Assembly (NCBI GenBank): GCA_018302125.1
Contig: JAGWAC010000008.1
Span: 1 to 45,837, forward strand
Reading direction: 5' to 3'
Length of the DNA stretch: 45,837 bases
DNA from: Candidatus Woesearchaeota archaeon
GTDB lineage: Archaea; Nanobdellota; Nanobdellia; SCGC-AAA011-G17; JACPIM01
A program made the translations under genes and the position numbers. Shown piece after piece: positions 1-45,837 of the stretch (position 1 is the stretch's first letter; each line of letters starts with the position of its first letter). The notes beneath the pieces were generated by a model, which saw nothing but the letters and a program-made list of their open reading frames with translations, ran no database searches and had not been told where the DNA came from.

Positions 1-1603
1 CATTGTCATCTTTTGTCTTTAGGTAATTCACTCTAGCAAATACAGCATCTGAAGCTATAACATTATACAAATTTGTTGATATATTTACACCTTCATTAAT
101 TCCACCAATCTCTTGAGATACTGACAAATTAGTTACAGATAAGTTACCTAAGTAAACTATGTTTGGATTTGCATTTTCATCTTTATAAAATAATGCAAAA
201 CCTCCTCCTGCATCAACATCTTCTGTTTGCAACCATAATTCATTTGTTTTAATGTCATTATCATTCTTAGTGCCATTTGATATAAAGCTTTTTATTCCGT
301 TTGGAACAATAAATCTATCTGTTCCAGGTGCAGAAATATGTATTGTTCTTGCACTTGTACTTGCCTTGTCATATTTTGACTTTGCTGTGTCAGTGCTACT
401 TGAATATTCTAAAGTCACAGTTAAATAATCTGTGTCAGGCACTGTTAAGCTGTCTAAACATACTTGTGCATAGTTATTAGGTAATGAATAACATTCTCCA
501 ATACCTGCTGGATTGTCTGTGTCATCATCTTTTGTATAATCATTCTGAATTCCAATAAATGGACCTGTAGGATCAGTACTTCCGCTAGATACAGTTGTAG
601 TCTGTTTTAAACCCAAGTTTCCTAACTTCCATGTCCAGTCAGGATTATTCTTGTTTTCTCCTACATAAGCATCTCCATCTGCAAAAGTATCTTGTGCATT
701 CTTGCCAATAATTAATGCTGCACTTCTTTCAGATTTTGAAGTTGCATAGAAAGTGTCATCATTTTTAACTTCAATATTATTTACTGTTTTACTTGCATCT
801 GCATCTACTGTGTCTACTTTACCATCAACATCTATTAAAACAGCTCCACTGCTTCCTACATTTTGTAGAGTTACCTTTTTACCTTCAACAGTAACAGAAT
901 CTCCTACTTTCATAAAGTATTCTGTACCGACTGTTGCTGTAAACTTGCTTTGTGAACTGTCTACAGTTGTAATCTTTAAGGTCTTTCCCAAAAATTTAAC
1001 TTCCAATGGATCTGCATTTGTTGCTTTAGATACATTTAATGCATCATCAAAAACATAGTAATATTTCATAGCTCCCTTTGTAGTTTCTAAAAATACATTG
1101 CTTTCATAGTCATCATCAGCACTTGTTAAACTTGTCTCTATTGATGGAGATGTCTTTGTAAATATAAGTTCATCGTGTGCTTCAATATCTTCATCTTGGA
1201 AATTAATTGTTCCATCAAAAAAACTTGTAATATCAGATTTTTCTAATGAGAAATCCAAAGCTACTGTTGTTGAGTTAGCTATACCAAGACCAATGGGAAC
1301 ATCTTCTGTAACTCCACCACTTACAGTAACTGTACCTGAAGTACTTACTGCTTGTTTGGATAAGAACTGCAATTTCGCAGCTACATCACTAACACCTAAA
1401 GTATCAGATACATCTGCTTTGCTTCCTACAACTAAAGCTGTATCATCATTATAAACTCCCTCGCCAGAAACAAACGGCTCTGGAAGATTAGCCAAATCTA
1501 AACTTGCTGCTTGTGCTACCGCACCTGTAACTGTTGCTCCTAACATAGCAACACCAACACCTAAAGCGGCCACTCTTCTAATGGCTTGTTTTAGTCTTTG
1601 CAT
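1..1603 (-). CDS. S-layer / major surface protein, C-terminus beyond left edge
   Basis: Reverse strand is open from ATG at 1603 to position 1: MQRLKQAIRRVAALGVGVAMLGATVTGAVAQAASLDLANLPEPFVSGEGVYNDDTALVVGSKADVSDTLGVSDVAAKL... Signal peptide, Asp/Thr/Ser-rich, typical archaeal S-layer N-terminus. Missing from the ORF track because it is open at the edge. Confidence 0.85.
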   Translation of the reverse strand, partial: MQRLKQAIRRVAALGVGVAMLGATVTGAVAQAASLDLANLPEPFVSGEGVYNDDTALVVGSKADVSDTLGVSDVAAKLQFLSKQAVSTSGTVTVSGGVTEDVPIGLGIANSTTVALDFSLEKSDITSFFDGTINFQDEDIEAHDELIFTKTSPSIETSLTSADDDYESNVFLETTKGAMKYYYVFDDALNVSKATNADPLEVKFLGKTLKITTVDSSQSKFTATVGTEYFMKVGDSVTVEGKKVTLQNVGSSGAVLIDVDGKVDTVDADASKTVNNIEVKNDDTFYATSKSERSAALIIGKNAQDTFADGDAYVGENKNNPDWTWKLGNLGLKQTTTVSSGSTDPTGPFIGIQNDYTKDDDTDNPAGIGECYSLPNNYAQVCLDSLTVPDTDYLTVTLEYSSSTDTAKSKYDKASTSARTIHISAPGTDRFIVPNGIKSFISNGTKNDNDIKTNELWLQTEDVDAGGGFALFYKDENANPNIVYLGNLSVTNLSVSQEIGGINEGVNISTNLYNVIASDAVFARVNYLKTKDDN

Positions 1604-1608
1604 TTAAA

Positions 1609-1615
1609 CACCTCC
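1609..1615 (-). promoter_or_regulatory. Shine-Dalgarno GGAGGTG upstream of the S-layer gene
   Basis: Reverse strand reads GGAGGTGTTTAAATG, a strong SD 5 nt before the ATG. Confidence 0.7.
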
Positions 1616-1863
1616 GTGTAACACTCTCCTGGTAATCAGGAATATTTTTTATTTATTTTTTTAATTAGTTTTTTATAATCTTCTCTCAGATTATTTAACT
1701 ATAGAAAAATAAAAGAAATTCTTCATTTATAAACATTTATACACTCGAGAAGATAGTTTTACCTAAATTTTGTATTTTATTCAACATATAAACCTTATAA
1801 CCTTTAATCTTAATTTCAAATATTTTAAAATTGTAAAACTTATGTTACCTCTTAAAGATAGTA

Positions 1864-2310
1864 TTAACAGATCCTTAAATTTGCTATAAATAAGATTCCT
1901 TCTTCCTTAAATCTATATGTGGTGCTTTCTATGCCTTTATCACAATTACCTTCAGAAAAAAATTCTAATTCTTCTGTTCTTAATTTTATGAAATAATCTC
2001 TGTTAATTAAGATTGTTGAAAATACATTATTTAATTCTTTTTTAAGATTTAAACACCCAAGTCCATTATTTACATTTCTTCTTTTCTCAATATAGCAGTC
2101 ATTAATTAATTCCCTTATATTTACATTTCCCTGCTGCTTAATTAAAGCATTCAGCAGATTATTGGCAACTAAGCTTTTCCTCAAGTCAGATTTATTGTCA
2201 GTGGTTTTAAAATTAAAATTCAAGGCAATAACTAAAATAACAACAAGAATAACAACCAATATAGCCAGCCCTATTATTTCAACTTGTCCTTTTTTGTTTT
2301 TTGTTTCCAT
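1864..2310 (-). CDS. Pilin-like protein with class III signal peptide
   Basis: METKNKKGQVEIIGLAILVVILVVILVIAL: KKGQ cleavage-like motif followed by a hydrophobic helix. Confidence 0.6.
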   Translation of the reverse strand: METKNKKGQVEIIGLAILVVILVVILVIALNFNFKTTDNKSDLRKSLVANNLLNALIKQQGNVNIRELINDCYIEKRRNVNNGLGCLNLKKELNNVFSTILINRDYFIKLRTEELEFFSEGNCDKGIESTTYRFKEEGILFIANLRIC

Positions 2311-2361
2311 TAAGTGCTTTTCTAACCAGTTCTGAGCGAACTTTTTCTAAAAGTTTGGTTC

Positions 2362-2952
2362 TTATATTTGTACCCTTAATATTCCTATCCTGTATTCATT
2401 TCCGTAATTTAATGAAACAGGCAAGCTAACGCTTAAAACTCCCTTTTTATTTTGTAAATTATCATAAGCTATAATAAATCCGCAATTATTTGGAAAAGTG
2501 CTTTGTTGATATTTCTCCAAAGTGCATTCTGTTTTTTGCATATTTTCATTTAATTCAGGATAAATACTTTCTACAATTATTTTTCTTTTTCCAAACCTTT
2601 CAGCATAATATCCTTTGTTTTCTTTAACCAGCTCCTTAAAAGCAAATAACTTTGCAATATCTACACAATCCTCATCCTCGCACTTTATTTCCGGAGATTG
2701 TCCCAATATATATACTAATATTAAATTCTCAAAATCAGTCTTTTCACTGCCAATGCCTCCCAGATTTCTGTAAAAAAACAAATAATAAACAAAAATTCCG
2801 GCAATAATCAAAAAAACAACAACTAATAAAACCAATAAAGTCTCTGTTAATTCAGCCTGCCCTTTCTTATCTGGTTTTTTTCCCAGAAGTTGATAAGAAC
2901 CTAGGTTCTTATTTTTAGTAAATCTTTTTTCTAAAAAGGTTTTAGAAGACAC
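2362..2952 (-). CDS. Pilin-like protein with class III signal peptide
   Basis: DKKGQAELTETLLVLLVVVFLIIAGIFVYYLFF motif; N-terminal 30 aa may be repeat-derived or the start may be internal. Confidence 0.55.
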   Translation of the reverse strand: MSSKTFLEKRFTKNKNLGSYQLLGKKPDKKGQAELTETLLVLLVVVFLIIAGIFVYYLFFYRNLGGIGSEKTDFENLILVYILGQSPEIKCEDEDCVDIAKLFAFKELVKENKGYYAERFGKRKIIVESIYPELNENMQKTECTLEKYQQSTFPNNCGFIIAYDNLQNKKGVLSVSLPVSLNYGNEYRIGILRVQI

Positions 2953-3850
2953 TTGTACACCCGCTCCTCTTTATATTGTCATTTTGCTCTTTCATTACTT
3001 CTTTATATTTCAGTGGCTCTCTTTTAAATAAATCCAGGGTTTTTTCCATTTCATTATATAAAAAATTGCATTTTGAATTTAATTTTAATAAACCAGCTTT
3101 CTTTTTATACAAATTAGAAATTATTTCTAATCTTTCTAAAGCCTTTTTCTTTAAGCAGCTATATTCTTCATAACTGGAAAACATAGCTCCATAAATCATT
3201 TCTTCCCCATAAAACTCCTCTTTTTTATTTTCAGGGTAAAAAGTTATCATATTTCTTGAATTATCTATAACTAATACTTTATTCTCCCTGAATCTTGCCT
3301 GCAGATTAGAATTTCCAAAATCAATTATAATATCATTTTTTTTAATTTCTTGATTTAAAGAATTTGATTTTGGAAATTTATCAGGTATATTAAAGAAAAA
3401 ATTTTCATTTCCAATAATATAAAATTTATTGTTTAAGTTAGTAGCATAATATAAATTATCAATTTTAAAAGGAAAGATCCATGCATTTGTCCATAAATTA
3501 AACTTCTCTCTAAAATTGCCGTCAGCATAAATCAGGTGCAATGTATCTTTTCTAGCCCCCTTAAATAATACTTCTCCGCATTTAAATTCTATATCAACTC
3601 CTTTTGGAAGTTCAACAACTTTATTCAAAGAAATTCCTATTGAAAAAGAGTCTATTTCATTGTTTAAAGTAGAAACAACTTCATTTATGCCCAATTTATT
3701 AAATAAGCCTATTTGTTTCCATGCAAAAAATAAGAAAAACATTAGCAGTACACTTCCAGCAATAATAACAAATATCCAATTAAAGGTAATTTCAATCCCT
3801 TTTTTATCCATAATATTAAATAAAAGAAAATAATATAAATACCTTTGCAA
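2942..3850 (-). CDS. Membrane-anchored pilin-like secreted protein
   Basis: MDKKGIEITFNWIFVIIAGSVLLMFFLFFAWKQ N-terminus; likely start is the internal MDKKG rather than MQRYLYY. Confidence 0.55.
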   Translation of the reverse strand: MQRYLYYFLLFNIMDKKGIEITFNWIFVIIAGSVLLMFFLFFAWKQIGLFNKLGINEVVSTLNNEIDSFSIGISLNKVVELPKGVDIEFKCGEVLFKGARKDTLHLIYADGNFREKFNLWTNAWIFPFKIDNLYYATNLNNKFYIIGNENFFFNIPDKFPKSNSLNQEIKKNDIIIDFGNSNLQARFRENKVLVIDNSRNMITFYPENKKEEFYGEEMIYGAMFSSYEEYSCLKKKALERLEIISNLYKKKAGLLKLNSKCNFLYNEMEKTLDLFKREPLKYKEVMKEQNDNIKRSGCTSVF

Positions 3851-3861
3851 AATAAGAAAAA

Positions 3862-4722
3862 ATGTTTAATTTGAAAAAATATAAATTTAGGAGGGTTTAT
3901 ATTTTAGTCATGTTAATTATTTTAATCTTATTAATTTTTCTATATAAAAATAAAAGTCCACAAGAAGATAAAAATGAAGAAGAGCTTGTTTTTTTCTCTG
4001 TAAATGCTTTTACTGCTGTTAATGAATATGCTGAACAAAATAAGCCAATTTATGATGTTTCTGATATAAAATCTAAAAGACAAAAAGAAAAATTTGATAA
4101 AAATTTTGGAAAAGAGCTCTTAAAATTATTAAATTCTCCATTATTGCCAGTTTCTGTGAATGAAATGGTTATCTGGCGTAGTGATCCAATAGATAAAGAA
4201 ACTTATATAGAAAATAAACTAACTATTTTAACATCTAATTCATCTGCTGCTTTTGCTTATTTATTAGTCCCAAAAAATATTTCATTTCCAGCTCCTTTAG
4301 TTTTAGCCATGCATGCCCATGGAAATACAAAATATGGCGCTGCAGAAACAATAGGAAATAAAGGGAATCCGGAACTTTTTTATGGGAAAGAACTGGCAGA
4401 AAGAGGTTATGTTGTTTTTGCTATGGATGCCTCTTCTTTTGGAGAAAGACTGGATTTCTCGCAAGATTCCGTTGAAGTGCAGGAAAAGAAGTATGCTCAA
4501 GACTTGTTTGAGTTAGGATATTCTCCATTAGGAATAACTATTCAGGAAGATATTAGAATCTTAGATTTTTTGACTTCTTTCTCATCTATAGACAAAGACA
4601 ATATTGGTTGTATTGGGCATTCTTTTGGCGGAGTAAGATGCATGTACTTATCTGCTTTAGATGAAAGAATTAAAGTAACTGTTCTTTCAAATTCGGAGGC
4701 ACCCAGACATGGTTATCCATAG
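3862..4722 (+). CDS. Alpha/beta hydrolase (dienelactone hydrolase/acetyl xylan esterase-like), N-terminal part of a frameshifted gene
   Basis: N-terminal TM helix, GHSFGG nucleophile elbow; continues in another frame at 4758-4991. Confidence 0.65.
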   Translation: MFNLKKYKFRRVYILVMLIILILLIFLYKNKSPQEDKNEEELVFFSVNAFTAVNEYAEQNKPIYDVSDIKSKRQKEKFDKNFGKELLKLLNSPLLPVSVNEMVIWRSDPIDKETYIENKLTILTSNSSAAFAYLLVPKNISFPAPLVLAMHAHGNTKYGAAETIGNKGNPELFYGKELAERGYVVFAMDASSFGERLDFSQDSVEVQEKKYAQDLFELGYSPLGITIQEDIRILDFLTSFSSIDKDNIGCIGHSFGGVRCMYLSALDERIKVTVLSNSEAPRHGYP

Positions 4723-4757
4723 TTCCGGATATAGCAAAATACACAGGCGGAAATGGT

Positions 4758-4991
4758 ATGCTGGCATTAATTTCACCAAGGCCCTTAATGGTTTTATATA
4801 GTGAAAATGATCCAATTTTTCCAGCTGAGTATTTAAAACTATTAATACCACCTATAAAAAATATATACAAAATGCTTGAACAAGAAAAAAACCTCGCAAT
4901 TATTGAAATTCCAAATAAAATACATGAATTTCCTAAAGAGTACAGAGAGCAGGCTTATGAATTTTTAGACAAGCACTTGAAAAATAATTAA
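4758..4991 (+). CDS. Alpha/beta hydrolase, C-terminal part of the frameshifted gene
   Basis: MLALISPRPLMVLYSENDPIFP...IHEFP carries the acid and His region missing from the upstream ORF; frame is open upstream (...WLSIVPDIAKYTGGNG). Confidence 0.65.
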   Translation: MLALISPRPLMVLYSENDPIFPAEYLKLLIPPIKNIYKMLEQEKNLAIIEIPNKIHEFPKEYREQAYEFLDKHLKNN

Positions 4992-5467
4992 CTTATTTGA
5001 ATATATTCTCCCTTATTTTCTAAATTTAATTTTATAGTTCCTGTATTCAAAATACAAACAGGATTTTCAGCAGGTTTCAGATTTTTAACACTAAATAATC
5101 CCTTTGTACAGTAATTTAAAGGCAGAAAAATCACATTATAATCCAGGTTATTTACAGCCTCAAATAATCCCTTGTCAATTTTGTCAAACTCTGCCTTATT
5201 TATGTAGTTTTCTTTTGTATAAAAACAAACATGCTTAATATTCCTTGGCAGTTTTAAACTAATATCAGTACTGCTCCCGATATCAAAATTATAATACCTT
5301 TCAACCTCATTTTTTAAGTCATTTACAAACAATCCTAATTGTCCGCAATTGCTTGTTTTCATTAAATTATTAATAAGATAAAATCCAAAAATAAATATCA
5401 AAGCACCAACTACAACTGTAAATATAAAAATAAACGGCTTCTCTAATAATTGTCCTTTCTTATTCAT
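4988..5467 (-). CDS. Pilin-like protein with class III signal peptide
   Basis: MNKKGQLLEKPFIFIFTVVVGALIFIFGFYLI. Confidence 0.55.
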   Translation of the reverse strand: MNKKGQLLEKPFIFIFTVVVGALIFIFGFYLINNLMKTSNCGQLGLFVNDLKNEVERYYNFDIGSSTDISLKLPRNIKHVCFYTKENYINKAEFDKIDKGLFEAVNNLDYNVIFLPLNYCTKGLFSVKNLKPAENPVCILNTGTIKLNLENKGEYIQIS

Positions 5468-5855
5468 TTTCAGTTTTAATTAATTTAAGTTCTTTAATAT
5501 TTTCAAAATGTTTATTATTGAAAGTCATTAATTCGCAATTATTAACTATACAAATTGCAGCTATAAAAATATCTCTAAATTCAATTAACTTGCCTTTTTT
5601 CTTTAATTCCTTAAAAACCTCACTAGCTTTTCTTGAAGATGTCTCGTCAAAATAAAGAAGATTAACATTGTTTCTAAAAATCTCTATTTGTTCTAAATTA
5701 GTTTCTCTTAATAAAAGTTCAAATAAAGTTATAATAGTAATAAAAACATCTAAATTTATTATTTTCTCTATTAACTTCCCAGCTCTTTCTTCTTTATTTA
5801 AAATACTAATAACAATATCAGTATCTAAGCATATCTTTTGCTCCAAGTTTTCCAT
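5460..5855 (-). CDS. vapC: PIN-domain ribonuclease toxin, VapC-like
   Basis: CLDTDIVISILNKEE...TLFELLLRE...FRDIFIAAICIVNNCELMTFNNKHF: PIN acidic residues and TxNxxHF end; paired with upstream antitoxin. Confidence 0.75.
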   Translation of the reverse strand: MENLEQKICLDTDIVISILNKEERAGKLIEKIINLDVFITIITLFELLLRETNLEQIEIFRNNVNLLYFDETSSRKASEVFKELKKKGKLIEFRDIFIAAICIVNNCELMTFNNKHFENIKELKLIKTENE

Positions 5856-6055
5856 CCAATCTTAAGATCTTTATCTATTTCTTCCCACTCCTTATCCTTC
5901 TTAAGTATGCCAAAACAATTTAATAAATCAGAACCTTTCTTTATTTTTTGTGTTCTATCTAAAAGATCCTTTATAACTTCTGTAAAACTATTTTCCTTTT
6001 TAATTTTCTTTAATTCCTTGTAAAGCTCATTTGAAATCATAATTGTTTTTGCCAT
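5825..6055 (-). CDS. vapB: VapB-type antitoxin
   Basis: MAKTIMISNELYKELKKIKKENSFTEVIKDLLDRTQKIKKGSDLLNCFGILK; overlaps vapC; start taken at internal ATG (MAKT). Confidence 0.7.
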   Translation of the reverse strand: MAKTIMISNELYKELKKIKKENSFTEVIKDLLDRTQKIKKGSDLLNCFGILKKDKEWEEIDKDLKIGWKTWSKRYA

Positions 6056-6095
6056 AAGTATGAATATGATATACATATATATAAATATTTCTATT

Positions 6096-6170
6096 AAGAA
6101 TTTGGACTCTTGTTTTTGATTAAACTTTTATTAAAAGTTTGTTTTGCTTAAGCTTTTTGGGAAAAAGCTT
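6096..6170. repeat. Hairpin cluster downstream of the giant Cys-rich gene (terminator-like plus dispersed repeat)
   Basis: AAGCTTTTTGGGAAAAAGCTT (6150-6170, 9-bp stem), AAACTTTTATTAAAAGTTT (6122-6140), AAGAATTTGGACTCTT (6096-6111). Confidence 0.5.
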
Positions 6171-6171
6171 A

Positions 6172-9100
6172 TTATGGATAAACAGTTATGCTTTCCTCAT
6201 TATTAAATGCGTCCTTGCACAAAACAAAGTAAGACCTTACAGGTAAAACAGCCTCATGTTTCTTTGAATTAGCATCTGTCATAGGAATTCCCTCTCCAAA
6301 ATTAAACTGCTTATTATCATAATAACAAGTTGAATCCTCATTAGTTCCTATAATTAAAATATTATTTCTAGTGTCTTTGTAAACATTGCTTATTACATTT
6401 TGGCTTACATCAGCAGCCACTTCAAAGCTTGCAGAATCTTTTGCAGTATTTCCAGCAACATCAACACAAGTCACATAAAAAGTGTATCTCCCTTTTCTTA
6501 AATTTCTTAATTGTTGTTCATGAGTGCTTGAATTTGTTTTTGCAAATTGTGGTATGCTTGAAAGTTCAGCATTTCTTTCATTAGAATAACCGCAAAAACT
6601 TACCCCATTTTCTGCTCCTAATGCTGTCTTTACAATAATTTTTGGATTTGTTCTGAATACCTTGTCTTTGGGCTCTATGCTTGTTATTCCTAATTTTTCT
6701 GTTCTTATTAAACTAAATTGATAACTTTCTTTATTTACATTTCTTCCTTCTGTTTTTTGCGGCTGGTCTTTGCATCTAAAGTAGAAATTATTCTTTCCTT
6801 TTTTAATGTCATTCAATAATCCAGAACATCTGTATAATCCTTGTCTTAAAGGGCTTTGATCTAATCCAGATCTTGCACAAATAAAGCTGTTTTTCATTGA
6901 ATCATAATCTATGTCGTTTCTGTCCCATCTGCACTCGCTTGGCTCATTTACAAATACATCTAATCCAGCATCCAAAATATTGTCTGCAACAAAGCCATTA
7001 TTCTTTATTGAAGTTAACTCAATCTTGGGAGCAGTTAAGTCAGGCCCTTTGTTAATTTCAAATTTAATATAATAATCTTTGTTGTTTGCATTCTCATTTG
7101 CATCTATGCACCTTATATACAAAGAATATCTTCCGCCATTTGTTAATCTGATTGCTTCTTCCTCAACTAATTCACTTGGCAGAGAAAATAACATTTCATG
7201 TTCTGTCCTGAATAAATTATCTCCAAAATTAAATTTCATGTTTTCATATTTTATACTTACATTAGTATCAAACTTGCATTTGCTAGGTTCATCTGTTGCT
7301 ATTTTTAATTCAACAGGTGTAAATGGTTTTATTAAAGTCTTGATTGTAAATCCTTGATTCTTTACTTCTTCTATTACTAAATTTTTGGGCTTGACAGCAC
7401 TTATTTTCGGACTTGACACATCAATTGGAGTTTGAGCAACACATTTTTCTTCATCTGTTCCTTCATTTATTAATCTGCATAATTTTCCTAAGCTTCTGCA
7501 TCTGTATTCACTGCAGTCTTTTCCCTTTTCATTGCATTTCTCGCATTCATCTCCTCCTTTAGGAGGTTCCCATGCATTGCATGAAACTGAAAAAGTTTCT
7601 TTCTTGTCTTCCTTCCCTGCAAGGTCTATTACTTGATAAATCAAATAAATCCAGGAAATTACATTAATTATTTCCAAAGCAGCTATCAAAACAGTATTTC
7701 CTCCTGAAAAACTAGCTTCTGTTGCTGCAGTTACTTGTGCTTCTGTTGCCTTTTTTATTACTGTCCCTTTATCATTAAGAAAAACCCAATTTGTTCCTTC
7801 TTCACTTGTTTGAAAAATCATCTTAACAGCATTATCTGGTTTTTCAAGTATAGCATTCCAAGCTGCCAAATCAGAAGATGTAATCCCTTGTCTAAAAGCT
7901 TCAAGATAAGTTTGTTCTATAGTTGCTTCTCCAAATTGTAAAAAAGTTTTAGGACCTAAAACTAAACCAGATCCAAAAGCACTTACAAAAGTTCCAGATA
8001 CAGCACCAGGAATAAGAGCGCTAACAGTTCCTGCTGCAAGTCCAGTCCCAAAAATCACAAGAACAGCAGGCCAGCTTCTTTCCCAAAAACCACCTAAATT
8101 AGTTGAATCATCTCTTCTTGTATTTTGTCTTGATAATGTGTTCCAGTTTTCAAAATCTTTTTGAGTTAATACAAATTCAGTATCTTCACTAAATCCACCA
8201 GAAGTAAATCTTCCTTTAATATTATATTTTGCACCGCAGTCTCCTCTTGCAGAACATTGAGCAGCAGCAGCCTTAACCCAGTCTTTTTCCAGACAATGAC
8301 AATTTTTTACACATTCCCATTCATTTCCAGTTGAGCTTAATCCTTCAACACCAATTCCAAATCTTCCAGCTCCGCCCCTTACAAATTTAACTTCACAAGT
8401 TACAGAAGCTTCATTGCAAACAGAATTTGCTCCTGTTTGTGTTCCATCTTTGCTTCCTCCTCCAGAACTTCCTCCTTCCCAAAATAACAATCCAGGAGGA
8501 ACCAAAGGAACACACATTCCACCAAAATCACTTACTCCTCCAGCCATAAAAAAACAATCCTTATTTCCAATATCATTGCAGCATTGTTGCCTGCAGCAAG
8601 CTACCCTTGCTAGTCCAGATAAATCATTGCACTCTCCACCGCAACTTCCGCCAATTTCATTACAACTTTGGCATTCTTTATACCTATTTGCTCTGCAAGC
8701 ACTTTCTAAAAATCCCTCTCCAATATTAAACACTTGTCCTAAATTTAATTTTAAAGAATCAGAAGTTCCCTGTGCACATAACTCTTCTCTATAATCTTTG
8801 CAAGGTTCAATTACTTCTTCCCCATTCAAGCATAAAGCCCTGTAATGTCTTGATCCAACTACATCTTGTCCAAAGCCAACTCTTGCATCATATAAGCACC
8901 ATGATTCACCTGTTTCTTTTTTACCGCCAGAATCAGGGCTTGCAATATTCTCAGTAATTGTTTTGCAGCTTAAATCATTGCAACTAAATTCACCAAAAGC
9001 CATATCAACATTGTCAGGAGCTTTTCCGCATAAAGTTCCCTGACTATAATCACACATTCCGCAATTAGGATCATTAGGCCCCTTTAAATTACAAGAACTT

Positions 9101-9456
9101 CCTTTCAAGATAAATCCCTTATTGTAAGATCTGTCTTTGTTTGCATCAAAAACATTTTCAGGATTTCCACAAGAATCAAGCCAGAAAACTTTTTCTTCAA
9201 AACACCCTGTCTTTTGTTGTCTTGCACAATTAGTTCCTAATAAAGAATTACTGCACAAAACATTGGGATGAAATCCTGTTTTCAAATTTGTATTTTGAGT
9301 ATTATCAGCTACTGAAGAGCTTTCTTGATTGCAGTTAGCTCTTGTTGTAAAAGTACAGCTTCCATCTAAAGAAACGCAAGCCCCTTTCTCATCGCTTCTG
9401 CACTTGTCTACGCAAGCAGCTTCATTCTCAATATTCTTGTCAAAAATCATGTTCAA
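6172..9456 (-). CDS. Giant Cys-rich surface protein with C-terminal Ig-like repeats; main part of a frameshifted gene spanning 6172-9851
   Basis: Many Cys pairs, central hydrophobic region (IFGTGLAAGTVSALIPGAVSG...), C-terminal repeats ending YxxYxxCxDxxxN. Paralogous to 12625-15768. Open frame extends upstream to ...ISQCQKGCCQLSNECSFVTQNKC. Confidence 0.7.
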   Translation of the reverse strand: MNMIFDKNIENEAACVDKCRSDEKGACVSLDGSCTFTTRANCNQESSSVADNTQNTNLKTGFHPNVLCSNSLLGTNCARQQKTGCFEEKVFWLDSCGNPENVFDANKDRSYNKGFILKGSSCNLKGPNDPNCGMCDYSQGTLCGKAPDNVDMAFGEFSCNDLSCKTITENIASPDSGGKKETGESWCLYDARVGFGQDVVGSRHYRALCLNGEEVIEPCKDYREELCAQGTSDSLKLNLGQVFNIGEGFLESACRANRYKECQSCNEIGGSCGGECNDLSGLARVACCRQQCCNDIGNKDCFFMAGGVSDFGGMCVPLVPPGLLFWEGGSSGGGSKDGTQTGANSVCNEASVTCEVKFVRGGAGRFGIGVEGLSSTGNEWECVKNCHCLEKDWVKAAAAQCSARGDCGAKYNIKGRFTSGGFSEDTEFVLTQKDFENWNTLSRQNTRRDDSTNLGGFWERSWPAVLVIFGTGLAAGTVSALIPGAVSGTFVSAFGSGLVLGPKTFLQFGEATIEQTYLEAFRQGITSSDLAAWNAILEKPDNAVKMIFQTSEEGTNWVFLNDKGTVIKKATEAQVTAATEASFSGGNTVLIAALEIINVISWIYLIYQVIDLAGKEDKKETFSVSCNAWEPPKGGDECEKCNEKGKDCSEYRCRSLGKLCRLINEGTDEEKCVAQTPIDVSSPKISAVKPKNLVIEEVKNQGFTIKTLIKPFTPVELKIATDEPSKCKFDTNVSIKYENMKFNFGDNLFRTEHEMLFSLPSELVEEEAIRLTNGGRYSLYIRCIDANENANNKDYYIKFEINKGPDLTAPKIELTSIKNNGFVADNILDAGLDVFVNEPSECRWDRNDIDYDSMKNSFICARSGLDQSPLRQGLYRCSGLLNDIKKGKNNFYFRCKDQPQKTEGRNVNKESYQFSLIRTEKLGITSIEPKDKVFRTNPKIIVKTALGAENGVSFCGYSNERNAELSSIPQFAKTNSSTHEQQLRNLRKGRYTFYVTCVDVAGNTAKDSASFEVAADVSQNVISNVYKDTRNNILIIGTNEDSTCYYDNKQFNFGEGIPMTDANSKKHEAVLPVRSYFVLCKDAFNNEESITVYP

Positions 9457-9557
9457 ATCAGGAAATTGTGAAACAATAGATTTGCATTTATTTTGTGTTA
9501 CAAAACTACATTCATTGCTTAATTGGCAGCATCCTTTCTGGCATTGTGAAATTTGTT

Positions 9558-9851
9558 CTATAGGTTCACTTCTTTATCATAAATGCAGGTGCCGACAGAA
9601 CAATAATTTGTATTTTCACAAGTTGTTAAAGAACTTCTTGAATTTCTATCGCATTCATTTTTATCTGTATAAACACAAAAATCTCCTGATTTAGTTTTTT
9701 CACAGCAAGCTTGTTGTGTACTTAAACTTCTACTAGGACTTCTTTGTGCTTCAACATCAATAGTAGACAAGCCAAAATAAAAAACAGAACAAATTATCAA
9801 AAAAGCCATAAATATTGCTTTCTGCTTAACACCATCAATTTTTTTTAACAT
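9558..9851 (-). CDS. N-terminal fragment (signal peptide plus first Cys-rich motif) of the giant protein at 6172-9456
   Basis: ...VEAQRSPSRSLSTQQACCEKTKSGDFCVYTDKNECDRNS aligns to the N-terminus of 12625-15768 (YAQSSQQQACCEKTKTGESCVYTDRNNCDNSN). Confidence 0.75.
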   Translation of the reverse strand: MLKKIDGVKQKAIFMAFLIICSVFYFGLSTIDVEAQRSPSRSLSTQQACCEKTKSGDFCVYTDKNECDRNSRSSLTTCENTNYCSVGTCIYDKEVNL

Positions 9852-9943
9852 TCTCTTCTTAGTTAAGTTTTTTATGCAAAATTATTTTGCTTCAACTAAA
9901 TTACATTGTCACAAACTAGGACATTTTTTCATTTTTAACTTTC

Positions 9944-10282
9944 TTACTTCTCTAATTCTATAACTATTTTATTTCCTATTTTAGTTATTCCTATCTCTGT
10001 ATTTTCATCTAATTTAAGTTGTTTTTCTAAATCACTCGGAATTCTAAAAACTAAACCACCACCGCTTCTTGAAAGGTGTCTATAAAGCTTCATTGGTTCT
10101 GGCCAGACTCCCAGTTTCTTTGATGTTTCTATTGCCTTGTGAGTTTCTTCTTCATAAGGAAATTCTTCATTACAGTAGCTGCATCTTTCTCCTTTAAGTA
10201 TAAATACATAATTCTCAACTTCAAAGATTATGTCTTCTACTTTTATGAGATTACCTTTTTCACAAATCAAACATTTTCTCAT
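9944..10282 (-). CDS. YgiT/MqsA-type zinc finger plus SpoVT/AbrB-like DNA-binding antitoxin
   Basis: MRKCLICEKG...CSYCNEEF (two CxxC) then GGGLVFRIPSDLEKQLKLDENTEIGITKIGNKIVIELEK (AbrB-like). Confidence 0.7.
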   Translation of the reverse strand: MRKCLICEKGNLIKVEDIIFEVENYVFILKGERCSYCNEEFPYEEETHKAIETSKKLGVWPEPMKLYRHLSRSGGGLVFRIPSDLEKQLKLDENTEIGITKIGNKIVIELEK

Positions 10283-10470
10283 TTTCCTTCAGCTCTTGTT
10301 ATAACGAAAATATCCTTATACTCTTCATCCTTTATGTATATCAATTTTATAGTTTTCCCTTTCATCTTTGTATAAGATTCAAATTTATATTTTCCAACCT
10401 TGTCAATTTTATAAGCCTCTATCCTGTATAAAAAACTGGAACACAAACTCTTTCTCTTTTCTAGGCACAT
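10279..10470 (-). CDS. Short toxin-like protein (possible DUF4258/MqsR-like remnant) upstream of YgiT antitoxin
   Basis: GKYKFESYTKMKGKTIKLIYIKDEEYKDIFVITRAEGK; 4-nt overlap with the antitoxin; short and possibly truncated. Confidence 0.4.
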   Translation of the reverse strand: MCLEKRKSLCSSFLYRIEAYKIDKVGKYKFESYTKMKGKTIKLIYIKDEEYKDIFVITRAEGK

Positions 10471-11194
10471 CTTTTATCTTCAAAATAAATAATTCATCAG
10501 GATAAGGTTGTAATTTCTGTACAACATATAGCTTTCCAGTTAATTTTGTCTTTAAAACTGAGTATGTCAAAGTATCAATATCTCCATAAACAGCCTCGCT
10601 ATCAACAATATCCTTAGCACTATTATATAATCTTCCTAATGGATACTCTAATTCAGCTGAAAAACTATTTCTCTGTGTCTCTGTATCTCCCTTGCTTATT
10701 TTTATAGGCAAGTTGGCATTTAAAATTACAGTATCTTCACCTATGTCAACATTTAATTTCAAAGTTCCCCTCTCAGCATTTAATCCAATTTTGTCAAATT
10801 GATCAATGTCTAAACAGGAATTTACCTCATCTAGCATTCCCCTTTCTAAGCTAGTTTTAATGTCAAATAATCTTAAACCCCTGTTGCTGCATTCTGGTTT
10901 TCCTTCAATATTATAACAAAGATAATTGATTCCAACACCTTGGTTCTGCCTAAAAGTCCCAGGATTAGTTGTTAAATATCCGCCTTGCTTTCCAATTAAA
11001 ACAATATATTTTTCTCCAACTTCTTTTAAACAATCATCAATATGCCCCTGAATCTGTGGAAATTCCTTTTCCAAATCCTCAATATTAGCTCCACCAATAT
11101 AAATCTGGTTTCTAATTACTAAGAACAAAACAACTAAAGCAGCAATTATAACTCCAACTATTGCAAAAACAGTAACTTGTCCTCTTTTTTTCAT
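10409..11194 (-). CDS. Class III signal peptide (GQVTVF-type) secreted protein
   Basis: MKKRGQVTVFAIVGVIIAALVVLFLVIRNQ followed by a large soluble domain. Confidence 0.6.
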   Translation of the reverse strand: MKKRGQVTVFAIVGVIIAALVVLFLVIRNQIYIGGANIEDLEKEFPQIQGHIDDCLKEVGEKYIVLIGKQGGYLTTNPGTFRQNQGVGINYLCYNIEGKPECSNRGLRLFDIKTSLERGMLDEVNSCLDIDQFDKIGLNAERGTLKLNVDIGEDTVILNANLPIKISKGDTETQRNSFSAELEYPLGRLYNSAKDIVDSEAVYGDIDTLTYSVLKTKLTGKLYVVQKLQPYPDELFILKIKDVPRKEKEFVFQFFIQDRGL

Positions 11195-11269
11195 CTCTTA
11201 TTCTTCCTCTTTTTTAAAATATATAAATATTCTCATCTGATTTTCCTGTCTATAGTATCCTATAAGAAA

Positions 11270-12511
11270 CTAATCTAATAGCCATTTCCATAAAGGAATA
11301 AATCTAATTTTTAATTTTTTATCAATATTTTCCTCATTTTCATAATCATCTGTTATAATTAAAAGATTATCACATTTCAACTCTTTGCTTCCTTTAACCA
11401 ATGCTTTAATTTCTCTGTTTTTGGTTTTCTGATTCTTAATATTAAAACATACTTGTACAAGCTGTTTAATTTTTATCCCTTCTTTAATTACAAAATCAAT
11501 TTCTTCCTGCTTCTCATTTTTCCAATAATAAATATTTATTTGATTATTTAATTCTCTTCTTTTTAATTCAACTGCAACTAAATTCTCATAAAGTTTTCCT
11601 ATATCAGGGCTTAATTTAAAAGCTTTGCTTTGTATAAATCCATTATCTAAACAATAAATTTTTTTATTAAATCTTAATTGTTCCTTTAATTTATACGAAA
11701 ACCTGTTCACATTAAAAAAAATAAAAGATTCTTCTAAATAATTAATATATTTTTTAACAGTGTGCGAACTTTTTATTTTTATATTTTTTGTCAGAGATAA
11801 ATAAGAATATTCCTTAGTAATATTTGATAAAAGAAATAAAGCCAAATCATCAATCTCATTAGTTGCTCTTATGCTATATCTTTTTATTATATCCTTATAT
11901 ATTATTGAATTAAATAAAGTTCGTAAATATTCAACATAATCTAAATTTTTTATATAAGGTTCCGGATATCCCCCAACTATTAAAAAGTTTGTTAATTTTT
12001 CTTTTATTTCTAAAGTTGTAAGCTCTTTATTATCTAATTTTATATATTCTTTAAAAGAAAAAGGAAAAATATAAATTTGAAAATGTCTTCCTGTTAAATG
12101 TGTAGCTAACTCTTTGCTTAAAAGTTTAGAATTGCTTCCAGTAATAATTAAATTATAACCTTGCCTTTGTAATCTATTAACAAAAAGTTCCCAGTTTTCT
12201 AAATTTTGAATTTCATCAAAAAGAAGAATTTTTGGATTATTATAAACTAAATTTATTGCACTAATCAATTCATCATAATTATTTAAATTAATTAATTTCT
12301 CATCATCAAAATTTATATAACCGAAATTACTATTTCTCAAATAATGAATAGAAAAAAAAGATTTTCCTGCCCTTCTAGGCCCCATTATAATCTTTATTAA
12401 ATCACTTTCCAAGCCTTTAATTTTAGATTCTCTTGAGATATATTTCTCATTAAATCTTTTCTCTAGTTCTCGTTTTTGTAATATTAAAATATCTTTTAAT
12501 TCTTGTAGCAT
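11270..12511 (-). CDS. AAA-family ATPase with DUF4143-like C-terminus
   Basis: IMGPRRAGKSFF Walker A, ILLFDEIQ Walker B, LIITGSNSKLLS sensor, C-terminal nuclease-like YYWKNEKQEEIDFVI. Confidence 0.8.
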   Translation of the reverse strand: MLQELKDILILQKRELEKRFNEKYISRESKIKGLESDLIKIIMGPRRAGKSFFSIHYLRNSNFGYINFDDEKLINLNNYDELISAINLVYNNPKILLFDEIQNLENWELFVNRLQRQGYNLIITGSNSKLLSKELATHLTGRHFQIYIFPFSFKEYIKLDNKELTTLEIKEKLTNFLIVGGYPEPYIKNLDYVEYLRTLFNSIIYKDIIKRYSIRATNEIDDLALFLLSNITKEYSYLSLTKNIKIKSSHTVKKYINYLEESFIFFNVNRFSYKLKEQLRFNKKIYCLDNGFIQSKAFKLSPDIGKLYENLVAVELKRRELNNQINIYYWKNEKQEEIDFVIKEGIKIKQLVQVCFNIKNQKTKNREIKALVKGSKELKCDNLLIITDDYENEENIDKKLKIRFIPLWKWLLD

Positions 12512-12543
12512 ATAAATATATATAAATAACTAGTTTATAAAGG

Positions 12544-12561
12544 TTTGTATTATAATACAAA
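12544..12561. promoter_or_regulatory. 18-bp perfect palindrome TTTGTATTATAATACAAA beside the TATA box of the DUF4143 ATPase gene
   Basis: Perfect dyad; TTTATAAA just downstream on the reverse strand; gene start at 12511. Confidence 0.5.
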
Positions 12562-12624
12562 TAATTTACTATTTTTTTGCATTATGATGCAATTTTTCTT
12601 TAATTATGCTTTTTTCAAAAAAAA

Positions 12625-15600
12625 TCATACATTTATTTCAACGCCTTTTATTTCATTTCCCTGATCATCCCTGCATTTAACATAGTATTGATTAAATTCC
12701 AATGGTGCTGTATGAACTGTTGTATCCTCCCCCATCTTATTTCCAGTTCCAAATACAAAATCCTTATCTTTATATTCGCAGTTTGCTGCAACATTTAAAA
12801 CTACATATAATGTTGAAGAATCTTTATAAGTGTAAACTATTTCATTGCCTTTTTTATCTAATATTATCTTAAAATTAGTGTTTTCTTTAGCCTCATTTCC
12901 ACTACTGTCTCTGCATTTAACATAATAATTATAAGTTCCTCTTCTCAAATCAGTTTGTGATTGCAAGTGGTTATTAGAATCTGTAACCTTAAATTCAGTC
13001 ATTTGTTCATAAGCTAAATCTTCCAAACTATATCTGCAAATGCTTTTTCCATTTTCACTTCCGCCAATAGTATTTACATTTAAAGTTATATCATTAACAT
13101 AAATTAAATCATTTTTCTTAGGCTCTATTTTATTAATAACTAAAGGATTGCTTCTAACTAAAGTAAAAGGAGAAGATTGGGTATTGTTGTTTCCTTTAAT
13201 ATCACTGCATCTAATATAGAAATTATTGTTTCCTATCTTTAATTTATCAATAGCTAAATTACAATTGTAATGCATAGGTATTGAACTTGGCTCATCAGTG
13301 CATATTCCTTGGTTAGTCATCTTGTCATAACTATTGTCTCTTACATCAAATCTGCAATAGCCAGGTTCAGTAATTTCAACACCTAATAATACCTTATCTA
13401 TATTATTGGCTATATTAGCATTATTTTTTAAAGTTGTGCTTAAAATTTTTGGAGCAGTTCTGTCTTGTCCAGGCTTAGTTTTAAATCTTATTTCATAATC
13501 AGCATCATTAGTATTGTCTTTGTTGTCTGTACATCTTACATAATACTTAAATTCCTTATTCCCAACTAAACTTAAACTTAAATTATGTTCTTTCTTGAAA
13601 GAAGAATCACTTAAGTCATATCCCATATCTTCATATTTGATTCCTACTTTTAGATCATATTTGCATAAAGCAAACTCATCTGTTATCACACCAACAGTAA
13701 ATTGTTTGTAAGGTTCAATATCTTCAACAATTTTATAGCCCAATCTTACTTTTTTAACAGTAAGTTTTTGTTTCCCAAAATCAATAGGTTCTAACTTAGG
13801 AGCCTTAATATCATTTGGATTTCCATCAACACATTTTACACTAGTAGTACCTTCATTAATTAATTCGCAGCCTGCTCCTAAACCTCTGCATCTATATTCT
13901 GTGCATTCTTTAAAAGGATCATCAGTGCATTTCTCGCAATTAGCTCCACCCAAAGGAGCTTTCCAAGGCTTGCATTCTATATTAATTGTTTTTTCCCTTA
14001 CACTTCCACCACCTAGAATAATAGATGAAACAGCAGCAGCAATAAGAGCAATAGCAGCCAATATCCACCCAGCTACAGGAACAGCTGCAAACACTCCAGC
14101 AGCTGCTATAAGAGAGCCTTCAAGAGCAGCAGAAGCACCAATTGTAGCAACAGAAGTTAGAAGAATATACGAACCAGCTAAAATTGGTAGCCCATTAAAA
14201 ACAGTAAGAGTGACTGTAGAATAAAACAAAGCTTCACTAGCAGTTTCAGAAGCCTCAAAAACTTTGCTCGCATCCTCAGAAAAAGAAATTATTTTTTCTG
14301 TTTCAGAATTTAAAAATTCCATTCCTCCAAAAATTCCTTTCTTATTTAAATCATCTAAATAACTCTGGCTAAGCTCTGTAGGTCTATCACCTAGACTAGA
14401 ACCAGTCCAGAAAATACTTAATCCTGCACTTCCTTTTTCTTCAGCAATATTATAACTAAAACCACAATCTCCAAAACTTCTGCAATAAGTATTTGCTTGA
14501 TCTATAAATTCTTGAGATTCACACTCACAATTTCCTTCACAATCCCAATCTGATAGCTCGTTTTCCTTTACATAAACAACAGTGCATCTTGTTGTTCCTT
14601 TATTGCATTGTTCTTTATTTTCTTCATTATCTTCCCAAAATTCAAAACCTTTTGCAACAGTTGATATGTTGCTATTTACAGGAGAGTTATAAATATTGTT
14701 TCTCACAGGATTAGCTCTTGAAAAACCATCTTTATCAACAGCCTGCAAGCATATCTCTTCTCTAAAATCTCTGCCACTTTCAGAAATTTCCTCTCCATTT
14801 TCACATTTAAATCTATAATGAATGCTCCCAGGTTTATCTCTAAAATTTCCAGTTTGCCCCTCATAAACACACCAGCTTTCTCCATGTTCTCTGGGCCCAC
14901 CAGTATAATCTAACCCATCATACTTTTTTGTAGTGGGACAATTTATATCCTTGCAAAAAGCATTTTTATTATCTTCAACACACAATTTGCTTTCATCATA
15001 ATTGCATTGCTCTATTAATTCACCAGTACTTCCGCAAGAATCAAACCAATAAAGATCTCCATCTTTACAACCCTTATGATCTCTATCTTTACATAGATTT
15101 ATACAATCACCTACTTGACTGCACGATTTTCTAAAATTAAATTCTCCACCGCAATCAGATTTTTTTCCATAATTGCACAAATTATTGTCAACACAGCAGC
15201 CTTCTTCATCTTTTAAACTTAAATCTAAACATTCTAGCTCATTATTTGCTGACTTGAAAACCTCATTGAAATCATAATTACTTCTTCCATAAACCTTGTC
15301 AGCTAAATTTTTGCATTCAAGTTCAGAATTAAAATTGTAATTTCCACCCAGAATACAGCATCCAGTTTTGCATCCGCTTACACTATTACAACTTGCATCA
15401 CTAAAAACTTGTGAACCTTGTAAATTCTCACAAATACTTTTTGGAGTATTTGGTGAGCAGCTATTTCCACTAACACAACAAACATTTGTGCAATAAGCTA
15501 CTGCTTCACATCTATCATAATTTGTTTTAAGATTATTAGAATTATCACAATTATTTCTATCTGTATAAACGCAAGACTCGCCAGTTTTAGTTTTTTCACA

Positions 15601-15768
15601 GCAAGCCTGCTGTTGACTAGACTGAGCATAAGTTTCTTTTGGTATTTGTACAAAAAAACTCAAAGAAATCATCAAATAAATTAGTAAAACACACTTCTCT
15701 CTGATATACTTTTTGATGAAACTTTTTAAGAAAAAGTTTCTCCTCTTTTTTTCAGCCATATATAACAT
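12625..15768 (-). CDS. Giant Cys-rich surface protein with C-terminal Ig-like repeats
   Basis: Signal peptide then ACCEKTKTGESCVYTDRNNCD..., about 60 Cys, central Ala/Ile hydrophobic segment, tandem repeats FKYYVRCTDNKDN / NFYIRCSDIKGN / YNYYVKCRDSSGN / QYYVKCRDDQGN. Confidence 0.8.
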   Translation of the reverse strand: MLYMAEKKRRNFFLKSFIKKYIREKCVLLIYLMISLSFFVQIPKETYAQSSQQQACCEKTKTGESCVYTDRNNCDNSNNLKTNYDRCEAVAYCTNVCCVSGNSCSPNTPKSICENLQGSQVFSDASCNSVSGCKTGCCILGGNYNFNSELECKNLADKVYGRSNYDFNEVFKSANNELECLDLSLKDEEGCCVDNNLCNYGKKSDCGGEFNFRKSCSQVGDCINLCKDRDHKGCKDGDLYWFDSCGSTGELIEQCNYDESKLCVEDNKNAFCKDINCPTTKKYDGLDYTGGPREHGESWCVYEGQTGNFRDKPGSIHYRFKCENGEEISESGRDFREEICLQAVDKDGFSRANPVRNNIYNSPVNSNISTVAKGFEFWEDNEENKEQCNKGTTRCTVVYVKENELSDWDCEGNCECESQEFIDQANTYCRSFGDCGFSYNIAEEKGSAGLSIFWTGSSLGDRPTELSQSYLDDLNKKGIFGGMEFLNSETEKIISFSEDASKVFEASETASEALFYSTVTLTVFNGLPILAGSYILLTSVATIGASAALEGSLIAAAGVFAAVPVAGWILAAIALIAAAVSSIILGGGSVREKTINIECKPWKAPLGGANCEKCTDDPFKECTEYRCRGLGAGCELINEGTTSVKCVDGNPNDIKAPKLEPIDFGKQKLTVKKVRLGYKIVEDIEPYKQFTVGVITDEFALCKYDLKVGIKYEDMGYDLSDSSFKKEHNLSLSLVGNKEFKYYVRCTDNKDNTNDADYEIRFKTKPGQDRTAPKILSTTLKNNANIANNIDKVLLGVEITEPGYCRFDVRDNSYDKMTNQGICTDEPSSIPMHYNCNLAIDKLKIGNNNFYIRCSDIKGNNNTQSSPFTLVRSNPLVINKIEPKKNDLIYVNDITLNVNTIGGSENGKSICRYSLEDLAYEQMTEFKVTDSNNHLQSQTDLRRGTYNYYVKCRDSSGNEAKENTNFKIILDKKGNEIVYTYKDSSTLYVVLNVAANCEYKDKDFVFGTGNKMGEDTTVHTAPLEFNQYYVKCRDDQGNEIKGVEINV

Positions 15769-15892
15769 TAATTAAAAATACAGATTATATAAATATTATC
15801 AAAAGAGATTCTGTAAAGTTAATTAATGGTTTATAAATAAAAGTTCATTTGAAAAAAATGAGATTAGCTTAAAACGACAAAATTTCACACTT

Positions 15893-16390
15893 TTGAGAGA
15901 AAGAAAACCTTTTTTTGAAGACTGCTATAGAAGGTATTCTGTTAGGGAATATGCTAGAAGTTTTAAGATAAGTCCGCCAACAGCATCAAAAATATTAAAG
16001 AAATTTAATAAAGAAGGTTTGTTAAAAGTAACGAAAGAAAATAATTACTTATTCTTTTGGGCAGATAAAGAAAACAAATTATTCATAAATCTATCGAGAT
16101 TATACTGGATGTATGAATTAGAAGATTTTACAAAATATATAAATAATATTTTCATAGATCCGACTGTGATTTTATTTGGTTCTCTTTCTAAGGCAGAAAC
16201 AAAAATAGACTCTGATATTGATATAGCAATATTTGCAAATAAAAAGGAATTAAATATTCAAGAATTTGAAGAAAAATTAAAAAGAGAAATCCAGATTTTT
16301 ATTTTTAAATCTCCTAAAGATATAAGTAATAAAGAATTATTAAATAATATATTAAATGGATTTATATTGGAAGGAAAGGTAAGACTATAA
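15893..16390 (+). CDS. HTH plus MNT-type nucleotidyltransferase (TA antitoxin-like)
   Basis: YSVREYARSFKISPPTASKILKKFNKEGLL (wHTH) and VILFGSLSKAETKIDSDIDIAIF (NTase motif); TTG start. Confidence 0.75.
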   Translation: MRERKPFFEDCYRRYSVREYARSFKISPPTASKILKKFNKEGLLKVTKENNYLFFWADKENKLFINLSRLYWMYELEDFTKYINNIFIDPTVILFGSLSKAETKIDSDIDIAIFANKKELNIQEFEEKLKREIQIFIFKSPKDISNKELLNNILNGFILEGKVRL

Positions 16391-16797
16391 TGGATTTACT
16401 TGAATGTAGGAAAAAAAGATTTGTAAAAGAAGTCTCAATAGATGAAAATAAAATTAATTCTATTTTAAAAAATAGTGAAAATAAATTAAAATCAGCAGAT
16501 TTGTTGCCTTTAGAAGGATTTTCAACAAATTCAAAAATATCTTTAGCATATGATTGCTTAAGAGAACTACTTGAAGCTTTAGCATTAAAAAATAAATTAA
16601 AAATTTATAATCAAGAATGTTATACTGCTTTTCTTAAAGAAATTATTAAAGACTCATTATTAGGAGATGAATTTGATTCTGTCAGAATAATAAGAAATTC
16701 AGCAGATTTTTATGGGAAAAAAATTTCAATAGAAGATTGTAAAGATACTTTAATTAAAATAAAAGATTTAATAAGAAAAATAAAAGAGGAATTATGA
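16390..16797 (+). CDS. HEPN-domain protein, partner of upstream MNT
   Basis: Helical, ...SLAYDCLRELLEALAL...FDSVRIIRNSADFYGKKIS...; overlaps MNT stop by 1 nt. Confidence 0.65.
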   Translation: MDLLECRKKRFVKEVSIDENKINSILKNSENKLKSADLLPLEGFSTNSKISLAYDCLRELLEALALKNKLKIYNQECYTAFLKEIIKDSLLGDEFDSVRIIRNSADFYGKKISIEDCKDTLIKIKDLIRKIKEEL

Positions 16798-18080
16798 AAC
16801 ATGGTCACCATAAAAAATTAACTTTAAGAAAAGACCTAAGTTTATTTCAAGCAATAGCCTGTGGCGTAGGTATTATAGTAGGAGCAGGAATTTACGTTTT
16901 ATTAGGGCCAGCATCAAGTCTAGCAGGAAATGCTGTCTGGATTTCATTTGTAATCACAGCTTTTGCAGCTTTATTTACAGGTTTTAGTTATGCAGAATTA
17001 TCTTCTTTATTTTCAAAAGACAGCTCAGAATATATTTATGTAAAAGAAACATTCAATAAAAAATTAGCCTTTTTAATAGGATATTCTATTTTACTAGGTA
17101 GTTCAATATCAGCAGCAGCAGTTTCTTTAGGATTCGCAGGATATTTTAGTGCTTTATTAAACACAAACAACCTTGTACTGACAGCAATAATCATTTTGTT
17201 TTTAATGTCCTTAGTAAATTTATTAGGAATAAAAGAATCAGCAAACCTAAACATAGTTTTAACATCAATAGAAATCTTAGGTTTAATATTTGTAATCTTG
17301 GTTTCAATAAAATATTTTGGTTCTGTAAATTATTTTGAAGCACCTAAAGGGATAACAGGAATTCTATCAGCTTCTTCATTAATATTCTTCGCATATATTG
17401 GTTTCGAGAGTTTGGTAAAATTATCAGAAGAAACTAAAAATGCAAAAAAAATAATACCCTTGGCTTTAATCTCTTCAATAATAATAGCTACTATATTATA
17501 TATCCTAGTTTCCTTGTCAGCTGTTTCTGTTTTAGGTCATGAAAAATTATCAGTTTCAAAAGCACCTTTGGTAGATGTAGTAAAACAGGCATTAGGAAAA
17601 GACATCTCTATAATATTAGTCATAATTGCTTTATTGTCAACAGCAACCACAACATTATTAATTATATTATCAGCATCAAGAATTTTATATGGCCTAGGAG
17701 AAGAAATAAAGCAGTTAAGAATTTTCACAAAAGTCTCTAAAAAAACAAGATCCCCTTATCTGGCTATTTTAACAGTTTTTTTCTTATCTCTACTTTTTGT
17801 CTTAATAGGTAAAATAGAACTAGTAGCTAGCATAACTAATTTCACAATATATTTAACATTTTTTTTCGTTAATTTGGTTTTGCTAGTATTAAGATATGAA
17901 AAACCAAAATTAAAAAGAAAATTCAAAGCCCCATTAAATATTGGAAATTTTTCAGTAACAGCTTTTCTAGGCTTGCTATCCTCAATATTCTTTATTCTAA
18001 ATTTAGAATTAAAAGTTGTTCTTAGTGGGATTGGTTTAGTTATTCTTGGTCTGATATTTGGAAAATTCATAAAAACATAG
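16794..18080 (+). CDS. APC-family amino acid permease
   Basis: ACGVGIIVGAGIYVLLGPASSLAGNAVWISFVITAF; about 12 TM helices. Confidence 0.85.
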   Translation: MKHGHHKKLTLRKDLSLFQAIACGVGIIVGAGIYVLLGPASSLAGNAVWISFVITAFAALFTGFSYAELSSLFSKDSSEYIYVKETFNKKLAFLIGYSILLGSSISAAAVSLGFAGYFSALLNTNNLVLTAIIILFLMSLVNLLGIKESANLNIVLTSIEILGLIFVILVSIKYFGSVNYFEAPKGITGILSASSLIFFAYIGFESLVKLSEETKNAKKIIPLALISSIIIATILYILVSLSAVSVLGHEKLSVSKAPLVDVVKQALGKDISIILVIIALLSTATTTLLIILSASRILYGLGEEIKQLRIFTKVSKKTRSPYLAILTVFFLSLLFVLIGKIELVASITNFTIYLTFFFVNLVLLVLRYEKPKLKRKFKAPLNIGNFSVTAFLGLLSSIFFILNLELKVVLSGIGLVILGLIFGKFIKT

Positions 18081-18325
18081 ATTATTATCCTAATTAAGTT
18101 ACATTTTGAAGTTTGTTTTTTTATATAATAAAACTTAAATACTTTAGTTTGGTACAATAAAAATTTAATGGGTAGTGCTAAGAGTTCCTCCAAGCGAAAC
18201 AGATTTAGCAAGTAGACAAATAGAAAAAATAACAGTATCTTTTTTTGAACATTCCAAGAAAATTATAGATAGAAGTAAAAGAGCAGAAAACTTGGAAACC
18301 ATAGTAAAATAAATTTATTTTTTAA

Positions 18326-19081
18326 CTATTCTTCACTTACTCTCGGAGCTAATATAAACACTAAATCTAATTTGTCCTTTGCCTTAAATTCTGCTTTCAA
18401 AGGATAATCATTTGAAAATTGTAACAAAACATTGTCAGCTAATTTGCTTGCTTTTGATATTTTCTTCAAATACTCAATAGAATACTTTGATTTTACATTT
18501 TCTTCCCCTGTTTCTCCCCAGTTAATTTTTGTTTCTCCATCATTTAAAATTTCAACTTTCGCATTATTAATTCTGCTTTCACTTTCAACAATCAATCTTT
18601 CTTTGTTTACAGTAAAAACAACAGAATCAGCAAATAAGCTCATGTCCTCAATAGCTTCATCAAAAACATAAGTGCTTGTATTTATGTTAACTGGATAAAT
18701 TAATTTAGGGACCTTGTGTTGTCTCTCACCTAAATCTAAAAGCCCTAAGGAAAAAGTTCTTGTGCTATCCCCCTTAATTTTAATATTTAATTTGTTTTTT
18801 TCTTCATCTAGTTCAATTATCAAATGATCGCTTGGTTTAGCTCTTCTTAAAATTTGTTTAAAAGAGTCTAAATTTAATGCTATCTCAACAGGCTTATCAA
18901 CTTTATATTCAGTAAAAGCTGAACTTAATAATTGAAAAACAACCATAGCCACATTCGCCGGATCCATTGCTATTAATTCTAATTTTTCAGAATCAATCTT
19001 AAATTTAGCATCTGAAACTAATTCAGATATTACAGAAATACTATCACTTAATAATTTTGGATCATTTAAAGCTAATCTCAT
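18326..19081 (-). CDS. pcn: DNA polymerase sliding clamp PCNA
   Basis: MRLALNDPKLLSDSISVISELVSDAKFKIDSEKLELIAMDPANVAMVVFQL... archaeal PCNA. Confidence 0.92.
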   Translation of the reverse strand: MRLALNDPKLLSDSISVISELVSDAKFKIDSEKLELIAMDPANVAMVVFQLLSSAFTEYKVDKPVEIALNLDSFKQILRRAKPSDHLIIELDEEKNKLNIKIKGDSTRTFSLGLLDLGERQHKVPKLIYPVNINTSTYVFDEAIEDMSLFADSVVFTVNKERLIVESESRINNAKVEILNDGETKINWGETGEENVKSKYSIEYLKKISKASKLADNVLLQFSNDYPLKAEFKAKDKLDLVFILAPRVSEE

Positions 19082-19162
19082 TTCCCATTTCTACTACTTA
19101 AATTTGATTTATATAGATTTAGGTTCAGTAAAAAATATATTTAGGAAAATCTTTTTAATTTA

Positions 19163-19216
19163 ATTGAATGTGAACTACTCAGCCTGTAAAGGAGTGAGGT
19201 TACTTGCCTATTCAAT
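19163..19216. repeat. Nested inverted repeat resembling an IS200/IS605-type end
   Basis: ATTGAAT-GTGAACTA-CTCAGCCTGTAAAGGAGTGAG-GTTACTTGCCT-ATTCAAT: 7-bp outer arms plus inner hairpin; the GTGAACTACTC...TTGCCT layout resembles IS605 family ends. No transposase ORF here. Confidence 0.35.
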
Positions 19217-19285
19217 CTTAAAATTTAATACGCTCTCCAGGTATGCATGCATTTAACACATTTAAAAAATCTTGTTGCAGCTTCG

Positions 19286-19528
19286 TCAGCAGCCCTTGTC
19301 TGGACTAACCAATTGCTTGCACTTTGGACATTCTTCATTTGTTTTTGGTAAAATCTCAACTCTTTTATCTATAATTTCAATTTCATCCTTCTTATTCAGC
19401 TTAACTTGTTCTTTTAAAATTAAATCAGGCTTCTTTTTAGGACTAAAACCGCATTTGCAGGTTATATCAACCCTTTTGCCTTCTTTTCTAGGCACTAATA
19501 ACATGCTGCATTTTTCACAAAACATCAT
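19286..19528 (-). CDS. Transcription factor S (TFS/RPB9-like), reading frame broken in the C-terminal zinc ribbon
   Basis: [17 protein letters not shown]...CKCGF...[41 protein letters not shown] continues in another frame down to 19225. Confidence 0.8.
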
Positions 19529-19683
19529 TTTATTTTCCTCTTTGTTTTAATTAATTATAAAATTTTGCTTTTTCTAACATATCTTTTAGTTAATAGAATC
19601 TCGATTCTTATTTTTGATTGAATTTTTAGGGGATTATAAGAACCTGGATTCTTATTTTGGTAAATCTTTTTTCTAAAAAGGTT

Positions 19684-20244
19684 TTAGCATTTAATTATTC
19701 CTTGTCCAATTAATCCATTAAAAGCAATTTTTATCCATCCTAAATAAGGAATTCTAAAAACAGCTTTTCCAATAAGACTATTTGTAATTTCAATGTCAGA
19801 AACTGGATTATTATCCCCTTTAGTTCTGAATCCTTGTTCATTTTCTTCAATTACTCTGTGAATTATAGGGTTTCCTCTCCCATTAAAAACAATTACATCT
19901 CCAGCTCCTATATTATCATTGTTTTTCAAGACCATTATATCTCCCTGATTAATTCCATTTTTAAAGGAAAATTCACTAAACTCTTTTTTTGTTATTCCAG
20001 AATCTTCATACCACTTTCCATTAGCTTGCCACCAGTTTTCAAAATCAGCATTATGATCCATAGAACAGCTTACAACTGCAACTAATGGATGGCTTGTTCC
20101 TAAAATTAATCCAATTCCAGGGTAAATTATAAATTTCACCAAAATAAAAGCAATTATTACATTAAGAAACCATGATAATAAAGAATCATCATACCAAATA
20201 AAATACCAAGCCTTTTTCAAAAAATTCTTAAAATCTCTCTTCAT
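19684..20244 (-). CDS. Signal peptidase I, archaeal Ser-His type
   Basis: VVSCSMDH, GDIMVLKNN, GDVIVFNGRGNPIIHRVIE, RTKGDNNPVSD motifs. Confidence 0.85.
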   Translation of the reverse strand: MKRDFKNFLKKAWYFIWYDDSLLSWFLNVIIAFILVKFIIYPGIGLILGTSHPLVAVVSCSMDHNADFENWWQANGKWYEDSGITKKEFSEFSFKNGINQGDIMVLKNNDNIGAGDVIVFNGRGNPIIHRVIEENEQGFRTKGDNNPVSDIEITNSLIGKAVFRIPYLGWIKIAFNGLIGQGIIKC

Positions 20245-20286
20245 TATTAATAACTCTTTTCTAAATTTTTATTTTTTTAAAAAGTT

Positions 20287-20559
20287 TTAAAATAGTTTTT
20301 TCAAGTTAGTTAAAAGATTCTCATTTAATTTTTTTAATCTTTGTATAGCTTTCTCCATTACATCCTTGGCGTCTTTTCCATCTGTCTCTAAAACAAAATT
20401 AGGTGCAGTGATCAAAGAATGTTCTAAATTATAGCCAGCTAATTTAGTGTTTTTGTCTTGCCATAACTCTTTTCTTAATATATTGGCAAATGTGTGATCT
20501 TCCCCCAAAATCTGGAATTTCAGCTTTTTTCCAGTATATTCTAAAACTCTTAATTCCAT
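20287..20559 (-). CDS. rpoL: DNA-directed RNA polymerase subunit L
   Basis: MELRVLEYTGKKLKFQILGEDHTFANILRKELW...; internal ATG at 20559 preferred over ORF start 20625. Confidence 0.85.
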   Translation of the reverse strand: MELRVLEYTGKKLKFQILGEDHTFANILRKELWQDKNTKLAGYNLEHSLITAPNFVLETDGKDAKDVMEKAIQRLKKLNENLLTNLKKLF

Positions 20560-20630
20560 GTAAAATTTAATCCAGATTCCTCTTTTTAAAGTTTTTCTTT
20601 TAAAGGGCTTTGCATATAAATTCAATTTCT

Positions 20631-20686
20631 GGAAATCTTCCGAAAAATCAGTAAATTTTTCATCAAAATCGGAAATCTTCCGAAAA
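20631..20686. promoter_or_regulatory. Two direct copies of palindromic GGAAATCTTCC(GAAAA) upstream of rpoL
   Basis: GGAAATCTTCCGAAAA at 20631-20646 and 20671-20686, 40-bp period; each GGAA-ATC-TTCC dyad. Confidence 0.5.
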
Positions 20687-20767
20687 TAACTCCAGACTAC
20701 TTTAAAGTTAAAATGAATATTTAAAATAAATATTATCTTATTATTATAAAAAAAGAAATGAAAAATC

Positions 20768-21109
20768 CTAATTAATAAGTTTTAATTTTCCAGTTACTTT
20801 ATCTATTTTTTCTTCTTTATCTGGACCTATTGCTAGGCATGTTTTTGTTGGTTCTTTGAAAAAGGTTTTTCCCGCATCTGTTATCATTGCTGTAATTAAA
20901 CCAGAATCTTTTGCCTGCTGATTATATTTTAGCAACTCTTTTTCATTATCAACTTTTAGAACGACTTTCATCATACCATCTTTTTTCCACTCATTTATTT
21001 TTTCTTTGTCTGATTTTAAAACTGCTTCTACAGAAGCATGTGAAGATTGTGCTGACATTTTTCCTTTCGGCATTTTTAAGTCATTTCTCACTAAAATCGC
21101 TTGTTTCAT
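20768..21109 (-). CDS. pth2: Peptidyl-tRNA hydrolase Pth2
   Basis: KQAILVRNDLKMPKGKMSAQSSHASVEAVLK...GLITAMITDAGKTFFKEPTKTCLAIGP. Confidence 0.92.
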   Translation of the reverse strand: MKQAILVRNDLKMPKGKMSAQSSHASVEAVLKSDKEKINEWKKDGMMKVVLKVDNEKELLKYNQQAKDSGLITAMITDAGKTFFKEPTKTCLAIGPDKEEKIDKVTGKLKLIN

Positions 21110-21186
21110 GAGTATTAAGTGAGAAATTCTTTATTTAAATTTATTGAAAACTTTTAAATAATATTTAGAACCTATATAAATATAAA

Positions 21187-21693
21187 ATGAAGCAATATTT
21201 ACTATTTTTAGTTATATTAATTTTTTTAATTTTACCTGTTAATGCAGCGAGAGTTAATTTGATTGAGGGAGAGAATTATTACACAGACGGCAGAAATATA
21301 ACTGTACTTGGAATTGACAATAAGAGGGACAAGGTTTTGGTTTGTATTAATAATGAAAGAGCTATTTTATCTAAAGAGAGGCAAAAAACAGTTAATGACG
21401 TAAGTCTCCTTGTAAAAACAGTTTCAGACGAAAAAATAAGAATTGACATAAAAGTTTATTGTGAAGACTGCGAATGTAATGAAAATTGCTTAAATACTGA
21501 ATGCATAAAAGCTGGAGAAAATGTAGAAGAGGAGATTGAGAAAGAAATTTTAGGGGAAATTGAATTACTTGAATCTTTTGAAACAAATGAAGAAATAATT
21601 GAGAATCCTGGACTAAGTGCTGCTAATATTACTTTAGCCTTAATTATTCTGGTTTTATTTACTGCTGGATTATATTATTTGATTAAGCGATAA
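21187..21693 (+). CDS. Secreted protein with C-terminal TM anchor, function unknown
   Basis: N-terminal signal peptide, CEDCECNENCLNTEC, C-terminal hydrophobic helix. Confidence 0.6.
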   Translation: MKQYLLFLVILIFLILPVNAARVNLIEGENYYTDGRNITVLGIDNKRDKVLVCINNERAILSKERQKTVNDVSLLVKTVSDEKIRIDIKVYCEDCECNENCLNTECIKAGENVEEEIEKEILGEIELLESFETNEEIIENPGLSAANITLALIILVLFTAGLYYLIKR

Positions 21694-21708
21694 TTTTTTA
21701 GAAATGAA

Positions 21709-22416
21709 TTAACTCTTTACATTTTTTAATTTCCCAAAATTATAAATTTTATCTGCAACTACATAAATTTCAAAATCATCTAAATTAGATTTTTTTAAAA
21801 AAGGGCTTAATAATTTTTCTTTTAGAATATTTGAGCCTTCAATTAGAATATTAAAACTAGGCATAACAATTAGATTTTTATTTTTATATTTGCCAATTAA
21901 AAAACACTTGAAAGTTTCTGACCTTGAATTTTTTGATATTGATATTGCTGGGTGCTCGTGCCCAATTATAATTGTATTTGAATTGAAGAAATCCAAATTT
22001 TCCATAAGCCTATCACCATGACAAATGAAAAAATTATTTATTTTATAATACTGTTTTAATTCTATATCCCTTTTTTGAACAATATAAGTTAAAATTGTAT
22101 CATGATTACCCTTTATTATAGTTACTTTGTATTTTTTTAATAAGAAATCCAAAAACTGCAAAGTATCTCTTGACTCTGTATACAAGATTTTACCAAATTC
22201 GTGTTTAAGATCACCTGTAATTACGACTTCTTTTATTTTTAATTTTTTCAATATTTTTTCTAATCTTTTTATTGTCTCTTCTAGCTGAAATCTTGGAACT
22301 AAGACCCCTTGCTGAGACAATGATTCCTCATAACCTAGATGAATATCCCCTATTATCAAAATTTGTTCCTTTTTTAAATATAAAGCTAGATCCATTAATT
22401 GAATATTTTTATCCAT
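21709..22416 (-). CDS. Calcineurin-like metallophosphoesterase
   Basis: IIGDIHLGYE, VVITGDLKHEFG, IIKGNHD, FICHGDR, IIGHEHP motifs. Confidence 0.85.
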   Translation of the reverse strand: MDKNIQLMDLALYLKKEQILIIGDIHLGYEESLSQQGVLVPRFQLEETIKRLEKILKKLKIKEVVITGDLKHEFGKILYTESRDTLQFLDFLLKKYKVTIIKGNHDTILTYIVQKRDIELKQYYKINNFFICHGDRLMENLDFFNSNTIIIGHEHPAISISKNSRSETFKCFLIGKYKNKNLIVMPSFNILIEGSNILKEKLLSPFLKKSNLDDFEIYVVADKIYNFGKLKNVKS

Positions 22417-22477
22417 CTTATGAAATTAATATGATTTAAGACAAATAAGCAGATAATAATCAAAAAACTTTCGAAAT

Positions 22478-22999
22478 TTAATAAACCAACAAATTCCTTA
22501 TATTCAGAACCTCTTCAATATCCTTTAATTTTTCCATAGCTATTGGTAAAAATGACTGGGGCAATGTTCCTTCTATTGTTCCACTTTTATAACATATTAC
22601 TGTTTCAGCTCCTTCTTTTACGAATGTTGTATAAACCCATAATTTATTAAACTTAAATTTTAAGTGCTTATTTCCAACTTCATCAATTTCGTAAATTGTA
22701 TCTTCAGCAGAATCTATTTTTGGTGTATTTCTTATTATTAGATTATCTGGATCTTTAAGAACTTTGATCTGAACTCTTTTTGAATCTCTTATTACTTCTA
22801 CTTCTATTTTATTATTAAAAATATAATATATTTTTGTTATTTTATTTGCCCCTTCTGATTTTTCCTCTAAGATCTGTCTCCTTGAATAAAATGAGTCTAT
22901 TTCTTTTTCTAATGATTTATGTGTAGCTGTACAAGGGGCTATTGAAGTCAATGTAATAATCAGTGCTGCTAAATTAAGTTTCCTTGAAAGTCTTTGCAT
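22478..22999 (-). CDS. Secreted protein of unknown function
   Basis: N-terminal hydrophobic signal (LAALIITLTSIAPCTA). Confidence 0.5.
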   Translation of the reverse strand: MQRLSRKLNLAALIITLTSIAPCTATHKSLEKEIDSFYSRRQILEEKSEGANKITKIYYIFNNKIEVEVIRDSKRVQIKVLKDPDNLIIRNTPKIDSAEDTIYEIDEVGNKHLKFKFNKLWVYTTFVKEGAETVICYKSGTIEGTLPQSFLPIAMEKLKDIEEVLNIRNLLVY

Positions 23000-23033
23000 A
23001 ATTCTTTTATTTTTAATTGTTTTATAATAATTA

Positions 23034-26000
23034 TTATGTTAGAGTTTTATTTTTTAGTCCTATTTTGACTAAAACTAATTTATGTATTCTTTTCAAAAAC
23101 TCAATTCTATCTTCCATTTTTAAAATGTCTGAATAACCTTGAACTATTAAATTAAATGCAAATGGAGATGGTATTAGGGTGCTAGTTTCCTTAATTTCTA
23201 GAGTCCCTTTTTCCCTTTCTTCCAATATTTTAATTGCATTTTCTATATCCATTAAATCTTCCATAATTTCCCTTCTTGCTTCTTTTAAAATTATAAAATC
23301 ATTACTTATTCTTTTTACTGCACTCATTAAAATCATTGCACTAACTTGCTGTCTTCCAACTCTTTTTCTTCTCCCCTTGTATTCCCTTAAAATCATTAAA
23401 GACCTTAAAGCACAATGCCTAAACCTTCTTTTCAGAATTTCACTTTTATCTATTGATAATTCCAATATTCTTCTTAAATCTTTAGATTTTATTTGATTGA
23501 ATGCCTTAATTACATTAACATTTTTTTCGTAACTTAAATAAAAACCATTATCATTAAAACTTATTTCCACATCTCTATGCTGGGTAAGACCAATTACATA
23601 TGCCAAAGCTCTGCTTAAAACATCATTTACCCTTCTGCCATATAATGTATGGAAAATAACGTATTTTTTTCCTTTTTCATCTTGATAATTTTCTATCAAT
23701 ATTTTTTTTGAGTGGGGAATTTCAAGAAAATCGTATTGTTCTTTGAAATAATTGTATATTGCTTCTGCTGCGTTTTTGTCTATGTATAGGTATGAATTTA
23801 TGAAATCTATTACTTCTTGTCTTGAATAATTTCTAATTTTTTGGTCTAACAAAAACCTGAATTTTTGTATTTCTTGAGCAAGATCAAAGCTTAAAGGGAG
23901 CATTTCTGAGAACCATGAAGGGACTGTTGGCCTTTTGCCTTCTGCACTTCGGACTTGAGCTACTGTCCCTCTTGAGAATTGAAATTCATAAGTGTTTCCC
24001 CCAAGAACAAATATATCCCCTTTTTTCAGTTTTTCTAAGAATTCTTCTTCTATTGTTCCTATTAAATTGTCTCCTATTTTTACTTTTACAGAACTTTCAT
24101 CTGGTATTGTTCCTATATTAGTCATGTAAATTACTCTTGCTAACCTGCCTCTTTTACCTATTTTGTTATCATTGAACCAGATTTTTGCATAAACATTCCT
24201 GTCTTCCAAAGAACTGAATTCACCGCTCAGATATTTTATAACATTCATGAAATCTGCTTTGCTTAAATCCTTGTAAGAATAACTTTTAGTTACTAAATTA
24301 TATAATTCATCTATGTCAATTACTTCTTCTAATGCTATTCCAAAAATATGCTGACAGAGAACATCTAGGCAATTTTTAGGAATATGGACTTTGTCTATTT
24401 TATGTTCAATTGCATTTTTCAACATTACAGAGCATTCTACTAAATCATCCCTATCTAGAACTATTATTCTTCCCTTTGTAGTTGCATGAAGCTGGTGCCC
24501 ACTCCTTCCACAATTATGAGTTAAAATACTTTCAACAAAATAATTATTGGGCTCTTTTTCTAGGGTAATATTATAAGTGAAATCAAAATTATCCTTTTCC
24601 TCTATATTTATTATCTTGGTCCAACAAATATTTTTCTCTATATCTTTATCTTTAATTAAAAAATGTATTTTTTTATCTCTTAAGAACCTTGCTTTTTTGC
24701 CTTTGAATATACAATATTTTAAAAATTCTTTAACATGATTCATTCTTCTTATATGTAGCCAATAAGAAAATTCATAATTTATTTTTGGAATTAATTCTGA
24801 TATTTTAGCTTCTTCTTCAGTAAAATAATTCTGAATTCCACATTTATTTAATAAATTATGTAGACCAATTGCAAACTTTTTGCTGGCTGAAAATATTCTT
24901 ATATTACTATTTTTATTTCCATCTCCTTCTAATATCCCTTCTATATATGGTATTATGAGATTTTTAGGAAGTTTATACATTAAACTGGAAACTTCAATAT
25001 TTGGACTTTTTTCCTTTCCTTTTTTGATTCCAAAAGCTAAAAAAATCTGTGCAAGTAACTTTGAACCGCAATCTATCGCATAGAAATTTTTCCCCTTTCT
25101 TTTAAAAATTTTAGGATAAAAACCAAATTTATTAAATATTTTTTGACATTCTTCTAAAAGTTTTATGTCTTTATTTCCAATTTTTATTTTTAGTTCTTTT
25201 GTTTTTTTATTTTCTATTAGAGATCCATCAGAAGCTACCATACCAGCAAGCCACATTAAATCAGAATTTAATTTCAAAGGCAATGGGAGCCTATGATGCG
25301 ATTTACTTTTTAATTCTGTTAAAAAATTGAGATATTCCTTTTTTTGAGTTTTACATAAAGCTATTATTCTTGAAAACAAATCAAGACGAATACTTTTTCT
25401 TCTTCCTTTTTGCCTCATATAGTTTTGCAAATGATTTTGTTTTATTCCTATATTTTTAGCAAAAGCTGAATAAGAAATCTTATTTTTTTTAACATACTCA
25501 TTAACAATTTTTCTTATAAAATCTTTTCGATTTTCAACATAAAAATCTTCTTGATTTATTATTTCATATATAAAGGGAGAATTATCTTGTAATTCTAAAT
25601 TAAATAGTTCTGCTATTTCTTCTCCTTGGCTTAAATCCTTTGCCTTTTTCCAACCTTCTCTAGTTAATATTGGATGTTCGTTAGTACATTCTAAGGATAA
25701 ACCAGAATGTAAATTTAATTTTAATAATTTATTACTTTTATTTTTATGAGATTCTTTAATTTTATTTTTAATAAAACCTTTTTTTTCATCGAATGATAAA
25801 ATCTTAATATTTTGTTTATTTTCAACAATTTTGCCTATTTTTTCATAGGTACCATCAGCTAACAATATTCGGGAATTAAAAGGCAAACATCTTTGCTTTA
25901 GACGTGCAATACTTTTTGGTGAACCTAAACAAACTACTAAATCAATATAACCTATATCAATTCCGAGTTCGAGTGAAGTAGAACAGCAAACTGCACGTAA

Positions 26001-27032
26001 TTTTCCTTTTCTTAAAGCATCTTCTATTTCAAACCTGTGTTCTTTGCTTAAACTTCCGTGATGTGCTCCAATTAAGCTTTCTATTTTTACTGGCGGTCCC
26101 TCTTCTATTTTTTTATACTTATGCGGGAATTTTGTCTTTAAATTATGTACAACTCTTTCAGTTCCTGATCTAGTATTTGTAAAAACCAAAGTTGTTTTAT
26201 GTTCTTGGATTAATTTGTCCAATAAATTATAAGTTTCCTTATTTAAAGATGTAAAATTCATATCAATTAAATCTGGCAAAGGACTTAGAACTTTTAGATC
26301 TAACTGCTTAATAAATTGAACATCAATTATTTTACAAGGCCGATTATTACCTACTAAAAATTGTGCAATTTTTTCTAATGGTGAAATGGTGGCCGATAAT
26401 CCGATTCTGCAAATTCCAGGATTTAGTCTTTGTAATCTTTCTAAGCTTAAACTTAAATGAGTACCTCTTTTATTCTCACTAAGTGAGTGAATTTCATCAA
26501 TAATACACCAGTCAACATTTTTTAAGTTTTCACGGAATTTTATAGATGATAATAATAGAGCTACTGATTCTGGAGTTGTAATTAAAATATGTGGGACATT
26601 TTTTAACATCAAGGCTCTTTCTGCTTGTGTAGTATCTCCTGTTCTTACTGCTACTCTAATAGGAAATTTTTTTCCTGCTGTTTTTTCTATTTCTTGTAAA
26701 GGTTCTATTAAATTGGTGTGAATATCTCGATTCAATGCTTTAAGTGGACTTATATAAACGCAATAAATTCGATTTTCTAGCAAATTCTTTTCGCTTAAAT
26801 CAACAAGTTCATTTAATATAGATAAAAAAGCTGTTAATGTCTTTCCAGAACCTGTTGGGGCTGAAACCAGAACATTTTGCCTTGAGTGAACTTCTAAAAC
26901 AGCATATTTTTGTGGCAGTGCAAATTCCTTGAATTTAGAAGTAAACCACTTTTTTACTGTAGGATTGAGCAATTTAAGTAAATCTTCTTCTTTATCAGGT
27001 TCTTTCTTGAAAGTTATTAGTTCTTTAATCAT
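23034..27032 (-). CDS. Lhr-like superfamily 2 helicase containing an intein
   Basis: SAPTGSGKT, DEIHSL, GLSATISPLE, FTNTRSGTE, split motif VI KQR/CGRSGH. Confidence 0.88.
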   Translation of the reverse strand: MIKELITFKKEPDKEEDLLKLLNPTVKKWFTSKFKEFALPQKYAVLEVHSRQNVLVSAPTGSGKTLTAFLSILNELVDLSEKNLLENRIYCVYISPLKALNRDIHTNLIEPLQEIEKTAGKKFPIRVAVRTGDTTQAERALMLKNVPHILITTPESVALLLSSIKFRENLKNVDWCIIDEIHSLSENKRGTHLSLSLERLQRLNPGICRIGLSATISPLEKIAQFLVGNNRPCKIIDVQFIKQLDLKVLSPLPDLIDMNFTSLNKETYNLLDKLIQEHKTTLVFTNTRSGTERVVHNLKTKFPHKYKKIEEGPPVKIESLIGAHHGSLSKEHRFEIEDALRKGKLRAVCCSTSLELGIDIGYIDLVVCLGSPKSIARLKQRCLPFNSRILLADGTYEKIGKIVENKQNIKILSFDEKKGFIKNKIKESHKNKSNKLLKLNLHSGLSLECTNEHPILTREGWKKAKDLSQGEEIAELFNLELQDNSPFIYEIINQEDFYVENRKDFIRKIVNEYVKKNKISYSAFAKNIGIKQNHLQNYMRQKGRRKSIRLDLFSRIIALCKTQKKEYLNFLTELKSKSHHRLPLPLKLNSDLMWLAGMVASDGSLIENKKTKELKIKIGNKDIKLLEECQKIFNKFGFYPKIFKRKGKNFYAIDCGSKLLAQIFLAFGIKKGKEKSPNIEVSSLMYKLPKNLIIPYIEGILEGDGNKNSNIRIFSASKKFAIGLHNLLNKCGIQNYFTEEEAKISELIPKINYEFSYWLHIRRMNHVKEFLKYCIFKGKKARFLRDKKIHFLIKDKDIEKNICWTKIINIEEKDNFDFTYNITLEKEPNNYFVESILTHNCGRSGHQLHATTKGRIIVLDRDDLVECSVMLKNAIEHKIDKVHIPKNCLDVLCQHIFGIALEEVIDIDELYNLVTKSYSYKDLSKADFMNVIKYLSGEFSSLEDRNVYAKIWFNDNKIGKRGRLARVIYMTNIGTIPDESSVKVKIGDNLIGTIEEEFLEKLKKGDIFVLGGNTYEFQFSRGTVAQVRSAEGKRPTVPSWFSEMLPLSFDLAQEIQKFRFLLDQKIRNYSRQEVIDFINSYLYIDKNAAEAIYNYFKEQYDFLEIPHSKKILIENYQDEKGKKYVIFHTLYGRRVNDVLSRALAYVIGLTQHRDVEISFNDNGFYLSYEKNVNVIKAFNQIKSKDLRRILELSIDKSEILKRRFRHCALRSLMILREYKGRRKRVGRQQVSAMILMSAVKRISNDFIILKEARREIMEDLMDIENAIKILEEREKGTLEIKETSTLIPSPFAFNLIVQGYSDILKMEDRIEFLKRIHKLVLVKIGLKNKTLT
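24513..25889 (-). mobile_element. Intein (459 aa) with LAGLIDADG endonuclease and HTH insert
   Basis: Starts CLPFNSRILLADGTYEKIGKIV, block B TNEHPILTREGW, LAGMVASDGSL and IPYIEGILEGDGN, ends NNYFVESILTHN before extein Cys. Confidence 0.9.
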
Positions 27033-27102
27033 TTTTCTAAAAGTTTATAGATTTTAAGAATAAGGATAATTAGATTTAAAAAGCTTGGGCAGGTATCTAA
27101 AA

Positions 27103-27135
27103 TGTCCAGTTGATTTGTCCAGTTGTATTTATAAA
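27103..27135 (+). promoter_or_regulatory. Tandem TGTCCAGTTG repeats directly upstream of a TATA box
   Basis: TGTCCAGTTG at 27103-27112 and 27116-27125 (13-bp period), then TATTTATAAA. Confidence 0.5.
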
Positions 27136-27205
27136 GGGAAAAGGTTCTAATTAAAAAGTAATAAAGACTGGAAAATTTTCAGAGAAAAAAAGGAAGAGAA
27201 TATCT

Positions 27206-27961
27206 ATGGTTAATGAAGGAGTTTTGATTTATTCTTTAATTAGTGTTATTTTGGTAAGCTTGATTTCTTTTATTGGATTAGTGACTTTGTCTATAAATAT
27301 TAAGAGATTAAAAAAAATTCTTTTGCTTCTTGTAAGTTTTTCTGCAGGGGCTTTGTTAGGAGATGCATTTATTCATTTATTGCCTGAAATAATTGAAGAA
27401 TATGGTTTTACTCTTAATGTCTCACTATACACAATAGTAGGTCTTCTTATGTTCTTTGTGATAGAAAAATTTATTTATTGGCGACATTGTCATGTTCCAA
27501 CATCTAAAGAACACCCGCATCCTTTTGCTATTGTAAATTTAATAGGAGATGGTCTTCATAATTTTATAGATGGCTTGGTTATTGGGGCTAGTTATTTAAT
27601 TAGCATTCCAGTTGGAATTGCAACTACATTAGCAGTGATACTCCACGAAATACCGCAGGAAATAGGTGACTTTGGTGTTTTAGTGCATGGGGGATTTTCA
27701 ATAAATAAGGCCTTGTTTTACAATTTTTTGTCAGCTATTATAGCTATTCTAGGTACTATATTTTCTTTATATTTTAGTTCTTTTTTTGAAAACTACAATT
27801 TATTTTTAATACCATTAACAGCAGGTGGCTTTATCTATATAGCTGCCTCTGATTTAATCCCAGAATTGCACAAGGAAGTAAAGATTAGTAAATCAGTTAT
27901 GCAATTATTAGGGCTAATTTGTGGTGTTATTATTATGATAAGTCTTCTTTTTTTAGAATAA
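27206..27961 (+). CDS. ZIP-family metal transporter
   Basis: HNFIDGLVIGASYL and HEIPQEIGDFGVL motifs. Confidence 0.88.
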   Translation: MVNEGVLIYSLISVILVSLISFIGLVTLSINIKRLKKILLLLVSFSAGALLGDAFIHLLPEIIEEYGFTLNVSLYTIVGLLMFFVIEKFIYWRHCHVPTSKEHPHPFAIVNLIGDGLHNFIDGLVIGASYLISIPVGIATTLAVILHEIPQEIGDFGVLVHGGFSINKALFYNFLSAIIAILGTIFSLYFSSFFENYNLFLIPLTAGGFIYIAASDLIPELHKEVKISKSVMQLLGLICGVIIMISLLFLE

Positions 27962-27992
27962 ATTTATAAATTAAGATTTTTAAAAAAATAAA

Positions 27993-28345
27993 ATGGCAAA
28001 TCTCGAATATAAATTAGGTAAAATAGAAATTGATATGGAAAAATTTAGATATTTTGATATATTGCTCCAGTTGGTCATGTTAAAATTGTTAAAAATAATA
28101 GCCTGGAAAATGGGAGAGTATTGGGTGGAGGAAGCATTTATGTTAATAGAGAAGGAGATTTAGTCTTAAATCATTTGTCATATATATACGGGGCAGTTCC
28201 AAAGAATATAGCTTGCAAATTTGCTAAACTGATTCAAAAAGAATTAAAGAAATTGGGTTTAAAAGGAATAAAAGTTATAGTGAATCCAAAAAAAGATTTA
28301 AGTTCTAGATGGTCTGAATATGGCTACCAAGATAAATCAAAGTAA
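27993..28345 (+). pseudogene. Conserved small protein, apparently frameshifted
   Basis: MANLEYKLGKIEIDMEKFRYFD then a different frame: IAPVGHVKIVKNNSLENGRVLGGGSIYVNREGDLVLNHLSYIYGAVPKNIACKFAKLIQKEL... Track ORF 28121-28345 is the C-terminal part. Confidence 0.55.
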
Positions 28346-28393
28346 ATTTTTTTAAAAGTAAAACTATTTATAATATTTTAATTTCTTAATTTC

Positions 28394-29269
28394 ATGCCAA
28401 TTAACGCTGGAATTGCATATGGATTAGCTCTTGAGGAATATAATCGAGCTAAAACACCAAAGGAAAAATTGAAAGCTTTACAGAAAGTTTTAGCTGCTTC
28501 GCCAAATCATAAGGGTTCTGAACGTTTAAGATCTGGAATAAAACAGAAAATGGCAAAATTAAGAGAACAGATAGAAACCCAAGGAAAGAAAAAAGGAGGG
28601 GGAAAATCTTTATCTATAAAAAAAGAAGGTGCTGCACAAATTTGTTTAGTTGGAACTACGCAATCTGGAAAGAGTACTTTTTTGAATAATGTTACTAATG
28701 TAAAAACTGAAATAGGTACTCATCCATTTACAACAATTAAACCTGAAATTGGAACTCTTGATTATAAAGGGATAAAAATTCAAATAGTAGAAATTCCAGC
28801 TATTACAAAAGATTTTATAATGCAGGAAAAAGGAGGAATTTATTTGGGGATAATAAAGCAATGTGATTTAATTGTTTTATTTGGGAGAGACAAAAATGAA
28901 GTTAATCTAGTTTTAAATGAATTAAAAGATAATGAAGTTAAAGTTTTTTATATTATTTTTGATAAAAATGAAAACGTAGTTGAGAAGATATGGAATAATC
29001 TAAGATTAATAAAGGTCTACACAAAGCAGCCTGGAAAAGAAAAAGATTTCCCACCAATAGCTTTCAAAAAAGGATCTACAATAAAAAATCTTGCAGAAAT
29101 ACTTCATAAAGATTTTGTTAAAAAATTTAATGAAAAGCATAAATTTAATGATAAAGTTATAATGCCTTATGCTAGAGTATGGGGTACTTCAGTTAAATTT
29201 CCAGGTCAAAGAGTAGGTTTTGAGCATGTTCTAGAAGATGAAGATGTTGTAGAGATACATAATAAATAA
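28394..29269 (+). CDS. Obg/DRG-related P-loop protein with C-terminal TGS domain
   Basis: ICLVGTTQSGKSTFLNNVTN, THPFTTIKPEIGTLDY, C-terminal KFPGQRVGFEHVLEDEDVVEIH (TGS). Confidence 0.8.
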   Translation: MPINAGIAYGLALEEYNRAKTPKEKLKALQKVLAASPNHKGSERLRSGIKQKMAKLREQIETQGKKKGGGKSLSIKKEGAAQICLVGTTQSGKSTFLNNVTNVKTEIGTHPFTTIKPEIGTLDYKGIKIQIVEIPAITKDFIMQEKGGIYLGIIKQCDLIVLFGRDKNEVNLVLNELKDNEVKVFYIIFDKNENVVEKIWNNLRLIKVYTKQPGKEKDFPPIAFKKGSTIKNLAEILHKDFVKKFNEKHKFNDKVIMPYARVWGTSVKFPGQRVGFEHVLEDEDVVEIHNK

Positions 29270-29359
29270 AATTACTTCTTCTTTAAAGCATTTGCAATAA
29301 AGTCTACAGATTTGCTAAATCCGAAAAACTTCGTTAAATCGCGATGTTATAGGTGACGT

Positions 29360-29385
29360 TTACTTTACAGCTCAATTTAAAGTAA
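29360..29385. promoter_or_regulatory. Perfect 8-bp inverted repeat TTACTTTA-N10-TAAAGTAA upstream of 29419
   Basis: Direct reading of both arms; about 34 bp before the start codon. Confidence 0.45.
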
Positions 29386-29418
29386 GCTTTATTAATATAA
29401 AAAACATGTAGGTATTTT

Positions 29419-29760
29419 ATGGCTCTCAATTTTGTTGGTCTTAATTCCTTAGATGAAAGCGAAATAAGCAAACTAACTATGTATAGTGAGAGATTCTATC
29501 AAAAGATCTGCAGAACTGCTAATGATCCTTTGGTTGTTTTGCATGTTAAAAAAATGAAAAGTTCTGGGAAGAGGTGCAAATATTCAATTCACGGCAGAGT
29601 TGAAGCACCTAGTTTACTGGCTTCTGTTGAATATAGTGACTGGGACTTCATACGAACTTTGAATAAAACATTTTCAAGAATAGAAAACGAGATAGGGCAT
29701 AAATTTAAAACAGAAGGGAAAAATCAAAGAGTTAGTTTTAAGAAGAGTTCCAGAGAATAA
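29419..29760 (+). CDS. Conserved small protein, possibly ribosome-hibernation-factor-like
   Basis: LVVLHVKKMKSSGKRCKYSIHGRVEAPS...WDFIRTLNKTFSRIENEIGHKFK resembles the HPF/RaiA layout; tentative. Confidence 0.4.
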   Translation: MALNFVGLNSLDESEISKLTMYSERFYQKICRTANDPLVVLHVKKMKSSGKRCKYSIHGRVEAPSLLASVEYSDWDFIRTLNKTFSRIENEIGHKFKTEGKNQRVSFKKSSRE

Positions 29761-29800
29761 ATTTTTTTTAATTTTTATTTCTATTTTTTAATTTAAAAAT

Positions 29801-31009
29801 TTATTCATATCTTAGTGCATCTACTGGTTTTAATTTTGAAGCTTGGATTGCTGGCAATATTCCAGATATTACGCCTACAAAAAAAGCAAATAACAATCCA
29901 AACAACAAAACTAAAGGCTCTATTTTAATTGTTATTAAAAAACCTGAATTTTTTGAAAAGATTCCAATTATCAAAGCCATTGCAGTTCCCAGAATACTAC
30001 CAATAATTCCACCGACTAAACCAATTAATCCTGATTCTATCAAAAATATTTTTAGAATATCGGAATTTCTTGCACCAATAGCTTTCATTATTCCAATATC
30101 TTTTGTTCTTTCCAAAACGCTGGTGTACATTGAATTCATTATACCAATTGCCCCAACAATTAATGAGATTGCTGCTATTCCAACCAGGAAAATTTGAATT
30201 ACTCCAAGAACTTGATTTATTTGTTCCAATATCTGAGATGCTGTCAAAACCTGAAAGTTTGTATCATCCCTTTTTCTTTCCAATTCTTTTTCTATTTTTT
30301 TCTGCAATATTGAAATATCATTAGTTGACTTAACTTGGGCAATAATTGTATCTACTCTTATTGGTTCATCAAAAACTTTTCTTGCAGATTCCAAAGGAAT
30401 ATTTATCTGATTATCATCTTGTTGATTTCCTATTTCTTTAAAAATACCAACAATTTTGAATTCAATTTTATTAACTTCAATTTTATCTCCGATTCTCAGC
30501 TCCTTAGAAAACATATCTTTTGAAATTCCTGATCCTATTACAGCCACATTTTTTTCTTTATCTTTCATTGTTCTTCCTTCTTGAATTTCTACACCTGCAT
30601 CTTTAAAGAAAGTCTCAAAATCTTCTGCTGGCAATCCGCCGACTAATGTAAAACCTTTTTCTTTATTGTGCTTTGTTTCAGCTGTCCTGAATAACCCTGG
30701 AGTTACATACTTAAAACCAGGAATATTTTCTATTGTTTTTACATCTTCTTGTGTTAAACCTTGGGATAAGGAGCCTGGGCCATGAAATCCTTTGGCAGAA
30801 ATTAAAATTCTATTTGCTCCAAATTGTTCAAATTGAGTTTCGATTGTATTTTCCAAGCTTCTTGATGCTGTGATTAAAGAAATTATTGCTGCCACACCTA
30901 TAATTATACCGATTACAGTTAACCAAGACCTTAGTTTTCTATGGCTAATGCTATTAACAGCCATTAAAAAATAATCAAGCATCATGTTTCTTTCTTCTTC
31001 TATATACAA
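29801..31009 (-). CDS. ABC transporter permease, MacB/FtsX type
   Basis: SHRKLRSWLTVIGIIIGVAAIISL ... KDIGIMKAIGARNSDIL ... four TM segments; real start probably MMLDYFLMAVNSI. Confidence 0.88.
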   Translation of the reverse strand: MYIEEERNMMLDYFLMAVNSISHRKLRSWLTVIGIIIGVAAIISLITASRSLENTIETQFEQFGANRILISAKGFHGPGSLSQGLTQEDVKTIENIPGFKYVTPGLFRTAETKHNKEKGFTLVGGLPAEDFETFFKDAGVEIQEGRTMKDKEKNVAVIGSGISKDMFSKELRIGDKIEVNKIEFKIVGIFKEIGNQQDDNQINIPLESARKVFDEPIRVDTIIAQVKSTNDISILQKKIEKELERKRDDTNFQVLTASQILEQINQVLGVIQIFLVGIAAISLIVGAIGIMNSMYTSVLERTKDIGIMKAIGARNSDILKIFLIESGLIGLVGGIIGSILGTAMALIIGIFSKNSGFLITIKIEPLVLLFGLLFAFFVGVISGILPAIQASKLKPVDALRYE

Positions 31010-31796
31010 AGAATAAAACCAATACTAATGCAATTAAAACAATAAAAATCCAGTTAATATTTTGATTTACTAAACCTAGTCCCTTAGCTTCATCTTCTGT
31101 ATAAACATTTAGATTTACAACTTTGTTTTCTGTAAAAGCATTATTGTTTATGTCCCTATATTCTAGGAGGAATTTTAATTCTGGGTTTTTTGTTTTTGGT
31201 ATAATTGTAAATTCTTCCGATTCAAAGTCATCTACGTCAACTTCACCAATATAAATTGAATTTGCTGACAAGATTTCATAATTAGGATCTTGCTGCAAAA
31301 TAACTTTCAAGAATTTTATTTGCGCCAAACCTTTATTTACAAATTTTAGACTTACTTTTCCTTTATCATTTACTTTTACTATCTCAGTTGTATCTAAGAT
31401 TAAATCTAAATTTGCTTTTGCATTTACTTCTAAACTAATTAAAGAAGTTTTTTTAGTTTCATTATAAATTATTTCTACAGGTACTTTATATATTTGTGAT
31501 TCTGCATTTGGCAATGCGACTAGAGCAAAATTTACAGATTTTGTATTATCTTTTCTAATTTCATCAATTACCCGCTCTGTTGAAGATGATAATGGAGCAA
31601 ATGGTATTTGAGATAAGTCTAATTTAACTATAATATTTTTGATCTTTTCTTCTCCGACATTTTCCAATGTTAATCTTAATCTTAATGTCTCCCCTGGCAA
31701 AACTTTATCTGGGTTAGAAAAAAATGATTCTATTGTAATTTGTGCACTAACCAACTGAATTGTTAACAATAAAATTAAAAAAATTAATTTTTTCAC
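30975..31796 (-). CDS. Secreted CARDB/NEW3-like protein with C-terminal TM, ABC operon accessory
   Basis: Signal peptide, beta-rich repeats, C-terminal TM plus basic tail. Confidence 0.6.
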   Translation of the reverse strand: MKKLIFLILLLTIQLVSAQITIESFFSNPDKVLPGETLRLRLTLENVGEEKIKNIIVKLDLSQIPFAPLSSSTERVIDEIRKDNTKSVNFALVALPNAESQIYKVPVEIIYNETKKTSLISLEVNAKANLDLILDTTEIVKVNDKGKVSLKFVNKGLAQIKFLKVILQQDPNYEILSANSIYIGEVDVDDFESEEFTIIPKTKNPELKFLLEYRDINNNAFTENKVVNLNVYTEDEAKGLGLVNQNINWIFIVLIALVLVLFFVYRRRKKHDA

Positions 31797-31797
31797 T

Positions 31798-32472
31798 TTA
31801 TCCTCCGATTATTTTTCCATCTTTTAATATAATCTTTTTATTAGCTAATTTTGTAAGTTCAGGATTATGAGTAACTAAGATTATTGTTTTTCCTTTTTTA
31901 TTGAAATCTTTTAAAATCTGCATTATTTCATTACCTGTTTTTATGTCCAAATTTCCAGTTGGCTCGTCTGCCAAAATAATTTCAGGATTGTTAATTAAAG
32001 AACGAGCAATTGCAACTCTTTGCTTTTGCCCTCCAGATAATTCACTAGGCAAATGTTTTAATCTATTGCTTAGGCCTACTTGATTTAACAATTCTTGTGC
32101 TCTTTTTAGCCTCATATATCTAGGAATATTCTGAAATGTCATTGGCAAAGCAACATTTTCTAAAGCTGTCAAACTTGGAATTAAATTAAATATCTGAAAT
32201 ATAAATCCAATTTTCTTTCCCCTTATTTGGGCTAAATCTGATTCTGGCAAGTGGGCTATGTTGTGTTTTTCAAGATATATTTCACCTTTAGACGGGGTAT
32301 CCAGACATCCTATCATATTTACTATAGTACTTTTTCCTGATCCAGACGGACCTTGAATAGAAACAAAATCTTCTGGATAGATTTCCAAATTAATTTTGTC
32401 TAGAGCTGTAACTTTTTGATCTCCCATTTTGTAAGTTTTTTCTACATTTTCCAATTTGATTAAAGGCTGCAT
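31798..32472 (-). CDS. ABC transporter ATP-binding protein, MacB/LolD type
   Basis: GPSGSGKST, LSGGQKQRVAIARSL, ILADEPTGNLD, VTHNPE. Confidence 0.92.
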   Translation of the reverse strand: MQPLIKLENVEKTYKMGDQKVTALDKINLEIYPEDFVSIQGPSGSGKSTIVNMIGCLDTPSKGEIYLEKHNIAHLPESDLAQIRGKKIGFIFQIFNLIPSLTALENVALPMTFQNIPRYMRLKRAQELLNQVGLSNRLKHLPSELSGGQKQRVAIARSLINNPEIILADEPTGNLDIKTGNEIMQILKDFNKKGKTIILVTHNPELTKLANKKIILKDGKIIGG

Positions 32473-32532
32473 TTTTTATTCTTTTTAAAAAATTTTAATT
32501 TAAAAAGTAGTATTATAAAAATTTACTCGGTT

Positions 32533-33066
32533 TTAGGGGTTAATTTTATTAGAAATTATCATTAGCCCTTTTCCAATATTTAATTCCTGATAATATAAAT
32601 TAGAGTTTTTTAAATATCTGAAAAGATCTTCCATAGATTCTTTATGAGAGATTGTATTGTCTGCAAAGATCAAACTATTTTTATTTAACAAATTTAATGA
32701 CAATTCTAAGTATTTTTTATATTCTGATTTTTTAGCATCTATAAGAATTAAATCGAATTTTTCCTTTAAAGTTTTTAGAATCTCCAATGCACCACCCTGA
32801 ATTAAATTTATATTATCTGCTTCAGCTTTCTTGAAGTTTTTTCCTGCTTCTTTTACTGCATTTTCATCTATTTCTATTGTTGTTACTTTTTCAGTTACTA
32901 ATGAGAAATTTAGGGCTGAATAACCATGGAAGGCACCTATTTCCAAGACCTTTTTTGGCTTTAAAATTTTACAGATAATTGAAATAAAATCCATAGCTTC
33001 CTTTGATAAATAAGGCTGCAACCTGTTTTTTTCCAATTCTTCTATAATCTCCAAGACTTTTTTCAT
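32533..33066 (-). CDS. O-methyltransferase family (class I SAM)
   Basis: VLEIGAFHGYSALNFS, FDLILIDAKKSEY, SLIFADNTI. Confidence 0.8.
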   Translation of the reverse strand: MKKVLEIIEELEKNRLQPYLSKEAMDFISIICKILKPKKVLEIGAFHGYSALNFSLVTEKVTTIEIDENAVKEAGKNFKKAEADNINLIQGGALEILKTLKEKFDLILIDAKKSEYKKYLELSLNLLNKNSLIFADNTISHKESMEDLFRYLKNSNLYYQELNIGKGLMIISNKINP

Positions 33067-33120
33067 GATTTCAAAGTGATTTAATAAACTTTATAAACCA
33101 TTATTTTTTGTTTTTTATAT

Positions 33121-33405
33121 ATGGGGAACAATGGAAACTATGGAAATGGAAACTGGCATAAACCCTTACATAGCTATAGCGGGAGAGTAAGAAAGGTAAC
33201 TGGCGAAAAAATTGTAGCAAGGCTTCCGGATCCAAGTGGATTAGAGAGAGATGTTGTTATGGTTATTGATGAAATTGAATCAAGAAGACCTATTAAAGTA
33301 GGAGATTTAATCTGCGTTGATGTTCTTAGAGCAAATGGAAATCTTGATCCAAAAATAGTAAAACTTGGAAATTTTGTTGAAGAAAAGAAATATATAGTTG
33401 ACTAA
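33121..33405 (+). CDS. Small protein of unknown function
   Basis: 94 aa; ATG just downstream of TTTTTTATATA promoter-like sequence. Confidence 0.5.
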   Translation: MGNNGNYGNGNWHKPLHSYSGRVRKVTGEKIVARLPDPSGLERDVVMVIDEIESRRPIKVGDLICVDVLRANGNLDPKIVKLGNFVEEKKYIVD

Positions 33406-33522
33406 AATCGAATTCTAACATGAAAATAATTGTAACTTCATATGAGATAAACGATTAAGGTGTGCTACCCCTGGCTAAGCAGGTAGTTTTCTTGGGTACG
33501 GCTGTCATAAAAGACGTAATTT

Positions 33523-33693
33523 ATGGGGGAGAATAATCTAGAAAAAACAAGAATTGAATATCAAATTCAATTTTACAGAAAAAAACAAAAGAATTTAGCA
33601 CTACAATACTTGAAATATGAGCACTATAAAGCCCAAGTTATTAATTTATTTGATTTGGTTCCCACTTTCACACTTTCCGATCTACTTGGATAG
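33523..33693 (+). CDS. Small ORF (56 aa) below track cut-off, possibly the end of a decayed gene
   Basis: MGENNLEKTRIEYQIQFYRKKQKNLALQYLKYEHYKAQVINLFDLVPTFTLSDLLG*. Confidence 0.35.
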   Translation: MGENNLEKTRIEYQIQFYRKKQKNLALQYLKYEHYKAQVINLFDLVPTFTLSDLLG

Positions 33694-33735
33694 AGAAAAG
33701 ATTTTAAAAGGTTTAATTGATCCATATTCTATTGT

Positions 33736-33881
33736 GCAGGGGTGCCGGAGCGGTCAAATGGCTTTTCTTAGAAAGAAAATCTAGGAAAAGAGAGACCAGA
33801 CGGGACAGAAATTCTTAGAATTGTCCAACCTCAAAAGCTGTTGGCTCAGTGCCTACCAAGGTTCAAATCCTTGCCCCTGCA
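33736..33881 (+). tRNA. tRNA-Leu-like, probable intron in anticodon loop (anticodon likely TAG)
   Basis: Acceptor GCAGGGG/CCCCTGC, A73, D-arm TGCCGGAGCGGTCAAATGG, T-arm CAAGG-TTCAAAT-CCTTG, variable arm GTTGGC-TCAGT-GCCTAC, anticodon stem CTTTT/AAAAG separated by about 59 extra nt. Confidence 0.75.
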
Positions 33882-33885
33882 GACA

Positions 33886-34503
33886 TTATTTCTTTTTTAA
33901 CCACCTAAATTGGATAAAAATAAAATAATATATTGATAAAAAAGAAAAGTAAGTATTTATTATTAAAAGGATTAATTCAAAATAATTAATTTTAAAGAAA
34001 ACAAATAAAAATAATGATAAATAAACTAGTGCGTTGAAATGACCTATTAATGGCGCTGGCTTAATAATCCAGTCTGTTTTTGTAAATTCTTGGTTTTTAA
34101 TTGTAGATAAAATTACTGTTATTGGGAAAATAAACAGGTGATAAATCAAAAAGTTTTTATTAAAAAAATCAAGAAATATTAAACTTAAGATAACTGTTAA
34201 ATAAACTGTGAAGTCACCGAAAATATCTATGAATTTTCCCTTATCTGATTGTTTTTTTTGAAATCTTGCCAAGGGTCCATCAAAAATATCTATTAACAGA
34301 GACAAGAATAAAAATAAAAAAGCCAATTTAGGATTTTTTGAAATAAGGAAAATATAGGGAATAAAAACAATTAATTTAAAATTACTTAAATAGTTCGCTG
34401 TTAAATTCAAATTAGTTAAAAATCTTGAAACTGGCTTGAACATCAAGTCTCTTATACTTTGATTTTTATCTAAAAATTTCTCATTAATGTTTTTTTTCAC
34501 CAT
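33886..34503 (-). CDS. CDP-alcohol phosphatidyltransferase family
   Basis: DIFDGPLARFQKKQSDKGKFIDIFGD matches the DG-x2-AR-x8-G-x3-D-x3-D pattern. Confidence 0.88.
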   Translation of the reverse strand: MVKKNINEKFLDKNQSIRDLMFKPVSRFLTNLNLTANYLSNFKLIVFIPYIFLISKNPKLAFLFLFLSLLIDIFDGPLARFQKKQSDKGKFIDIFGDFTVYLTVILSLIFLDFFNKNFLIYHLFIFPITVILSTIKNQEFTKTDWIIKPAPLIGHFNALVYLSLFLFVFFKINYFELILLIINTYFSFLSIYYFIFIQFRWLKKK

Positions 34504-35012
34504 TTTGTTTCTCTTATTTTTAAAAAATAACCTATGTGATTAGTTAATACGTGCAAAAAAGGAGTTAATAATAACAAAATTGTAATGCTTTGAAAGGTTA
34601 ATCTTACAAAATAATATAATAACAATAATGCGCCAACCATGAAATCCAACTGATCAAATGGAACCCATTTATGCCCTGATTTAATCCCTCTTTTTCTTTT
34701 AAAAAAGCTTTTAATTAAGTCTCCCAAGATAGCTCCAAATCCTGACAAAAAACCTAGCAAAAAAATATTTTCTTGATTGTAGTTAATTAAGCTGATTTTT
34801 CTGAAAAAAGAAATATCATATAAATATAATTGGATGTACATTATAATTATAGCTGCCAAAATAGCGCTAATAAAACCGCGAGCTGTTTTGTGGGAACCAA
34901 ATAATTTTTTATTAATTGGGTAATTTAATAGATTAATTTTTCTAACAAAAAGAGGAGTCATATTGCTAATATATATTGGCAATGCAAAATATAATTCTTC
35001 AATTATTACCAT
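34497..35012 (-). CDS. carS: CDP-archaeol synthase (CarS)
   Basis: GSHKTARGFISAILAA, GFGAILGDLIKSFFKRKRGIKSGHKWVPFDQLDF. Confidence 0.88.
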   Translation of the reverse strand: MVIIEELYFALPIYISNMTPLFVRKINLLNYPINKKLFGSHKTARGFISAILAAIIIMYIQLYLYDISFFRKISLINYNQENIFLLGFLSGFGAILGDLIKSFFKRKRGIKSGHKWVPFDQLDFMVGALLLLYYFVRLTFQSITILLLLTPFLHVLTNHIGYFLKIRETKW

Positions 35013-35850
35013 TTTTTGAGTTAATTTTGAACTTTTTCTCTTTAATTTTGAATTTCAAAGCATTTTTGAAAATAATTAATTGAACCCAGGATCTATGTCC
35101 AAAACCCATTTCTTCCCCCATTACAATATTCTGATGTTTTTTAATATAGTCTAAAAATCCTTCTATGTCTGTATTTTCTGTTATTGTTATTACTTCGCCT
35201 AACTGGAATAAAGTATGACCATCACTTCCACCAGTATATGCTTTTTTCAATTTTTTATTTAATTTAATTGCATTCAAATTTCTTTCTCTGTGTAACGTAC
35301 CATTTAGAACTTCCAATGAATCAATGTTCCTGAGTAATTTTTTATTTTCTTTTAATAAAAAAGGATCTGTATTTTGCGGGTAAGCCGCGTAAGGATGCGG
35401 CAAATTTATTAGACATCTATATTTCCTTAATTTATTTAAAATTTCTTCAAATTTCCAAGTTACTCTATTGAAATTAAATCCTAGGTTAGGCCTAATATAA
35501 TGCTTAATATATTTATTATAAAATTCTCTTAAATCATTTGGATTATAAAAATAAGGAATAACATCTAATAATTCTGATGATGTAATTTCTATTGATGGTA
35601 TGACCATACATTTTTTCTTTTTAGCTAATTCAAATGAACCTTTTATTTCATTATGATCTGTAATTACAACTCCACAGCCGAGCATTTTTGCTCTTTTCGC
35701 AATAAAAGTTACTCTTGTTGATGAGTCCATAGAATAATTTGTATGAAAATGCATGTCAACATAAGTGAGCCCCTGTTTCCTCAATTTTCTGAATTTTGGT
35801 TTTTGAAAAATTACATCCATTGGAACCTTTTTAGCAAAAAGCTTCACCAA
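34999..35850 (-). CDS. PHP-domain metal-dependent phosphoesterase
   Basis: YVDMHFHTNYSMDS, VVITDHNEIKGS, PSIEITS, TGGSDGHT. Confidence 0.85.
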   Translation of the reverse strand: MVKLFAKKVPMDVIFQKPKFRKLRKQGLTYVDMHFHTNYSMDSSTRVTFIAKRAKMLGCGVVITDHNEIKGSFELAKKKKCMVIPSIEITSSELLDVIPYFYNPNDLREFYNKYIKHYIRPNLGFNFNRVTWKFEEILNKLRKYRCLINLPHPYAAYPQNTDPFLLKENKKLLRNIDSLEVLNGTLHRERNLNAIKLNKKLKKAYTGGSDGHTLFQLGEVITITENTDIEGFLDYIKKHQNIVMGEEMGFGHRSWVQLIIFKNALKFKIKEKKFKINSKNGNN

Positions 35851-35880
35851 AACATAAGAACCAAAGCCCTTAGTTTAAAG

Positions 35881-36366
35881 CTATCTCACAAAAATGAGTA
35901 ATTGTTTAATATTTATATGCTTAACTCCTTTTGATGTATCAATTACTATTACATTATGTTTATTTTGCAAAGCTTCACTTAAGCAGACATTAAAAATCTC
36001 TGATTCCAAATTTTCTTTTATTTTTAAGTTATTATATTTTCTTTTATTTAGCCTTGATTTTAATACTTTTAAATTACATTTTGTGATTATACAAAGATTT
36101 ACATATTTTTTTGGGAGGAAATGAGACAAGTGAGAATCTAATATCAAGTTAAACTTTGGTTTTTTTATAAAATTTATTAATAATTTATTTAATTTCTTTG
36201 TATCAACAATATAGCATTTTCTTTTTTTATCATAAGAATCAAAAATTTTATTTGTTTTTATTAACTTGTTTACATCTATGTATATATAGCTGGAATTTTT
36301 TGAAATTAATTTTGCTATTCTTGTTTTTCCAGTTCCGGGAGTTCCTGATACTATTATTACTTTCAT
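35881..36366 (-). CDS. AK6/Fap7-type adenylate kinase-like NTPase
   Basis: MKVIIVSGTPGTGKTRIAKLISK, IYIDVNKLI, LILDSHLSHFLPKKY. Confidence 0.75.
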   Translation of the reverse strand: MKVIIVSGTPGTGKTRIAKLISKNSSYIYIDVNKLIKTNKIFDSYDKKRKCYIVDTKKLNKLLINFIKKPKFNLILDSHLSHFLPKKYVNLCIITKCNLKVLKSRLNKRKYNNLKIKENLESEIFNVCLSEALQNKHNVIVIDTSKGVKHINIKQLLIFVR

Positions 36367-36401
36367 TAATAAACATAGAACATATATTTTATTTTAAATA
36401 T

Positions 36402-37046
36402 TTATTGATATCTGTAAATTCTATTTACTGGCTTTACTGGACCGGAAAGCATTTCACGAACTTGCTTTGCTTCTGATATTAATTGGTTTAATAAAACAGC
36501 TGATTCCAAATTTCCTTCAACACTTCCTTTTTTTGGAATAATTCTTGAAATTGAATATTCGTGCCAAGCTAAATATATAAATCCATATAGTACACGCATC
36601 CCGAATTCAAAAATATCTTTTAAATCGCTTAAATCATCATTATATTCTTGTGCGCCAAATCTCTTTTTCAAAGCTTTCCCATATAAATCTATAGTTTCTT
36701 TTAATTCATTAAATTGTTTTTTATTTAGACCTATTTGTTCATTTTCATAATCTCTAGTTTCATCCTCTCGTAAAAATTTGTCTAATGAAAAGCTACTTAT
36801 ATTTGCATTTAAAACATCAAAAGGAAAAGGGAGAGAAATACTTCTTTTTTCTATTCCTCTTATTGCAACCAAAACCTCTGATTCAACTATTACTGATAAC
36901 GCATCTTGGGCAGTTTTAATAATCAACAATTTAGGGTCTTTTTTATTATTTTCTTCTGCTATTTTTTCCAATTTTTTATATAAAGATAATTCACTAGGAT
37001 TTATGTATAATATTCTTTCATCTAAAAATTGAAATTCTTCATCCAT
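36402..37046 (-). CDS. Helical protein of unknown function
   Basis: 214-aa ORF with consistent coding character; no family recognised. Confidence 0.5.
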   Translation of the reverse strand: MDEEFQFLDERILYINPSELSLYKKLEKIAEENNKKDPKLLIIKTAQDALSVIVESEVLVAIRGIEKRSISLPFPFDVLNANISSFSLDKFLREDETRDYENEQIGLNKKQFNELKETIDLYGKALKKRFGAQEYNDDLSDLKDIFEFGMRVLYGFIYLAWHEYSISRIIPKKGSVEGNLESAVLLNQLISEAKQVREMLSGPVKPVNRIYRYQ

Positions 37047-37214
37047 AAAAAAACCTTAAAGTTATTACTATTTAATATTTGTGACATAAGAACATTATTT
37101 CTCAAAAAAATGACCTAAATAAGTCAAGAAACCATTTAAGAAAAGAGTTTACGGAAAAATTCTTTTAGAAAAATTTAATCAAAAAAATAAGAACCAATGT
37201 TCTTATCAACCCTA

Positions 37215-37499
37215 TTAATCAACAATAAATAAATTAGAATCATGTGCATCAAAAATACCTAATAAAGCTCCAGCATCCAATAAACCATGAGCGTAACTCA
37301 GGGCTGATATTGCTGTAACTATATCTCCTTTTTTCTTAAAATAGTGGGCATCATCAATATATCTTTTTGCCATATCAAGAATTTTTTCTCTAGCTTTATC
37401 TAATTTTACCTTTTCTTTAGATTCAACAGCTTTTTTATAAGCTTCTTCAGTTAACCTGAAGTAAGTTTCAAGGCGTTCTTCTGTTACTTTGTTTTGCAT
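37215..37499 (-). CDS. DUF357-like small archaeal protein
   Basis: AKRYIDDAHYFKKKGDIVTAISALSYAHGLLDAGALLGIFD. Confidence 0.7.
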   Translation of the reverse strand: MQNKVTEERLETYFRLTEEAYKKAVESKEKVKLDKAREKILDMAKRYIDDAHYFKKKGDIVTAISALSYAHGLLDAGALLGIFDAHDSNLFIVD

Positions 37500-37589
37500 A
37501 TATTTTTGAGAAATAGCTGGTTTAAAAATTTTGTTTATTTAATTAATAAAAAAGAAAGCATTTTAAAAGAATATGGGGGATTTCTAGGA

Positions 37590-38411
37590 ATGATAAACAG
37601 TAAAAATTTAGAAAAACTTTTAAGAAAACTCTTGAAAAAAGAGTTTAAAAGAGTAAGTTATTTTGCAAAATATTTTATTGAAAATAATCCTAGTGCTAAA
37701 TCTTCTTTAATACTTGGTTCTTATCATTTTTTAAAAAGAAAAGGCGCCTTGAATAAGGATATTGCTAAAAACGCTTCTTTACTAAGAATGGGAAGAATTT
37801 TTTTAGAAGCGAATTATAGATTATTAAGAAAAAAGGGTTTAGAAAAGGAAGATGTAATTACAAATATTAATTTATTAGGAAGAGATCCTGAAAAATTAAA
37901 TTATAATTTTAATAATTTAAGAAAAAAGGGATTTAGCAAGGTGAAAATTGCTTCTAGATCTGGCTTAATTGAGAGAAATAAAGAAACTATTAACAGAAGA
38001 TTCAAGAAATATCCTGGGTTAATGGAAAAATTAAGTGATATAGAGGACGGAAAAAAAGTTATTTTAAAACAACCACAACTTTTAGAGATTTCAGAAGATA
38101 CTCTCGAAGCAAATATAATGTATCTTTCTCATTTTAAAATAAAAACTTTAAATGGAATTTTATTGGGAACTACACCACAAAACAAAAGAAAGAAGATTGC
38201 TTATTTATTAAGAGAATTATTTGATTATAGAAATTTGAATGAAGAGAAGAAAAAAGAGGCTATTAAACAAGCTTATGCTTTTGTAAGAGAAAGTCCAACT
38301 TTATTGGCTGAAAGTTATAAAGTTTTAGACAAAAGAATGAGTAAACTGAGAAGAGAAGTTAAAGTTATAGCTGATTTAGAATACACTGTTGATTTAGAAA
38401 TCTTAAATTAA
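37590..38411 (+). CDS. Alpha-helical repeat protein with mTERF-like 31-aa repeats
   Basis: Tandem LKRKGALNKDIAKNASLLRMGRIFLEANYRL / LRKKGLEKEDVITNINLLGRDPEKLNYNFNN / LRKKGFSKVKIASRSGLIERNKETINRRFKK; then QPQLLEISEDTLEANIMYL. Start taken at internal ATG (track ORF starts 37494). Confidence 0.65.
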   Translation: MINSKNLEKLLRKLLKKEFKRVSYFAKYFIENNPSAKSSLILGSYHFLKRKGALNKDIAKNASLLRMGRIFLEANYRLLRKKGLEKEDVITNINLLGRDPEKLNYNFNNLRKKGFSKVKIASRSGLIERNKETINRRFKKYPGLMEKLSDIEDGKKVILKQPQLLEISEDTLEANIMYLSHFKIKTLNGILLGTTPQNKRKKIAYLLRELFDYRNLNEEKKKEAIKQAYAFVRESPTLLAESYKVLDKRMSKLRREVKVIADLEYTVDLEILN

Positions 38412-39194
38412 CAAAACTACTAAGTAGCCTAAGAAACAACCTACTGATAAGAAAGGCATTGCAGGATAAAAATGATTTTTCTTTCCAAAGAAGAACAAAG
38501 CTAAAAGCAAGATGCTTGTTGTAATTGGAACAATTAAAGCTTTAAGACCAAATGATTTTAGAACTGCTGATGCAAACAATAATGGAAATCCTATATCGCC
38601 ACCACCCAAAATAACTGTCTTGGTTTCTTTTTTATTTTTATATGGAATTAATAATCCTGCGAATAATTTTAATTTTGTCTGAAATTTTGCCAACTTAATC
38701 ATATGTTTTGTTTTCCATACAGCTATCATATCATAAATTGAAATTAATATTAATAAAATTGAAACTGAAAAAACACTTAATGAACTTGAAAAAATTGCTG
38801 CTAGGCCACCATAAATAAACAATTCGGCTGCATTATGAATAAAAATATTCGGCCTCAGCACTTTGAATATTGTTACTATTAATGCTAATATTATTGCTAA
38901 TTCCTGTCTTATGAAAACTGAAAATGAAATCAATAAAGCAAACCACACTGACAAGAAAAACCATATGCGCCATAATTTTTCAGCCTGCATTTTTATTAAC
39001 ATTACTGCAAGAAAAGTTACTATTAATATAGATAGAAAAATTCCTACATAAGATGTTTCTTCTTCAAACTGTGGTTTCTCTATATTATATGGTAATTCTC
39101 TGTCGAAATATTTATAACTTATGAAAAGCCCGATATATTGAGCAGAGAGAAATAATAAAATTAAAAGAGCTATAATTTTAAAATTGTGTTTCAT
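38403..39194 (-). CDS. Presenilin-like GxGD intramembrane aspartyl protease
   Basis: ILISIYDMIAVW, VILGGGDIGFPLLF, and PAMPF (PAL-like) in a multi-TM protein. Confidence 0.8.
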   Translation of the reverse strand: MKHNFKIIALLILLFLSAQYIGLFISYKYFDRELPYNIEKPQFEEETSYVGIFLSILIVTFLAVMLIKMQAEKLWRIWFFLSVWFALLISFSVFIRQELAIILALIVTIFKVLRPNIFIHNAAELFIYGGLAAIFSSSLSVFSVSILLILISIYDMIAVWKTKHMIKLAKFQTKLKLFAGLLIPYKNKKETKTVILGGGDIGFPLLFASAVLKSFGLKALIVPITTSILLLALFFFGKKNHFYPAMPFLSVGCFLGYLVVLLI

Positions 39195-39266
39195 TTATTT
39201 AAAAAACAAAGTTTTATATTTTATAATGTTTACTAATTGAACAAATTTTAATATTTGGGGGTAAAA

Positions 39267-39872
39267 ATGGTATATGTTTTGGAGCCTTTGCCTTATGCAT
39301 ACAATGCTTTGGAGCCTTACTTTGATGAGCAGACAATGAAGCTTCATCATGATAAGCATCACCAGACTTATGTTGATAAATTAAATGCAGCCTTGGAAGT
39401 CCATAAAGATCTGCAAAATAAAAAAGTAGAAGATCTTTTAAAAGATTTAAATAAAATTCCAGAAAGTAGCAAAACAGCTGTAAAAAATCATGGTGGAGGC
39501 CACTTCAACCATTCATTCTGGTGGCCAATGCTGAAAAAAGACGTGCAAATTTCAGGAGATATCCAAAAAAATATTAATGCTTCTTTTGGAAACTTTGAAG
39601 ATTTCAAGAAAAAATTTACAGATTCTGCCTTGGGATTATTTGGTAGCGGATGGACGTGGCTGGTTTTCAGCAATGGAAAATTGGAAATTATAAATACTCC
39701 AAATCAAGATTGCCCAATTACTTTGGGAAAAGTTCCAGTTTTAGGAGTTGATATGTGGGAGCATAGTATGTATTTGCGCTATAACAATAGAAAAGGCGAA
39801 TATCTTGGGGCTTTTTTCAAGGTAATAAACTGGGATAAAGTTAATGAGCATTTAAAACATGCAATGAAATAG
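39267..39872 (+). CDS. Fe/Mn superoxide dismutase
   Basis: YFDEQTMKLHHDKHHQTYVDKLN, GGGHFNHSFWW, GSGWTWLV, DMWEHSMYL. Start taken at MVYVLEPL. Confidence 0.92.
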   Translation: MVYVLEPLPYAYNALEPYFDEQTMKLHHDKHHQTYVDKLNAALEVHKDLQNKKVEDLLKDLNKIPESSKTAVKNHGGGHFNHSFWWPMLKKDVQISGDIQKNINASFGNFEDFKKKFTDSALGLFGSGWTWLVFSNGKLEIINTPNQDCPITLGKVPVLGVDMWEHSMYLRYNNRKGEYLGAFFKVINWDKVNEHLKHAMK

Positions 39873-39931
39873 AGTTTTTTTACCTTTTTTGTATAATAAT
39901 ATTTAAATATCAGGACATATAATCTAGGGAT

Positions 39932-40246
39932 ATGTTTGATGATTTAATGATAATATGCAGGAAATGCGAAAAAAAAGTGCATCCTTCTGAATTAAGAAAG
40001 GAAAACCATAATTCCGATACAATGATATGCAGTTCTTGCTATAACAAAGCGAAAGATATTAGTGAAACTATGGAGCAAATAAAAACAGTTAAACTGGGAA
40101 ATATTAATGGAATTTTTCAATATGTTTGTGAAGCTTGTGGATTTAAATTTACAAGGAATAAAGAAGTTTTTAATAAGTCATGCCCTTATTGCAGCCAAGA
40201 AAAAATAAAACAGTTTAATGTCAATATAGTAAAGGAAATCAAATAA
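39932..40246 (+). CDS. Zinc-ribbon protein of unknown function
   Basis: CRKC, CSSC, CEAC, CPYC pairs. Confidence 0.65.
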   Translation: MFDDLMIICRKCEKKVHPSELRKENHNSDTMICSSCYNKAKDISETMEQIKTVKLGNINGIFQYVCEACGFKFTRNKEVFNKSCPYCSQEKIKQFNVNIVKEIK

Positions 40247-40270
40247 GCTTTTCTTTAAAAAAGAAATAAA

Positions 40271-40684
40271 TTATTTTGATTCTAAATAAATTCTGTAGAT
40301 TATTTTTAATGAAACCATTACAACTGCCAAACTTAAGAATATTGCCGTATTTAATAGAGCTGCTCTTAAATAAATTCCAATATTTAAAAACCCAATAACA
40401 TGAACAGGAGCAGCGCTTGCAATAATTAATCCCAGGGCAGCTAATAAAAAATAAGGTGATTCTTTTTTTTCTACATCCAAAAATCCAACAACTGCACCAA
40501 GAACTAACAAGAAAGCTCCTTTGCTTCCATTTAAATGATTAGGATCTGCTATTGTAAATAAGATTACCAGTAAAATACCTAAACTAAAAAAGAAATGACC
40601 AATATTTAATTTTTTGGGCTGGTTTATTTGTGTTTGAACAGTAACTTTTCTGTTAACAGTTTTTTTTCTTCTTTTTTTAACCAT
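40271..40684 (-). CDS. Small membrane protein
   Basis: Basic N-terminus and about four hydrophobic segments. Confidence 0.55.
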   Translation of the reverse strand: MVKKRRKKTVNRKVTVQTQINQPKKLNIGHFFFSLGILLVILFTIADPNHLNGSKGAFLLVLGAVVGFLDVEKKESPYFLLAALGLIIASAAPVHVIGFLNIGIYLRAALLNTAIFLSLAVVMVSLKIIYRIYLESK

Positions 40685-40754
40685 TAGTAAATATAAAAAA
40701 GTAATTAATATATAAAAGTTTATAACTATTTTGTAATGATTATTTTATAAGAAA

Positions 40755-40826
40755 GCAGTAGTAGTATAGTGGTTAGTATCTGAGCTTCCCAAGCTTAGGA
40801 TCCGGGTTCAATTCCCGGCTACTGCA
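40755..40826 (+). tRNA. tRNA-Gly(CCC)
   Basis: GCAGTAG...CTACTGC acceptor, TGAGC-TTCCCAA-GCTTA anticodon arm, CCGGG-TTCAATT-CCCGG T-arm, A73. Confidence 0.9.
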
Positions 40827-40870
40827 TAGAAAAACTTAAAAATATAAAGAAAACCAAATTCAAAGAATAA

Positions 40871-41254
40871 ATGGCATTAAGAGAAAAAGATCAAAAAAAT
40901 TTAGAAGCTCTCTTAGCATTTTTAGAAACTAGAAAAATGAGAGCAGAATTAATGGGAAGTGCTGCATCTGGAAATCCAAACTATCGTGATCTTGATTTAA
41001 ATGTATGGGATGCTCAAGAAAAAGGTCCAGGTTATAAATTAGGAAGAGGAGCAATGGACAATTTTCTGAAAGATTTAGGAATTAAAAATGTACATTTTAC
41101 GCCCCCTGTTGGAGCTACTTGGTGTGAAGGAAGATGGTATTTTAATTATAATGGTACAAAATTTGATTTAATTTATACACCTTGGGGTCAAAGTTGTTTA
41201 GGTTATGCTGCTACTGAAACTCCAGAAGATGCAAAAAAGAAATCTGAAAAATAA
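40871..41254 (+). CDS. Protein of unknown function, nucleotidyltransferase-like motif
   Basis: AELMGSAASGNPNYRDLDLNVW resembles GSxxxG...DxDL. Confidence 0.5.
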   Translation: MALREKDQKNLEALLAFLETRKMRAELMGSAASGNPNYRDLDLNVWDAQEKGPGYKLGRGAMDNFLKDLGIKNVHFTPPVGATWCEGRWYFNYNGTKFDLIYTPWGQSCLGYAATETPEDAKKKSEK

Positions 41255-41295
41255 CAACAATAGTTTTATAAATTCTCAATTTAAGAATTTTCTTC

Positions 41296-43350
41296 ATGTT
41301 AAACACAATGCTTGTATGGATAATAGGCATCTTGTCTTTAATCTTTGCAGCTTTTTTATGCAGAAGTATTCTAATGCAGGAAACTGGTACTCCTAAAATG
41401 CAGGAAATATCAAATGCAATTCGCCAAGGCGCAAATGCCTTTTTAAAAAGGCAATATAAAACAATAGCAATCTTATCTATATTGCTAGCAGTTATTATAT
41501 TAGTAGTTTATTCAGTTCTTGGAAAATCAACTGAAGGATGGATAATTGCGCTTTCATTTTTATTTGGTGCATTTTGTTCTGCTTTGTCTGGTTTTATTGG
41601 GATGTGGATAGCAGTTCGTTCAAATATAAGGTCTGCTGCAGCTGCAAATAAAAGTTTGAATAGTGCTCTTCAAGTTGCATTAAGAGGTGGTGCAGTCTCT
41701 GGTATTGTAATTGTTGCTCTTTCTTTGCTTGGTGTTGCATTTATGTATTACTTGCTTGGTGCTTATGGTTATGATATAAAAGAAATTCCTTTTCTAATAG
41801 TTGGGTTTGGATTTGGTGCATCATTTGTTGCCTTGTTTGCTCAGTTAGGTGGAGGTATTTACACAAAAGCAGCAGATGTTGGAGCAGATCTTGTTGGAAA
41901 AATAGAAAAAAATATTCCAGAAGATGATCCTAGAAACCCTGCAGTTATTGCTGATTTAGTTGGGGATAATGTTGGTGATTGTGCAGGAAGAGGAGCAGAT
42001 TTATTTGAAAGCACAGCAGCTGAAAATATAGGTGCAATGATTATTGGTGTTGCCTTGTTTCCTGTTTTCGGAATAAACGGGATTCTTTTTCCCTTGGTTG
42101 TGAGAGCCTTTGGATTAATAGCATCAATTGTTGGTGTTATGTCAGTTAAGTGTCGTGAAGATGAAAACCCCATGAGAGCATTGTCAAAAGGTTATTTTGT
42201 AACAAGTGTCCTTGCAGCAATTGCATTTTATTTTGTGACAATGTACATGTTAAATAACATATGGTTCTTCTATGCTGGTTTAGTTGGCATCGTAACAAGC
42301 ATAATAATTGTATTGATAACAATTTATTATACAGAAAGTCAGTACAGACCTGTGAAACGTATTGCAAAAGCATCTGAAACAGGTCATGCAACAAATATTA
42401 TAGAAGGGTTAGCAGTTGGCTTTGAATGTACAGCACTTCCAGTAATAGTTCTTTCTGCAGCATTAATTTTGTCATATAAATTTGGAGTTCTTTCAGGAAT
42501 AGAAAATGGCGGCATTTATGGAACAGCAATAGCAACAATGGGCATGCTAGCAACAGCAGCTTATGTTCTAGCAATGGACACTTTTGGTCCTATTGTCGAC
42601 AATGCAGGCGGTATAGTTGAAATGTCAAATGCTCCTATCCAAATTAGAAAAAGAACAGATCTATTGGATGCAGTTGGAAATACAACAAAAGCACTTACAA
42701 AAGGTTATGCAATTGGTTCAGCAGCTTTAGCAGCCTTCCTTTTATTTTCAGCATACATGGATGAGGTTGCAAAATACAGTGGTAGTCCTTTTACAGGAGT
42801 TGACATCTCAAAAATACCTGTCTTTGTTGGCGGATTTATAGGAGCTATGTTAATCTTTTTATTTAGCGGTTTAGCAATTCGAGCTGTAAGTGATACTGCT
42901 TGTGTTATAGTTGAAGAAGTAAGAAGGCAGTTTAAGTTAATGCCAGGCATCATGACTAATAAGCAAAAGCCAGACTACGCAAAATGTGTTGATATTTGTA
43001 CTAAGTCAGCATTAAAAGAAATGATTGTTCCTGGTTTGCTTGTTGTTATAGTTACTGTACTTGTAGGTACTATTTTGAAGGCAGAAGCAGCAGCATCCTT
43101 TTTAATGGTTGGTACAATAGCAGGAATATTAATGGCACTTTTTCTTAATACATCTGGCGGTGCTTGGGATAATGCAAAAAAACACATAGAAAGAGGACAT
43201 CATGGTGGAAAAGGTTCTGAAGCTCATCATGCAGCAGTTACAGGAGATACTGTGGGGGATCCATTTAAGGATGTTTGTGGACCGACAACTCATGTTTTGA
43301 TTAAGTTAATAGGAACTCTTACTTTAGTTTTAGCACCTTTATTTATTTAA
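41296..43350 (+). CDS. hppA: Membrane-bound proton-translocating pyrophosphatase
   Basis: GGGIYTKAADVGADLVGKIEKNIPEDDPRNPAVIADLVGDNVGDCAGRGADLFES; GNTTKALTKGYAIGSAAL; SGGAWDNAKKHIE. Confidence 0.95.
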   Translation: MLNTMLVWIIGILSLIFAAFLCRSILMQETGTPKMQEISNAIRQGANAFLKRQYKTIAILSILLAVIILVVYSVLGKSTEGWIIALSFLFGAFCSALSGFIGMWIAVRSNIRSAAAANKSLNSALQVALRGGAVSGIVIVALSLLGVAFMYYLLGAYGYDIKEIPFLIVGFGFGASFVALFAQLGGGIYTKAADVGADLVGKIEKNIPEDDPRNPAVIADLVGDNVGDCAGRGADLFESTAAENIGAMIIGVALFPVFGINGILFPLVVRAFGLIASIVGVMSVKCREDENPMRALSKGYFVTSVLAAIAFYFVTMYMLNNIWFFYAGLVGIVTSIIIVLITIYYTESQYRPVKRIAKASETGHATNIIEGLAVGFECTALPVIVLSAALILSYKFGVLSGIENGGIYGTAIATMGMLATAAYVLAMDTFGPIVDNAGGIVEMSNAPIQIRKRTDLLDAVGNTTKALTKGYAIGSAALAAFLLFSAYMDEVAKYSGSPFTGVDISKIPVFVGGFIGAMLIFLFSGLAIRAVSDTACVIVEEVRRQFKLMPGIMTNKQKPDYAKCVDICTKSALKEMIVPGLLVVIVTVLVGTILKAEAAASFLMVGTIAGILMALFLNTSGGAWDNAKKHIERGHHGGKGSEAHHAAVTGDTVGDPFKDVCGPTTHVLIKLIGTLTLVLAPLFI

Positions 43351-44227
43351 GAGACTTTTTATTTTCTCTCAGATAATTTTTAAAAAACCAATTCAAAAAG
43401 ATTGTTTCATCTTTTTTTATTTGGGATCTTTCTAATGAATTATAGTAACTATTTCTATTTTCATATGAAATATCTAGCATAGGGAATTTATTTTTAAATA
43501 GTATAAAATTCATAATTAATCTTGAAATTCTCCCGTTTCCATCTGTGAACGGATGAATTGTTACAAATTTTAGATGTATTAATGCTGCTAAAATAACTGG
43601 ATGCACTTTGTCTCTATTTTTTTTGTACCAATTAAAAAATTCTTTTAAGAATATTTCTAATTTCTGTGGAGTTGGGGGAATAAATTTGCTGCCAGAAATT
43701 AAAACTTGGTGCTCTCTTATTTTGCCTGCTATATCCTCTTTTGTTTCCAAGAATAGTTGTTTGTGCCAGTATAATATTATTTGAAGAGATAAGTCCTTAT
43801 CAAATTTTAACATATTATAAAAAACTTTTTTATGACTTTCTGCTTCTTTTATATCTCTTAAAGGTTTTTTTGGGGTAATACCCTTTTCTAGTAAATTTGC
43901 AGTATCTTTTAGACTTAATTTTGAGCCCTCAATTCTCTGAGTATTATAAGTAAATTTAATCATAAAATTCTCTGTTTCTTTTTCTTTTACAGAAAATGTT
44001 GCTTTCTTTTGTTCTTTTGAATAATTTTCCTTTATTTTATCAAATTGCCTTAACCAGTTTTCATTATAAATACTAAAAAGAAAGCCTTTTTTTATTTTAT
44101 CAATATCTTTTGGAATTTTTTTTCCTAAATATAATTCTTTTTTCTCTACTTTTCCATTTTTTCTATAACTATACTCTAAATAATAATAAAAATTTTCTTT
44201 AATTAATTTTTTTCTTATACTAACCAT
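43343..44227 (-). CDS. Fic-family protein
   Basis: FVTIHPFTDGNGRISRLIMNFIL Fic motif; TQRIEGSKLSLKDT N-terminal helix. Confidence 0.88.
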   Translation of the reverse strand: MVSIRKKLIKENFYYYLEYSYRKNGKVEKKELYLGKKIPKDIDKIKKGFLFSIYNENWLRQFDKIKENYSKEQKKATFSVKEKETENFMIKFTYNTQRIEGSKLSLKDTANLLEKGITPKKPLRDIKEAESHKKVFYNMLKFDKDLSLQIILYWHKQLFLETKEDIAGKIREHQVLISGSKFIPPTPQKLEIFLKEFFNWYKKNRDKVHPVILAALIHLKFVTIHPFTDGNGRISRLIMNFILFKNKFPMLDISYENRNSYYNSLERSQIKKDETIFLNWFFKNYLRENKKSLK

Positions 44228-44235
44228 AATCTAAG

Positions 44236-44287
44236 TTACCTCTACAAATTTATAAATGTTTCTATTTTCTCTTAACTGTAGGGGTAA
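44236..44287. promoter_or_regulatory. Inverted repeat TTACCTCTACA / TGTAGGGGTAA flanking the fic TATA box
   Basis: 11-nt arms with one mismatch at 44236-44246 and 44277-44287; AATTTATAAAT between. Confidence 0.45.
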
Positions 44288-44321
44288 AGATAATTTAGAA
44301 AGAGAAATATAAATTAGGTAT

Positions 44322-44732
44322 TTAAAGGTCTTTGATAAAATAAACATAGTTCTTCATTTTAAAGAATCCGTTTTTCTCATAAAAATTCAAAGTTTTCTTG
44401 TTCCACTTAGGAGCAAATAAATATATCTCTTTAAGACCAATTTTCTTAGAGTTTTCACAAAACTTGTTTAATAATAATTTTCCTATGCCCTTGCCCCTAT
44501 ATTTTTTATCTACTGCCATTAAATTTAATGAAGATAAACCTGCTTTTTCTTTCTCTCCAAGTATATATCCAATAACTTCATCCCCTTCTTCTGAAACTAA
44601 AAATAATGGGCCCAAGAATTCTCTAAAGTATTTTTTATCAGGATATTTTCTAGTGTCTAACTGTAATTCATTAATTCTACTTAGTATTTCACAATACTTT
44701 AAGTCTTTTTCTTTAGCTTTTCTTATTTTCAT
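44322..44732 (-). CDS. GNAT-family N-acetyltransferase
   Basis: LMAVDKKYRGKGIGKLLLNKFCE...NFYEKNGF. Confidence 0.88.
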   Translation of the reverse strand: MKIRKAKEKDLKYCEILSRINELQLDTRKYPDKKYFREFLGPLFLVSEEGDEVIGYILGEKEKAGLSSLNLMAVDKKYRGKGIGKLLLNKFCENSKKIGLKEIYLFAPKWNKKTLNFYEKNGFFKMKNYVYFIKDL

Positions 44733-44812
44733 ATTCTCTTAAAATTATTAGAGGTTATATAAATAAGTTATTATTTATAAGTAATTAAACAAAATATTTA
44801 TAAATAAGCTTT

Positions 44813-45064
44813 TTGTTTAGAGCAAGCATAATAAAAGAAAAAGTAGATATCCAAGAGAAATGGAAATATAATTTTAATGGAAGAGAGTTAGAATTTCATG
44901 TTTCTGATGGCTTGTATAGATTATCTGTTTATAGAGATCTTATTTTATTAAGTTTTTCTGGAGAGATAAATGGGGAGAATTATATTGAGGAAGTAGAATT
45001 AGTTAGAGGAGAGTTAACAACAAGAGTTACTAAATATGGCAATAAAGGAACAAAAGTAAAGTAA
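44813..45064 (+). CDS. Small protein of unknown function; frame stays open after the TAA
   Basis: 83 aa; TTG start; in-frame continuation RVPVPRILAKKPVLDAAEGMSPKYKGLLGLLLRALDEEF* to 45184. Confidence 0.4.
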   Translation: MFRASIIKEKVDIQEKWKYNFNGRELEFHVSDGLYRLSVYRDLILLSFSGEINGENYIEEVELVRGELTTRVTKYGNKGTKVK

Positions 45065-45192
45065 AGGGTTCCTGTTCCTAGAATTTTAGCTAAAAAACCA
45101 GTTTTAGATGCTGCAGAAGGAATGTCACCAAAGTATAAGGGCTTATTGGGATTATTATTAAGAGCATTAGATGAAGAGTTTTGACTTTATTT

Positions 45193-45837
45193 CTAGACTT
45201 TTAAAGCAATTACATAACTTCCTTCTTTGTGCCTGTAAACTCTCTTAAAACCAGCTTTTTTTAATCTTGATATTATCTCAGAAGCAAAATCTCTACCCCT
45301 TTTAATTTGATGTTTAGGCAAGTAATGATATAATTTTCCTCTGTTTTTTAAAACCCTAAATGCCTCTTTGTAATTATTCAAAGAAAAGAATTCTTCTGAA
45401 CCTTTTACAGTTCCTGCATCAAAAATAATATTGCCAAATTCCTTGTCATTGAATTTTTTGATTTGTTCCACAATGTTTCCTATAATTAATTTCATGTTCT
45501 TATTTGTAAATAACTCTTGGGAATATGGGTTTAATTTAGCAATCTCAATTACATTCCTGTCTATTTCAACAGTTATTATATCCTCAGCAGTTCTAGAAGT
45601 TATAATAGAAGAATAGCCAAGGCCAGTTCCTGAATCAAGGACTTTTCCATGTAATTTATCTCTTCCAAGATTATCTAAGAATTCTTTTTTATGCATCGAT
45701 GTGCCTGAGATTTTTAAGATTGGCCTGTAATTAGTTGGAATTAATTTATATAGCCTGTTGTCCACAAAATATTGCACTTTTTCTAAAGAACCATTATTTA
45801 TTATATAACAGCTCTTGTCAGTTTCCTTTATTTTCTT
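45193..45837 (-). CDS. SAM-dependent methyltransferase, N-terminus beyond right edge
   Basis: GKVLDSGTGLGYSSIITS, ITVEIDRNVIEIAK, NIIFDAGTVKG; frame stays open to the window end (KKIKETDKSCYIINNGSLEKVQYF), so 45777 (GTG) is probably not the start. Confidence 0.8.
   Translation of the reverse strand, partial: KKIKETDKSCYIINNGSLEKVQYFVDNRLYKLIPTNYRPILKISGTSMHKKEFLDNLGRDKLHGKVLDSGTGLGYSSIITSRTAEDIITVEIDRNVIEIAKLNPYSQELFTNKNMKLIIGNIVEQIKKFNDKEFGNIIFDAGTVKGSEEFFSLNNYKEAFRVLKNRGKLYHYLPKHQIKRGRDFASEIISRLKKAGFKRVYRHKEGSYVIALKV

Follow-up and report, generated by a model that had tools for sequence, protein, structure and literature searches.

Two giant cysteine-rich proteins (G1 and G2), five pilin-like proteins (P1 to P5) and an S-layer-like protein (S) are encoded by a cluster of eight genes, the order of which (G1-P1-G2-P2-P3-P4-P5-S) is kept across families in Woesearchaeota and Pacearchaeota. 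The products may well form a surface adhesin organized as a tip or priming complex of the PilY1/minor-pilin kind, which would persist without a pilus motor if need be. To our knowledge, there is no settled mechanism for the attachment of DPANN archaea to other cells, and the surface proteins of Woesearchaeota and Pacearchaeota are mostly unannotated. With a defined, deeply conserved eight-gene cluster and two confident structure models, dark-matter pilins become a testable complex.

Gene cluster and synteny

The DNA analysed (45,837 nucleotides, referred to as the window) is the entire contig C22 of its genome (829 kb, 97% complete), the nearest named relatives of which are Woesearchaeota MAGs, with a ~52%-identical G1 ortholog on JACPNF010000014.1. 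All eight cluster genes were located on the minus strand. An initial annotation of the window had described, on one strand, five small proteins with KKG/KRG and a hydrophobic helix, two Cys-rich giants and an adjacent S-layer protein. The five small ORFs were recovered at the positions it gave, together with the giants and an S-layer-like ORF. The features were as follows.

12625..15768, minus strand: G1, 1047 aa; a Sec signal peptide and a half made of Cys-rich repeats, then a hydrophobic segment at about 494-585 and four Ig-like modules
10409..11194, minus strand: P1, pilin-like, 261 aa, N-terminus KKRGQ
6172..9456, minus strand: G2 main ORF, 1094 aa as listed; the open frame runs upstream to about 9,560
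9558..9851, minus strand: G2 N-terminal piece with signal peptide and ACCEKTK Cys motif, in a different frame from the main ORF
4988..5467, minus strand: P2, pilin-like, 159 aa, MNKKGQ; family A7
2942..3850, minus strand: P3, pilin-like, 302 aa (about 289 aa from an internal ATG), MDKKGIE; family A4
2362..2952, minus strand: P4, pilin-like, 196 aa, DKKGQAELTE; family A5
1864..2310, minus strand: P5, pilin-like, 148 aa, NKKGQVEIIG; family A6
2..1603, minus strand: S, S-layer-like protein; ORF incomplete at the contig end, homologs about 750 aa
5460..6076, minus strand: VapBC toxin-antitoxin pair, interloper (Pfam: PIN 5460-5855, VAPB_antitox 5825-6076)
9944-10282, minus strand: MazE-like (weak) 112-aa protein, interloper flanking P1 (Pfam)
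11270-12511, minus strand: AAA_14/DUF4143 ATPase, interloper flanking P1 (Pfam)
18326-19081, minus strand: PCNA, conserved neighbour (Pfam)
19684-20244, minus strand: S24/signal-peptidase-like gene, conserved neighbour (Pfam)
20287-20625, minus strand: Rpb11-like gene, conserved neighbour (Pfam)

The two giants had been annotated as proteins of more than 1000 aa each, but G2 is not a single intact ORF. A frameshift near 9,565 leaves its signal peptide and ACCEKTK motif in one frame and the ~1,100 remaining residues in another; this may be a genuine disruption or an assembly error, and the G2 ortholog is unbroken in the closest relative (L038:15717-19427). The series of small genes P1-P5 is interrupted by the VapBC pair, a hydrolase, the AAA_14/DUF4143 ATPase and the MazE-like gene. 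Toxin-antitoxin-like pairs and other small genes were also observed repeatedly inside the cluster in relatives.

Synteny was assessed in 18 regions from relatives and in 73 named loci, the genomes of which partly overlap. The cluster order was seen in these whole or in part, often with PCNA and the signal-peptidase-like gene adjacent. The cluster genes were on one strand in all 73 named loci, and PCNA was present in 43 of the 73. P1 was found at most 3 kb from 72 of 81 complete giants, the order P3-P4-P5 was intact in 32 of the 36 loci in which P3 or P4 was seen, and S followed directly after P5 in 27 loci. In many Pacearchaeota, two shorter ORFs were present in place of G2. G1 homologs were detected in 80 of 99 relatives (43 of the 47 of high quality), and a profile search gave matches in 201 of the 281 genomes of the class, strong in the order of the source genome and in a few other families. 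The synteny check proposed with the initial annotation did not speak against it, the cluster being co-located across dozens of Woesearchaeota and Pacearchaeota genomes.

Giant proteins and pilin-like partners

Paralogy of G1 and G2 is borne out by an alignment of about 870 residues (27% identity, E 6e-111), and the two have a common layout, as initially annotated: a signal peptide is followed by ACCEKTK-type Cys repeats, a hydrophobic segment and YYVxCxDxxGN-type modules. Four modules were found in each window giant and 2-5 in homologs, against a mean of 0.47 in shuffled sequence, and the spacing of the four fits one module per Ig-like domain. In the giant tree, position-1 and position-2 giants were separated at 95% with weak node support (0.157), and an ancient duplication behind the two positions is only suggested by these sequences.

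The giants contain a mean of 65 cysteines, of which more than 40 are invariant or nearly so (71 members). The hydrophobic segment precedes a CxPWxAPxGG motif and had a mean KD >1.6 in 68 of 84 giants, compared with 7 of 84 for the rest of the sequence, and 15 of the 84 had no segment above KD 1.5. The segment is glycine/alanine-rich, and in most giants its position is conserved and its sequence is not.

As modelled by AF2 from 71 sequences (pLDDT 82), G1 comprised a signal helix, Cys-rich beta-hairpin repeats until about residue 345 and a GDCG domain, followed by a low-confidence region at residues 494-568, spanning the hydrophobic segment; after this came a helix, a Cys module and, from about residue 659 onwards, about four Ig-like domains in tandem that reach the C-terminus. 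Foldseek searches of the model against PDB and viral libraries returned Ig/FN3 tandems only (best E 1e-14, TMq about 0.1-0.18), and the Cys-rich half had no PDB counterpart. The giants are therefore assigned neither to viral spikes nor to any particular adhesin family, all matches being low-TM-score Ig/FN3 tandems. For the giants, Pfam and NCBIfam searches gave only sub-threshold Ig-like matches, and no PDB family covered more than the Ig-like domains; neither the giant profile nor the P1 profile yielded a useful match in PDB sequence searches. No Pfam match to the PilY1 C-terminal propeller or DUF2341 was obtained in 17 giants (E <= 0.01) or in the window giants (E <= 1); by predicted domain content, the giants are outside the PilY1 family. 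The HMM and structure searches called for in the initial annotation placed the giants in no well-characterised family with another role, Ig-like domains being all that was recognized.

The five small ORFs begin with KKG/KRG and a hydrophobic helix and represent five distinct families, most with conserved cysteines. A [KR][GA] site precedes the helix in most homologs of P1-P5 (89/105 for P1, 31/35 for P5) and is mostly followed by Q; in the P1 alignment (A2), K3, G5 and Q6 are invariant. Judged from sequence, P1-P5 thus have a predicted class III signal peptide, defined as [KR]G or [KR]A directly before a hydrophobic helix. In the P1 AF2 model (pLDDT 88), a beta-meander accompanies a long N-terminal helix; Foldseek gave no PDB match to the model at E <= 1e-3. 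No credible Pfam or NCBIfam family was found for the pilin-like proteins, and no link in sequence or fold was detected to PilY1/DUF2341 or to known pilin heads.

A P1 profile search identified a ~650-aa P1 paralog in most genomes, and in three of three genomes examined (own L131; L133; L134) it adjoins a different giant secreted protein, so that the pairing of a P1-type protein with a giant recurs. This recurrence makes direct contact between the two plausible.

Pilus machinery and its decay in family f4

The absence of a secretion ATPase and platform protein from the window, as initially annotated, carries little weight, the window being a single whole contig. PilB, TadC and PibD homologs, for which a search of the genome had been suggested, were found outside it. 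Contig C28 carries an operon for the core of a type IV pilus, with genes for PilA-type pilins, for a PilB-type ATPase that contains inteins, for two TadC-like proteins and for another two pilin-like proteins. The prepilin peptidase (Peptidase_A24; C14:12231, E 7e-15) has both catalytic Asp motifs. A conserved ~390-aa protein of KRG type is encoded near the peptidase gene. Peptidase_A24 was detected in 88 of 99 relatives (46 of 47 of high quality), with both catalytic motifs intact in the three sequences read (own, G066, G005); one high-quality genome, G073, has the cluster and no Peptidase_A24 match. TadC was detected in 90 of 99 relatives and also in genomes without giants, and its co-occurrence with the giants is therefore not specific.

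A putatively active ATPase and TadC alongside the pilin set were found in the source genome but not throughout f4, a related Woesearchaeota-type family. Several f4 genomes with the cluster were without a scoring T4P ATPase: their PF00437 matches did not exceed about 55 bits, where normal intein-free orthologs score >100 bits. Six f4 genomes (G045, G059, G066, G091, G097 and G098) contain a shortened ATPase ortholog of 383-418 aa, in which the P-loop motif was absent in 6/6 and the GEIRG and GTMHA motifs were missing in the four that were aligned. Orthology is supported by two of these (L147, L148), in which the shortened ATPase and its TadC partner have the GTPase and zinc-ribbon neighbours of the normal core operon of L138. 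G045 and G097 have a second, normal ATPase in addition. The partner TadC in f4 is divergent and extended, and a first reading in which f4 had lost TadC was dropped once a lineage profile had found this divergent form in several genomes. In G005 (listed as 100% complete), G072 and G084, both TadC and an ATPase ortholog went undetected. Intein-bearing T2SSE matches of 1277/1473 aa (G072, G031) were rejected as a T4P motor, having no recognisable TadC or pilin genes adjacent. With divergent TadC found, the statement on f4 was narrowed to loss of the ATPase catalytic motifs, with no ortholog detected in G005, G072 and G084.

The prepilin peptidase was read as intact in G066 and G005, and matches above the cut-off were obtained in G059, G072 and G084. 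P1-P5 with [KR][GA]-type N-termini were found in G072 and G084 (L049, L050) and G066 (L054); the cluster evidence in G005 consists of giants. Since the cluster is kept where the machinery is degenerate or undetected, it does not always require canonical pilus assembly. Family f4 is in this respect a natural experiment, with the catalytic motifs of the ATPase gone and the cluster retained, and it suggests that, in type IV pilus systems, selection can act on the tip complex as its unit rather than on the filament. Tentatively, the f4 tip complex might now be a stand-alone, motor-free organelle, a static device processed by the peptidase, with the ATPase a dead scaffold or gone and TadC remodelled; if so, it would represent a class of cell-contact structures that derives from T4P and is specific to DPANN.

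Proposed function, alternatives and known systems

According to the proposed mechanism, P1-P5 would be made as prepilins, cut by the prepilin peptidase of the genome and anchored in the membrane through their N-terminal helices, and G1 and G2 would be exported by Sec and oxidized to rigid disulfide-rich stalks with Ig-like domains at the end. The giants would dock on the pilin-like proteins, with P1 the likeliest direct partner, beside or through the S-layer. With an active motor the complex could be located at the type IV pilus tip, and with the decayed motor of f4 it would remain as a stub, short and static. The most likely role would be adhesion, probably to other cells; the Ig-like domains, the surface location and the DPANN lifestyle suggest adhesion and host-cell contact. 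We infer the cleavage of P1-P5, the physical complex, its location and its role in adhesion, and the same holds for the initial suggestion of cargo or minor pilins that are put together elsewhere as a disulfide-rich structure for attachment.

The reading as a tip or priming complex is favoured by the conserved order on one strand, the [KR][GA] sites, the retained peptidase, the PilB/TadC operon of the source genome, the recurrent pairing of P1 with a giant and the decayed f4 ATPase, taken together with the assembly of the Myxococcus PilY1/minor-pilin complex independently of PilB (PMC7541494). Against it, no sequence or fold tie to PilY1/DUF2341 or known pilin heads was found, TadC also occurs where giants are absent, and G073 has the cluster and no peptidase match. 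P1-P5 could be simple single-pass anchors, and retention of the peptidase could be accounted for by the ~390-aa KRG-type protein or the 650-aa P1 paralog.

Chief among the rivals is an envelope complex that is tied to the S-layer and has no pilus link. Possibly, the giants are a static structure of the cell coat, with P1-P5 as single-pass anchors holding them under the S-layer, and the S-layer-like gene right behind P5 in 27 loci, the one-strand cluster adjoining PCNA and other housekeeping genes, its near-universal presence in the order (43/47 high-quality genomes) and the degenerate or absent f4 motor are consistent with this; however, plain anchors would not need a conserved [KR][GA] followed by Q, and prepilin peptidase is kept where the motor is gone. 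An ordinary dynamic type IV pilus, in which P1-P5 would build a long filament powered by the PilB/TadC operon elsewhere and G1/G2 would be its adhesins, is unlikely: the source genome does have a full PilB-TadC operon and peptidase, but that operon carries its own PilA-type pilins, TadC occurs in giant-less genomes and the ATPase catalytic motifs are lost in cluster-bearing f4 genomes. Insertion of the hydrophobic segment into the membrane of a partner cell as a hairpin is very improbable. Its conserved position and the flanking disulfide-rich parts, which imply that both sides lie outside the cell, speak for it; the lack of a confident AF2 structure there, the 15/84 giants with no segment above KD 1.5 and the prospect that it just anchors the giant in its own membrane speak against it.

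Literature text searches, excluding subscription papers and preprints, returned no account of the giant family, of the order of its genes or of the ATPase decay. The portion of Makarova 2019 (PMC6393860) drawn on here describes DPANN islands where T4P-like dark-matter proteins adjoin S-layer-like genes; in it, cls.004306 (NEQ255) lies beside arCOG02487 S-layer-like proteins and a T4P- or secretion-related role is proposed. These islands and the present cluster have in common secreted DPANN-specific proteins adjoining Ig-type S-layer-like proteins; compared by description, that portion contains neither the giant Cys-rich family nor the gene order. In methanococcal T4P loci, two large DUF2341 proteins are encoded along with five or more minor pilins, and a PilY-like role was proposed there too (Makarova 2016, PMC4858521). 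These loci resemble the cluster in the two large proteins, about five minor pilins and prepilin peptidase, but belong to another lineage; the present giants give no DUF2341 match, and ATPase/TadC lie outside the present cluster. Along with these loci, the most similar plan is that of the priming-tip complex of type IVa pili, formed by PilY1 and the minor pilins FimU, PilV, PilW and PilX. Unlike PilY1, the giants have no PilY1 domain match, are Cys-rich and Ig-like, occur two per cluster and are accompanied by an S-layer gene. Common to both systems is a single cluster encoding a large exported protein and several class III signal-peptide pilins of varied size, and the PilY1-type trait of a Sec-exported protein of about 1000 aa or more encoded with a minor-pilin-like set is present here.

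T4P assembly ATPases and inteins

T4P assembly ATPase orthologs, family f4:
L147:9060-10316
L148:1363-2520
L149:9488-10732
L146:6296-7447
L160:429-1673
L161:2374-3621

In f4, a related Woesearchaeota-type family, the P-loop was missing from the orthologs at these six loci, and the GEIRG and GTMHA motifs were also missing from the four members aligned. The giant/pilin cluster was retained despite the P-loop-less ortholog, which was partnered by a divergent TadC; the giants of G045 lay ~1.3 kb from the ATPase ortholog/TadC pair.

L056:5104-10524, own-genome PilB-type ATPase gene (product 1806 aa)
Window 23034-27032, helicase-like ORF (1332 aa)
L139:1798-9121 and L140:1627-8660, membrane-protein group with T2SSE-family ATPase

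Several intein and LAGLIDADG matches were obtained within the PilB-type ATPase, the P-loop of which appears to be interrupted by an intein. The helicase-like ORF, judged by eye only, also seems to contain one. At L139 and L140, three membrane proteins of ~185 aa together with small partner proteins formed a conserved group next to an intein-bearing T2SSE-family ATPase, at a location distinct from the T4P core operon.

Toxin-antitoxin-like genes at the cluster

Window 5460-6076, VapBC
Window 9944-10282, MazE-like
Window 15893-16797, nucleotidyltransferase and small partner

These genes were placed both inside and adjoining the giant/pilin cluster, and comparable pairs recurred at the corresponding position in relatives; the site therefore resembles a hotspot for insertion.

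Further secreted and pilin-like proteins

L131:1-4110, L133:1-6279 and L134:6426-12134, P1-like protein and other giant
L057:5219-6403, L142:10329-11495 and L143:4394-5133, ~390-aa protein

A second conserved pair consisted of a ~650-aa protein resembling pilin-like P1, followed by a giant secreted protein that is distinct from G1/G2 (the Cys-rich giants) and is not Cys-rich; the pair occurred in genomes with and without G1/G2. Near the prepilin peptidase gene, three genomes carried a ~390-aa protein with a KRG/KKA-type N-terminus, which may be a further substrate of that peptidase.
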